Below are positions 1 through 64,000 of a stretch of DNA of 64,000 nucleotides, piece after piece (the stretch's first letter is position 1; each line of letters begins with the position of its first letter). Position numbers and translations under genes: made by a program. Where the stretch lies: contig JAWWNJ010000174.1 in NCBI GenBank assembly GCA_037176885.1, positions 62,001 through 126,000 of the forward strand, read 5' to 3'. The DNA is from Favolaschia claudopus. Lineage: Eukaryota > Basidiomycota > Agaricomycetes > Agaricales > Mycenaceae. A model generated the notes under the pieces. The model was not told the DNA's origin, ran no database searches, and saw nothing but the letters and a program-made list of their open reading frames with translations.

Positions 1-69
1 GACCGATTTGCTCCGCCGACATCTGTGGGGAGAACTGTAAGGCGACCGCACGATTCAAGTGGGAAAGTG

Positions 70-501
70 TCAACGAGCCTTTTCGTATACCGTCGGATCC
101 AGCTTTTTCCCAGCAAAATCCTTGGCGCCGGGTCCTTTCGGGACGCCATCTAGGTAGACTTTCCATTGTGATAGAAAGCCAATGACATGGACAGGATTCG
201 TTATTTTCTCGTGTCGTCGAAATTCTTGAAATAAATCAATGGTGGTACACAGGAGTCTTAGCTGGAATCCATAGTTACCTGCTTTGACATAGTTGTCTCC
301 CATGTATCGAAGGTCTGCCGCCAGACCTCGATGCGCGCGTAATATCCGACGATATAGCCTGGCCAAAAAATCAGCCCGGGCCGGATTTTGACGGGAAGAA
401 CGTGAATACGGTTTGGGTGGTAGCAGCGAGGCGCTATACTCTGTAAGATTGAGTGGTCTGCTTGGGAAAGACTCGGCCAAACGAAGAAGTGTGGCTCGCA
501 T
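70..501 (-). CDS. SDH7: SDHAF3/Sdh7 (ACN9) succinate dehydrogenase assembly factor
   Basis: LYR-family mitochondrial matrix chaperone that helps mature the iron-sulfur subunit (SdhB) of succinate dehydrogenase. The spliced model joins 410-501, 279-358 and 70-224 on the minus strand, giving about 108 residues, close to the family's usual size. Both introns (359-409, 51 bases; 225-278, 54 bases) are multiples of three without stops, so an unspliced reading looks like one continuous but wrong protein. Splicing out the first creates the diagnostic LYRRILRAHR segment; splicing out the second joins YVKA to EFRRHE, followed by NPVHVIGFLSQW, all classic ACN9 features. The start at 501 gives MRATLLRL, a short basic presequence-like N-terminus. 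A GTG-initiated extension to 543 is not credible for a nuclear gene. Identity rests on recalled family motifs. Confidence 0.9.
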   Translation of the reverse strand: MRATLLRLAESFPSRPLNLTEYSASLLPPKPYSRSSRQNPARADFLARLYRRILRAHRGLAADLRYMGDNYVKAGNYGFQLRLLCTTIDLFQEFRRHEKITNPVHVIGFLSQWKVYLDGVPKGPGAKDFAGKKLDPTVYEKAR

Positions 502-544
502 GACGAACGTTGAGACGAAGAGAGAGTTGATGGGCACTGCCACA

Positions 545-1304
545 CATCACGATCTGATGATTTTTTAAACCCCGCTAAGCGCCTTTCGTTTTACCACCAC
601 CACCATGTCAGCGAAACGTTATATATCGGTGCAGGAATGGCTGGCTTTATGCGTTGGCTTCTGTGCAGGGTCTCCCAGGGTACCTCCGCCTGTTCTCTGG
701 TGGTTCCTGCCAGGGTAAGTGCTGCTGGCAAAACATCAATCTCAGCTTTGGCTTCGCTTTCATGGTCAGTACCCGCAAATTTGAGAAGGCGAAAACTCAT
801 GAGTACCGTTCCTGCACACAGAAATCTTTGTACCCTGGAAGATATCACTTTACCCTGACGCAGTGTGTGGGCTCGTAGTACGTTCTTTTCTGATCAATCT
901 TGCTTAGACTTGATCGTTGAAGACAATGAAAATCCCTCAAAAAGGACGAAGAGCCGTCGTCAATCACCATCTGAAGCCTCTCAGTCCGTATCTGTCTTGA
1001 ATTTTCAGTGCGGTGAGGAAGTCTCTGAGTCATGGTTTGATGCAGTTAACCGATATACATGAGTCACTAAGACTTCGAATCTCCAAAGGATCTCGTGTCT
1101 CATGCTCGTTCTTAGCAGCATCCCAGGAATCGTAGAATGCACGATGTCGAGGGGCAAGGTATGATCTTGGAGTACACAGAACAGCAGTATATTAATCAAC
1201 AAGCGATGTGGCAGATACAATTCGTAGCAAAGAACATACAGAGCAGTAATACATGGAAATCCAGGGTCCATACAGTCGTGGTGAGGCACTATCGTTCCGC
1301 CGAC
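545..1304. other. Intergenic, nothing assigned
   Basis: Spacer between the SDH7 gene and the 3' end of the next minus-strand gene. Several short open frames occur on both strands, but none gives a recognisable motif or a convincing chain of splice sites. Confidence 0.5.
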
Positions 1305-1858
1305 TCAACAAGTCAAGCGATCCACACAGCGACCACGGTGCTTTTGCCAAAGGCCTAGATGCATTGTGAGAAGACTATTCTTGAGCGAGAGCGCGAGGTG
1401 GGTCGGTTACCTGGGTAGTACTCAGACCTCTTGTCGAGGCGGATCTCCTTCTGGCATTTGCGACACTGAACGAAGTGCTTGCCGAAGCGCTGCGCCCAGA
1501 AGTCGGCCTTCAGAAGGGCAACTCGCTGCTCCAAAGTGCGCGCGCCCTTCTTCTTCCGATAGGTGGCGCTCTTCACGATCGGCACATCGACCGGGCTAGT
1601 TGGATAAATGTCGGTGAGCTCATGCATATGTTACTGTGCGGCATTCTCGACTTACTTTAGGAGATTCCTCAGATATTTGGGGCCACGGCCGCACCCGCGA
1701 CGCGCGCCAACGTTGCGACGACGACCTTGAGAAGGGACGGTGCCCGTGACGGTGTGGGCGTACCCATAATCACCGAAAAGAGTGCTCGTGGTGGGTCCTC
1801 GAGGCGAGACAAAGCGGTCGATGGCGAGTTTGGCCATTTGTTCGTGCAGGAGCGACAT
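1305..1858 (-). CDS. Small basidiomycete protein with C-terminal CxxC-YYPGLWxKHRxxC motif
   Basis: Three exons (1656-1858, 1411-1595, 1305-1354) separated by introns of 60 and 56 bases with proper GT-AG ends encode about 145 residues. The central part is basic (KSATYRKKKGARTLEQRVALLK). The last third has CRKCQKEIRLDKRSEYYPG, continued across the second intron by LWQKHRGRC and a short tail. The two CxxC cysteines, the LDKR-YYPG block and the final H-x3-C look like a compact zinc-binding or structural module that I recall from many short Agaricomycete proteins of unknown function. The open frame continues upstream of the chosen Met (FFTPKSLLHFASHM), so a further 5' exon is possible. No function is assigned. 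Confidence 0.65.
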
Positions 1859-3043
1859 GTGGGATGCAAAGTGGAGGAGCGATTTGGGAGTAAAGAATTG
1901 GTGGTAAAAGGCTGAGGGCTTTTAAGGTGTCCACACTCGGCACCGCCTGAATTGGTTATTGTTTGGTTCAATGATGGTACCACCTCAGAACAAGGCGGTC
2001 GGTCTCCTGGTGATACCTGAAAAATGATTTTCACGGCGCTGATCCCTTCTTTTTTTTTCGGTCCGGTTTGTTGTCTCTTGAATACAGTAACGTCTGATTA
2101 TTCACATAGGCTCTTCTGCTTTGTTCTTATACAATTCGTCCCGGCAATGGCCACAAATTTCTAGAATATTCTCTGGACTGGTTCTTGCGACGCAGGACAC
2201 ACACAAAACGAAAGTGAGTCCAGAAGCCGAAATTTCCCTCAAACTGGAAGCTGATCATGATTGTGACCCAGCTAGGCGACGGCCGGCCGGAGAAGGGCTA
2301 CTAAATCGATTGTGGGCGCGTCGGAGTTCGAGTCAATATTTCGGACTGATTTCCAGGGATACAGTGAAATGGAAGGAGAAGAGGTGTGCATGATACGCAT
2401 GGCCTCCACGCTGTGTTTGAACTAAACTGAACAGCACATTCGTGACAAGTTCTGGAGCAAAAGCAGTCAAATCTGAGCAGTGGGCGAGCAGTTCTAAGCC
2501 TTGATCAACCTCGCTGCAGTGCGTGAAGGTGTGTGGTGGCAGTCATTATGATCATTCTGGCTCATTTTTCCTACTAACAGCACATATCAGCGGCCGAACT
2601 TGAAGCTTCGCAGTAAAAGGCGAAGTCGAGAAATTCAGCTCACGTGATCCAACGCGTGTCTTTTGCTACACCCAATATGACCAAAGAACGATTTTTCTCT
2701 CGCGTTCAAGTGTGTCTGGTTTTCTGGGGAACTGCTCGGTAATCTTCTTGACCTAGATGCATCATTACCTGAGTGGCATAACGCAAATTCTTCCCCATTC
2801 TCAACAGTGGAAGGCTTGTGGACCCGTGTGGATCACTATTGGCTCGCGAAAGGCTGATGTGCAAGGGAATTTCCCGCCTATGTCTGATGAGCCAAGCGAT
2901 TCCCTATTGTCTCGGACCATCCTTCCGCGTCGTAACCAAGCCGTTTCGGACAATGTCTCCCAAAATCTAGGTATGCTCTAGTCTCTCGTAGACAGACGCT
3001 CTATATGTATTAGCTCGGTGCCCTCGCTATATAGAGTCTGTTA
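1859..3043. other. Intergenic
   Basis: No convincing gene. The first bases may hold the 5' end of the upstream minus-strand gene (an open frame without Met from about 1858 to 1920). A 13-base direct repeat CTAGGTATGCTCT lies at 2967-2979 and recurs at 3491-3503, bracketing the TIR element described next. Confidence 0.5.
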
Positions 3044-3483
3044 GTTACCGCGCCCCTCGGACCGCGTCAGGATCTTATTAGCTAATCTTATATAAGCCGG
3101 GAATCGCCGGTTTCTATTTCCCCCCTTGCATTGCCGTATTTCGATGCTACTTTGAGCTTTAAGGTACTCTAAGCTTTGGTCTTACCCTTTGTGCGCACTT
3201 TCTTCAATTTTCTGAGGTATTTTGAGCTCATGTTGAATGCATTTCAGAGCTCGGCCGAGAGGCCCGATCTCCACGTGATGTAAACGCGCTACCTTTTCCT
3301 GAAGCACCCCATCTTGTTATCAAAACTTTGAGAAGGCAGAAAGGTAGTTGCGGGTATCAAAATGAGCATTGTTCAAGAAAATGAGGAAAGAACGCGATTT
3401 TTGAGGGAGATATACGCGACGTGAAATCTGCTTATATAATATTAGCTAATAACATTCTGACGCGGTTGGAGGGGCGCGGTAAC
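3044..3483. mobile_element. Non-autonomous DNA transposon with inverted repeats (MITE-like, 440 bp)
   Basis: The ends are inverted copies of GTTACCGCGCCCCTC followed by a further matching stretch (CCGCGTCAG, then TTATTAGCTAAT and TTATATAAGC), so the terminal inverted repeat is roughly 65 bases with a few mismatches. The middle has no reading frame of note. A short target duplication directly at the ends is not clear. A 13 bp direct repeat brackets a slightly larger 511 bp segment that includes 64 extra bases on the left. Superfamily not assigned. Confidence 0.7.
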
Positions 3484-3701
3484 CATAAGACTAGGTATGC
3501 TCTCTAAATAGTATGAATCTGCCAAACTAAGAACAAGGTCAAGTCTAAACGTGGAAACGCTGTGAATCTCCGTCTATTGTCCTGTCGTTCGCTTATTGTT
3601 CCCCGCTGGCATCGGCTACAGGCTGTACCACTTCCCTTGATTATCTTACGAGACGACCCTCCGACTCATATGCTGTCTCAACGGTTTACCCATGCAAGTC
3701 A

Positions 3702-5283
3702 ATGGCTCAGACGCCCGTCCTCCACACCCTCCCAGCAGAGCTGGTGCGGGAGATCATTCGCGCCTCCTGCGAGGAGTCTTCGGAGATAGTCCTCCCCCGT
3801 TTCAACGCCCCCATCCCCCGTCTTATCGGCCTCGCAATTCCGCCAGCAGATGGCGCACGATCGCCCACGGCGAGCGCGCATTATGGCAGAACTTCCGAAT
3901 CGATCTCCCGGACGCCCTCAGCGAAGCACAGTACGAGGACATTGATGAATTATCTCGCAAACGGCGCTCGCAGCAATCGCCTTACCCTGACCCTTCGACA
4001 AGGCGTACATCGGGCGTTGGATGTGAACCCAGCGATCCACATTCTCGTCCTCATATGCGCCTCACCTGCGATATCTCTCCCTCGAGCTTCCCGCGGAAAC
4101 ATTTATCGAACTTCTTACGCTCCCAGTGCCCTCCACTCGCACTACATCACCTAGAAGAGCTCTCCGTGGGGGGTTCGAGTAACAGAGGAGACTGAGGACG
4201 CGTTTCTGGCCGTAGACACTCTTCCTCCCCTTTCTTTAACATAGCGCCGCAACTTATCGACGTTGACACTGGGATACGACCGTCTCAGGCCCATTCCACT
4301 CATGCCTTTCCCTATAGAGCCATTCAATTTGCCTTGGAACCAATAAACCCGCGTCAACGCCGTGAATGTTTGGTGCGATGTCAACCATTTCTTTCTCTTT
4401 GCATTGCGGTCTCCCAACGTCAGTTTCACTCTTCTTGCACTCTCTAAATTACCACTGCTGAAACCTCACTTAATCAGCTCACCGAATTTGTGTTGACTCT
4501 CGATGCCGAAGGCCGGCCCTCATCTCTTCGCCAATCCACGAGGAACGCTGACTTTCCGTGCTCTCAGATACGGAAGACCCAGAAAAGCCCCGAAGGACAT
4601 CTCAACGCTCCCCAACCTGCGCAAATTTCACGTCACTTTTCTGGACTTCTACCGCTGGCTTTGGACAAACACGACGATGCCGGGCATCGTCGATCTGAAG
4701 ATCGCGACATATATCGACGATCTGGGAATGGGAGGATGACGCGTTCGAGGAATTCATGGGCCGCTCATGCTTCAATCTAACGCGCCTCGAGCTGCACTTC
4801 GGGCTACACAACTTGTGCTTGGCTATGCCCCAGCTCCTCAATCGGAGTCCAGAGCTCCAAGAGCTGACTGTACGCTGGACCCGAGAAGATGAATCTGAGG
4901 AAGCTATGGATAACACCCCGCTCATGGCATTGCTAGCGTACGATCCGAATACTCCGCTGAAGAATGCGCAAATCCACACCATCAGAGTGGACGCAACACG
5001 CGGGAGTTTGCAGATGCTCACATCTCGGGCGACAGCGCCGAACTCTACATTGAAGGAGGTAGTCTTGTACGCGCGGGAACCGGCGGCCTGCGTGAGCGTT
5101 TTTGCGACCGAGATCTACCGGATACGTGCGGCGGGTGTGGATGTGCGGTGTGAAGAGATCGTCTTTCCTGACAAGTGGGTGTACCAGGATCAAGGGGATC
5201 TTGATCCTCGACCGATGGAGGAGGATGACGAGGAAGAGGATGAGGAAGACACCACCGGCTCGGAGGAGGAGGGGGATGCATAA
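3702..5283 (+). pseudogene. Decayed F-box protein gene with acidic C-terminus
   Basis: The start reads MAQTPVLHTLPAELVREIIR, an F-box helix of the Agaricomycete type. The continuation WRTIAHGERALWQNFRIDLPD is in a different frame, then LTLTLRQGVHRALDVNP returns to the first, then HLRYLSLELPAETF lies in the third. Downstream, a leucine-rich stretch (TLPNLRKFHVTFLDFYRWLW) and the final block from 4756 (LTRLELHFGL, LLNRSPELQELTVRW, ending in a Glu/Asp-rich tail) need another shift near 4730. At least four frame changes are not explained by GT-AG introns, so I call a pseudogene of an F-box/LRR gene. The last 175 codons are intact and could still be expressed as a fragment. Confidence 0.6.
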
Positions 5284-5513
5284 GAGTCGTCGGGATCGTA
5301 ATCTCACCGTCATACCCATACCCCTCATGATACCTCCTTCGCGTGAGGACGGCAAAGCCGTTAGATCATAAGCAAGGATTTTCATAACAAAACATTATAC
5401 ACTCGACATTACCATACCACACCATCCCATCCCAAGCATCCCAAAACAATCGTCGTGCGAAGCTACCTATACAAGTACACTCATCACAACTCAAGTTAGT
5501 CGCGAAAACCATT

Positions 5514-8119
5514 TTACACCTTCTCCTCTTCCCGCTCCACAGCCTCCGTATTCACATGACCCTCGGGAATCGCATTGAGCTGCGACTCCATCTTGTCGAT
5601 GCCGCGAACGTGTATCCAGAAGACGATGCCGGAGACGAAGGAGATGACACCCATGGAGCCGTAGTTCCATACGAGGAGGGGATCCTGAGGGAGCGGGATG
5701 AGTATCGCACAATGAGGACGGACGAAGAGAGAAAGCGAGAGTGGTGACGTCATCGGTACCGAGGCAGAACAGAGAAAGACGCTCACCGTCGACAAGCTGA
5801 CGAACGCCTCGCCAATCGCGCTGGCAAGCCCAGACTGGAACAGGAAAACGGACATGACGAGCGAGCGCATGTTCTTCGGCGCCTTGGTGAACGCGTACTC
5901 GAGGCCGGTGATGGAGGCGAAGATCTCGGAGATGGCGATGAGGATGTAGGAGCCAGTCTGCATGGACGGGAATCGTTAGTCATGAAGGGATGAAGCTGGG
6001 GGAAGTACGGAGAACAGGGTAATACACACCTGAATCCAGACATTCAGCGGCGAGGGGATGACATTGCCATCGTCGTCAGAGCAGGTCGTAGCATTGTATC
6101 CACAAGGGCTGGTCTGTAACGTGGAGACCTTCAGCGTGTGTTCCATAGTAGATGTAGCTATCCTAGACTGACCTTGTAAATGTAATGCTGGACGGCAGCT
6201 GCCCAAGCCATCGCGGCCGCACCAGTCAAGAACCCGGCGAAGACCTTCTTGAGAGGGGTGAAGTTCCAGCCCCAGCGGTAGAAGGCGGGATAGATCTACG
6301 TGCGGGGAGGAGAGCGAATGAGATGAGTATATTGGAAGGGGAAGGAAAGACAGGACGCACGATCCTATCACAGATGGGGATGAGGATGATCAGGGCGAGG
6401 GGGTCGAGATTGGAGAGAATGTCGTTAGGCAGGCCGTGCGTATTCATAGAACCCGCTTGCGAGGTCAAGTTGTTGGTCATTTGGTTATATGTCAGCCCTA
6501 TATCCACCAGCGTCAGCTCCGCAAACAATCAAGGCAATGCGACGAGTAATACGCACACCAAAGCGGGAAATACAAGAACACCCAGCAGGCCTTGATACCC
6601 CTGCGCACCTCAGCAACCCAAGTATCATCATAGGTCATCCACCTCGGCTTCGGCTTGCCCGCAGCGACCACGTTGGTGGGCTTCGCGGCCTCCCAGAAGT
6701 CAGGCGCGTTGAGGTTGCGGATGGTCTTGACGGGGTTCAATGACCAGCGGCCGCGCGCGGCGTACCCGAAGGCGTTGAGGAAGAGCGCGAGGACGGAGCC
6801 GGTGGGAGGGGAGCGGACGTAGCGGTTGCGTCCGAAGAAGAGGACGAGGGGGCAGAAGAGGAAGACGATGGTGGGGAGGGTGTAGGAGAGCCAGAAACCG
6901 ACGTACTGCGTGATGGCGTTAGCGAGGGAAGGAAATGCAAGCCGGGTGAGAGAGTGAGAGACAAACCTTCTCAGCGTAGACCATGGTGATTTGGCCGACG
7001 AGGGCGCCGACGTTGATGAAGAGGTAGAAGTACATGTACACACGCGCGATAGTCAATGTCGGATCGACAATAACACGCTCTCCAGATCTTGTGGTACGAA
7101 TGAAGAGCTTCGTGCGGCGGTATTGCTCCGCGACGAGAGGCGAAATATTTGCTTTGAAGAGACCGGTACCTGTGTAAGAAACCTTTTAGCGCTTTCTTCT
7201 TGATCAAAGGAACGAGGAAAACCTACCGAAACCCATAATAACCTGCGCCAGCATAAACACACCAAGGGAGGTGTTAGGTTTTTCAATGACACCGGGAACG
7301 GCCGAGACGATTAGGATGATGTGTCCGACGAGGGCGACGAGGACGGCGACACAAATGGTCTTGTACCGACCCCAGTGTGCGTCGGCAATGTACGCGCCGA
7401 TGAGCGGGGTCACATAGCACCTACACCGAGTTGATTAGTCAGAAAAAAGTTATCTGAATAGAATTGAATTGAATGGGGCTGCGGCCCGCGGAAAATCTCT
7501 GCGACACGAAAAATACGCGGGGTGCGCAGCGAAATGCGGAGAGGGAGACAGATGGGAGACAGATGGTTGCGATGGGACGGCAAACACAAACGACGGTTGT
7601 TTCGCGCGGGACTCACCAGAATTGATAGAATGTACCGATACCCGTGGATGTTTGCTGGCCCTTACCGAGGGCACCAGACTGCCCGTTAGGGCCACCTGCA
7701 CCGGTGTGAGAGCCAGGGGGGAGGGTGTGTTGGAGGAAGTTCGTGAAGACAATGCTGGAGCCGTAGAACTAGGGCAGAAAAATGTCAGAAAATGATATGA
7801 AAAGCGAATAGGACCGGAACGCACGGAAAAGCGCTCAGCAGCTTCAACGGCTGCGATGACTGCGGGATGGTGAGAAAATTGCGGGGAAAGCGAGGAAAGT
7901 ATCGGGCGACGTACGGTAGCCATTCCAGGGGATCGCATCCGATACACGGCGAAGGGTGAGTTTCTCCTCCTCAGTAGGGAATTCAAGCCCGTCGTAGATT
8001 CCGTCATCAGCTTCCTCCACTGAGAACGAGTGCTCCGAGCGCACTTTCTCGTCGACGTGTTTGAGCACTTCGCTTTGTGCAACAACGAGATCGACGTCTG
8101 TAGGCTGCAGTCCGGCCAT
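5514..8119 (-). CDS. PTR2: Proton-coupled di/tripeptide transporter (POT/PTR2 family)
   Basis: Multi-exon gene for a 12-helix plasma-membrane importer of small peptides driven by protons. The start at 8119 (MAGLQPTDVDLVVAQ) opens a hydrophilic N-terminus. After the first intron comes the ExxERFxFYG-type motif (EAAERFSFYG), then both family signatures: TPLIGAYIADAHWGRYKTI and FYLFINVGAL. Later exons encode YVGFWLSYTLPTIVFLFCP, a long loop with NLNAPDFWEAAKP, NQMTNNLTSQAGSMNTHGLPND, the extracellular CGYNATTCSDD loop and the last helices (ISEIFASITGLEYAFTKAP, SMGVISFVSGIVFW), ending EREEEKV. About nine short introns interrupt it, and all family blocks are present in order, so it looks intact. 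Nitrogen control would be expected from other fungi, but no site was identified. Confidence 0.93.
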
Positions 8120-9522
8120 TGCAATACTTCAGTGAAAAGTATGCGGTAGTGGTGGCGGGAGGGAGAGACGGACGGTGGAAACCTTTGATTGCAGCCGAGT
8201 TATATGGGGTCTCGGGTCGTGTGCTGTTTCGTCCCAAAACGAAAGCATGTGGAGAGCAGATAAGCGTCACTTGGGCCCCATGTGCTCCAGCCTCGCTAAA
8301 ATGTATCGGCGACTCGAAGCCGGCTGGATCTGACCCAGAACTGCACATTGGAGTCAATTTTTCGAGCAAGATTTAATCCTGAGGTGGCGGGAACATACCA
8401 GGGTAGAAAGATGCATCGAGCAGACCGTCTTCGCCATTATCGAAGAGCCAGTGTCGGTTACTGTCGACTCGGAAACGTGGGAGCCAAAATTGCTTCGACA
8501 CACTATTTTTAGAAAGGGTCGGCCCGGCAACGGCCGTGCGTTGATTCCGATAGGAAGCTTGTAGGAAGCGGCGCGCCAAGAGCTCTGCTGTGGATCATCT
8601 AATAGAGCTAGGGATCACAGTGAAAAGGTACGACGGCCTGGCAGTTCAAGTTGAGAATAGAAACATACAAGACTTTCGCAAGGCGAGAAAACAACGGATC
8701 GAACCCGTAAGAATTCAACGGTCCTTATCGCTCCCGAGTCTCTAGCCTCCAACTGAGTATCCCCAAGAAGATGGAAACTGTCAATAAATTTGGAGCAGTG
8801 CCTGAAATGGCTCACTCACAGTCTCCCACCAGCTCCCACCACAAGTCCTTGACAGTGAAAACGGTGACTTGCTGAGCTTCTTTTGTGATTCTGAAGATCC
8901 GAATGGTGCCTGAAACCCGCTCCCGCTAACCAAATCGATACGTCTCGCAATCTAGTCAAGTGAAAGTTCTCGAGCAAGCCGGGCGCCGAAATGTTCTGCG
9001 CCGAATGTCAGAGTCGAATGTCGACAGACGACGACCAAACGACGCAAGAACGGAAGTGTTTCAGCGTGCAATCATGATCAGCAAGCGGCCATCGTGAGAA
9101 GTGTGCGCCGCATGTGATGATCCGCGCGTCAGACGGAGGCAATTGTCGGGGAGCGGGATTGATAGAACACTTCATTTTGATGGCCGGTATTTGTGCCAGA
9201 AAATATAGGAAAATATTCGAATCGAGAAAGCAGCTGGAAAATTTGAAACAGACGTAACGGCGCGCTGGAGGAATGCATTAGTGAATCAGTTGGAAGCAGC
9301 TGCGGCCCAGTGGAAACTGATCCTCACGCGCGAAATGTTTTCTTGCTATATTCTTTACTCATTTTTGGAACTGAAAAGTGAGAATTGGAAGCCGCACGTC
9401 TGGGCGAGTTCACGATTTTACCCTACAGCTCCAAAACACGATCCTATCGCTCTATCAGCTTCAGAATCCCCGAGCATTAGATTGAAATTCATACCTGCCA
9501 CCATCGCTTTACTTCACGCTCC
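8120..9522. other. Intergenic, upstream of PTR2
   Basis: About 1.4 kb holding the PTR2 promoter and the 3' flank of the next minus-strand F-box copy. Short open frames on both strands have no recognisable motif. No repeats or RNA genes were seen. Confidence 0.5.
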
Positions 9523-10740
9523 TCAGTAACCATCCGCAACTTCAAAAGAAATGAGACAAGACACCGACGCAATCATAACCAGAACAAATCGCACCATATT
9601 CCGAGCCATCAAACGAGGAAATCGGTCTGACGATAATGTTTCTTCCTCAGAATTTGAAGCCATTGTCAGGAATTGTACGACGCGAGGTCTCGAAGTGGCT
9701 TGGGGAGAAGATAGCACCCAGTCGAGCAACGCGCAGTCTGCGTTGGAAAACGTGTTTCCCCAGACCACGAATACCATAGTGTGGAGGTGGCTGCATTGCG
9801 AGATCTTGGCTAGCGTCGCAGGGACCATCGGAGGAAGCCCTTCGAAGATCGTTATGCGGAAGATGCGCAATTCGGGGAACAAGGAGAGGTCGAGCGGAGT
9901 CTCTTCGTCCTATCCAATTATCAAATTTCCGTTTGGGTGCCATGGTATCATGAATTGTTTTACTTACCATAGGATCAACATCGAGGACACGAAGCGCATG
10001 GGTAGGTATCGTGTCCCACTGAATAGGCGACAAGCAGGAAACGGAAAATGCCTTGAAACCAGTAAGATCAAAGGGATAGAACCCCAGCGAATGAAGGGTC
10101 TGGGGCGTCTTGGTAAGAGCTTTCACCCCGACTGTAAGCCCTAGAGACTTCAATTGCATCGGGAGATCCTCGTTGAACGTTGTTATCGGTTTTGAGGATG
10201 CCTTCTGATCGTAGGCGACCTCGAGGTGCTCGATAGAGGAGGCGAGATGCGGCAGGACATAGGCCACGCACTCGGGGAGTGGGATATACAGTGATAGAAA
10301 GACGTACTACCGCAAAGTGCGCTGCAAACCCAAAAGGGATAAAGTTCAGAGCAGCTCCGTAACGTTTCGAGGGGCGCAGGGTAAGCGATAGACTCTGCAG
10401 ATACCCAGGGTGAACGGGATGCTGCATAATTTTTTCATTGGGGGAGTGAAGAAATTCTGAGTGCGAGTATCGCCGAGTCTGAGTTCCCGGACATAACGCA
10501 CAAGAGGAGGAGATTCAGCCAACGCTTCATACAGTTGGCTGAGTATAACATCATATGAATGCGTGTCCGTTTCGAATAGGTTCATAATAACGGTGTCCAT
10601 TGGGGCGAAGAAAAGGTGGGACTTGTCCAAGGACGAGCGACTCGGGCGCACGAGAGGAGATCGCGTCGAGACGATGCAAGAGACCTGATGCAGAGATCCA
10701 GCAGCTCAGGGATTTCGAGGGGATTCTGTTTGCTCGACAT
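9523..10740 (-). pseudogene. F-box-like protein gene, frame-broken copy (paralog of 14225-14629)
   Basis: The start MSSKQNPLEIPELLDLCI and SCARVARPW form the compact F-box seen in many Agaricomycete proteins. The next part (APMDTVIMNLFETD, then SPPLVRYVRELRLGD) is in another frame, and HLASSIEHLEV, LKSLGLTV, TLHSLGFYPFDL and the C-terminal FPELRIFRITIF segment lie in further frames. The paralog at 14225 shows that the first break, at about 10640, is a small deletion beside the VAR-W motif rather than an intron. Some later frame changes may be genuine introns. I judge it a pseudogene, or at least a strongly damaged gene. Confidence 0.6.
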
Positions 10741-11206
10741 GGTGGTCAAGACGAAAGTCGGGCGGAGTATGGCGGAGCTCAAAATTTATTGATGTGGCGA
10801 TGCAGTTCTGATGATCGATTTTCTTTCTCTTCTTGGTTGCTTACTCGATCTTTTGTGCAGAGTAAGAAATATATTCCACACCAGTGGGATGAAGTCGAGC
10901 CCTGCCTTCGGTGCGCCAAACATTTAAATATATTAACCGAAGTCCGAAAGTTGAATATGGTTTTCAACGATTCAGGCGGATCGAGAGCTAGTTGTGCGAG
11001 AAATAACCAGGCGAGCTGGGCTTACGGTCCAGGAAATGAGCAATAAGGATGTAGTATAATCCGTTGGTTACTTCGAGTCTCGTCAAATCGCGGTTGCTCG
11101 AGTGAAGACGGACAAGACCAAGAGTCCAATGTCGAAGTAAAGGCATACGAAGTCTGGAGTCGCGTGGAATAGCTTATAACAAGAGATTTCCTACACATAT
11201 ACTTGT
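10741..11206. other. Intergenic
   Basis: Spacer between the F-box copy and the 3' end of the dienoyl-CoA isomerase gene. Nothing recognisable. Confidence 0.5.
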
Positions 11207-12449
11207 TTACAGTTTTGATTTCCGCAAAGGCGCGAACACCGGCTGACTGCGAGCTTTGGCGGCTCGAAGACTTTCTGGGATGTCCTAAACAGTATCATAT
11301 CAGTCTTTTGTTAGTCAACAGAGAGATGTGTCTGAGCCGCAACTCACAGCAGTCTGTAAGGCACCAGCGTTCCATGCAGCAGTGTATTCAAGATTCTGAG
11401 CCACGCTATATAGAGTTCGTCAGCCAGATTGAATATTTATCATCAATATTAATGCTGATACACAAGTGAAGCGCCCACCTATGATCCCGCGAATGCGTCA
11501 AAATCCGCTTCGTCCCACTCACTGCGACAGGGCTCTTCCGAGCGATAACAGCGGCCAAATCAAGCGCAGCGCGAACCACGCCCTCTCGGCCACCCGCCAC
11601 TACATTGGAGAGGAGACCGAGTCGTACAGCTTCCTCGGCCGAGAACATCCGGGCTGTATACGCCAATTCCCGCATGAGGGATGCGTTGCCTGAGATTTTG
11701 GGTAGGTAGGCGAGTGTGCCGATGTCTGCAGCTAGACCGACGTCGACTTCCTGAGGATATAGCGAAGTTCTTAGTCAAGAGAAATTTCAAGGCAGTAGTG
11801 ATATATTTTATTTTATCCATACTTACCTTGATCGTGAATTGCGTTCCTTCCGCTGCAAGGCGTATATCGCAGGCCGAGATGATATCAATACCAAGTCCAA
11901 TAACCAGCCCATGCATTGCGGCGATAACAGGAAACGGACAGCGATCCGGAGACCCGATTGCGTGCTGGAATTCTTTGAGATGTGTGTGGGTGGTGAGGGA
12001 TTTGCGAGCGTTATCGGCGGCGGGTGCTCCGGCGCCTAGGTCTGCAACTAGAGAAGGCAAAAGATTCAGATCACTATTCCGGTAAAAAGTAGAATTAAAG
12101 CGGACGACGTACTGTCGATTCCAGCGGTAAACACCTTCGGAAGAGCCGAGGAAAGCACAAGGGCGCGAACGTCGCGTCCCTCGTGGGTTATTCTATCCAT
12201 CAGCCCGCCGTACTCCGCCCATAGTCTTGAATAGCATCAGCTCTAGCACTGTTCCGAAAGACAAAGGACACAAACTCGCTCGAAAATGCGTTCACGGGCG
12301 GTCTAGAATGGATTGCCATTGAATGACTCGGAGTAAGTCCGAGAGTGGTAAAAGGGGCTTGAATACCTGTGAAGTTCAACATGCAGAACGTGAGGATGAG
12401 GTTCCGAGACGTTTATCCACTTGGAAGATAGATTCGCGGCCAGGGACAT
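11207..12449 (-). CDS. ECH1: Peroxisomal delta(3,5)-delta(2,4)-dienoyl-CoA isomerase (enoyl-CoA hydratase/isomerase superfamily)
   Basis: Crotonase-fold enzyme that isomerises 3,5-dienoyl-CoA to 2,4-dienoyl-CoA in beta-oxidation of unsaturated fatty acids with odd-numbered double bonds. Ordered blocks across at least seven exons: WINVSEPHPHVLHVELH, RPPVNAFS, DVRALVLSSALPKVFTAGID, DLGAGAPAADNARKSL, FPVIAAMHGLVIGLGIDI (oxyanion-hole glycine segment), SACDIRLAAEGTQFTIK, EVDVGLAADIGTLAYLPK, MRELAYTARMFSAEEA, then VAQNLEYTAAWNAGALQT and the tail. The Glu and Asp of the EVDVGLAADIG block fit the residues that separate ECH1 isomerases from hydratases. The last exon ends RKSKL followed by TAA at 11207-11209, a textbook type-1 peroxisomal targeting signal. 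The Met at 12449 is chosen; an upstream in-frame Met near 12507 is possible. Confidence 0.9.
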
Positions 12450-12738
12450 GGAAGAGTGAGAGCAAGAGAGGAAGTTACGGAATTTACCTCGAAGTGATGG
12501 CGGCATTCGGTAACCGGCTTCCTGAGTTAGCCGGAATAGCCTGTTCAACTTCAAATTGACTTCGAAGCAACGATTCGTCGGTACATTTCAACAAGCTAGT
12601 ATGAGACCAGCACTCCTATTTCCGTCGCAGTTATGATCAATTCGTATCTTTCCCAGCAAATTCGTTTGCCAACATTGGCATCTTCTTGACATTTTCTCTG
12701 TTTTCAGATACATATGAGTACTGCTGACCCTTCAAGCT

Positions 12739-13256
12739 TCAAGACGCCGGCGCTGCAATGGCGAACGCGGGGCTAGCAGCCAAGACCCAATCCACATTGC
12801 TATCATGGATTCAATTCAGTCCATGGCCCCCAAACGAAAAACATAGGAAACGTACGTAGCATTAACAACATGCAACGAATATCCCTCCCTAAATTCACCC
12901 GACCGCATCAGCACATCTCCGTCTAGCTGTAAATCTCAATTCTAAATATGTACTCACGCAGGCCGCAAAGTCGCCGGAAGCAAAGTATGAATCTGCCCGA
13001 GATCGGTCTGCAGGTTATGCCTTCAAATCGAAGTGGTTGCTGGCGTTGGTCAAGAAAAGACTGAACGTCGGGGGGTCGTGGTCTGTGAAGGTCCAGTTTA
13101 TTTCGGTGACTTCGCCTGCGGTTGGGTTGGTGGGGACGTCGATGGTGAATGCTGCAATGAGAGGTGCAGCGCCGAGTGCCGCGAGAAGACTGTGGATTGT
13201 TAGGATTGTGGTGGGCAGAGTTGAGTTGGCAGGCACCTGTGGGTGAATGCACGCAT
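12739..13256 (-). CDS. Kre9/Knh1-like small secreted protein, reading frame disturbed
   Basis: Exon 1 (13237-13256) and a 47-base intron with a CTAAC branch site lead into exon 2. Together they give MRAFTHSLLAALGAAPLIAA, a clean signal peptide, followed by FTIDVPTNPTAGEVTEINWT and PPTFSLFLTNASNHFDL, the start of the Ser/Thr-rich Kre9/Knh1 N-terminal domain of fungal cell-wall glycoproteins. A TAA at 13015-13017 stops this frame. The domain clearly continues: LQTDLGQIHTLLPA in the next frame, then after introns DVLMRSGEFREGYSLHVVNA and NVDWVLAASPAFAIAAPAS with a stop at 12739. Either one or two small indels broke the gene or an unusual splice removes the stop. I could find no GT-AG solution. 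Confidence 0.55.
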
Positions 13257-14224
13257 ATTTTGGATGGGAGAAACAACGTAGATAGATGATGGTTGGGTCG
13301 AGGACAGTCTCTTATATACTAATTACCGTCGCATCAATCTCAGGGTGGATCTTCGGGTAAAGTGAATTGTGCCGTACTTGTTTAATTTCCGTGACAAAGC
13401 AGTTTGCAAGCGTTGAAGAGACTCGAAAACACAGCGAAGTTGCCAAATAAATATCCTGCTTTGTGCCAATTGCCTCAAGACGTCGTAGATCAGACTGATT
13501 CAACGAAATGCAATGCCGGACGGAAATACTTACAGACAGTGAAAGCGTCTTCCGAATACCTGCCGCAGAAATGATCTTGGCACTTCATGTGGCCTGCCAG
13601 CTGCTTTCAGATAAGCGATACTGAATAGAGTGAATTGTTGAATCAGACAGGCCACCGACGTGATCAGAGAATCCGTAACTTTCAGAACCCGTTGTAACTT
13701 GAGAACTTGTTAACATTCCGCCAAACGCCATTGTATTGCTGGTCATAGTTTCGGCCATAGATCAATTCGTTAGCTTTCTGTGAGATGAGTAAATGGTCAA
13801 AAAAGTGAGCGAACTTGCGAAGTAACTTATGAGGTCTCTGGAGAATCAATCATTTTCAAAAAAGCTTTCAAAGCATTAGCGGAGCTTGATGTGTTTGCTG
13901 TGTTCAGGTCCATTAAATTATGAATGCGCTGGCCAGGTGAGGAAAACAGCAGAAGCAATGTCAACATCCAGCTGCAGGTCCCGGTAAACTAGAGTAGAAT
14001 GTCACGGTCGGGTTTCACGGTTGGAGCCAAGCGAATACTGATAGAAGCAGCCCACATAGTATTGCGTCCATGAGCAAACTCGAGGTTTGAAACGGGCCCC
14101 ACTGAGGTGTCGTGATGTGAAGGAGGAGAAAAGCGGAATGTTTGTACCTGTTGTATTTAGTTGCTGCCAGTGATGGCCGCCATTCAGCTCCGGCAAACTC
14201 CGGCCATCCTCGCTCTTTGCCACC
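13257..14224. other. Intergenic
   Basis: Nearly 1 kb with only short open frames and no family motif. It carries the promoter of the Kre9/Knh1-like gene and the upstream flank of the F-box fragment. No repeat structure was recognised. Confidence 0.5.
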
Positions 14225-14629
14225 ATGTCGACGAACCAAAATCCTCTGGATATGCAAGAATTGCTGGATTAATGTATCGGATTTCTTGGATGGTCTCGCC
14301 TCGATCTCATCTCGTGCGCCTTAGTGGCTCGCTCCTGGGTAGCCGCTTCGCAGCCACCTCTGTTTTCCGAGCCTCCAATGGACATCCCTCTCGACCTATT
14401 TAACGGTTACGCAGACGATGCGATCGCTCTCCAACTCTACAGTGCTCTTCACGATTCTCCTCATCTTGTGCGCTACGTGCGGGGTCTGAGGATCGGGGAT
14501 GCTTCTCCGAATCTCAGTTATACGACGTTTGTGAAGCTCTGCATCTCATACAATCAGATAGAAGCGTGTCCTGGAGCTTTCGGAGTAAGAGATGTTGAAG
14601 TCATACAGTCTAAGGTCAGTTCGCGTTAG
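14225..14629 (+). pseudogene. F-box-like gene fragment with internal stop (paralog of 9523-10740)
   Basis: Begins with an ATG reading MSTNQNPLDMQELLD, directly parallel to MSSKQNPLEIPELLD of the copy at 10740, but the next codon is TAA. After the stop the same frame continues with CALVARSWVAASQPPLF, SPHLVRYVRGLRIGDASP and VKLCISYNQ up to a stop at 14627-14629. It is therefore a 5' fragment of the same gene, on the opposite strand about 4 kb away, killed by a nonsense codon in the F-box. Downstream sequence to about 14.9 kb shows no further match I could recognise. Confidence 0.7.
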
Positions 14630-14885
14630 ATTCACTGCAAGCGCACCCTGAATTCCCTACGCTCGTTCAACATCGAAAACAGGTGCTAATTCAACGTGAA
14701 TTGGCTCTGCTCCTCGTTAGAGCATCCCGATGAGACACAGTCTCCCCTCGTTTCTTGCCTAGATCCATATCCGGACAGAATTTCAGGTTTCACTTGTTCG
14801 AAATCATCAGTACATACAATTCTTTCAGTTATAAACATCTACAGTCCATCATATTCGTACATTTCTCAACCAACCAACCAACCAA

Positions 14886-16961
14886 TCAATTCGTCAGAAT
14901 ATTAGTAGTCAACACATCCAACGCCGCCATCTGACCCCAGGACGTGAATCCTTGCGGCGGGCCCGGCCAAGACGAGGAATACGTGTTCCCGGTTGCGGCG
15001 AGGTCAAGGAGGGCGTTGTACTACATTGCATTTAAATTTTGTGTCAGTTCGAGAACGCATTACAGAGTGGGAGGGAGATCTCGAGAGTTGAGCGGGGGAG
15101 AAGAAGAATGAAACTGACCTGAACGTCGCCGTAGCTGTGGATAAGCGTCGTGAGAGGCCCGTTGTTCGCGTTTCGGGTCCAGGCTTCCGCGAGGGCGCGG
15201 ATGAGGACCGCTGGATTGATTGGAAATGCAGTCAGATCCAAGGAATGATGATAAAACACCAGGAAGAAGAGCGGAGTAGACAACACATTTAAAACCAACA
15301 GCATCGTTATTCTCATTCGGGCTCGCGCCTTCGGTGATAATACCATCCGATCCCTCCCACACGTTCGTCTTGACGGCCGAGTTGAGGATGTTGATCATTC
15401 TGGCATTTGTTCATTCATTTTTTCGTTAGCAGTGACGCAGGTCGCAGCAAAAGGTATGAAGGAAACGCACAAAGTAGTCCACTGACTATCCCCCGTAATT
15501 GCTCCAAGAACACTCAACCCCTCGATATACTTGCCCGAGTTGTAGGTAAAAATCCAGCCATCTGGGGACCGGGAGCAGTCGGTGGCGAGGATCGAGTCGA
15601 GGAGGAGGTTGTCTGAGCGGATTTGGTGGGATCGCATCCTATATTGAAATTATCAGAAGGGATGAATGAATTCTAATTTCTTCTCCGAAACAGAGAAAGG
15701 GGTGAGTACATATTAGGTATAACTTACCATTCTGCGCTCTGGATAGCTGCGGAGGTGTATTTCGAGTCTTGCGTGTATTCAGCGAGGAAAGCGGAGAGTC
15801 TATGGAACGGTGAGAAGGGAGGCTTGTGGTCGAGGGAGGTGCCACATACGTGAGGTATAAGCTGGGGATAATCAAAATGAGCCGAAATATAGTTAAGACG
15901 CAATGAACGCGTGCGTACCCAGTCGTGATAGAGTTGATACTCGTATCGTCAGTTGTCGGTCGCCAGAACACCGCACCAGCCATCGTCGCTGTGAAATGCT
16001 GAGCTCATGAATGTCAAGCATACGAAAGGCTCACCTCCGTTGCAGGTTGACTGAATTGCGAAATTCTTATTCGGGTTCCTTCCCGAGGATGCTTGGTCGG
16101 GAGTGATAACACTGACGCATCCGGATGAATTTCAAGTGGGGGCGAACGAGGGGAAGAAACATACTATCCGGTGACGTGGTCCCAGACGTCCATGGCGTGA
16201 CTCAGCAGGTCGCTATTCTATACCGCAAAATTTATAAAATATTCGAACAAAAAAAGCAAAATTTGAAAAAGGCACGCACCCCGTATGCGCGATAAGCATA
16301 CAAAGCGGCCTGTGCCCACCACCTAACATTCGTAAGCGATCCGAAATCGGAGCACGGATGGCTGAACCTACATAGCATCGTCGTTGTACTAGAAACGAAA
16401 CATAAGTGCCAGTTTGATCGCGTTTGAACCTCAAAACTTACCCTGGAACCAATATGGCAGTCCCATTAATTACCGTTTCTACCGGCTGAAAGAGATAAAC
16501 GCACCCATTTTGATCATAATGCTGCCACCGACTGAAGACGAGATTGAGGTTATTGACTACCAGGTCTCTGTTGGTCGTAGTCCCCGCGAGACGATCTTGA
16601 TTCGCAAGAACGGACCAAACGTTTCCGGATTGCCAGTATCCGATTCCTATATAGACATTTCCTGCGTGCCAATCCTGCTCATGATGGAACTCGCTGAGCG
16701 TGCTTACCATTGAATTCTCCGGTCCCAGAGTTCAACTGTGGAGTCATTTGGTTGATAGCATTCTGGGCAATCGAGATACGCTCGTCCTTCGGTCGGCTAT
16801 TGCTGAATTTCTGTACGAATAGTACCGTAGGTGAACATCACGATCGATGACGGAGAGGTGTCAAGGTAATAAGTACATACCCGCCATGAGAGCGGCACAC
16901 CGAGATCCTGAGCAGCGACTGATGAGAGGAGAGTGACGAGGGAAAAGGTTGGGAGGAGCAT
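14886..16961 (-). CDS. Secreted GH76 alpha-1,6-mannanase
   Basis: Glycoside hydrolase family 76 (endo-alpha-1,6-mannosidase; the family also contains Dfg5/Dcw1 cell-wall proteins). The start at 16961 gives the signal peptide MLLPTFSLVTLLSSVAAQ. Following exons encode ISIAQNAINQMTPQL, VYIGIGYWQSGNVWSVLANQ and DLVVNNLNLVFSRWQHYDQN, then the key YNDDAMWWAQAALYAYRA segment with the adjacent aspartates used in GH76 catalysis, AMDVWDHVTGYVITPDQ, NFAIQSTCNGG, MAGAVFWRPTTDD, SDNLLLDSILATDCSRS, WIFTYNSGKYIEGLSVLG, GIITEGASPNENNDAVGF, LIRALAEAWTRN and SYGDVQ, ending near TTNILTN. About ten short introns. No GPI tail is seen, so a secreted enzyme is more likely than a membrane-anchored Dfg5. All blocks are in order, so the gene looks intact. 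Confidence 0.88.
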
Positions 16962-17260
16962 ATTGGGTGGGTGGGTGGCTGTAAGTTGCGAGCAGGTCGT
17001 GGTTTAAAACAACACGCAACCGTTGCGAATCAACTTGATCGGAGCTGGACGGTCTCAGACCTTCTCAGACTCTCACGCGCGCCGATGGGGCTGCGGAACC
17101 GTCGGAACGGTTTCTTCGCGGTCAGCTGACAATGACGTCGACAGTGCCATGGGGAAGACTGTCGGAAGCAACTCGGAAGCGAGGCTGTGACTCAACAACC
17201 CGTGCCGGAACGGAGATCATCGGCACGTGTGCCACCTGTTTTCTTTTTTTACTGTGATCG

Positions 17261-18424
17261 ATGGTGACGGACAAAGGTACCCTCATCTTCCGCCCACGTC
17301 GCCCAACTCAACCTGCGCAGTCCTCGTTGGTGTGATCGGCGGCAGTGGCCTGTATAACCTGAACAATCTCACCTTTATGTCCGTCAATTCACGTCCCATC
17401 CACGCAAACCACAGGCTAAATTGCTGTTTTTTACATCCAGAAAACATGTAAACCCAGAAACGGTTCGCCTTCCCCTTCCCCTCTGTACCCTGCAGCTTTA
17501 GCTCAGCATACGACCTTCAGCCCTGGGGCCACCCCTCCTCCCCCATCGCCATCTCCTCCCTGCCCTCCGGCGCCCTCGTCGCCTTCCTCGCCCGCCACGG
17601 CACCCACCACACCCTCCCCCCCTCCGCCATCCCCTCCCGCGCCAACATCGCCGCCCTCAAATCCCTCGGCGTCTCCACCATCCTCGCCTTCTCCGCCGTC
17701 GGCTCCCTCCGCGAAGACATCGCCCCAGGCGACTTCATCCTCCCCTCCCAGCTCATCGACCGCACCAAGGGCGTGCGCCCGGCGTCGTTCTTCGAGGATA
17801 CGGGCGTCGTGGCGCATGCGGGGTTCAGCGACCCGTATTCGATCGAGTTGGGGAAGTGGCTGGCGGGCGCGGTGGAGGAGGCGTTGAGGGAAGAGGAGGC
17901 GGATGAGGGGAAGGGGGTGAGGTTGTGGAGGGATAAGACGCTCGTGGTGATGGAAGGCCCGCAATTTTCGACGAGGGCGGAGAGTTTGATGTATCGTGCG
18001 TGGGGAGGGGACATCATTGGGATGACGGCGTTGCCTGAGGCGAAGCTTGCGAGGGAAGCTGAGATTAGGTGCGTTTACATTTTCTTCCTTTGTCTTCCTA
18101 CATTCATTGCTTTGCAGCTTCGCCTTAATAGCAACAGCAACCGACTACGACGCCTGGCGCCCCCACCAGCCAGGCGTCACCGCCACGGAGGTCGGCGCTA
18201 TACTCGAGAAGAACGCACACAGGTCGAGGCATGTTGCAGCGCATGTCATCGAGCGGCTGCTGAAAGTCGTTCTGAGCGAAGCGAAGGCGGAAGCAAAGGA
18301 CGCGAAGGGGCTGCTAAACGAGGAAACAGGATGCATGCGATTCGGGCTAATGATCAACACGGAGAAGAAGGTCAAGAATGCGAAGCTCGCGTATATCTTG
18401 CCGGAGTACTTTACCGCAGAGTGA
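17261..18424 (+). CDS. MEU1: S-methyl-5'-thioadenosine phosphorylase
   Basis: Purine-nucleoside-phosphorylase-fold enzyme that cleaves 5'-methylthioadenosine to adenine and methylthioribose-1-phosphate in the methionine salvage pathway. Five exons fit precisely: 17261-17276, 17321-17378, 17441-17462, 17521-18068 and 18118-18424, about 316 residues. Splicing gives [19 protein letters not shown] (phosphate-binding GGSG), then [112 protein letters not shown] and [11 protein letters not shown]. Substrate-site residues of the family are all present. A hydrophilic insertion near the end ([14 protein letters not shown]) is common in fungi. It converges with the 2OG oxygenase gene, with about 110 bases between the stop codons. 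Confidence 0.93.
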
Positions 18425-18534
18425 GGGTCATGGTCCTGATAATTTAGCTGAAACTCGTCATCCATGAGACAAATTCAATCAAATTACTTGTGAAATGAAC
18501 GAAACGAACCACTGAGCAGCTCAAGGTATTACTC

Positions 18535-20154
18535 TCATCTCAATCCCGCATTCCGCTCTCTCAACGTGCGTACGCCCGTGCCAAACGCCGGAACCTCGAC
18601 GAAAAGCCCAGCGTTGCCATAGATATGACCCACAGTCGCCTCATTCCCATACGCAACATAATGCGACGACGCGCGGTTCAGCTCAGATATCTTCGTCACC
18701 CAATGCACCGCCGTTTTCACCGCCTGCTTCTTCTGCTGCCCAGCTTTCTCGTCCATCTTACTGCCCCGCTTCGCCCGCAAATCCTCCATCCTCTCCTCAT
18801 CACGCTCCAAAATCACCCCATACCGCTCGATATCCTCCATCAACCCCCCATCCTCGTCGTACACCTCATTCATGTTGAGCACGTCGTCAACGAGAACGTC
18901 GTTCCCGGGACTATGGTATTTCTCGCCGCTGTCATACAACAGCTTCACATGCGTCTGCAGCCCGACGCGTTCCGAAGCGGCGCGGATGCGCGCGTCGCTG
19001 CCCTTCAGGAGCTTCAGCAAGGGCGGCAGGCGGCTGGGTGGGTAGATGATGTGGTGGTTTTTGCGATCCCAGCCGAGGCCCTCCGGTTCGGAGGGCATGG
19101 GGTATTGGTGAGACAAGCCGAACGCGAGGAAGCCGCCGTTCGGGAGGAAGTTGGAGTTTGCGAGGAGTGCGCGGAGGGTATCTTCGAAGACGCGATCGGG
19201 GTTGTGGGATGGGACAACGCGTACCACGCTGTCGGCAGCCTTGAGTCCTTCGTCTCGGAGGAATAGATTGTAGGTGAGTGTGACGCGGTGGCCTGATACG
19301 ACTGGCTCGACAGCGTGAGTAACGTCGCTGTAGAACGCGACATATGCTACGACTGGTTTGTTGTTTGCTGCAGCGAGCTCCGCGGCGGAGTCGAACGTCC
19401 ATGCCGCGCCGTCGTGTTCGAGCGTAAGCCCGCCGCCTTGGTGGGATGTTGGAAAGATGACGACAAGGGAACCGATCATGTCCTCCCCCCTCGGAGTGTC
19501 TTTGTGGGCCTTGAAAAACGAGCCCGGGCCTGCGGGCACGAGCAGAAAAATCCTCAATCAGCGGGTATGTACGGATAAATCAGGATTTATAATTTCGCAC
19601 CGTACACGTTGAGCTTGTAAAGCTCGGGGACGAGTATTTTGTCCTCAGCATTCATATCTTGTCCTTGAAGGATATCCTGCTTGATAGCAGTCAACAGCCC
19701 AGAGCTGAGGACGTCCAATCGCGAAGCAAATTTATCTAGATCCATCTTTCCCGCCTTTCGATAGGTCTCGTCGAGAACATCGGCTTGGTTCAGACCGAAC
19801 GTGGCTTTCTGGCATTCGTCAGCGAGATCGTGAAGATCATTGTCCGACGCGTTGCCCAAGTCAATCCGTCTGCAAGATTATTAGCCTCGCCGGGTGGAAA
19901 ATGAATCGGAAACGTACCGAGGGCGTTCGCCTTCAACATCATAGTAGACAACGAGATCTTCCGCTTTGACAGGGTGCACCCCGCCGATGTAGGGCACTTG
20001 CTTCTGGATTGAATTGCGTAAAATCTCGAGGCTTTCTGCGATTGTCTGATCGGTGGTTGGCCCGGGCGTCGCGGGTTCGGGCTACAGTGCGCAAGGTTGA
20101 TAACTCAAAAAGCTTGAATTTAGATGGGCGGACACTTACATCTCGGGTCGACAT
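18535..20154 (-). CDS. 2OG-Fe(II) dioxygenase-like protein, copy 1
   Basis: Four exons from ATG at 20154 (first exon MSTRD, intron 20082-20139). The N-terminal region reads SLEILRNSIQKQVPYIGGVH then KAEDLVVYYDVEGERPR; next is DLADECQKATFGLNQADVLD with YRKAGKMDLDKFASRLDVLS. The catalytic part begins after the third intron with GPGSFFKAHKDTPR. The H-x-D pair there, with the distal His and Arg in THAVEPVVSGHRVTLTYN, matches the iron- and 2-oxoglutarate-binding facial triad of prolyl-4-hydroxylase-like oxygenases. GSLVVIFPTSHQGGGLTLEH is the jelly-roll core. The substrate is unknown. It is one of three related genes in the window and sits in the opposite orientation to the other two. No break was seen. 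Confidence 0.8.
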
Positions 20155-21093
20155 TGCGGGTCAGTGGAAAAAGGCGTTGTGGGTCCAAGGAAGTACGCAA
20201 CGAGGCAGTCAGAAAACGAGGACTATCGATCGGATATCTCAACGTGTTGGGCGATCAAAGAATTTCTAAGCATTCGCGCTGGTAAGTACAGTGAGCGAGC
20301 CTTTTGATGAGTTCCACAGAGCAGTTCTTGAGGAGCTTACCTCCAATTGACTTCCAAGTTCCAATAATTGACTCCTCCGAAATTGAATGTCGATCGGTGG
20401 GCTTTGGTGGTCACTTGGTTAAATTGGTGGTCCTTCGGAGATAGAAATGGCAGATTTGAAGTTGAGAGTAGATTCAGTGAGACTGGGCCCTGGGTAGTCG
20501 GTCGACTCGATAGTGCGAAACAACCGCACGTTCCAGCTGCCTGCTGAGCAGAGGAGGTGAAGGCAAACCAGAAGTTGATGTGATCAAAGTTGATTGATGC
20601 CGGATGTTGCCGTTCACCTCGCGTTCACCCAAACCTTCATCACACTCATCTCATCGCCGCTCTCTCAAATGCCGCCGAGTAAAATCAGCAGTCGGGGATC
20701 CGAGCTCTTGGAGTAGACTCATGCTCCCTCCCCGCATGCGTTCTACCTTCATCCGTCGGCGTCGGATATCGATATCGTGGACTTGTCGTGGACACTGGAA
20801 GGAGACTCTTGAGGTTTTGGCGCACTTTTCTCCTCTCAATGGCTTTGTTTTGATACTCGAGCGCAACAGATATTTTGCGTCAGATGATCAACTCTATGGG
20901 TACTTCCACAGGAACGAGACTCGGAGAAACAGCGATCCTGATTATTTTTGCCTCTGCTTCCGGTTTGAATTGTGGAATATTCCCTCATGGTCGCTATATT
21001 ACCCCGGTCTGCATGATGTACACCGCGAATTTTAATCAATGACATCCCCTCAATCACCAGTCCTCGCTCTTTCTCTCTCCCCGCCATCTCCCA
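20155..21093. other. Intergenic, divergent promoters
   Basis: Shared upstream region of 2OG oxygenase copy 1 (minus) and the GMC oxidoreductase (plus). No gene recognised. It is relatively rich in direct TTGA/CAACT motifs, but nothing could be assigned. Confidence 0.5.
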
Positions 21094-24000
21094 ATGCTTT
21101 TACGCCAGCAGATACTCCTCAGCGTCGTTGGCTTCCCCTTCATCGCAGCTGCTCAGGCCACAGCGACCTATGACTACGTGATCGTAGGCGGCGGCGCAGT
21201 TGGGCTGCCGCTTGCTGTTCGGTTGTCGGAGGATCCTACAAAGACAGTTGTCGTACTGGAAGCCGGAAATAGGTGCGTTTCTTTCTTATACTTATGTGCA
21301 TATCCTCCCGTTCAAATCCGTGAATGAAACGCTATGCAGTGGGATTGGAAAGTGCGTCATTGACAAACCAAATCATCCTTACCTTCCTAATGAAAGCCTT
21401 ACAGCCCGAATATCACTAACCTCCGCCTCAACGCCAACAACTTTGGAACCGCAAACGACTGGTATTTCTCTTGAGATTGAAACTGTCCGTCTTTCAGCAA
21501 TACTCACACCAGCACAGGCAGTTCGTGACGGTTCCACAAGCTGATGTCGGCAACAGAGTACAAGCGCAGGTTCAAGGAAAGGTTCTTGGGTGCGTTTCAC
21601 TCAAATACCCTATCATCAAGACAGTCAAATCATAATGTATTGAAGGGGTGGCTCCGCAATCAACTCTGGAATGTTATCTACGGTACGGCCTATTCTTCTA
21701 TATCTTTGCCTCCGCAACTTAGACGCAATGCTTAGGGGAAATAAGAAGAATACGACGCCCTCGAAACGCTCGGCGCCACGGGATGGAACTGGGGGAGTAT
21801 GTTCGCCGCAGCGAAGAAGGTCTGTTCTATTCTACCTTCTACACGTTTCAAGGGCGGTACCCAAACTTTTTTCAGAGCGAACACTTCCATCCCCCCTCTC
21901 CCAAGGAAGCCTCAACATTCAACCTAACCTACAACCCTACATCTCACGGGTTCTCCGGCCCCATCTCAATCGCCATCCAAGCAGCCAACGTGTCGAACTT
22001 CTTCCCCGACTTTGCCGTACCAACGCTCGAAACTCTCGGACACAAGATGAATTTTGATCCAAATGGCGGGTTTCATAATGGTCCGAGCTGGGATTTCTTG
22101 GTGCGCAATGACAATCATGCTATTCCTATTATATATTGTTTTTAATGATGCTTTCCTTCAAGACCGCCCTCCCGGATTCGAGCACACGATCTTATGCGGT
22201 GTCCGGATACTGTATGCGCACCCTCCATGATGTTGGAATATTCCGCCAATGACTCGTCTTACAGACCTCCCCGTCATAAACCGAACCAATCTCCACGTTA
22301 TGACCGAAAGTCAAGGCACCAAGATCATCTGGTCCGCAAAGAAGAAGAGGTTGGCCCCTCGGAATGACTTACTCACGGCAACAGGCGTCGAATACATCGT
22401 ACTCGACGACGCCGGAGTTCCCCAAACTCAGACAATCGTGAGTTTCAAAGTTTGTGGCTCTTTTCCTTTTCAACAGACCTTGGCGTCATCATCCAGAATG
22501 CAAGAAACGTCATCTTAAGCGGGAGCGCGTTGAACACGCCGAAGATTCTCGAGCTGAGCGGGGTTGGAGATCCGACCATTCTGAACAGGTCAGTTATTCC
22601 TTCATATATGCATTCATTCTCCTCATCGATATTCAACCCATGTTAGTCTGAACATCACCACCCTAGTCGATCTTCCCGGGGTTGGAGCTAACCTATGCAA
22701 TCGTGCGTCTCCTCTCACCGGCGCTCCCTTACCCCGCAGCTGAGAATCAACACTCTAAATCGCAGAACCGATCACCACGGCTTCCTATCTATTGAAGAAT
22801 GGTTCCATCGATGGTTAGTATAGTGTCACCAAGTAAACCAAGCATGTTGACTTGAATACTGATACTCACCCTCCCAGCTGGAAACGCAATCCGCTCCGCC
22901 ATCATCGATATCCAACCGTTCTCCGGCTACCTCAGCGCAGAAGACTTAGCTCGCTCCGAACAACTCCTCCAAACCAAACCGGACCTGCTATCGGAAGCCC
23001 AGTTCAAAGTCATGAAAAAGCAGATCAAGAACGGGGTGCCTCAGATGGAGTTCGCTTGGGCAAGCACAATTTTTTTTCCTCCTGCGTGCTTGGAATCAGT
23101 CAATTTATATATCCATATCTCGATGCTCAGAACGTTGCCACAAACTCAAACAATATTACGACCCTCACTTTTGATCGCCTTATTTTATCGAAACCGTTTT
23201 CGCGGGGAACTGTTGTGAGTCTGTTCAGTTTCTTTTTCTGTGGAATCCGATTCCCACTCTGATCTCTTTTCTTTCTTTCTGCAGCATATAAACTCGACGG
23301 ATCCTTTGATTCCTCCAGTGATTGACCCCAAGTAGTGCGTCCTCCTTTACTTCATTTCCTGGTCCGTGTCTGATAAATCGAGGTAGTTTGAGTGCTCCGC
23401 ACGATAAGGTAATCAGTTCAATTCCAGCTTTGGATATTAACCGAAAATTGAAATCACTGTTCTGTTCAAGTTCGCTTTCGCAAAAGGCGTTCAATATACT
23501 AGAAAAATCGTCGACACTGAACCGCTGAAAAGCATCATCGCAGGTAAGGCAAATAATTTAAAATTCAACTATCCAGTTGCCGGTGTGGGCGGCTAATCTG
23601 AACTTACTGGTAGGCCCGCTATCACCCGACGCCAGCGTCCAGACCGACGAGGATTTTGTCAACTACGTGAACACCGTGTCTGTTTCCGAGTCCGTACTTA
23701 CAATATTGATTCCCTGGCAAAATTTACAACTCCTTTGCCTTGCAGACATCACTTCGTCGGCACATCAGCGATGACGCCTCGTTCGGAGGGTGGGGTGGTG
23801 AATCCGTCTATGGTCGTGGTACGCTCGTTTTTGGTCCAGTTTTACCATCCATCATGAATTCTGATAACGGTATTCTTCCACGCAGTACGGAACGACCAAT
23901 GTTCGCGTCGCCGATTTATCCTTCATTGCAAATTTACCTGGGATTCATACCGTTTCGCGTAAGGCCTTTCTTACCATTGATTTATTTATTCTGCTTTCTA

Positions 24001-24095
24001 GACTAAATTGGTTGACTCTTTCGCTGGTAGTGGCGTATATGGTGGCTGAACGAGCTGCTGAAATCATCAAAGCGGAGAATGGGCACAAAATGTGA
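21094..24095 (+). CDS. Secreted GMC oxidoreductase (aryl-alcohol/glucose oxidase type)
   Basis: Flavoprotein of the glucose-methanol-choline family, probably an extracellular alcohol or sugar oxidase that supplies hydrogen peroxide for lignocellulose decay. The start gives the signal peptide [20 protein letters not shown] and then the FAD-binding motif [20 protein letters not shown] with TVVVLEAG. Many short introns separate [23 protein letters not shown], the [19 protein letters not shown] region, [36 protein letters not shown] (second GMC signature), [31 protein letters not shown], then HFVGTSAM with the catalytic His, and [16 protein letters not shown]. It ends [16 protein letters not shown]. 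All blocks are present in order. Exact exon edges in the middle were not verified. Substrate class is inferred only from the family. Confidence 0.85.
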
Positions 24096-24213
24096 AGGCA
24101 GGTCATAGGTCGAACGGTACAGTCGATAAGTATATGCAACGGTGCTGTGTAATACGAACTCAATATTGCTACGGGTATACTTCTGCAATCAGGTCGAAGT
24201 CAACTCTCAAATC

Positions 24214-25500
24214 TCAAGATGATGCGTGCACGGGCTCCATCTCCCTCGTCTCTTCCTCTCCGTGTGGGTTGATCTCATCCTTCGGCGAGTCGTGCCTGGA
24301 AGTGGCGTATGTGCAGCTAAGGAGCACGCATCTGCCGACGAAACACATAAATGCTTGGTCAAGAAACAAGAAATGATACGTACGCAAGCCATTCAGTCAT
24401 TACGCCCATCAGATATTCGACCAGGGTATAGTGCGAGGAGAAGCCATGTTCGCCGTAAGTGTTAGCTAGAAAAGTAGAAATCAATTTATTATTGGGGAAA
24501 GTAGACAGGTGGAGGGGACTTGCGATTGTAGTACGAGAGCTGTTTAGTTGGTATTCATAAGTGAGTTATACGAGGGTAACAACGAGAACAACAGCACACC
24601 TCAAAGTCGGCAGACTGCAGGACGCCATACGTTCCACGCACAATGAGCGGGATCCAAGTGACAAGCAACAGCACCAACGTCGGATGCACACCAAACCACC
24701 CATTTTTCCTCATAGTCCGTCGATCATTCCGTATCGTAACCAAGATAATCGCCAACAGCGCAGCATTGCACGCTAAGAACACCCCCTGCCCTGTCGTTCT
24801 TGTAACCCTCGCCACGCGAATTTTCCTCTGAGTATCGGCGGAATCGAATTGCGAAAGATCCGCGTTAATTAGATAAGAGCCACCGACTATGATGGTGCTA
24901 TTGGCGAGGGCGAGGAGGACGTGGAAGGCGGCCATGATGTTATCGTGGTAGATGAGGAGGGCAAACGGCCCGAGGAAGAGGAATGCGAGGAGGCGACGGA
25001 TGCGTGCGCGGCTGTCGATTTTAGCTCCACGGCGGGGTTCGAGCCAAGAGATGCCGTTGGGGAGGTTGTGTTGGTGCCATGAGATAACGAAGCGGAAGGT
25101 GCATAGGACCTGCAGGATGGAATAATTAAGTGATTGAGATGAAGCCACCAGTGTGCAAAGTTAAAGGGGATGGTTTTTACCAGAGTGAAGTAGCCTTCAG
25201 CCCCGAGAATGAGGAATGCTATGAAGATATTTTTGTTCGCGAATCCGAGAATGGCGAAACCAATAGCGCAGCCTTGCGAAGCGAGACGAATTGCGACGTG
25301 GAAAAAGAGAACGGACCATCGAGAACGCCATTTCATACGGTGGGTTATGTATGCATAGAAGAGCCAGATAAACACGAAGAGATACTAGCAGCATACAATC
25401 GAGTCAGAAATCATTTTTGGGTTCATCGACTGGAGGTACGAGAACGCACCAGAATCATGAATAACAGGCCAGCTCCGGCCTCGCCATTGAACTTCGACAT
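24214..25500 (-). CDS. Multi-pass membrane protein of unknown function
   Basis: Start at 25500 (MSKFNGEAGAGLLFMIL). The next exon gives YLFVFIWLFYAYITHRMKW and a run of hydrophobic helices: SVLFFHVAIRLASQGCAIGF, IFIAFLILGAEGYFTL, VLCTFRFVISWHQHNLPNG, LLAFLFLGPFALLIYHDN, AAFHVLLALANSTIIVGGSY, VFLACNAALLAIILV and LVLLLVTWIPLIVRGTYGVL. A final segment, EYLMGVMTEWLACVLLSC, is followed by a charged cytosolic tail rich in Glu/Lys ending VHASS. Seven to eight transmembrane helices are expected. The arrangement resembles small fungal receptor-like or DUF-type seven-helix proteins, but I cannot name the family. Four or five exons join cleanly, and the frame looks intact. Confidence 0.6.
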
Positions 25501-25700
25501 GAGGGGCGTCGCAATCCGTTCGCAGGTGGTTTCGTTTGCGAATGAAAGGGCACGATACTTTATAGGGAAGCGAATGAAAACGCGGTACCCATCTTACTTC
25601 TCATCATCACGGACGCGCCAAAATCGCGAATGAGCTGTCGATCTTCTACGCAGTTGCCCTGGTCCGCAGTCGCAATTTAAAACATGGAGAAAATTCGTAG

Positions 25701-26129
25701 AAAGCTGTATCGACGCACCTACTGACACGGCGCCAAGTTTTCTGGCGTTGTATCCGGGAGGAATGGCTAAGCGGAGGCGTTGCTGTTGGATTGCTGGATG
25801 CCAGCACATCATGCATGCGGCAAACAGTGCCCAAGACCGCACAAACATTCAATCAAACTGGTGCGAAAGATCAGGCCGCCTGGCCACGAATTCTCTCTAA
25901 AAGCAGCGAGCCTGAGATTAAGAACAAGCTGTTGTTCTTCTGCGCAGTCGACCATAGTCCGCAGTTAGTGTACAATTGCCCCGAGTTCATATTTACCGAC
26001 TCAACATCGATTCGAGATGTTGCAGAATATAGGAAAACTGTCGAACTTCGAATGACAGCGTGGTTACAGGAAGAAATTGACTCAAACGAGAAGCTATACC
26101 TTCTACACGGTCGACTCGAGCCACAGAAG
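25701..26129 (+). pseudogene. LINE retrotransposon ORF2 C-terminal part, 5' of the inserted element
   Basis: Open frame with RRQVFWRCIREEWLSGGV, then NKLLFFCAVDHSPQLVYNCP and EYRKTVELRMTAWLQEEIDS, ending RLEPQK exactly at the insertion point of the 2.5 kb TIR element. The reading frame resumes at 28633 on the far side. Because an in-frame stop lies just upstream of 25701 and no reverse transcriptase core is present, this is a 5'-truncated LINE copy, as left by incomplete target-primed reverse transcription. Confidence 0.6.
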
Positions 26130-28626
26130 TATGGCGGTCCGGATGCACTTTAATTAAATCCCGCAACATATACGGATTTTCGGCCGATCCGCAACGTAAA
26201 CAGCCGTTTTGACCGAAATGCCGCAACCTTGACGAGAGATAATCACCTCGTTTATCTTGCGGCGTTTCTGTCAAAAATCCCGCAACATAAAGTTGCGGAG
26301 GCGCAAATCCCGCAAGATACAAAGTTCGAAAAAAATTCCCGCAACTTTTTTGCGTTCTGTTTTCAGCGTCCCGCAAGTTATCAAGCCAATGTTTTTGTTA
26401 TCCCACGCCCCTCTCTGTCTCCATTACCTCCATCGTCTCTGTGTCTTCATCGTTGCCAACTTCGCTGCCTCACTCCTTCTCGTGCCTTTGGCTTCTCGTC
26501 TTGTCACGCCCTTCCAACGGCTTTCTAGTTGCCATCGCTTGCGTGCTTCCCGGACCAGGAATCCATCGAAGCTGTCCGTCCTTGTAGTCTGCCTCCTGCT
26601 ATAACTTCGTCTGTCTCAGCGTCTGTGGCTCTGATCCCAGCTCGCCAATGTCAACCAATCTGTTCGAGCTCTCTCGTCGTTATTCCGAGTCTTTGAGTCC
26701 GGGTCATCTCGACCACATTGAAGCGACCAGTTGCCTTGTGCCACTGTCGTTCTAGGCAGTCTGGTCTCCTCCTGATTTGCCTTTGATATACAAGATTCAA
26801 TACCGGCGCTTCCTCGACCATTGGTGATACCTCAATTGTTAGGGTCAGAAGTCGATTCTCTCGCTTGCCTCCTTGTTCTACTCGTTATTGGACGCTGAGG
26901 TACCGTCCTTTTGTCTTCATCTTCAGTGGATGTCTGCTACTTTAATGCTGATTGAGTTATTTCAGCCCTGCCTTCCTCAATCCACGGTTTGTACGTTCAT
27001 CGAAGAACCTAAGACGGCACATCCTCAGCAAATTCCCAACTTCAACATTGCTCTAAACTCCCGTAATCGCATTCAGGTGTGATCCTGATCCTCCTGTACT
27101 TGACTGTTTGATTCGGCTGATTCTAAACCAGCCTCTGATAGCTAGACGGGTTTATTCACTTCAGAACAGGCGCCCATCGAAGCTTCAAATCCGACCCCCA
27201 AACCCAGCTTGAATTCAAGCCAGCCAATTTCCCCACTCTTCCGACTTCAAGCGACCCACGACTCAGTCCGATTATGAATTGCATGCTTCAGTTTTTCCCA
27301 AAACCCTCGATTCAACCCGGTAGCTTAGTTGTACATTGAAGTGAGCTCTGTCCTGATTCCGAGCTCGGATTTGAATCTGGTTCTGAAACTTCCTAATCTA
27401 TTCAAACACTAGAGCGCTATAGTCCCACTCCGTTCTTGTAGTCTTACCCGGCTAACTCAATCCATTGAGACCTTCAAGAATCCTCTATCTCTCTCCAAAT
27501 AAGCCAGTGTTGCAACTTGCTAACCTTGAACAGCTTGGCTCACTTGCTGGGTGATCGGAACTGATACCACCCCCCTCTGTTCAATCTCATCAATATTATT
27601 TGGATACCTCCCACTCTTCTCTCTCCAAGTTTCATCCATCTGGCTCCACCGGTTTGGTCGGCGCGAACGAGTTGAACCGTGGGAATCGTCTATGATCGCA
27701 TCATTGTAAGCCATTTCAATCTTCGACGATTCGTTTCTGGCTGCTATGACCACGGGCAACTCACTAAGGTCATATGGTGGTCTTTCAAGCATCAGAGACC
27801 CCCTGTGTCCCACTGAAGCACCTCGTGGGCTTCAGCCTTTATCGGATTGTCTTCAATTTCGATAAGTCTGACGGTATCTGGGTCGGATTCAGACGTAACG
27901 GGTCAGTGAGCTCAAGCCGACTCATTGGCATATTGTAATTTGACAACTGGCTAGAACACTACCTCTAGGCATAAAAAACACAGTGTCACAAAGCCTCAGA
28001 GGGTGTTTGGCTGTGGACCCGACTGTCTGTGCCTTCAACTGTGGTTTTGAAACCCTTTGAATTGAGTGAGAAATATCGATCATCGCGGCTTGAATCAAAG
28101 TAAACCTCTTTGGAAAAGCTCGAAGCTCGACGACCAGTTGCACACGCCATTGGCGGTGAAGATTGAACGAAGCCATAAGGTTCAACGGACAGAACACAGC
28201 AAAAATGTGAGCCAATTGAACGTAGGAGCGTGAGGTTGAAGTGAAAGGCAGCCTTCCTATAACGCTTGAGCCTCTGGACACTGCCGTACATACGCGAGAG
28301 TACATACGCGAGACATGGCCAATACACATATTTATCGTACCTAAACTCCCTCTAATAGTAACACTTTCGTCTAGAAAACTTGCGGGAACTTGAAAACAGA
28401 ACATGAAAAAGTTGCGGCAAATTTTGTTTGAACTTTATATCTTGCGGGATTTTCGACTCTGCAACTTTGTGTTGCGGGATTGCGACCGAAACGCCGCAAG
28501 ATAAAGAAGGTGATTATCTCTTATCAATGTTGCGGCATTTCGGTCAAAAACCCTGTTTATATTGCGGATCGGCCGAAAAGTGACAAATGTTGCGGCATTT
28601 ATTAAATGTGCATCCGGACCGCCATA
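26130..28626. mobile_element. 2.5 kb non-autonomous DNA transposon, TATGG ends, about 250 bp inverted repeats, 6 bp target duplication
   Basis: The ends are inverted copies beginning TATGGCGGTCCGGATGCAC. The inverted repeat runs about 250 bases on each side (26130-26382 and 28376-28626). Each arm contains about seven iterated copies of a CCGCAA motif (CCCGCAAC, TCCGCAAC, GCCGCAAC and variants), likely transposase-binding sites. Flanking CAGAAG (26124-26129 and 28627-28632) is a perfect target duplication; removing the element and one copy restores the reading frame of the LINE. The 2 kb interior has no open frame resembling a transposase, so it depends on an enzyme encoded elsewhere. Confidence 0.88.
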
Positions 28627-28632
28627 CAGAAG

Positions 28633-29070
28633 GACAAACCCCCGACGCAAGTAACTCTCAAAATGCGGCACTATTTAATTATGGTTACGACTCAAAAGCA
28701 TCGGGAAGCTTTAACTTCTCTGTTACTGTCTACCCATAGACTTGCTGTGGAAATCTTGCGATACGTGGATCATGCGCATCAACCTGTACCCAGATCGGAA
28801 CGATTGTGTAGGTTTTGCAAATCAGAGGTTGAAACCCCCGAACATGCGCTTATTTCGTGTACCTCCTCCGACACGCTACTGCAATTACGCGCCATTTTTC
28901 TGGGAAAACTCTTCCATGATGCACCCTACCTTCAAAATCTCATGGCTCAACTTTCAAATACAGAATTTCTCAAAGCCGTGATTTTTTGCCGTCCTACGAT
29001 CGGGCTGGTCGCTAAATTTGCGTATGATGTCCTCGAGTTATTTGACTCAGTCCCCGTGTTACGGCCTTGA
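28633..29070 (+). pseudogene. LINE retrotransposon ORF2 C-terminus, 3' of the inserted element
   Basis: Continuation of the frame interrupted at 26129: DKPPTQVTLKMRHYLIMV, then ALTSLLLSTHRLAVEILRYV, then a CCHC-like knuckle (RLCRFCKSEVETPEHALISC), ending VPVLRP with a stop at 29068-29070. The C-x2-C-x7-H-x4-C arrangement is the zinc-finger tail found after the RT domain in fungal LINEs. The unit has 3' UTR sequence to 29266 and a tandem TACC tail. Confidence 0.65.
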
Positions 29071-29266
29071 GCTTCTGAGGTCCCTCTTTCAACTAACTGC
29101 TCCTCTACTTCTTTCTTAGTTCTACAGGGGCGGGTTCAAGACTGCGGCCGTGAGCTCGGCTAAGATGTTGTGAAGGAGTCCAAGGACCGAAGTTTACATT
29201 AGTGCCTATGTAATCTCTGATACTCCTTGGGCCCGGCGTTCCTGAGCGGGACCGTGCCGTGTAATC

Positions 29267-29286
29267 TACCTACCTACCTACCTACC
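29267..29286 (+). repeat. (TACC)5 tail of the LINE remnant
   Basis: Five perfect copies of TACC at the 3' end of the LINE unit, about 200 bases after its stop codon. Short tandem tails in place of poly(A) are known at the 3' ends of several LINE clades. This marks the right edge of the copy. Confidence 0.65.
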
Positions 29287-30186
29287 AAACATAAACCAGA
29301 GCTGTAGAGACTCACAGAAGCAGGTCCCATCGTCGGCATGTTGTCGCATTGCGGCATAGGTATCCAAAAACGCGCAAAGAATGACACGATTCTTTGACAC
29401 GAACTTTCAGACCACCAATTTTGACAAAATTTTGAAGCGTGTCGGTCCAATTTTTGGGCTGCAAAGTCGCTAGGAGGCGGAAAAAGCAGCGAAAGTCGCT
29501 GGTGAGCATCTGACGCGACGCTTGGTGCGGTGTATCAAGGCAAGGCAAGGCCAGGACCAGGAGGATTCCGGGTGAATTCGGAAAACAGTGTACGTACTAG
29601 GCAGGAGGTCTATATCCATCTTATTTCACGTCGGACTGTAGTGAGCTCACTACTCAGATCTCAGAGTCTGATAGAGTCACCGCAAGATGAGCCAAGGTAG
29701 GTAGTAACCCACTAACAGTGGTGGTCAAGAGAAAAGAGTGAGCGATTGATCCGTCGGCAAAAGCCGTGATGTCATCATCATCAGCTTGTCACTGACTGGA
29801 AAACGTGTTTCACCACAATTTTCACCACCCAACGACCAGCCGTGGGCCGTGGCGGTCAATTCGCTCAGCGCTCCTTACTATCGTGACTACCTACTCTGGC
29901 TATGTCTCACGGCTGCCTACGTTCGACTCGTCTCAACGCGTTCCACCAGACACTCAGGCTGGCAGTGACCACTGCTGGGAGAGACGAGCCGAAATCAGCG
30001 TTGGGCCTGGGGCCAGGGATTCTGACAGTGACAGCAGCTCGAACGGTTCCCTTATCTCTGTGGCTCCCGCTTTCCGTTTCTGAAAGCCAGGAGTGCCGCT
30101 GATAACCGAGATCAAAGTCCCCTTTCTGCCTCCTCGTTTTGTCCTCGTTGCACTTTGCCTGGACCCACAAAGCACCTTGACCAACC
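29287..30186. other. Intergenic, upstream of 2OG copy 2
   Basis: No recognisable gene or repeat. It includes the promoter of 2OG oxygenase copy 2. Confidence 0.5.
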
Positions 30187-31855
30187 ATGTCGAATTCCCC
30201 GGTGAGTACCATTGCACGGTGCGGAGAATTCTAAGTATCTGAGATGAGTTCATACTGCAGGATCGAGGTGAAGAACCCCCCTCGCCAATGGCAATCGCAG
30301 ATCGACTGGAGATTTTGCGAAAGGCCATCAAGAATACGGCGCCATATACGGCGGGAGTGCTTCCAGTCAAACCCGAAGACCTTGTCATTTACTACAACGT
30401 GAATGCTGAAGATACCCGAGCTCGGTGTGTCTTCTTTTCTTCTTTACCCGCGTGAAAGCCTCATATCGAGTCTCGTCGTAAGATCCATTGACTTGAGCAA
30501 CGCGTCAGACGAAGCTCTCAAAGATCTCGCTGCTGCATGTCAGAAAGCCACTTTCGGCCTGAATCAGAACGATGTTCTCGACGAGACGTATCGAAAAGCG
30601 GGGAAGATGGACTTGAACCAGTTCGCCACCCGACTCGACGTCGTCAGTTCGGGGCTGGTTGCAGCAATCAGCCCCGGTATCATGCAGGTATACGCCAGAC
30701 ATGATGACAAGACTCTCATTGCTGAGCTGTACAAGTTGAATGTCTACGGTCTGTGCTCAGAATCATTCGATTTCTTTCGATTCGTGGCTGATTCTGATTG
30801 CTTTGTTAGGACCCGGCTCGTTCTTTAAAGCCCATCAAGACACCCCCAGGAGTAACTCGATGATTGGGTCCCTCGTTGTCGTTTTCCCAACTTCCCACAA
30901 AGGCGGCGAACTTACGCTGGAACACGACGGAACGGTCTGGACCTTCGACTCCGCCACGGAAATCGCCGAAGCCGCCAACTCCTCATCTGTTGCCTACGTT
31001 GCATTTTACAGCGATGTCGTCCACACCGTCCAGCCCGTCATGTCCGGATACCGCGTAACTCTCACGTATAATCTCTTCCTGCGAAAAGATTCCGCTATCG
31101 GCCTCGATGGCGGTACACTCTCAAGTTATCACTCGCAGCACCCTGATGTCATATTCGAAAATACCCTCGAAGCCCTCCTCGCGGACGCTGAGTTCCTTCC
31201 GAACGGCGGGCTTCTAGGTTTCGGACTCTCCCATCAATATCCCATCCCATCGGACGAACAGTACAACCGTCTCGAACCCTTACTCGACATGCTGAAAGGA
31301 AGCGACGCGCGTATCCGCGCCGTCGCACAACGACTCAATTTAGAAACTAACCTCAAAATTCTTTACGACAGCCTCGGGGATAAGGCTTCAGACGAGGGTG
31401 TGGGAATAGGACAGGACGTTCTCACCGACGACGTGCTTTATCTGGATGACTGGGCCGAAGATCAAAACAATGATTCTCTCCAGTACGAAATCGAACACAG
31501 GGGGATTCTGCTCGAGCGAGACGACGAGAGATTTGAGGAGACTTATGGAAGACGTGGGTGGACGCGCGAAGACGATGAAGAAGCTTTCCGGCGCAGTCCA
31601 AGACCCAGGACAGCGGTTCATTGGGTTACGAAAATCAATGAGCTGAATGTGGCTCTGACTCGGTACGTCGGGCAAGGAAACGAGGCGTACATGGGTTTTG
31701 TTTACGGGAATGTCGCCCTATTTGTCGACGTACCGGCATTCGGGGATGGGGTGCGTGCTTTCGAAACCGACTCCGACGAGGAAGAGGACAAAGAGGAGGC
31801 GGGTGAGATAGAGGAACCGGCGGAGACCAAAGTTGGGGATGGGGATCCGGAGTAG
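30187..31855 (+). CDS. 2OG-Fe(II) dioxygenase-like protein, copy 2
   Basis: Four exons with exact junctions (30187-30201, 30261-30424, 30483-30748, 30810-31855) give about 496 residues. The architecture is identical to copies 1 and 3: MSNSP exon, then DRLEILRKAIKNTAPYTAGV, KPEDLVIYYNVNAEDTRAR, AACQKATFGLNQNDVLDETY, GKMDLNQFATRLDVVSSGL and KLNVYGPGSFFKAHQDTPR with the H-x-D iron ligands. The jelly-roll GSLVVVFPTSHKGGELTLEH and the distal His/Arg in HTVQPVMSGYRVTLTYN complete the 2OG-Fe(II) site. The C-terminal half carries RPRTAVHWVTKINELNVALT and an acidic tail (DSDEEEDKEEAGEIEEP). The frame is intact, so this is the best-preserved member of the three. The substrate is unknown. Confidence 0.87.
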
Positions 31856-32836
31856 CCGCTGAAGAAGAAGGGTGTTGTCCGCAGGTGGACAGAGGGTTGT
31901 GCCAAGGTCGTGCCGGGATGAGTCCGAGGGTGGAGAGAAGATGGTGATGTCGAGCCGCCGAAGGTACTGGATTCAGAGGTAGAGGAGTGAGAAGAGAGAA
32001 TCCAATATAAAGCTTAGCTCAATCTCTTGAAGAATCGGTGTCTCAGACACGTTCGCAGGGGGAAAGGTGTATTCGTGGTGGTAAGAGGGTAAGAGAGAAG
32101 TCCCGTGACCAAACAGATTCCAAATATACGTAAATTCCCCATGGTGAGGTGAAAGCCGCGCTTCTGAATTAACCTTATAAACCTCGCCGACGGAAATCCG
32201 GGAAATACGCAAAGACGTAATAGGGAGAGAACGCCGCCAGCTCATCGCTGAAGGTGGGTGCCCAATCCACTTCAACCTCGATCCCCAGCGTACTCCGAGA
32301 AGCCCGAAGACTCGGTTGAACTCATCAGTCTGGCCATATGTACGAAGTTGTAGGTAAGGTCTGTTGAATATCTAGCAAGTGAGTGACGTATGATCAAGAG
32401 AATGTGAAAGACGTATACGCGTAATAATCGAGTATTCTGAAGCGAGATGAGCGAAATGCTGTTGAGGATCGCGGAAATTAAAGTAAGGCCGGGATTTGCG
32501 TGATAGCGAATGAGCGTCGATACATTGATTGTGGTTGTCTGTCGTGGAAGATATACGAGTCAGCAATAAAACGAGCAGGTAAGGTATGCTTGAGATGTCG
32601 AATGAAAATACTGAGCGCAAGGTGAATATCCTTAGGCAACTTGCGTGACGGGCTTATAGCATAGAGTCGACGAGGAGGGCGACTAGCCCTTCCACAACGC
32701 ACAGGAAAATTGGGGGAGAGGTCAAGCTATAGGATGTATTTGTAAAATTGGAACCGTTTCCTCTTCATTATATTTTTTCGTGTTCCCATACATGGGACGT
32801 AAGTAGGTTAGGTCAATTGAGTCATGATTCATCACC
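31856..32836. other. Intergenic
   Basis: About 1 kb between 2OG copy 2 and the 3' end of the sugar transporter gene. Only short open frames, none with recognisable content. Confidence 0.5.
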
Positions 32837-35170
32837 CTACTCATGTTTCGATTCATGGCTGACTTTCTCATCCGCATGTGAGTCGGGGATGCCGAATTCT
32901 AAATATCCCAGCGTCAAAGAACGAAGATCAGAGAAGAAGAAACAGCCACTCACGATCGACCTTCGTCTTGCTAAACCGCCACGCAGTGACCTTATTCTCG
33001 AACAGAATATCCAGTTCACCATACGAACGTCCTCTCGCTGTAAATAATCAGCACAACTCCTCATCCAAGAAAATGAATAAACCAAATAGATAGAGAAACA
33101 GGAAAACAGAAGAAGAATAAATTTAAAAAACCCCAACACTCACTTTCCGGCAACCTAAAAATACAATACACCATACTCAGCGTCGCGCTCCCAAACCAAA
33201 AGTACCCGCTCTTCGGGCCCCAGTTCCACGCCGTCGGGCTCAACATGCGGGGGACGATAATCCCACAGATGATGTTCATGATTTGATACGCGCAGCGCGC
33301 GAGGACGATGGTTTTGGCGCGGAGGCGCGTTGAGCCGACTTCCGCGATGATAACGTAGCAGACGGCGCCTGGCGCAGGGAGAAGTGATTAGTGATAAGCA
33401 GTATTCAGCATGAGGCGAGAAGAACCAGGAGAAACATATATAATACACACCAAGCGTAGAGTTGTACGCGAAGTTGAGCAACACAAGTAGCGCGCCGGAG
33501 GCCCATTTGGCTGCGTCCGTTTTGGACGAGGAGAGTGCGCCGATGATGATGAGGACGACGGCCATTGCGGCGAGGCCTGCGATGTAGAGGGTGCGGCGGC
33601 CGAAGCGGGAGAGGACTGCGGCGGGTTTGGGGTTTGTTGAGTTCTAGAGAAGAGAAGAGAAGCGGGAGAGAAGAGAAAGGACGCACGAAACCATGAGGCT
33701 ATGGTGCCGACGATGAACATCTAGAGGAATACAAAACAATCGAAGTCAGAGGAGAGTTGGTCTCTGTAGGGAGGAGGGGACAGACGGCGTTGAGGGCAAG
33801 ATTGACATCGTATGCTGCGACGGTGCCGAGACCTGCTTGGACGAAGCTGATTGGACGAGCGCAGTACTAGTCAGTTCAGTCGATCGTGAACACGTTGAAA
33901 CAAGAACGCACAATTGGACGCCCTGACCAATCAAATTCTGCCCAGAAAGCAGCTGAATAGCAAAGACCATCATCGCCTGCACACCTCAGCAACCCATAAT
34001 CCATTCACAATGCAACAAAGCCGCACTCACAATCTCCGTCCTCCTCAAATCAATCCCCTTGAAACACTGCACATACGACGTCCCCACCTGCATCTCCCTC
34101 TCCAACGCCGTCGTATGAATCATATTCGCCACACTCCGCTTCGCGTCTTCCCTCGAAAACAATTCGGGGTTCGTCAACCGCATGACACTCTTCTCCGCGT
34201 CCTCGGTGCGTCCCTGGCGGACGAGCCACCACGGGGATTCGGGCGCGAAGTAGCAGAGGAGGAGGAGGGGGATGGGCCAGACCCATTGGATTACGAAGGG
34301 GAGGCGCCAGCCCCAGTCGGAGTTGATTGTGAGGGTTGCGCGGACGACGCCGGAGGAGAGGAGGATGCCGATGCCCCAGCACATGTTGATGTAGCTAGAA
34401 GGAAGAGGATGAGAGAGGTTTTGTGAAGGAGAATTGAGAAAGATTTTGACGCACGCCGTCAGATAATGTCGGAGAACGATTGGGCATACTTCAGACGCGT
34501 ATGCGGTGGTCAATGTTTGGAATACTACGAAGAAGGTTTAGTTTTGGCTGAAGCCTAAGAGTCGGGGATGCGGCTACGCAGCGTACCTCCCCAGAACAAG
34601 CCGCAAATAATTTCCGATGCAGTGAGCTGAGCCAAAGTCTGACTGAACACAGGCCCAAATATACTGATGATCATTCCCAGCATGGAGACCATGTATGTGC
34701 GTCGCGGGCCAAACTTCTCGCTCGCCCATCCGTTGATGATCAACCCAATGATTCCGCCAACGCTGGAACCGTTCCCAAGACCAGACTGCCAGGGAGCTGG
34801 GATGCCGAGCTTTCCAGTCGCCGGGTCCTCCTCGCCGAAACGTTTCAAGAACGCTGGCTGTTCATAGAAGGAGGCTATCTAGAAAGAAGAAAAAAACAGA
34901 TTACGACCGCGCGTGAATGAAAACACGCGTAAAACGCACCACCACGACATCATATCCCTCCATAATCAATGCAGCAGAAAGGGCGATACTCCAGAATACC
35001 GCCTTCTTGTGGATAGCCAGCGCTTGCCGGATGGACATGGTGTGCTCCGCCTCATCGGCCTTTGCAGCGTCGTGAATGACCTCGGCATAGTTGTCGATTT
35101 CGTGGGCGAGGCGAGTGTTGTCGGCATGAACGACGCCGACGGAGGCGTCTTGCGGGTGTGTTGAGGCCAT
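32837..35170 (-). CDS. MFS sugar transporter, maltose/alpha-glucoside permease type
   Basis: Twelve-helix sugar:proton symporter of the sugar porter family, closest in style to fungal alpha-glucoside (MAL-type) permeases. It starts at 35170 (MASTHPQDASVGVVHADN). The long hydrophilic N-terminus with HTMSIRQALAIHKKAVFWS and EGYDVVVIASFYEQPAFLKR is typical of MAL permeases. Later blocks are NGSSVGGIIGLIINGWASEK with FGPRRTYM, FQTLTTAYASEVCPIVLRHY, YINMCWGIGILLSSGV, PESPWWLVRQGR (the conserved PESPRWL-type signature), SRFGRRTLYIAGLAAMAVVL, AEVGSTRLRAKTIVLAR and the final NWGPKSGYFWFGSATLS with GELDILFENKVTAWRF. A last exon (FGIPDSHADEKVSHESKHE) ends at 32837. About eight short introns. It looks intact. 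Confidence 0.9.
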
Positions 35171-35618
35171 GATGAGTTGAGAACGGCGAGAAAACCAACG
35201 GTGGACATTTTCGAAGCTCTTTAATGAAGTGGCGGGTGGCGGAGGTCAGACGACCGCGGGAGATTCTCGGAACCGCGGAAAGGCGGGCCGCCGGCGGGAC
35301 CGGGATCCGCCGTGCCTGAAGTCCGCCGTCACGCAATTGAACCGTGGGAAACGCGGTGAACAAGAGGCGAAGTTGAAAAGTTCAGAGGACTTCATGGATC
35401 TGAAATTGTGGGTTCCATCAGTCAAAAAGCTTCTCAGTGTGTACAAAAAGAAGACTGCGCCCGAGAACGGTTTGATCGTAGTTTGTCGCAATGAAAGCGA
35501 GCACCGGCCGCCGACCCATCCAGGCACCACGAGTTCTGGTTGAAATTTCAACTCTCCGCTCGTATCATACGAATAGAGTGCCGAGATTTAACCGAAACCT
35601 GTCAGATTCAAGAGAGAA
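35171..35618. other. Intergenic, upstream of the sugar transporter
   Basis: Promoter region of the MFS gene. A 300-base open stretch on each strand has no recognisable motif. Confidence 0.5.
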
Positions 35619-35846
35619 GAACGACAATTAGAGCTCAGAGCTGTCCTGATCGGCGACGAAACTGGCATGAGCGAAAGTTGAACTTTCGGATGCCGCGGCG
35701 AGGTTGACGTAGGTACAGCTTGCCTACAGACAAGCTGTGAAACAAAACCCAATCACAACCATTTTGCCATGCCATACTCACATTGAATCGATGGCTCATG
35801 CATATGTAACTCGATATCTGCTCAAAATTCACATATATATTTAGCA
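35619..35846 (-). repeat. About 230 bp dispersed repeat, copy A (inverted relative to 46418-46650)
   Basis: Read on the minus strand it starts TGCTAAATATATATGTG and ends GAGCTCTAATTGTCG. It matches 46418-46650 almost base for base over the whole length. Within it are an intron-like segment (GTGAGTATGG to TTTCACAG, about 50 bases), a 10 bp hairpin (CAGCTTGTCT/AGGCAAGCTG) and a 7 bp hairpin (GAAAGTT/AACTTTC). It lies directly downstream of the BRCT/F-box gene in the same orientation. Confidence 0.75.
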
Positions 35847-35900
35847 TAGCAAGGCGTTTCCCAGCGAAGAAGAACAAAAAAATCTACAAAAAAACCCCCG

Positions 35901-38231
35901 TCATCGGCCCTCATAAGTCAACTTCAGACCCTCCTCCACTAGTTGAATCATTCGGCGCCGAATGTCAGAATGCGCATCAAGCGACGCTCCCCGCTCCTCC
36001 CTCGGCAATATCCTCACCTTCTCCAAAGGCGTCAAACGCCAACGAGACTCCAACATCTCCACCATAGCAACCTCCGACCCTGGGCAAGCAGGCTCACCTG
36101 GCGTAAGCACCAAGTTTCTCAAATTCGGAAGCACCGCATTATCGTTTCGATCATACATGAAAAACCTGAACAGCTCGTCTGTGAGATCCACGCCATGCGC
36201 CCGGTAAAGCCCCAGATCCACAAGCGACGGCATTTCGCGGAGCAGAGTTTTCAAGCGGGCGAGTTCGATGCTAACAAACACCAGAGAAAGCTTCTGCAGT
36301 TTAAGCCGCGAATGCGAGTGGAGAAGGTGGAGACTCTGCCACGAGGCGTCACGCAGGTCGAGAGAGATCAGACGCGGGAGTGTGAGTTGTTCGAACAGCG
36401 ATACGTCGTCAATGTCAAGATTATTCCAATTCAGCGTCGTCAATCTCTCCAGTACCGCTGACATAGCCGGCACCGAGATCCCCTCATCCGGGTCCGTCGC
36501 AAACTTCAAACATTCAACATGAGTGAGCTGCGGAAGAAGATACGCCGTCTGCAAAACATCGAGCGCGACGAATTCGAGATCCACGTGAGTTAGCGTACTC
36601 CAATCCAACGAGAACATACGACAGTTCAGATTCGTGAACGCAGAGCCCTCGACTCTGATGCTATGCAGGCGAGGTAGATCTTGGAAACACGCGAAAGCAG
36701 CAGCTGGGGTGTCCTCCCAGAGAATCGGACCGTCTGAACATCCGCCCCAGCCTTCGTATGGCAAGCAGAAATACTGGTGCCGCGAAAGATTGGACTGCGG
36801 ATCGTATGTTGCATCGCATTTGTCGATAACAGTAACGCTGAGGCGCTGTAGCAAGGGGAACGAGCCCGCCGGCGCGCTGAATAGCGGGAGATAATGTGCG
36901 GCGGGAAGGTCGAGAGCTCGCGGATACGGCGAGCGTGAAGGAGGAGAAATTGTACGATGGGGTTTTCAGTTTCTGGATAGCAGCTGCGGATGGTGAGTGC
37001 GAGTGGTCGGGGGGTGCTGCGTTCTAGCCACAGGGTGAGGAGGTTCTTGAGGCGAGCGAAGTGGTTGTTCGAGTGGAAGTTGAGAGGGATGCGAGTCCAG
37101 AGCTCAGGGATGGCAAGGGAGACATCGCGCCAACGCCTGCAGACCTGCGAAACTGCTTGCATGTCGGTCAGGCACGGTAGTTCCTCATCGAGGACATCGT
37201 CACGAACTACGATGAAGATCTCCGCCATGATTTCGAACGGAAGAGAGGGAAACGGTGCCTCCGTAGTAGATAAATATCCATCAAGATATTCGGTATTGCT
37301 TCCGCTGTTGAGAAATTTATGTACGAAACGTTGCAAGGCGCAAAGCTGTTCTGCATCTGAGTTGGAAGCGTCTTGCGGAAGAAGCAAATAATCGGTGACT
37401 GGGAGAAAGGCATGATTTGCAATACAGTCACGAATCCAGTGGGAAGAGACGACGATGGGACGAAATTCAGCGTGATAGAAGTCCCGTCCCGCAGCAATCG
37501 TTGGATCGGCGACCAGGTGAGTCGTATCATCTGTGAGGGTCGGCGCATATTGTCCTCCAAACAGCGAGACAGACTCGCAAATGAAGCGTTCATCAGCCGC
37601 GGACATCTAAGTATCGGTGGAGCAATAATGAGCTCAAATGAGTCAAATCCAACCCAGATTGAAAACAAAACGTACTTGGTATGCTGTAACGACAATGGAC
37701 GAAAAAAACATTGCGGGATCGGGAGAGTAGTATTCCGATCTAAAGGGGCGTCGTCATCGACCCTTTCAAGGACAACTTTATTGAGCTCACGGTCTTTTGG
37801 CACCACATTTGACAGAGGCGTATACCCATTCCGGCTGTATCAGTCGAGTCAAAGTCGAGTCAGTACTTGGAGAGCTATAGCCGACGCTGATAAGACGAGA
37901 ACTCTACCGTTACAAAGATGCCTCGGCATTTCGATGGCTCATATTTGCTGTAGTACAACCGGTCGACGATGATTCGTGTGGCGTCGGCGTGTTTCGTCGT
38001 TTCTTCCGCGTCGTTCTCATCAAGCGAGAATACAACCAAATCCCAGTTGCTGGTGTGTGGGTCAATGTAGTATACCACTCCAGTGAAGATGGGCTGCATC
38101 ACAGCGGCCATGCACCAAGTGTGTGTCCGTAGATGGTGGCGGGAAACAAGGAACGAAATGTTTGGCGATGAAGTGTTTGCAATCAGGGCGTGATTGAGAC
38201 AATCGCAAAGTTCGGCATCAGCGGCAATCAT
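35901..38231 (-). pseudogene. Tandem-BRCT plus F-box/LRR protein gene with a 2 bp frameshift
   Basis: Exons 37908-38231, 37791-37834, 37676-37739 and from 37606 downward join with clean GT-AG introns. BRCT 1: GVVYYIDPHTSNWDLVVFSL through RGIFVT, PEWVYASVKCGAKRP. BRCT 2: EYYSPDPAMFFSSIVVTAYQ, GGQYAPTLTDDTTHLV, PIVVSSHWIRDCIANHAFLP. Then an F-box (FPSLPFEIMAEIF, VCRRWRDVSLAIPELWTRI) and leucine-rich repeats to the stop at 35901. The frame breaks once near 36912-36917, where GAGCTCTCGACC replaces the expected GAGCTCGACC. Removing two bases rejoins IREL to DLPAAHYLPLFSAP. Everything else is intact, so the lesion is recent, a sequencing error or an allele. The true start may be the Met at 38099 (MQPIFTG). 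BRCT domains bind phosphopeptides; joining them to an F-box suggests a substrate adaptor of an SCF ubiquitin ligase (inference). Confidence 0.75.
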
Positions 38232-38594
38232 GTATAAGACCGATCACCCCTTTCTTTGTGCTTACCACCACCTTCAACCGATCCCCAGCTCGCAGTCTTC
38301 AAGGGTGTTACATTCGACTGGGCACTAACTTCTCCTTGGACTGAATGCTATCTGGAAAGGTCAGTGGCGCGCCGTCAACGCGCCGTTTCCGCCAACACTA
38401 TGACTTTTAAGTTCTGACTCCGAGTGGCAAAGGTCATTAATTAGTAATTACTAGGTACGCAACGACGTTTTGGAAATGTCTTCAAACTCGTGATCGCTTG
38501 GTTATTAGAGTGTGAAGTTCACCTGTCCAAGTAACCTGCGCCTCGTTTTTATCACCTCGTTCCACAAAATAAGGTACCCAACTTAATCAGAGCA
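38232..38594. other. Divergent promoter region
   Basis: 363 bases between the start of the BRCT/F-box gene (minus) and the start of 2OG copy 3 (plus). Both promoters must lie here. No motif was assigned. Confidence 0.5.
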
Positions 38595-38759
38595 ATGTCG
38601 ACAACCGTACTTACGTTCGTTTTCGTTTATCCTCAGCCTATCCGAGCTGACTTGAAGCAGTTTGAAAACGATGCTACATCTGTAGCAGCGCCGACAATCA
38701 AAAGTCACCTGAAGACTTTGCGCAAAGCCATCCGCAAGGATACCCCATACACAGCGGGG

Positions 38760-38764
38760 GTACA
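38760..38764. repeat. Left target site duplication GTACA of the LTR element
   Basis: GTACA immediately precedes the 5' LTR and recurs at 42410-42414 directly after the 3' LTR. Five bases is the usual duplication made by Ty3/Gypsy and many other retroviral-type integrases. Confidence 0.9.
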
Positions 38765-39104
38765 TGTAACGGTCCGCTCTCACGAATATTATTTCTTTGC
38801 ATTATTCTCAATACATGACGCTCATTCCTCCCAGTTGATTGATTTACCGATCTTGCGGGCGCCAAGGGCGCCGCGCAAGCCACTGACGTTCCTTTAGCTG
38901 AAGGATCACGGAGCTGCTCCGTGATCCTTTCTTTTTCCGTTGCTTACTGATGTAGTATATAAGACCTGTTGTTCCGTAGTTAGTAGGCTAGAGAATAGTA
39001 TCCCTACGCCACTCACCTCGTCTGAACGCCCTCCTGAGACGATTCTTCTGTGTGCCGGAACTAGCCGCCATCGTTAGGTCTACTTTGGGCAGCTCTCCGT
39101 CACA
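38765..39104 (+). repeat. 5' LTR
   Basis: 340 bp. Contains a TATATAAG box at 38956-38963, a 14 bp hairpin with a one-base loop at 38901-38929 (AAGGATCACGGAGC and its complement) and a GC-rich hairpin at 38852-38879 (CTTGCGGGCGCC/GGCGCCGCGCAAG). Both structures are conserved in the 3' LTR. Confidence 0.92.
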
Positions 39105-39211
39105 TCTTTTTGAGTGCTCGATAATCCGTCGCTACCCTGCTGGTTACCCCTCTGGCTGATCACCCGAGCATACCACTCTGTCGACGACAACAACCCCGAC
39201 TAACTGCGGAT

Positions 39212-41581
39212 ATGGATATGAACTCACCCACCGATTCGCGGGCGAGCTCACCTGCTCGTCGCCCCTCTCCGTCGGCTCTGCCTAGTCCTCCAGCGTTGTT
39301 CTTTGGGTCCATTGAGGCTGGTACGTCCCCTTCACCTACCGCCACTTCGGTGGTGAGACGCACCGTTGCTTCGGCGACGCGGCCTTCGGGCGATACCTCT
39401 TCGGAGAGACCTTCCGCTGCTTTGTCAGTGAGAGCCGTTGCTTCGGCGACGAGAAATATCAACCCAAACCCAACCCGTTTGGCGGAACCCTCGACGGTGA
39501 GATCTCGTAGTGCTGTCAGCACTGACGAATCTCTGGATTTTCGCTTGCATCCCGCAAGCATTGATACCGATGTGTTGGTGGATGTTTCCACGCCGGATGA
39601 TATTGCTGGCGGGGCTTATACCTCCGTCAACCATAGTTTATTGTTTCATGGTAGCACGCACCTTCGTGATAATAATACGTTGAGTAACGGATTAGCTACC
39701 CGTTCCATCATCGACATGAGTTATGAAGAGCTTCATGAACTTGCTGAGCAGCACGAGGCTTACGCCGCTCAGCTTCGCGTTCAGATGCAACACAAGAATG
39801 CGAATGATATGTCTCCTTGGGGAGACGTAAGTGTTCTCGAGAATTTTGATTCCAAGGATTACGAACATACCTTGGATGCCTTCGCCGATGAAAGCATCGC
39901 AAAGCGCAGACGCGTGACGACGCGTAAAGAGTTCGAGGAAGATAGAGCTCCTCAACCAAAACCAGAAGCTGAGAAGATAGAAGTACCTTCTCAGGCCCAA
40001 GCATTGGATGGAGAGTTCCCATCTGATAGCGCTTCAGAGTTGAAGCCTGGAGTTCCAGAGTTGGAATTACCTGCGGTTCAAAAAGTTGAACCTCAATTGC
40101 GCTTGATTGCCTCAGAACGTGATAGCCAAATCGATCACGCTCTCTCGTCCGATACGATAAGTTCCTCGGACAAAGAAAAGTTAGTTCAGTTGCTTGACAA
40201 AATCAGTGAGCTTGAGAGGCGCGCAATGACTAGCTCACCGGAAGTGAGCGAGTCCAAGGACTTATCAAAGTCCTCGACCAAACCCAAGCTGCGAGGCGCA
40301 TCGTTGGGTAGATTGGCTCCTGGGAGCTTCCTTGATAAAACCTTGCGTGGAGAGATTAAAACCGGCCTTTATCAGTCGCCGTCCGATTCGCCAGATGACT
40401 CTCCGAGCTCGAGTGGTAACTCCAGCTCTTCGAGTGACGCCGAATCTGGATCGCGACGCCGCCAGTCCATCCCCCGCAGATCTTCGAAGCGAGAACGAGG
40501 CTCCAGACGTAAGCGCAGAATGCGGCTAAAGCCAATCAGTCCTTCACGTTACGACGGCGAACCAGACGCGAATAAAATTCAACGGTTCGCACGAGAAGCG
40601 AAGACCTATGTTGAGATGGGTCACGTACCGGAGGAGCGACAAGTCTACTTTGTGTCCTATTTCTTGGATGGCAAAGCATTAGAATTTTACCATCAGATTG
40701 TCATGAGGGACAACGATGATTGGGACCTACAAAGATTTTTTGTTGAACTCTGGGGATTCTGCTTTCCAGTTGATTTCCGCAACCAACAGCGCGAGCGACT
40801 GAAGCGTTGCTATCAAGGCAACAAGACAGTCGCAGAACACGTTGCAGACTGGTCTCAAATTTTCAACACTATTGGAATTGTTGACAGCCAAGACAAGGTG
40901 GTTCAATTATTTAATAGTTTTACCTCGAAAGTCCGAATGGAAATTGCTCGGCAGCATCTCAACCCAGAGAACGCTAGCTGGGATGAGATTGTGAAAGCTG
41001 CAATCGATGCCGAGGTCATCGTTCAAATTGAAAACCGACTGGATGACACAGATGATCAGTATTCTGAAAACTCGAATGAAAACTCACAATCTGAAGATGA
41101 TATTGACGAATCCGGTACAGATTCGAACGACAATGACTCCAATGAAAGCCCTACTGAGGATGATCAGTACGACAACGATGATGGAAATGCCGACGAACCG
41201 GCCGAAGACGAATACAACGAGTACGAGTCCGATGAGGATCGTGCTGAACATGATGATGAGGAATCCTCCAAGCGAGGAGATGGAGGGCGTACCGACGCCC
41301 GAGACGATGATAAGCGCGATGAGTACATGCGGAAAGGCTTGTGTTTTAACTGTGGAGGCCGTGGTCATCGCGCTCGAGACTGCCCTTCCCCGAGATCAGT
41401 AAGAAACACAGCTGATAATGAGATTGCGACGCACGCAATTTATTTCCCTCATAGCCCAAACTCCCGCAGCACGCTCGCTGAAACCACTGAGATGGGTATG
41501 TATGTCGGAAGCGTGCGATTTAATATTCCTCTCGAAGTCGAGGAGGGCGAGGTGGAACCCATGGAAACTTTTGCTGATTGA
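39212..41581 (+). CDS. gag: Retrotransposon Gag polyprotein with zinc knuckle
   Basis: A 789-residue uninterrupted frame. Residues 1-340 are a low-complexity Ser/Pro/Glu-rich arm. A basic stretch (RRKRRMRLKPISPSRYDGEP) begins the capsid-like retrotransposon Gag domain at about residue 445: EAKTYVEMGHVPEERQVYFV, FLDGKALEFYHQIVMRDNDD, LWGFCFPVDFRNQQRERLKR and VKAAIDAEVIVQIENRL. After a very acidic spacer comes a CCHC knuckle, CFNCGGRGHRARDC (about residue 710), which binds RNA. The protein should build the virus-like particle. The intact frame over 2.4 kb suggests recent selection or recent insertion. No pol frame follows. Confidence 0.9.
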   Translation: MDMNSPTDSRASSPARRPSPSALPSPPALFFGSIEAGTSPSPTATSVVRRTVASATRPSGDTSSERPSAALSVRAVASATRNINPNPTRLAEPSTVRSRSAVSTDESLDFRLHPASIDTDVLVDVSTPDDIAGGAYTSVNHSLLFHGSTHLRDNNTLSNGLATRSIIDMSYEELHELAEQHEAYAAQLRVQMQHKNANDMSPWGDVSVLENFDSKDYEHTLDAFADESIAKRRRVTTRKEFEEDRAPQPKPEAEKIEVPSQAQALDGEFPSDSASELKPGVPELELPAVQKVEPQLRLIASERDSQIDHALSSDTISSSDKEKLVQLLDKISELERRAMTSSPEVSESKDLSKSSTKPKLRGASLGRLAPGSFLDKTLRGEIKTGLYQSPSDSPDDSPSSSGNSSSSSDAESGSRRRQSIPRRSSKRERGSRRKRRMRLKPISPSRYDGEPDANKIQRFAREAKTYVEMGHVPEERQVYFVSYFLDGKALEFYHQIVMRDNDDWDLQRFFVELWGFCFPVDFRNQQRERLKRCYQGNKTVAEHVADWSQIFNTIGIVDSQDKVVQLFNSFTSKVRMEIARQHLNPENASWDEIVKAAIDAEVIVQIENRLDDTDDQYSENSNENSQSEDDIDESGTDSNDNDSNESPTEDDQYDNDDGNADEPAEDEYNEYESDEDRAEHDDEESSKRGDGGRTDARDDDKRDEYMRKGLCFNCGGRGHRARDCPSPRSVRNTADNEIATHAIYFPHSPNSRSTLAETTEMGMYVGSVRFNIPLEVEEGEVEPMETFAD

Positions 41582-42069
41582 AGCGCAATGTCGCCTTCGA
41601 GACGAACCGTTATACAGATTCCCCTTCCCTTGAAGCGATTCCACATGCTGAAAAGAGGTTGATTCCCACAGATTTTGAAGTCAAACCGGACGCAAAGTTC
41701 ACGGAGCAATCCGACGCGAAGACAAGACTGAATCGAGTCGGTTCTGACTTGAAGTCAAGAAATCGTGGACACCTGACGGAGGGCGAAAGTGCAAAAGACG
41801 CAGGTGCGAAGCACGATGTCCATTTGCTGTCGTCACACAACGGCAAGGTGGATGAGCCAAACGGTGGTGGTGGTTGAAAGCAAGTCGAGATTGACAGCGC
41901 AGATCCCGTTGATCCGTTACGTCAAACGGAGTTCGGTGTTCAATTTCGAGCCAAATCCGAATTGAACACCGTTGAACATGCTCAACGATCGACTCACGCA
42001 CATCCTCCACTGCAAGAACTAAACCGATCCTAATTGAGGCCAACTCGCATCGTTGACCTAGAGGGCGGA
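41582..42069 (+). other. Non-coding 3' part of the LTR element
   Basis: About 490 bases between the gag stop and the 3' LTR. A short frame of about 99 codons overlaps the gag stop but has no pol-like motif. An inverted repeat (CGGTGTTCAATTTCG and CGAATTGAACACCG, about 41931-41973) could form an RNA hairpin. The end is purine-rich. Confidence 0.6.
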
Positions 42070-42409
42070 TGTAACGGTCCACTCTCACGAATATTATTTC
42101 TTTGCATTATTCTCAATACATGACGCTCATTCCTCCCAGTTGATTGATTTACCGATCTTGCGGGCGCCAAGGGCGCCGCGCAAGCCACTGACGTTCCTTT
42201 AGCTGAAGGATCACGGAGCTGCTCCGTGATCCTTTCTTTTTCCGTTGCTTACTGATGTAGTATATAAGACCTGTTGTTCCGTAGTTAGGAGGCTAGTCAA
42301 TAGTATCCCTACGCCACTCACCTCGTCTGAACGCCCTCCTGAGACGATTCTTCTGTGTGCCGGAACTAGCCGCCATCGTTAGGTCTACTTTGGGCAGCTC
42401 TCCGTCACA
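42070..42409 (+). repeat. 3' LTR
   Basis: 340 bp, four substitutions from the 5' LTR, followed at 42410-42414 by the right copy of the GTACA duplication. Confidence 0.92.
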
Positions 42410-42424
42410 GTACATCATCTCAAG

Positions 42425-42825
42425 TAGCGCTGTGTTGGAATCAAAATCTGGGCTGTGAGAAATGTGAGATTCAAACCACCCCCCTGGTTATTTAACATGG
42501 GCATGTTAATAACAGGGTTTATAACATGACGTAAGCCCACCCAGAAAAATTTTTCCGCCTGATTTTCAGCTGACTTTCTTGAAATTTGCCTCAAATTCGC
42601 CTTCGACGCCCTCCGGGCAGAGGAGAGTGATTTTTGACTCAATTCTCAGCATCCCAAGGGCGAAATTAGGCTGCAAAAGTGGTGTCCAAGGCACCGCAGG
42701 GGCCCCTTCCTAACACATAAATAACAGGTGTTTCTGGACCTCAATTGTGAGAAATGTAATTTACATGTTAATAACAGTGTTATAAAGTACCTGTTATATA
42801 ACACGTTGATTCCTACACAGCGCTA
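42425..42825. mobile_element. hAT-like MITE (401 bp)
   Basis: Inverted termini TAGCGCTGTGTTGGAATC and TAGCGCTGTGTAGGAATC (one mismatch in 18). It is flanked by an 8 bp target duplication ATCTCAAG (42417-42424 and 42826-42833). An 8 bp duplication with TAGxG-type ends is the hallmark of the hAT superfamily. The interior is non-coding and has several ATAACAGG-like repeats. It sits ten bases after the end of the 3' LTR. Confidence 0.9.
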
Positions 42826-44395
42826 ATCTCAAGCCCGAAGACCTGGCAATCTATTATAGCGTTGACGGCGACCGTCCTCGGTGGGTCTCAGATTTACAAC
42901 TCTGGAAAGTGCCCACAATCGAATACTACCGGCAGAGAAATCAATCTGGGCAACGCGTCGAGAGACGAGCTCCAGGACCTCGCCGCCGCATGCCAGAAAG
43001 CCACATTCGGGCTCAATCATGAAGACGTCCTGGACGAGACGTATCGAAAGGCGGGAAAGATGGATCTAGACAAGTTTGCCACCCGGCTCGACGTCCTCAG
43101 TTCGGGGCTGTTGGCCGCAATCAGGCCCACTATCATGCAGGGGCAAACTGAAGCTGACGACAAGACTCTCATTGCGGCACTGTACAAACTCAATGTCTAC
43201 GGTGAGTGGCATAACTGCATCCATCATCTTTGTTTATTTGAACGATTTCTTTCGTAGGACCTGGATCGTTCTTCAAAGCGCACCAAGACACTCCTCGAAG
43301 CGATACAATGATCGGCTCTCTCGTGATCGTCTTCCCCACTCCCCACGAAGGCGGCGAGCTCACCCTCGAACACGACGAAACGGTCTGGACTTTCGACTCC
43401 GCCGCCAAAATCGCTGAATCCGCCCACCCCTCCTCCTCCGTCGCCTACGTCGCATTCTACAGCGACGTCATCCACACCGTCGAGCCTGTGAAATCCGGCT
43501 ACCGCGTCACCCTCACCTACAACCTCTTCCTCCGTGACGAAGCCATCCACTCTCTCACTAATGGGGGCACACGCGTTCTCCCAGACCACCACCCCGATCG
43601 TCTATTCGATAATACCCTCCGCATCCTTCTCGCAGATGAAGAATTCCTCCCGAACGGCGGGTTATTGGGATTCGGGCTGACTCATCGATACCCCATTCCA
43701 TCGGACGAGAAGTACCCTCGCATCGAACCCTTGCTGAAGTTGTTGAAAGGGAGCGATGCGCGGATTCGCGGTGTCGCCGAAGACGTCGGGCTTTCAACGA
43801 AAGTCAAGATTGTCTATGATACCTACACGGTGGGTTATAGTTATACGTCCCGTGAGGATGCAAAAGACATCCTCGCCAACGATGTCATAGATCTGGACGA
43901 CTGGAACGAGGAGGCTGATGGGCCGCTGGAGGAGGCGCTCGAGAGCCACGGGGTGGTTTTGAGTTACGAAGACGACAGTGAAGACGCAACAGATGAGACG
44001 CGGGTGCACTGGGTCGTTCCGTTCAATCGCCGGAATATAGCGAAGTCGCGGTATATTGGGCAGGGGAACGAGGCGTCGATGCAGTTCGTTTATGGGAGTG
44101 CTGCGCTGTTCGTCGAGGTGCCGGGGGTTGGGCGGGGGGTGCGTGCGGTTGGGCATGATAATGTTGGGGATGAGGATGAACAAGAGGTGGAGGAGGGAAA
44201 GAGGAAGAAAAAAAAGAGGAAGACGAAACATCCTGCGATGTAAAGTGGTGTGTGCCTGTCATCAGATTCTTGAACATGCGCGTTAATTTGGGTTCGATCG
44301 CCGCCAGGAACGCAGTCGATTAGCTTTAAATAGTGTAGAGCTGCCGCATACCTACAAGGTGTCAACCAAACGAACATTTTCTTTTTATGGTTGTG

Positions 44396-45289
44396 TATGG
44401 GCGATATATTGTGCAATAAATAATTTCGACTTCTGCCGAGATTTGAGTACAACCAGTGATCTTGGAGGCGACTTGTCGAACTTGTTGACAACCTCAAAAC
44501 GCATCGGCAACAACTTACATGACAACTTGCATGTTATGCAACTGCATTTGGGTAGAACTTCTCTTGCTCTGCTCCCACTACAACGACAACCTCTGACCGG
44601 ACCACACACAACTCTGGAACCAACATCACGGAATTAGCTGATCGCTCATTCGGCCCACCATCAATTGGCTCGGCACATCGGCGGTTTTTCTTTACATTCC
44701 TTCCAGAGTTCCGGTAGCGGAAAGCCCGTTGAACAATTAGTCATGCTAAGATTTAACTGGCTAATAGAGTACGTCTGTAAATTTTCTGTTGGGACTAAAC
44801 CTTCACTGCAGACCTTGAACATGGAACACATGAATCAACTAAATATTAGAAAGGACCAAATCCTTGTTTCAAATCTTCTCGGATCTCTCAACTGGATGGT
44901 CAGAATATATCTGTACTGTTATGCTGTCTCTATGTCTTCCAAAGGATCCCGCTCATCTTCTCTCAGCCGTCGATCCCCCCACGTCAATTGCTAGCAACAT
45001 CGGCGTGATGGACATCAAGCCGAGGACATGCCGAGCACATCGGCAAGTGGGAATGCATTCAGAATATGTGCAATAGGTGAGAGTTGTTAAAGCTTCATGT
45101 TGTGGGTGTGAGTAGCTTCAGTTGTATCAGAATAAAGTTGCCGCCAAGGATGTTGTCGAAATCAGAGTTCAAGTTGTCGCTAACCGAAGTTGCCTACAAA
45201 TGTTCGTTAATTTACGTCGGTTGTCGCTTTTTTTCGCTAAATTCAGTCAAGTTGCCGATTTTGATTTTTTGCACAGTATATGTGCCATA
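44396..45289. mobile_element. 894 bp non-autonomous DNA transposon, TATGG ends, 6 bp target duplication
   Basis: The left end reads TATGGGCGATATATTGTGCA; the right end, on the other strand, reads TATGGCACATATACTGTGCA. Both continue with imperfect matches. GTTGTG flanks it on both sides (44390-44395 and 45290-45295). Near both ends a CGRCAAC motif is iterated (for example CGGCAACAACTT on the left, and GTTGCCG, GTTGTCG in inverse on the right), the same layout as the larger TATGG-ended element at 26130. No transposase frame. It lies between 2OG copy 3 and the small secreted protein gene. Confidence 0.75.
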
Positions 45290-45295
45290 GTTGTG

Positions 45296-45648
45296 CGTGA
45301 ACCGTTCGTCATTCTTGAACTCCCTACCAGTTATTCCTATTTCGTGTTCTCCCCGCTTTCAAAGCGTATCTTCTTTATTTTTGGATCACTCCGATATTCA
45401 AGGGGCCAACAGCTACAGCTGAGCGTCTCTCCATTATCATCCCGCTACGCTTCGATTTGTCCGACCCAAAAATACGAGCAAGTCTCAGAAAGACGGAGAT
45501 TCATCAGGTCCGTGCCATGCTCGCCTCTCTTCAAGCGAGAATATTAGCGCTGCGCGGCATCGTTCTGCCAATGTATATAAAGTTATATCACCCTTTATGA
45601 AGACGCTCCAGCTGACGACATACTTCCTGCTCTGCTACCCTCACCTCG
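45296..45648. other. Promoter region of the small secreted protein gene
   Basis: 353 bases upstream of the ATG at 45649. A TATATAAAG element at about 45573-45581 lies a plausible distance before the start. No other feature was seen. Confidence 0.5.
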
Positions 45649-46416
45649 ATGAAGTCCATCGCCCTTTTGGCTGCCCTCCTCAACGTCTTATTGATTGCTC
45701 AATTCGTTTGCAACTTTGGTGAGTTCAGATGAGAAATTCTTGCATGCGGCCCTCCGAGCGCTCATTATAAACACACCTGCCAGCCCAAGCGCGGGAAGTC
45801 ACCGCCATTCTCTACGACGTCGCCGATGGACCCTCTCCCTCACAGACTGAAATCGTCGTCGGCAGCACCTCCTTGTCCTTGGCCGGCGTCGATTTTTCCG
45901 ACCAAGAAACGACCTATGTCGCGGTGGAGGAGATAACGTCCTTGGTGTATGTAGAGGGGAGCACGACTATCACGGAGATTAGTGCGCCTACCACGATTAC
46001 TGGTGTGTATTCATCGCTTTAATCCAATTCTATACCTATCTGCATCTCCCACCTGATCGTATTTCTTCGTATAAAACCTGTCATTTATCTCACACATATC
46101 AACAGAAACAATCATGGAAAACGCCTTCGCGATCGTCGCAGGTGCTGCCCTCGTCGATGACGAAGGAAAAACCAGGATGGAGACGAAGTTATGTCAAATT
46201 GAACCCGTTGGATGGTATTATGCAGCTGCGTGTTACGTTACGGTTCCTGTTGGCGAGGGGACTGGAGAGACAACTGAACTCGTTACTTGGACTGGGAGTG
46301 ATGTGCCGGTGGAGACGTTGGTTGCAGATGTGCCGAATTCTGCGAGTGAAAGGAAGCCTGGTTTCATCTGGCTCTTGTCTCTCGTGGCTTTCATTTATAT
46401 TTACCTCAATATCTGA
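45649..46416 (+). CDS. Small secreted protein with C-terminal hydrophobic anchor
   Basis: Three exons. Exon 1 encodes the signal peptide MKSIALLAALLNVLLIAQFV. After the first intron, AQAREVTAILYDVADGP begins the mature part, with SLSLAGVDFSDQETTYVAVE and TSLVYVEGSTTITEISAPTT. Exon 3 (from about 46108) gives ENAFAIVAGAALVDDEGKTR, a GWYYAAACYVTV segment, ELVTWTGSDVPVETLVADVP and a C-terminal FIWLLSLVAFIYIYLNI preceded by a Ser-rich spacer, which suits GPI attachment or a membrane tail. About 200 residues, few cysteines, Thr/Val-rich. I recall similar GPI-anchored proteins in Agaricomycetes but cannot name a family. A TATA box lies upstream. The 230 bp repeat copy B begins two bases after the stop. 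Confidence 0.65.
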
Positions 46417-46417
46417 A

Positions 46418-46650
46418 TGCTAAATAATTTTGTGATTTTTGAGCAAATCTCAAGTTATATATGCATGAGCCATCAATTCAATGTGAGTATGGTATGGCAA
46501 AATGGTTGTGATTGGGTTTTGTTTCACAGCTTGCCTGTAGGCAAGCTGTACACCTACATCAACCTCGCCGCGGCATCCGAAAGTTCAACTTTCGCTCATG
46601 CCAGTTTCGTCGCTGATCAGGACAGCTCTGAGCTCTAATTGTCGTTTTTT
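46418..46650 (+). repeat. About 230 bp dispersed repeat, copy B
   Basis: Near-identical inverted counterpart of 35619-35846. Contains the same GTGAGTATGG...TTTCACAG intron-like segment, a hairpin CAGCTTGCCT/AGGCAAGCTG with a 2-base loop, and GAAAGTTCAACTTTC. After the intron-like acceptor, a frame reading NLAAASESSTFAHASFVADQ is shared by both copies and ends in TAA inside the repeat. It could be a tiny gene, the 3' exon of a duplicated gene, or a structured non-coding element. Confidence 0.75.
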
Positions 46651-46758
46651 CTGTTGTCATATCGCTCGCTTCAACGAAAATACCGAACGTCTCACAGTTA
46701 TCTGAATGGCCCACAATATCTGGGACACCTGTAAAGATGTAGCACATTACATTTCTCA

Positions 46759-49024
46759 TCATGCCCGTCGTGGGTATAGAATAATCTCTTCCTCGGTGTT
46801 CATGTCCGAGTCACTGAGCGCATTTGCGTCGCTTTCCGATTCTGAAGGATATGCGAACATGGGTTCTAAAACTCAACAAAAGGTAAATCAACTGACCATA
46901 CTCTGACTCAGACCTGTCCGAGTTGTAGGAGAAGAAATATTGGTGACGAACTACGGCGAGTTTGCACTGCAGAAGAGGATCGACGCCATTCGAAAGGCGG
47001 TATAGCGGATGCCCCAAGTGTTTTGCAACGTCCTGGCTTTCAGAATGAAACCCCTTCGCTTGATGGAACTCGCGAATACCCTCGTAGACACTCGGATCCC
47101 AATAGTGCCCGTGTGCTTCCATTCTGAGCTTTACCTCCGGGAAACCAAATTCACTCGCTTCTTCGTCCGTGAGCCGCTTGACACCAGATGGGTCGAAGGA
47201 CCAGCAGCGCGAAATGTCGGGGTGGCGAAGGCGGGCGCCGTTGTAAGACATTAGCTCGCGCATAGAGGGTAGGAACAGGAAGGCGTTGGAGGGAAGGGGC
47301 GTTGATTCCGAGGGTAACAATCGATAAATATATTTGACTTGTTGCACATAAGCTTATGTATCAAGGTCAACTCAAGAATTTTATAAACGACTTTCAAGGA
47401 AACGAACCATAATGGTTGGAATTCATGCCACTGCCGAGATGAGCTAGGATATAATTCGCCTGACTCAACCACGTCGATGCCGTTGGCCGGACCAGAGATA
47501 TCAACTGCCTCAGGATAGCGGGACGGTCAGGAGACCCGAAGTGTATTCTGTGCACGAAATCAATAAACAACAACGCTAAAGGTTTATGCAGGGAGATTTT
47601 ACCGTGTCCATCCATTCTCCAGCTCAATGACATCAAGATCCCCTTCCGAATCCAGTGGATGCATTTCCGCTTTACAATTCTGCAAGATCGCTACTTCTTC
47701 TGCGGGATCTGTAGAACGATTGATGATGCTCCCCAGTCGCACGGTAGAACCGCGGGATATAGGGACGAAATCGGACTGGGGAAGATACCTCTCGCAGATG
47801 AGGTGATACTCTGCGAGTCTCAAAAACGCCATCAACTGAAATTTTTGTAAAGGCGTGAGTAGGTGATTGTCTGGAAGACTCGGAGACAATGGGGGATCCT
47901 GATACTCCGCCGCTCGAGTCTGAATTATCAGTCCCTGCGACCCCGCTGGTCGGCTTAGTTCGATGCAGAGCTGACCGGTGACGGGTCGGATCCATAAAGT
48001 ACAGTGCAGTGTGGACAGCTGCGGTTATGTTAGACGATATGTACTGCGGGATTTGCCAGTGGATGAGTGCTGATTATATACTCACCAGTGCGGCGTGCAT
48101 CGCACGAGCAAGATACGCGCCGTGTATCTGGAATATTTTGTCAACGATTCGAGTCATGACTGGAATCTGAGCTATACTTCAAATTCTCGAATCTGGGGAA
48201 GCATTTATCACTCGAAGAAGATACAGTAACACCGTACTTGGTACTCACAACAAAAGCGTAGAAGTAAACAGTCGATATAGGTGAGTGCCGGTACTCGGGC
48301 AGCAGGGATCTCGCGGGTACCAATTCTACAAATATGCAATGGATCAGAGACCGGGTGAACCAAGGAGGGCAGAAGAGAGTCACCGTGATGGAAAATAGCG
48401 GCATAAAAGTTGGCCGACGTTGAAATTCCGTATAATTGGAGTACATTCGGATGTCTATATCAGTTGAGCTTTAAATCGAAAAAGGCGTGTGTCCGGCGGA
48501 CCGAAAATTTAGATACGGTGAGATATCCCCGTACCATTCCTAATAATAAAGAGTGAGGATATAAACGGAGAACAATAGCAAAAGGTTGGATGAGGCACCA
48601 CTCACCGATTCCGCTTCCTCCCCCTCGTATACGGCAACCGTCATGGTGGAATTGCGACCTTCAATGAGCGCAGAATGGACTCGTCGTATAGTAGCACCTC
48701 CGTGTCCACGAACTTGCAAGACGCCAGAATTCCTGCCGAGAACGATATCCCCGAGAGGGATTGTACGAAAATCTATGCAACGGGGTGAGTGCTGGGTGTA
48801 GAGGGTCAATGGCAGAGCATCATACGACGTACTCGAGGTATCTGTTTGGTGAATGTGCGTGACGCTCTGGAAGTGGCCGCCGTTGATGATGAACTGCGAG
48901 GCGTTTGGGAAAAAAGAGCCTGTGTATCTGCAGGAACAGATGGTTAATCGAGTTCGCAGCGATTAGGAGGGGTCGAGGCTGACCTTGGTTGCTCGTATCG
49001 TCCTCCATCCCCTGAGTCCTGCAT
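46759..49024 (-). CDS. Agaricomycete protein with NGGHF motif and kinase-N-lobe-like segment, function unknown
   Basis: Multi-exon gene from ATG at 49024: MQDSGDGGRYEQPRYTGSFF, then NASQFIINGGHFQSVTHIHQ, FRTIPLGDIVLGRNSG, IRRVHSALIEGRNSTMTVAV with YEGEEAES, and after an intron HPNVLQLYGISTSANFYAAI. These resemble the beta-3/alpha-C/HPN part of a protein kinase N-lobe, but the usual VAVK lysine is a Tyr (VAVYEG). Next come ELVPARSLLPEYRHSPISTV and helical segments with FQLMAFLRLAEYHLICERYL, WLSQANYILAHLGSGMNSNH and YIYRLLPSESTPLPSNAFLF, then HPDISRCWSFDPSG with RLTDEEASEFGFPEV, which I recall from many Agaricomycete proteins. A final intron joins an acidic tail (SESDANALSDSDMNTEEEII) ending at 46759. 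No catalytic loop is evident, so an enzymatic role is unlikely. Confidence 0.6.
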
Positions 49025-50140
49025 GGTGCTGTGAGAGATGCGTATGGGCAGCCTGAGAGCCTACTTGTCTTGAATCGAAGCAACATACAGCACGATGTCA
49101 GAAATACTGATGATGAGTCGCAATTTTAGATGCACCAGTGGCTGCTTTCGATGTGACAGACCGGGGCAGGTTCACACCAAGAACTCACTCGGAGAGGATG
49201 AGGATGAGGCGGCAAGCCGATCAATGGCAAGACTCGAGGCTGGGGGGGCTGATTCGGGGACCGAGGTGCTGCCAGTGCTTGAGTAGTAGTTGATCGTTTT
49301 CGAGCCCGGAGTGAAAGAAGTGATTCGCACGGCTCATGTGGGCTCAGGTGCTATGTCTGTGGTTCTGAGCCTAGGGGAATAAAATCGTCTTTTTCGAAAC
49401 GAAAAAAAGGATCCAAAGAGGGAGTCCGGGGGGACTCTGAGGAGGGACTTACACAAGAATGTCGAGCTCGTGTGCCTCATTTCTGCAACTCTACATTGTC
49501 AATGTCATTCGCTGGAAGCGTCAACATCGTAAGTACCCTCGTTCGGAGACGTGAAAGGCAAAGGAAAGAGCGGTGATTGACAGGAGTTTGTCCACGCTCT
49601 TGGTGCACGTCGACTGATGGCAGTGATGCCGACCGAACGCCTGACCGAAATCCGCCGGATTTGTTCCAATATCTTCCGAGTAAATTGCTGCAAAAATGCT
49701 CTGTAGTCCTCTTGAGAAGCCCCGCTGTTTGCACTCTTTATAGTTACAGAAATCCGGCAGCCGGGCCGCATCACCCCGTCATTGATTGATTGCCTGAACA
49801 TGCCGAGGTATAAGTCGTCAGCCGACTAAGCCGAGGTAAAGGGCTGATCGGAGCCGGAGTCTGCCGTTGACATCATGATATAGTGATCCTCGCCTTGATT
49901 CATTCAAGTCTGGGTGTACCGTTCGAACATAATCTGCCCTTGTCAATTGCGACATTCCAACCCCAACCAATATTTGCAGCTATATTGTTTGTTGCGTATT
50001 TTTCTCAAAGACAAATCTATCAACCATGGGCCGCAGTATATACTTCAAAATACGTGTAAGTTGAAGGTTATGATTCATTCTCTTTCGCTTCTTCGTCCTG
50101 GGCCTGCAAAAGCTATAATTGTTACAGTGAAATTAAAAGA
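49025..50140. other. Intergenic
   Basis: About 1.1 kb between the upstream flank of the previous gene and the 3' end of the NACHT-WD40 gene. No motif-bearing frame and no repeat recognised. Confidence 0.5.
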
Positions 50141-53100
50141 TCAGCAATTACGCACAACAGAGGAGGTTCTCTTGAAACAATTGAACCATTTCCGGCCCAT
50201 GAACTGTGGGTTGATTTCTAAATACGCGGCTGGTTTTCCATCCATGACTGCGATGGTTCGGCCCCAACATAATCGCCTCTGGGATGCCTCCGGTATCCAG
50301 ATTATCAAGTCTCTATCTGGCTCCGGCCCGCGAATCCAGCCATCGCTTGAAAGCTTGCAACCCTCCGGAAAATTACCTCGCGACACGCTGTCACTGTTGA
50401 TATCCCAGACTCGTACCGCCCTATCTCTAGAAGAAGATACCAGGCGGCGCCCATCGTTTGAGAATGCCACAGAGGTTATTGCATCGCGATGGCCAGTAAG
50501 AGCACCAAGAATCTGATTTCCAGTAGATGCATCCCAAATCTCGATATTTCGGCCGATGACTATCGCTATGCGAGTCCCATGAGCAGCAAGGCATTCAACT
50601 CTTGAAGAATTCTTGAGCAGATAATATTCATCCTGGATGGTAAAGTCCTGCGCCAAGGGCCACCGCATGACGCAGTTGTAGCAAGCAGCTACTAAGATGT
50701 GAGGTTCTGATGTAACCGCCAACGAATAAATACGACGGCTAGTGCGAGCGAGAAGGCGAGTCCAAAAGTCGCGTTTCCCAGATTTTACGCGATGAATGAA
50801 GATCGACTTGTCGAAGGACCCAGACAGGACGGTCTCGTCATCGAGAAATATAACGGAGGAAACGGATTCGCTGTGACCGGAGAATATCTGGCCGTGTTGC
50901 CGGCGAGTGCGGACATCGCAGAAAGCTACGGTTCCATCCTCGTAGCCTGAAGCGACAATGATTCCTCCTGGAGACACAGCTACAGAGGTCACTGGAGCGT
51001 CACTTTGGCGTGGCAGACGACTGGGGTGGTCAGGACTTTGATCCCATACATAGAGCGCGCCGCTGTGAGAACCAAAGACAAGAAGCTTCGAGGGCGAATG
51101 AAAAGCCAAGCAAGTGATAGAAGAGTCGCTTAACAATGGCGTTCGCACCGGTTTGCCAGTGTCGGGATTCCAGAAACGAAGGCTACCATCGTTTGAAGCG
51201 GATGCAACATGCCCTCGTTGGATGAATAGTGCAGAAAGCACGTCATCGACGTGCCCCTCGACGTGTTGAGCGACTTCATCACCGTGAGCGACGTAAACGA
51301 TATTGTTTAATACGTCGCGTCGTCCATCGCGCAGACCGTCTGGTGTCTGCATACGCAGAGACGTGCAGAAGTGTATCAACGGAGAGTACAGTTGATATAT
51401 CTTCGAGGTCGTAGGCGTGAAGTTGAGTGCGGATAGATAAACATGCGGAGCGCACTTTCTGATGCACTCTTCGAACGTCTCGATAAACGCCACCGCATCA
51501 TTGAGTAGTTTTTCCCAGGACGTATCCAGTCCCTGGTAAGCACCCGTCAGCATGTTAAACGTTGTTGAACATGGTGGAACACAGACGGAAATGAATTCCC
51601 TTGCCATCTTCAACTGAGGCAGTGCGTTAGGCATTTCTTTAACCAAGCTCAGTGTTTCGAGCCAGAACAAGAATTTTGTTTCCAAAAACTGCTTGAGAGC
51701 CACCAGGAGTTTCGAATCGCTGCGGTAAATTTCAAACACAGGTAGAGTATCCGCCCAATACTTGCACGCAAACGAGAGCTCCCCCGAGACCGTGGACGGT
51801 TGTTTCGGATTCGGTTGATAGGACGTTCGGAATTTGGAAGGATCGAAACGCAGATGGGAATTCAGGACCTGAAACAATGCCAGAGAGATAGACCGCATGT
51901 GTCGACTACGCTCGATCTGAAATCCGCGAGGACAAGACTTGGACCGCAAAAAGTCAACGAAGGACCGGTGACGGAATCCCAGGTACACCTTGTCTGACCA
52001 TAATACCGAGCGTAATTTATCGCATATGAAGTTGATCGTCGAAGTCCTAACGCCAAGGATGTTGAAAAGCGGGCTATGCTTTTCAAGCGGATGAAGGGCT
52101 GTGACGATCGCCCCGACAAAATCCTTGAATTCGCTGAGGAATTTAGAAGCCGATTCGTCGCCGAAAGATAGGCGGAGAACAGCGGTGTATAGATGTCTAA
52201 TGTCGCCCTCTATATCCATTTTGCCATACAGAATTGCACGGAGGGCCTCCTGCGGATCCGGCCTGTCGACAAATGTCACCACTGTGGCAGCCCAGACGAA
52301 GAGACCGTTTGCTTTGTTATTGAGATCTCGCATCTCATCCGGGACCGGCCAATCAGAAAGATGGTAATCTTTGCTGATTCTCTTGAATTCTCGGCGGAAG
52401 AATAATTCAATGTCCCGCTTGGCTTCATCGCCATCCAACTCCAATTCTAGACGAGTGCTAATTGGAGCCAGAACCTTGGAAATTCGGGTTTCGTCTCGAC
52501 TGGTGACAATCAGCCGTAGAGACGGTGGGAGGTTGGCCCATCGTTGAATCATGAAGAGGATATCCTCCACATCCTGCCCACGAGACCGAGTGAGCCCACC
52601 GCATTCATCAACGCCGTCGATAAGGACGACAAGAGATGGTTCGTTTTCTCGGTTTTTGGCGAAAACTTGTAATGGCTTGTAAATTAAGCGCCGAAACTGA
52701 GAGGGTATGCTTTCCGTTTCGAATTTCAGCGTCCGTGCACCCAGCTCAGCCTCCAAGGCTTTGACGAAACCCGGATCGTCGCAGAGATCGGCGCAGATGC
52801 TGCGCAACATCGTGGACGGCGAAGTGAAGTTTCCATCGTCGCGTGTAAAGAAGAAGCTAGCTCCCAAAGCTGCAGTCTTCTTGAGTCTTTCCACAGCGGA
52901 GCAAGCAACACAAGATTTGCCGCACCCCGGATGTCCGGTGATCCACAGGATATTGGGAAAATCTCGGGAAGCGGCAAACGAGGCAATTTCTTTCAGAGCG
53001 TGCTCGCGTGTGCCACTCAAACACCGTGGGATGGGGTGGACGCGATTAATTCCAGGGGGACGTATCTGATCTCGCAGATTGTTGTGGTATTTGCGAACTG

Positions 53101-54013
53101 GGATGGAAGTGGTTAGGGAATGCAATCGAATGGGACGGATTTCCACACCAAATTCGAATTGATCTTTCATCAGTTCGTGAACCATTCCAGTCTGCTTTAG
53201 GGTCTCGATGTCTACGCCAGTTCGGAATTGATCAGTCCAATCCTCAAATCGTTGTTTGAGTGCATTGTACTCCTTCATCTCGTTTGCAAATGAAAAAAGC
53301 CCTATACAGGACAAAGTAAGATGAGCAGTGAAACTTGATTCGAGGCTGTTCAGCTTACCGTGGCGCGAATATTTCGCAATGAGGCTTCCTGCATTCCGGA
53401 TGATCGGTTCGAGCCGTCGCAAAGTTTCTTGGAAATGCGGCACAGTTGCAAATAATCGAATGTGGTCGACATAAACAAGAAAGTTTCCCATTTCCTCCAG
53501 GAGGCTCAGCAGTTTGTCGTCCCATTCCTCGAGCTCGGCACAGATCTATTTATGATCATAATTCATAGGGCGACTTTGTATAGCTGCGTGGAACGCGCAC
53601 ATTGTAAATCTTTCCCAAACCCGTGGCAATGGCTTTCGCGGCTGGATGGTACTGAGCACAAATAGTTGAGCCTTTCATCAAGTGCGAATTATAATGTTTA
53701 CCTCGCTTGCAGCGCTGAACACCTTGGCAAAGTTTTCCAATAATTGCCGGGAACGACCCAGCCGTTCGAGCAGCCGAAAACGGCGCCGGACCCTTTCTTT
53801 GCTTTCGATGAGGATCGCCTCCGGCGCTTGAATTTCACTGTGATCTTCCATTGGCGTTAATTTCTCCTCTGTCCTTCGCTTTTTCATTCTTCCCCTTCTA
53901 TGAAGGGTGGCGTCCAACACATTACTTCCCCTCGTCGATCCGTTGTGAAGGCTGGTCCGCATCAAGTCCTGCCGCGCTTGAGTGGATGACTGATCCACGG
54001 CGGCGGCCGGCAT
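50141..54013 (-). CDS. NACHT-WD40 NLR-like protein
   Basis: Signal-transducing STAND NTPase of the HET-E/NLR type, likely involved in non-self recognition or programmed cell death. The main exon 50141-53491 is 1,100 codons long. Two upstream exons (AEYHPAAKAIATGLGKIYN; AELEEWDDKLLSLLEEMGNF) and a first one with LLERLGRSRQLLENFAKVFS join by GT-AG introns. Helical N-terminal domain, then Walker A GHPGCGKS, a sensor stretch, Walker B LVVLIDGVDEC, TSRDETRIS, a winged-helix-like FVDFLRSKSCPRGF, and a helical linker. Seven C-terminal WD repeats follow, e.g. VEGHVDDVLSALFIQRGHVA, FSGHSESVSSVIFLDDETVL and LTGHRDAITSVAFSNDGRRL, then a WNPDTGKP-to-DGWIRGP type ending. The repeats differ from one another, unlike the near-identical, fast-evolving repeats of HET-E. 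The open frame continues upstream of 54013. Confidence 0.88.
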
Positions 54014-55200
54014 AACAGGAAAATCTTCCTGTATTTGTTTTTGTGCGGACGGAGATATGATCTCACCATTGACGCTGGGAGGATCACGTCCGAGCCGAAT
54101 CGTGATCTCAGGAATCGCGGGGAAGACGTGTTCTGTACCGCTTAGCCTCGCACGCAGACTGAACGTAGGCAGCGCTCACCAATTGTCTCCGCCAATCCCG
54201 AGGAAAGGAGATGTTGAATTTCTGAAGCCGATACCGGCGAAGACTTGACTACGGTTCGAAGTGGCCACACATAGAACGGCCGTCGATACAGGCAAAGCTG
54301 CAAATCGACTTCTGGGTGCAATGGACTGCCACCGATGAACAAGATTCAGCGACGAGATTGATTAGCAGAGAGTAAAGAAATCGTACAAGACCGGAAATAC
54401 CACGATCTCTTGAGGATACTGATTGCGAAGCCGTCGTTCAAACGTAATAGAGCCGTCCGCAAGCAAGCAAAGATAGTAAAATCCGATACCCGCGCTTGCA
54501 TGGTTAACTTTCGCGTCTAGATGCAATCTGATTATTGATTTGGAACCAATCAAAGAATTCACGGGCCTGAGATATGAAGCAGAGGTCTGTGAAGCTAATA
54601 TTTAGCCACTCGAGAACCGATTTTCGCCCGGACTCACCCTGAATTCACCGGTGTTAGTTCGAACCGAAAGTCCAAAAGGCTCGTTAGCTAGATCAATGTG
54701 ATGTTCAGGAGATAATTGATTATTTATGCTTTTTCTTCTTACGGGGTTAAGTTCAATTTGAAGCGTAATATTGGCTCCTTCGTTTGTCGATTCGTCAGCT
54801 GTTTCGGTTCCACATATCAGCGTGGTGCGATATGCCAAGACGGACGAATTACCTTGTCGAACCTGCTTCACTATTTCTCTAAAGGCGACATTTCGAGATA
54901 CCGTTGATGTTTTGCTCCAGATTTGCTTGTTATGGATACAATGAATCGCAAGAAACGTCCCTCGTCGAATCCTGAAAGAAGGATTAGTATGCCGGTCGAA
55001 TCGTCAAGAAAATCAGTTCACACTACAGGATCCGCAAGCAATTTTCTGCGTTTTTTATTCCCCTCGAGATTGATGGTGTCCGATTTTACCCCGTCGACCA
55101 TCAAGGTGCAAGTAATTGACCCTTGAATACCAGAGCTCAAGACCACACCTGCCAGCGCATCATGAATTTGCGCTTATCGATATCGATATGGAGCACATAC
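54014..55200 (-). other. Probable further 5' exons of the NACHT-WD40 gene (C2-like N-terminus)
   Basis: The frame of the first listed exon stays open upstream (LSGTEHVFPAIPEITIRLGR), and before a GT-AG intron comes QVFAGIGFRNSTSPFLGIGG. Further up are NITLQIELNPVRRKSINNQL, SKTSTVSRNVAFREIVKQV and CTLMVDGVKSDTINLEGNKK, segments in the style of the C2-like N-terminal domains of Agaricomycete NACHT proteins. I could not fix all splice sites or the first Met, so the true gene start is probably near 55.1-55.2 kb. Confidence 0.5.
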
Positions 55201-55873
55201 TTGATATCTTTAGAGCGTTCAGGCCCATGGTGCGGAAAGAGGTTTGATTTGAGTAATGTACTGGCAGCAGTCGGGCACCTTGGGTTCGTCACCCCGGCAG
55301 AGTGTCTTCAAATATTGGCCGCGATGGTAAGAAAGAAGAGCTGAGAGAGAAAAGCGTCCATTACGTCGAATATCGCAAATCGAAGGATGCTTGAGGAAAG
55401 GCAGTCAAAAGCTTAATTTGCGGTGCACGCCGCCGGATCCGCGTTTGCGTGAAAGAATTGCGGAGCGTGCTTTACGGGAAGGTCCTGAGGAACGATTCGA
55501 AGATCGACCGGATGAGAGCAGGCGACAAAGCAAACAACCAGAGCCGGATTCAGACATTCCAAGGCGTGCAAGCAGGACGATGGAGGAGATTCAGGAAGAA
55601 AAGCGGGATCACTCGGAGAAGCAACGTAACTTTTGATGCGGAGCTTGCCGGGCCATATTCCGGTCTGGTAGCGACTTCGCAGAGCTTCGCAGACTGGAAA
55701 AACTTGATGACTTCCCTACGTTGCTCTGGACACTACGGGTGGAAGAACAAATTTCCGATGCGAGAAGAAATCTGATGATGCACCCCTAATTGTCAATCGC
55801 TGGTCAACGTTTGATCAAGCTCATTTCTGGGTTTTATCGCATCGCTGGTCACCGGTATGATTACAGCTAAGGC
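55201..55873. other. Intergenic
   Basis: Overlapping short frames at 55391-55775 are charged (Arg/Glu-rich) but carry no family motif. Nothing else was seen before the TIR element. Confidence 0.5.
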
Positions 55874-58800
55874 CTAAGGTACCAACGTTTTGATGACAAA
55901 TCGACCTTCAAGGTGGGGTTAATCGGCTCAGCTAAACCCAGCCTCAAGCTCGAGCAACGGCGACGAGCATCACATAATGAGCCTTACCTCCGAGGCGTTG
56001 CGCTAATTTAGGACCTCGTCAAGACCTCGTCGACGTTGGCGGCGGCGTCTTCGTTGTGGGCGGGTTGTTTGGTCATGTTATGATCTGATCAGACTTTCAC
56101 TCTCCCTCTCCCTCGTCGCACTCTTGTCGCTACACCCACCATTCACTTGCTCTCTGTTGCTGGCAAACATATAGCGTGTCTGGGCTGTCTACCTGGGGCT
56201 ATTCCGCGTCTTTCCGGCGACGATAGAGGGCTGAGAAGTTGATATCATTTGGGGCTGCTGTGCGCTTGTACTGCTCGGCGTTCCATGACGGCGCCCCCAA
56301 TTGACCCAGTTATTTTACAGCAGTCTGATGTTTGGTTTATGAACGCGCATGCGAAGCCTCAGCTCACCAACTTCCCTTTAACACCTGCCGTCGTCGATTA
56401 CCCCTAAACGCACCTTGCTCTCCCTTCGCCCTCCCGCTTGCCTTGCGCCCCTGAAGCTGTATCAGCGACATTCGACGACTCTGCACTTCCCTTCAGATGA
56501 ATCTGCGGCCTCCAGCGTGCCTCTTCGCACCGCACCGTCAGTTCCGCTCCGCTGCCGCTGGTTTCGGGTTCCTTGCCGCCTTCTCTCCCTAACGAAATGC
56601 AAAGGCAGCTTCACCACCTTTGACCATGTTTCCCCCACACTGTCCGCAACCTTCATGGTCTTCACCCGCTTCGTCAGCTTGCGCCGCCGGTTCTACCCCT
56701 TCACTATTGATTCTGCGTATACCGTTCTCCCCCCGTCCTGCAGACATCGGATCGCAGCATCCCCACCTTCAGTAATGTGTCGCCCTTCCTCTCCGTCGTT
56801 GTTTTGGCCCTCCCCACATCTACCAAACACGTACCGCCGTTGCTGACCGCCGCCGTCGGTTTCACGTACCGTGTCTTTCGCGCCCTTCAAAAACTAAATA
56901 GCAGCTCTATCACCTTGGAGCACACGACACCTTCCTTCTCCGTTGTCTCTGCGACGTTCGCGTCCTTCCTTATCTCGCACCGCCGGTTCGACTTCCTCAC
57001 CGCGTCTCCGCGCATTCTCTCCCCGTTCAGGTCTCCAACAATCTTGTAGCAACAGCATCAGCTTCGGGCACCTTGCCCCTTCCACGTCCGTAAGTTTCGT
57101 GGGTGCCGTATTCTTTTCGAGCTCGCACCGCCGATTTCGCCTTCTGCCGACGCTGCCCCACTTTGTTCCCTGCCAATTCCGGGCACCACACCAACGCCTT
57201 CGCCTTTGCCACGGTGACGCCCCACACTTCACCATTGACTACAGCCGCTGCCTCCGTACCTCCGTCGCTCGCTCTCTTCGCATCTGCCATCTCCTCCAAA
57301 CACGACGGCGGCCGTCATTCTGTATTCCGATGTGATGCCTCTACGTTTTCTAATAACTGCTGCTAGCATTTGCATCGCCAACTTTTGCATATCCGCTGCC
57401 GCCGTCGTCACACCTGCCGCCACCGTCGTTGTTGTTCTCTCCTTGTCTCTTGTAATCGGGTCTTGTAATTTGATTTGTTCTCGCCTAGATAGCATACTGT
57501 GTACGATAAATTGATTTGAGCTTTGTTTTGTGGTCATACTCACGATCTCCGTCATTTTCACCGCCGTTTTGTTTTGAAATAAGGGAAACAGTTGAATTCT
57601 ACTGAGATATGCTGTGCCAAGCACATTACTAGTTGAATACCGTATTCTAACCATGCAAACTTGCTATATTTTAGCAAGCAGAAGAATATTGAGAAGACTT
57701 TGACTTGTGAGCACGAGCCAGTCCTTAATCCGCACTATGAACTAGAGCATCTTGCAGGCCATTTTGTGCATCTGAGATGAAAGGTTGGAAACCTACGGAT
57801 ATTTTTACATAGAAAGTTTCGGGGATGTCGCTAGAACAATTTCCGATAGATATCGGCACAATTTCCTTGAGAAAGTAGAGAACGGTAAGCAAAACGAGAG
57901 ACGACGAGATTTATTCGTCTCACGATTGGTTGGCTTTAAAGCGGTCTTTTACGTCTGTGGCTGCCGGCGCGACAATGCCGCGGGTGTTAGGACGGCTTGA
58001 ATGCGGCGGGACGTCGGGTCGGCTATGCCGTCACTGCCCGCCCTGTTCAAGAAGTCACTGCGGCCTGCTTCCAGTGAATCGCAGCTGCGTTGTTTGACCT
58101 CTCCATTCACTCTCTTTTTGTTTGCTGCCGACGCCCCTCAGCTCTCAACCTGTTCCCGACAGCTGCACGCTCTGGAACCCGAAGCCGTTGTCTGTGGACC
58201 AACCATTGCCGACGCTTCTGATGCACCATAGAAAGCCTAAGCTCTTATCTGGTGCCACACCATCACATAGTTGCTCGTGGCTTTGTTTGGGCTCTACAAA
58301 TGTTCTGTCTTGTTTTTGCTTTCAGGTAAGTACAACTTGCTTGCTACACCTGGGTTTTACATGACGGTGGCCTGTTTGTTCCTTCCTTTGATTCTAGGCC
58401 ACATCCAATCTCCTTTGTTGTCCCGCAACCAAAATCCTCGATGCCGTCGTTTCGTTACATCTACGGCCGCCGCCGCCGCCATCACACCCACCGCCGCCGC
58501 CGATTGCCTAGTCATCGACGATTCGAAACCACCTCTAGCGCTGCTTGGCTAGCTCCAATCCTGCCATATTATCACACCAAGTCACATCGTCAGCATCCAC
58601 CGGTCCCAAACGCCGCCTCCGTCTCTACAACGACGGAGGGCGTTGCTGGTGGAGATTACCAACGTCGACGGCGGCAAGAGAATTGGAGCTTATGTTGTTG
58701 ACTGTGCGCAACTCATAGACGTTTGAGGGTGCTTGCGCAACATTGGAGGCTCTTTCCTAGCAATTTATTACTATTCTCGCGACGGTTTCGACGGAGGCGG

Positions 58801-59528
58801 CGGCGAACGGGAAGTCGAAAGCAAACCAGATGAGTAAACAGATGGAATAAGAGTAGATAGACATTGTTGGGGGCATGGCCTGCGCATTCACGAATTGCGG
58901 GAAATTTCGATTTTTGCCGACGTCGGCGGCGGTGAACGGTGTTTGAGGAAAGAGATGCAGGTGTACAGGTCTGACACGACGTTCAAGAATATCTTTTTGG
59001 CCATCAGAGACGATGGGTCGACAAAATCCAAGGTCGACGAGAACGGTAGCCGACAGCGACGGAGGCGCAGATATTTGAAGAGGATACGACAACAGTAGGA
59101 GAGAACCGAGAATCCAAGTAGCAGAACGATTGCGCAAAGCGCCGCAACAGATAGCTGAACGGGACGAAGGTGTGGATGCGAGAATCAAGGACGACGGCGG
59201 CGTGGTTGACGAGAAGAGTGATCAAACAGATCAATCTGCCAAACAAGGATCAAAGAATGCGCTGGACACGGCATCCCGGCATTCGCCCCCTGCCGGGGAA
59301 TGGCTTGTGATGCCGAACAGATTTGACCAACGCTGGTTCGCCCAACGACGACGACGACGAGCCCCCGACGTCGACGCCCAACCGCCGTACAGCAACGTCC
59401 CAATTAGGCTTAATACCTCAGTTTACGTGATACCCGCTTCCGTTGCCTGGAGCTTGAGGTAGGGTTCTACGCACCCTCAAAACCCGACCTTGAAGGTTGA
59501 TTTGTCAGCAAAACGTATGTACCTCAGG
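55874..59528. mobile_element. 3.65 kb TIR element with pyrimidine-rich, non-coding interior
   Basis: The left end CCTAAGGTACCAACGTTTTG and the right end (other strand) CCTGAGGTACATACGTTTTG start inverted repeats that stay similar for over 100 bases (GACAAATCGACCTTCAAGGT against GACAAATCAACCTTCAAGGT; CAGCCTCAAGCTC against TACCTCAAGCTC). No target duplication could be recognised. The interior plus strand is C/T-rich with many CCGCCG and CGTCG stretches. Long open frames there encode only low-complexity Ser/Pro/Arg peptides on both strands, with no transposase. Most likely a non-autonomous element that acquired or expanded unrelated sequence. Confidence 0.65.
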
Positions 59529-59849
59529 TGTATGATTAAGATGAGGGTGGAGTGATTGAAGTATGAACTGGTCTTGAGTTCACTAGGCACAAGATTGAAC
59601 GGGGATGGAAAAAAGTTTGGTAACGTTGGGCCGCCAGGTGTTCCGGCGAAACAAGCTGCTCTCATCATTGAACTGCGAGTGAAAAAGCATTCAAAAGTTG
59701 TGATTTCTCTCCTCTCAAATAATATTACAATGATCAAGCAATTGTGAGTTGTTAGGCCTTCGCCTGGCGTTGAGTACTATCGATACAACGGATTTTCGAG
59801 TTCTATATCTGCATTATCACAATTCAGAAGAGTGTTCAACAGACATCGT
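59529..59849. other. Intergenic
   Basis: About 320 bases between the TIR element and the 3' end of the DUF6533 gene. Nothing recognised. Confidence 0.5.
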
Positions 59850-61394
59850 TCATTCAGACATACCACCATTAATGAGAACGGTAGTTCGTAAACCAGGAGC
59901 CGCGGTGGAACCCAGATAAGTTGAAAATATCCCTTCGTTCGCGTTCGTGAGCGTGAGTGAAGTGCCCGTTCTAGTCCGTCTTCCAGACATCGACGAAAGG
60001 GACGGATCGCGTAGGTTAAACATGAGCCGGGTGATCATGACGGAGGAGATTCTGTGGCGTTTTGATTAATTGAAGAATGTGACCCAGAACAAAATGCGAG
60101 GATACGCACACGTTGGCGAACGTGGTGAGTACGCCACGGGTGTATACCTGGTGAAATTGATAAGTTGTGACCTCCGTTAACGGACGAAGGTACGTACGCC
60201 AGCGAGCTGAGGGTGGAATGATTTTGTCAGAAGCAGCAGGAACGGATGGAATCGTACTCACAAGGAAAGTAAGTATATTACTGAGATTGACCAAGAGTAT
60301 TACGCTGAGCAGCAGACTTAAGTATCGCGCATAACGCTCGCGGAAGCAACTCACCCAAAGTAGATGGATCCTGTGCGGCGTAAGCAGGAACCACCGGCAA
60401 GAGAGAGAACACACGCACCATCGCGAAGCAGTACCGCTACCAGATCCAACCCTCGCACACGATTGCGGCTCAACGCTCTGTAAAGCGTAAGAATGAAGAT
60501 AGTGCAGTCGAATACGCCCATTCCGGCCCAAGCGGCAGCCAGCCCGACGGCTCTGCAAACCCAATTCCCGTCAAACCCGACCGTATCGCAAGCGAAGATA
60601 ACAACGCACTGGGAGGACGAAACACCGGTGGAGCACCCGCTGTACAGAGCTAACTGGGCTACCTCGTCGCCGGGTTTGGGAGTGGGTCCCGCGACAACCG
60701 CCCACTGACATGACGGTCGGTCAGACGGGTTTGGAAAAGATATGTGACGAGCCGCACCGCGCCTACTCCGATGACACCCGCCGCGACAAATATCATGAGG
60801 CCAAGGATGCGCCGATTTCGTTCATAGAGCGCGTAGGTACGGAAGATGAGCATTACTATCAGTATCGTTGTCAGTACGCAAACAGACATGAAAGATTCCG
60901 GCGAACGCACCGCCGATGATGACCTGGCTGATTACAGCGAACCATTGGTGATAGTCATGAAACACTCTGCATCTGAGTGCCGTCGTCTCAGGGAGTTGTG
61001 TGTATCGCGAAGGCGAGCTGAACTTACATCTATTGAAAAAAGGTCAATGCGCTGAGGCAGACGAGAGACAATCCGACTTACTGCGAGTTTCTGCGGCGTG
61101 CTCTCGGCGGCCCAAAAATACTGGACAATTACCGGCACAGTACCCAGTAGCATGCCATAGCGGTTGAGGAAAAAGAGCACAGTCGGAGTCGTCGGCTTCA
61201 GTCCCCAGTAGCGCGAGACCTCCAGATTTATCGTGATGAAGTATTCATAGTAGAGTAGGCTGAAGCTAATGAGATTCAGGTAATAATTAGCAAGTCTGCC
61301 AGGTTGTCAAAAGTCAGCAAAAAGGAGCGAAGCTGACAGCAAGACTGAGCGGGACGTACAACTGAAGTTGGATCGGAACGTCAACAGTGCTCAT
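59850..61394 (-). CDS. DUF6533 seven-helix membrane protein
   Basis: Typical basidiomycete multi-pass protein. Start at 61394: MSTVDVPIQLQL, an intron, then ANYYLNLISFSLLYYEYFIT with INLEVSRYWGLKPTTPTVLF (the DUF6533 hallmark of a YxYxxT segment followed by W and LFFLNRYG), LLGTVPVIVQYFW, SPESFMSVCVLTTILIVMLI, FRTYALYERNRRILGLMIFV (the conserved RTYALYERNRR loop), CDTVGFDGNWVCRAVGLAAA, VFDCTIFILTLYRALS and FRYLSLLLSVILLVNLSNIL. The C-terminal RGVLTTFANVVSVIMITRLM with NLRDPSLSS and a Ser/Thr-rich tail ends at 59850. Around seven introns. The fold looks like a receptor, but function is unknown; such genes are often present in large families in mushroom genomes. Confidence 0.82.
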
Positions 61395-62272
61395 CGGGTG
61401 TCGTGCCAACGACCTCACATATGAGCTTCCTCTGCTTGCGCCTAACTGTGGTCCAGTGTGGATGCGGTGGGGGAAAGAGTAAGAAAGATCTTCGTGCCCA
61501 GTCCCTCAATTTGACCGACGGACGGAGGATACGGATCATGGTCCGATGAAGTTTCAAACCACACGACGTCGGCTAAACGCAATCATTCCTGCCATTCCTT
61601 GTGTCAGCATTTGGTCAACGTTGCCCTGTTCTTGGCTTGCCTGGAATAGCCTTCCTGTCCAGAATGCTATGGACCATAGATCCTGGATGCAAAGTCGTCG
61701 CCGGATGATTACTTCGAGCTCAAACAGCGCGCAACCTCGAACTCAATATTCGAGTGGCGTTTTTGCAGCATGCTTCACTTTCACGTGGAATGGGAGCCAA
61801 ATTTTCACGGCCGATGAAGCTCTCCTATCAATCCGAGAGTACACCCGGGGTAAGTGGTTTTGTCGCAAGTAAGGGTGCGCAATCCTGGGAACTGGTCAAG
61901 GCATGGGACATGCTCAGAATCGTGTGCCGACGCTGCCGCCAAGCGCCGAAATCGCAAAGCTGATAATGATCTGATGGTGATTGACAGGCCCATCATGCCG
62001 GTAAATGCCGACAATTTTCAACTGGTTGAACTTCAGGTTTGATTTCCCGTACCGTTTAGAATTGCCTCGAGATTGATCGGTATGACAAGAAGCTAATTAA
62101 CAAAGTGCGTAATTTTGAGCGATATTGAGCGCTGGTATAAGTACAAAAAAATACGTAAATCCGAAAGTTTACAACTTGAACACCACCACAAGAAACAACG
62201 AATGGTATCCGAATAGTACAGAAGCATGAGCTGGATATCGGAGGACTGGTTAATTCATGGTGGAATTCAAGC
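61395..62272. other. Intergenic
   Basis: About 880 bases between the DUF6533 gene start and the 3' end of the next minus-strand gene. Short open frames only, without motif. Confidence 0.5.
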
Positions 62273-64000
62273 TCAATGGGGTCCATATGCAAAAATTCCC
62301 GCAGTGAAAATGCATACACCGGTAGACCAAATGAATCCACCAATCCAGTTTCCGCTGGCCGCATCCCTAAGATCGGCTGATCCCTTGAAGATACTCGTCC
62401 AACCATCGTGACCAAATTGAAAAGCATTTGTCTGACACCAACAAGTCTCGAAAAAACCAATGTCCTCCAAAACGGTTGACGCTATAAGCCAGGCCGCGTT
62501 GCTTATCGCAATGACCTTGCCGATGAAACGGGAGGTAACCGCCAATCCTCCCAGAAAACACACAGCCATTTTAGTCGCCTTATCCAATTCGACCCTCTGC
62601 ATTAGCGCATGCGATACGAGGTTCGAAAAGACCAGCAAAATCCGAGAAGCTGTTGCGGCCAGGCCGTAAACGAGATAGCTGCCAGATCGGCATCCGATCC
62701 CTACCGCAGGCGTATGGTACGCGACGAAAATCGCCGCCCCCGTGGTCCCCCACTGAACAAAAAAAGCCACGAGTGCCGCTAAGCCCATGCGTTTCAATGC
62801 GGAATGAGGTATTTTACCCCACGCCATGAACGCCGCGAGGTCTTTCCGTGCAGGGCGAAATCCGCAACACTCGCCTGCATTCTCGGTGGTCATTGGGATA
62901 GGCATCCGATCCTTGAAATTGTCCAGAGAAGTATCGAGAGCATGTTCTATGTGCCCGACAAACGCGAACCAAGTGAGTACACGCGCGTAGTTGAAGATCT
63001 GAATAATTCCCAGATGAGTACACCAGAGCAAGGTAAATTATAACTCACCGGGCCTTCTCGGTGCTCATCGCCACGGACGTCAAAGCCCCACCACGTGGTG
63101 AGAGGGAGTGCACGATCCAGATGAATTATGGGCGACACCGGTGTCGTGATGTCTTGACTTCTTGTGCTTCCGGATGGGTGAGGAACTTGGAGAAGAAGCG
63201 GCTCATGTGGTTGGAGATCATTCAGCGCGAAGTTCTCAGTAGACGGTGTGATGCCATGATAATAATTTTCGCGGCTGTCGTCCGTCAAGGTCCGCTCTTC
63301 GTGCGACAAGGGCGGAAACATGTCGGCGTTCGGACGTAGCCCTCTTTGGAATGCAAATGATGTTTCTGCAGCGCCGTCGCGGTCGCGTTCAGGGTAGCTT
63401 GCGTTATCGACAAGCGCTTCTTGTATAGCTCCCGCCTTGCACTGCGATCCGACTCGGATGTATCTAGCAGAACCGAATGAGAGTGCGCTGCTTCCAAATA
63501 AGCCCCAAACCTACCCAAACACGACGGGAAACCTGGGGATACTAGATTTATTTTGAAACTATAGATTTCAATCGAACGCGACGCACATCCAGCTCCAGAC
63601 AGTACTAGATGCAAATTGAAGACCAACTTCTGTGCTACCGAGTGAATCGTGAACAGCAGCGATGAAGGAGATCAAGTAGGTTATGAACGCCAAGACAACT
63701 ATAACGGTCTGTCAGTGTCCACTGACGATTGATATACACGCAACATACCTTGAGCAGCAAAAGAATAAGTAAAACCGCGGCGAGTGTTTCTCAGATCCTT
63801 AGCCACATGTTTCCAAAAAATCTGCCGCTCCTGGTCATTTAGTACCAACAGATTAGCAAGGTCCCCATTCCGCTGATTTGCTCGCATAGGACATTGCTGA
63901 ACCTCTCTAAGGAGAAATGCTACAGCGTCAACTCTTCCCGCCATATACCTGTATTCTGGCCTCGTTTCTATCTCTGCGATATGTTTCAACCGTCTGAATG
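62273..64000 (-). CDS. Large multi-pass membrane protein, 5' part outside the window
   Basis: Partial gene running off the right edge. The most upstream visible exon (63771-63989) reads IETRPEYRYMAGRVDAVAFL and FWKHVAKDLRNTRRGFTYSF with AAQ, then after an intron TVIVVLAFITYLISFIAAVH. Next is WGLFGSSALSFGSARYIRVG, a cytosolic region (MFPPLSHEERTLTDDSRENY), IFNYARVLTWFAFVGHIEHA and a block of helices: KRMGLAALVAFFVQWGTTGA with AIFVAYHTPAVGIGCRSGSY, YGLAATASRILLVFSNLVSH and AVCFLGGLAVTSRFIGKVIA. It ends FTAGIFAYGPH at 62273. The GxxCRSGSYLVYGL and RRGFTYSFAAQ motifs are shared by a group of uncharacterised Agaricomycete membrane proteins as I recall them. No function is assigned. Confidence 0.6.

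Follow-up and report, generated by a model that had tools for sequence, protein, structure and literature searches.

The 64,000-nucleotide stretch of Favolaschia claudopus DNA analysed here (the window) carries two DNA transposons, E1 and E2, that begin and end with the same five bases, raising the question of what kind of elements they are, whether they belong to one family and which enzyme moves them. Our analysis makes it very likely that both are non-autonomous and represent two IS3EU families, each mobilised by a transposase of its own that long elements with the same ends supply in trans. An earlier interpretation made from the sequence alone (the sequence-only reading) had placed both elements, their TATGG..CCATA ends and their 6-bp target-site duplications (TSDs), and all of these proved exact (Table 1).

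Table 1. Features of E1 and E2 in the window.
Feature	Position	Strand	Remark
Left TSD of E1, CAGAAG	26124..26129	.	exact
E1, non-autonomous IS3EU-like element, 2,497 bp, TATGGCGG..CCGCCATA	26130..28626	+	
E1 left inverted end, 256 bp, 84% to right end	26130..26385	+	
E1 left-end phased CCGCAA[CG] array	26161..26377	.	positions 32, 60, 92, 127 reversed, 151, 163 reversed, 181, 210, 242
E1 right inverted end	28371..28626	-	
E1 right-end phased CCGCAA[CG] array	28379..28595	.	positions from end 32, 92, 127 reversed, 150, 180, 210, 242
Right TSD of E1, CAGAAG	28627..28632	.	exact
Left TSD of E2, GTTGTG	44390..44395	.	exact
E2, non-autonomous IS3EU-like element, 894 bp, TATGGGCG..GTGCCATA	44396..45289	+	
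E2 left tip	44396..44416	+	
E2 left-end CAAC motif array, reading outward	44450..44624	+	
E2 right-end CAAC motif array	45083..45254	-	
E2 right tip (TATGGCACATATACTGTGCAA inwards)	45269..45289	-	contains CACATA at bases 6-11
Right TSD of E2, GTTGTG	45290..45295	.	exact

Inside the shared TATGG..CCATA termini the two elements are built differently. The inverted ends of E1 align by blastn over 256 bp at 84% identity, and in E2 the tip common to both ends is short and imperfect, with no inverted repeat found by blastn at E 0.01. E1 and E2 compared with each other at that threshold gave zero matches. The window contains no other E1 tips at up to 4 mismatches and no other E2 tips at up to 5, and searches with transposase homologues as queries (390 or more residues) returned no match anywhere in it.

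Across the 264.6-Mb genome, each of these gene-less elements proves to be a non-autonomous copy within a large family. At up to 2 mismatches, a genome-wide search gave 142+137 matches to the 19-base E1 tip, against 1+0 for the reversed control, and 207+211 matches to the 21-base E2 tip, against 0+1. An exact 6-bp TSD flanks 44 of the 53 end pairs tabulated (17 of 18 rows for E1, 27 of 35 for E2), two of these 44, L027 and L035, having flanks identical to those of another row. Among the other pairs, five of six bases match at L042, the duplication is 7 bp at L075, an autonomous E2-ended element, no TSD is present at L020 and L056 (2 of 53), L029, L030, L031 and L033 have in common one nested junction that lacks a duplication, and L023 pairs an outer end with an inner end. 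Seven further loci, L041, L046, L049, L051, L053, L054 and L063, gave no row in this tabulation, and L071 was omitted from it. In both families alike, the duplications tend to begin with C and to end with G at the sixth base.

The ends of both elements contain repeated short motifs, as the sequence-only reading had noticed; its single motif, Cx(x)CAAC, turned out to be a blend of two, CCGCAA[CG] in E1 and [AG]CAAC in E2. Counted against 200 shuffles each, CCGCAA[CG] occurs 9 and 7 times in the two 260-bp ends of E1 (shuffle means 0.12 and 0.07) and is absent from its middle. The E2 motif, counted as [AG]CAACT, occurs 4 and 6 times in the ends against 0.62 and 0.64 in shuffles, and it is over-represented in the middle of E1 as well (7 against 1.99), which blurs the picture. 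Of the two literal forms, C..CAAC is enriched in the E2 ends, with counts of 4 and 6 where shuffles averaged 0.81 and 0.83, and C.CAAC shows no enrichment there (1 and 1; shuffle means 0.87 and 0.88). The arrays are oriented and helically phased, with a period of about 30 bp in E1 and about 16 bp in E2; they were among the less expected findings, together with the extra genes and the repeated self-insertions described below.

A transposase with an integrase-like DDE core (Pfam rva_4) is encoded by long elements elsewhere in the genome that share the E1 or E2 ends; the sequence-only reading had proposed looking for autonomous members of this kind. For E2 these carriers are two 8,349-bp copies, 100% identical and at different sites, and one 9,379-bp relative, so that 3 of the 4 fetched E2-ended elements longer than 4 kb hold an rva_4 transposase gene inside their ends (E 2e-54 for the DDE frame of L075). 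E2 itself is ruled out as a deletion product of L075, the matching sequence being confined to the outer 58 and 41 bp. For E1, rva_4 exons occur in 1 of 3 elements longer than 4 kb with both ends; this is C81, 10,327 bp long and interrupted by an insertion, with helix-turn-helix (HTH) and DDE exons, 340-bp inverted ends at 98.5% and an imperfect duplication. An unsplit transposase gene, 94-96% identical, adjoins an E1 end at C210 (exons at E 9e-14 and 5e-18), where a single E1 end was seen within 7.2 kb. A search for rva_4 homologues in L078, L079, L080 and L083 came back empty. Three further candidates for an autonomous partner were rejected, their large frames being read as nested insertions: the E1-ended C76 (Helitron-like) and C47 (DDE_Tnp_4, Harbinger-like), and the E2-ended C17 (DDE_1).

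Across an alignment of 35 homologues of the transposase, D271 and E306 never vary and D235 hardly does, and we take the three residues to be the catalytic triad. The N-terminal frames gave weak Pfam HTH matches and none to the integrase zinc domain (HHCC motif before the core), as expected of IS3EU. The best NCBIfam matches were to IS481 for the E2 core (E 1.7e-5) and to IS3 for the E1 HTH exon (E 3.9e-4), both far under the curated cut-offs. The transposase model (P0002), which lacks a piece found in homologues, matched retroviral integrases weakly in Foldseek, with a best E of 0.046 and none at E 0.001. Homologues are present in many animals and fungi. The IS3EU affinity that had been raised as a possibility is supported by transposase type, ends and TSDs, the comparison being with published descriptions of IS3EU rather than with Repbase proteins.

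The E1-linked and E2-linked transposases share about 35% identity across 224 residues and fall on separate branches of the tree, the E1 transposase being a long branch of unsure placement. Because the end sequences and motifs also differ, we assign E1 and E2 to separate families within one superfamily, each probably with a transposase of its own, rather than to the single family of the sequence-only reading. That reading had staked itself on a constant duplication length and a shared source of mobility; the length held save for the 7 bp at L075 and the imperfect duplication of C81, and the transposases are probably different. It is very unlikely that E1 and E2 form one family served by one transposase tolerating both end types, a view that can draw on the common first five bases, TSD length, C1/G6 preference and CAAC-like arrays, but which must contend with the missing blastn match between the elements, with tips and motifs that differ down to their periods, and with each end type enclosing or adjoining its own transposase.

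A different enzyme altogether could in principle move the elements, with the rva_4 genes as passengers, since the Helitron-like, DDE_Tnp_4 and DDE_1 frames of C76, C47 and C17 also lie between such ends. Those frames, however, represent three superfamilies with one element each, as expected of nested insertions, and rva_4 genes turn up repeatedly, enclosed by E2 ends and next to E1 ends. Elements of the Helitron, Harbinger and pogo types leave other duplications behind. Published IS3EU elements with the same ends have 6-bp TSDs, as the available portions of two accounts describe (PMC10045372, PMC12730594), and we consider a passenger role for rva_4 exceedingly improbable. Placement of the pair in an unnamed superfamily of its own, sister to IS3EU, GingerRoot and IS481EU, would accommodate the long E1 branch and a published tree that, in the part available, does not separate IS481EU from IS3EU/GingerRoot (PMC10045372). 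This too is highly improbable, given that the ends, the TSD length and the TAYGG..CCRTA signature of rust elements are those published for IS3EU, again in the available portions (PMC10045372, PMC12730594), and that homologues occur in so many animals and fungi.

Under the favoured reading of two IS3EU families, long same-ended elements elsewhere in the genome would supply the transposase in trans. Its N-terminal HTH most likely binds the oriented, phased subterminal motifs, after which the enzyme would pair both ends, its retroviral-integrase-like DDE core would cut at TATGG..CCATA, and the ends would be joined across a 6-bp stagger in the target DNA.

The long elements carry additional genes, J-domain-like in the E2 family and weakly BTB-like in the E1 family. 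The model of the J-like protein has a mean pLDDT of 36.6, and its Foldseek matches are meaningless. Neither TET/JBP nor alpha-kinase domains were detected with Pfam (E 0.1) among the scanned frames of L075, L076, L077 and L095 or in P0215-P0218. At least three independent E2 insertions have occurred at one 6-bp site in E2's own right terminus, CACATA, bases 6-11 of the right end, in genome copies other than the E2 of the window. Four contigs share one inner junction at C152, a candidate composite transposon; the 1.6 kb fetched there contained no left end on the outer side. In bacteria, IS911 and its relatives insert beside their own ends. It is conceivable, though we think it unlikely, that the mushroom IS3EU transposases assemble on long, phased, family-specific arrays and steer insertions to CACATA inside the E2 right end, as IS3-type bacterial elements do, making nested or composite transposons by design, with the J-domain-like passenger perhaps assisting in building or dismantling the complex.

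IS3EU, a superfamily that has received little study, links the IS3/IS481 elements of bacteria to eukaryotic transposons. How an IS3-like transposase recognises its ends in a eukaryote can be studied well in this genome, which has two full-length copies identical to each other, hundreds of matching ends and an end structure of unusual clarity. The self-insertion hotspot, the phased arrays and the J-domain-like passenger offer definite features to test.

Comparison with known systems rests on the available portions of two published accounts. Bacterial IS3 and IS481 resemble the mushroom elements in combining an HTH with a DDE integrase-like core, with NCBIfam matches under cut-off; they differ in their TG..CA ends and, for IS3, mostly 3-5 bp TSDs (PMC10045372), and the mushroom elements have introns and passengers. 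IS481EU, from parabasalids, has a related transposase and a loose TNT..AYA signature that also fits TAT..ATA, but TSDs of about 4, 15 or 25 bp rather than 6, and Ginger1/Ginger2 likewise depart in their TSDs of 4 or 4-5 bp (PMC10045372). The 6-bp length would fit Polintons, which have 6-bp TSDs and a DNA polymerase B gene (PMC10045372). The available part of the rust IS3EU account makes no mention of subterminal arrays or self-insertion; it describes families carrying TET/JBP and alpha-kinase genes, in contrast to the J-domain-like and weakly BTB-like cargo here, and inverted ends of more than 30 bp (PMC12730594), where E1 has 256 bp, C81 340 bp and E2 none by blastn. The rust elements nevertheless share 6-bp TSDs, TAYGG..CCRTA ends that TATGG..CCATA fits, and extra genes beside the transposase (PMC12730594). 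Matched by description rather than by reference sequence, E1 and E2 resemble IS3EU/GingerRoot, in Repbase since 2013, in their TA..TA termini, in the 6-bp TSDs usual for that group and in a DDE integrase-like transposase (PMC10045372).

E1 and E2, the two gene-less DNA transposons of the window, have the anatomy that the sequence-only reading had assigned to them, and both their TATGG..CCATA ends and their 6-bp target-site duplications (TSDs) were recovered at the positions tabulated here. The inverted ends of E1 extend over 256 bp at 84% identity, and the tip shared by the two ends of E2 is short and imperfect, with nothing longer. The elements gave no blastn match to each other at E 0.01, and transposase homologues of at least 390 residues gave no match to the window at E 1e-4.

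Coordinates of the elements and associated frames (L, sampled genomic loci; C, contigs)
Feature	Location	TSD or target	Remarks
E1	window 26130-28626	CAGAAG x2	ends TATGG..CCATA
E2	window 44396-45289	GTTGTG x2	ends TATGG..CCATA
E2 nested in another E2's right terminus	L088 (C8:3096200-3098100), L023 (C121), L026/L027 (C116, C53), L029-L031, L033	TATGTG	
Second gene of L075	L075 ~2400-5887 (-)		
Passenger frames of autonomous E1	L095 577-1561 (-); L077 3614-4599 (+)		weak BTB match
Insert in C81 E1 transposase gene	L076 ~4306-5321 + L077 1-2673		
2OG-Fe(II) oxygenase frames	window 18538-19557 (-), 30740-31852 (+), 43242-44240 (+)		third frame stops 155 bp short of E2
1,134-residue frame	window 50144-53545 (-)		NPHP3_N domain and WD40 repeats
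818-residue frame	window 39125-41578 (+)		CCHC zinc knuckle; possibly retrotransposon gag

Both families are abundant in the assembly containing the window (264.6 Mb, 460 contigs), with at least 174 matches to E1 and at least 57 to E2, of which 21, the window copy included, are nearly full length. With up to two mismatches, the E1 tip occurred at 142+137 places against 1+0 for its control and the E2 tip at 207+211 against 0+1, the first 100 places being listed for each tip. From 36 E2 loci, 20 E1 loci and several long elements, we surveyed TSDs at L019-L083, excluding L071 and L076-L080; seven loci (L041, L046, L049, L051, L053, L054 and L063) yielded no row. Exact 6-bp duplications flanked 44 of the 53 end pairs printed (17 of 18 rows for E1, 27 of 35 for E2), a count that includes L027 and L035, whose flanks duplicate those of other rows. 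In the remaining rows, five of six bases agree at L042, the duplication is 7 bp at L075, none is present at L020 and L056, one nested junction without a TSD is common to L029, L030, L031 and L033, and the L023 row couples an outer end with an inner one. Exact TSDs also bound the long elements on C76 (ATGGTG) and C47 (TGGCAC), and the C81 element is flanked on both sides by GACAAAC, with one additional base on the right. Across 46 duplications, a list that contains the C81 entry, the first position favours C and the sixth G (51 of 92 half-sites, p ~1e-9, in a test picked after the list had been inspected).

Long elements, traced from widely spaced ends in the tip searches, carry the transposase. 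Two of 8,349 bp each, L075 and L081, lie 334 kb apart on C21 and align over 8,352 bp at 100% identity; a third, L082 (9,379 bp), is 91% identical to this type over 5.6 kb. Two frames lie on the minus strand of L075, one helix-turn-helix (HTH) and one DDE; the DDE frame matches the integrase-like Pfam family rva_4 at E 2e-54. The E1-ended C81 element (10,327 bp) contains one HTH and one DDE exon, parted by ~3.7 kb of inserted DNA, and its DDE exon is 35% identical to that of L075 over 224 residues. Near one of its ends the insert bears ACCCACTC..GAGTGGGT repeats, with similar ones near the other. Used as a genome query, the E1 HTH frame returned 135 matches, led, besides the query itself, by C210 and C253 at 94%; because the two agree at every position along 3,489 bp and in the 40 bases of flank compared, they probably represent a single locus present twice in the assembly. 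C210, which is 94-96% identical to C81 and free of its insertion, adjoins an E1 end and holds two frames matching rva_4 (E 9e-14 and 5e-18), with no second E1 end within 7.2 kb. Among elements above 4 kb, rva_4 genes occur in three of four with E2 ends and one of three with E1 ends, in addition to the one-ended C210. The Helitron-like, DDE_Tnp_4 and DDE_1 frames found between E1/E2-type ends on C76 (L078/L079), C47 (L080 with L071) and C17 (L083), respectively, are read as nested insertions.

D271 and E306 are conserved in all 35 transposase homologues aligned and D235 in nearly all, and the hosts among the 120 homologues listed (of 200 and of 373) span Agaricomycetes, Phenoliferia, Glomeromycota, tardigrades, molluscs, corals, insects and fish. 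Against NCBIfam, the E2 core matched IS481 (E 1.7e-5) and the E1 HTH frame IS3 (E 3.9e-4), both well under the curated cut-off; the sole PDB sequence match was HTLV-2 integrase (E 0.27), and the top Foldseek matches were retroviral integrases (E 0.046 and worse). In the trees the E2 protein groups with those of Favolaschia and Mycena. The E1 protein, reconstructed by reading through the split in the C81 copy, forms a long branch outside the basidiomycete group in two trees (100/99 and 100/100), and moving it into that group is not rejected by an AU test on the latter (p 0.308).

The subterminal motifs are regularly placed. In 37 E1 ends from 20 fetched loci, CCGCAA[CGA] lies at 32 bp in 25 ends, 60 in 19, 92 in 33, 127 (reversed) in 32, 150 in 31, 162 (reversed) in 21, 180 in 29, 210 in 16 (the others 1-3 bp off) and 242 in 10 (the others 1-5 bp off). 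In 56 distinct E2 ends of 65, 521 occurrences of [AG]CAAC share one orientation and 22 have the opposite one; the period that fits them best is 16.5 bp (power 498 against at most 136 in 300 position randomisations). The randomisation takes no account of kinship among the copies, so part of this regularity reflects descent. The arrays are present in autonomous copies as well, and their motifs are putative transposase binding sites.

E2 also inserts into itself. At eight places, against none for the control, an exact E2 start comes no more than 30 bp after the E2 right-end core, and the gap is 5 bases each time, which indicates a single target at bases 6-11 of the right terminus, TATGTG in the outward reading. 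These places trace back to three or more independent insertions (C121; C8; C53/C116), and the chance expectation, by our own arithmetic from ~200 insertions, ~200 such sites and 265 Mb, is ~0.0002. On C8 the inner copy has the inverted orientation, and a separate TSD, CAAGGA, flanks the outer one; the C53/C116 left junction recurs on C14, C152, C158 and C259, which may derive from the same event. Elsewhere, an E2 copy entered a terminus at ATACTG (L032), L045 abuts a terminus, L081 overlaps a tip, and on C71 an E1 copy lies inside an E1 end (in a fetched sequence without left flank); the self-insertions are those met in the sampled loci rather than a genome-wide tally.

The autonomous elements also carry passenger genes. 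The second gene of L075 corresponds to P0215 (853 residues), labelled J domain-containing in UniRef and J-domain-like at its C-terminus. YHPDKN is invariant in P0215 and its relatives P0216, P0217 (Mycena polygramma) and P0218; Pfam DnaJ matches two of the four weakly (E 0.018 and 0.036, under the cut-off), all nine PDB profile matches at E <=1 are J-domain proteins (best E 0.009), and so are two of four single-sequence matches. Our results suggest that P0217 is linked with P0033, the transposase of M. polygramma. The E1 element carries, opposite in strand to its transposase, a frame resembling BTB (E 0.021, under the cut-off).

IS3EU elements are described as having TA..TA termini and TSDs that are usually 6 bp long (PMC10045372), rust members as ending in TAYGG..CCRTA (PMC12730594), and the superfamily is already listed from mushroom genomes (PMC8955403, PMC12411881); E1 and E2 are thus new families of a known superfamily. 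Searches of one library found nothing pairing the words IS3EU and subterminal, or Favolaschia claudopus and transposable element. The interest of these families lies in their clean anatomy, recent activity, passengers and self-insertion hotspot. None of the terms J domain, DnaJ and BTB appears in the text of PMC12730594, in which the passengers of rust TET+ IS3EU elements are alpha-kinase and TET/JBP genes, whereas those found here are J-domain-like in E2 and weakly BTB-like in E1.
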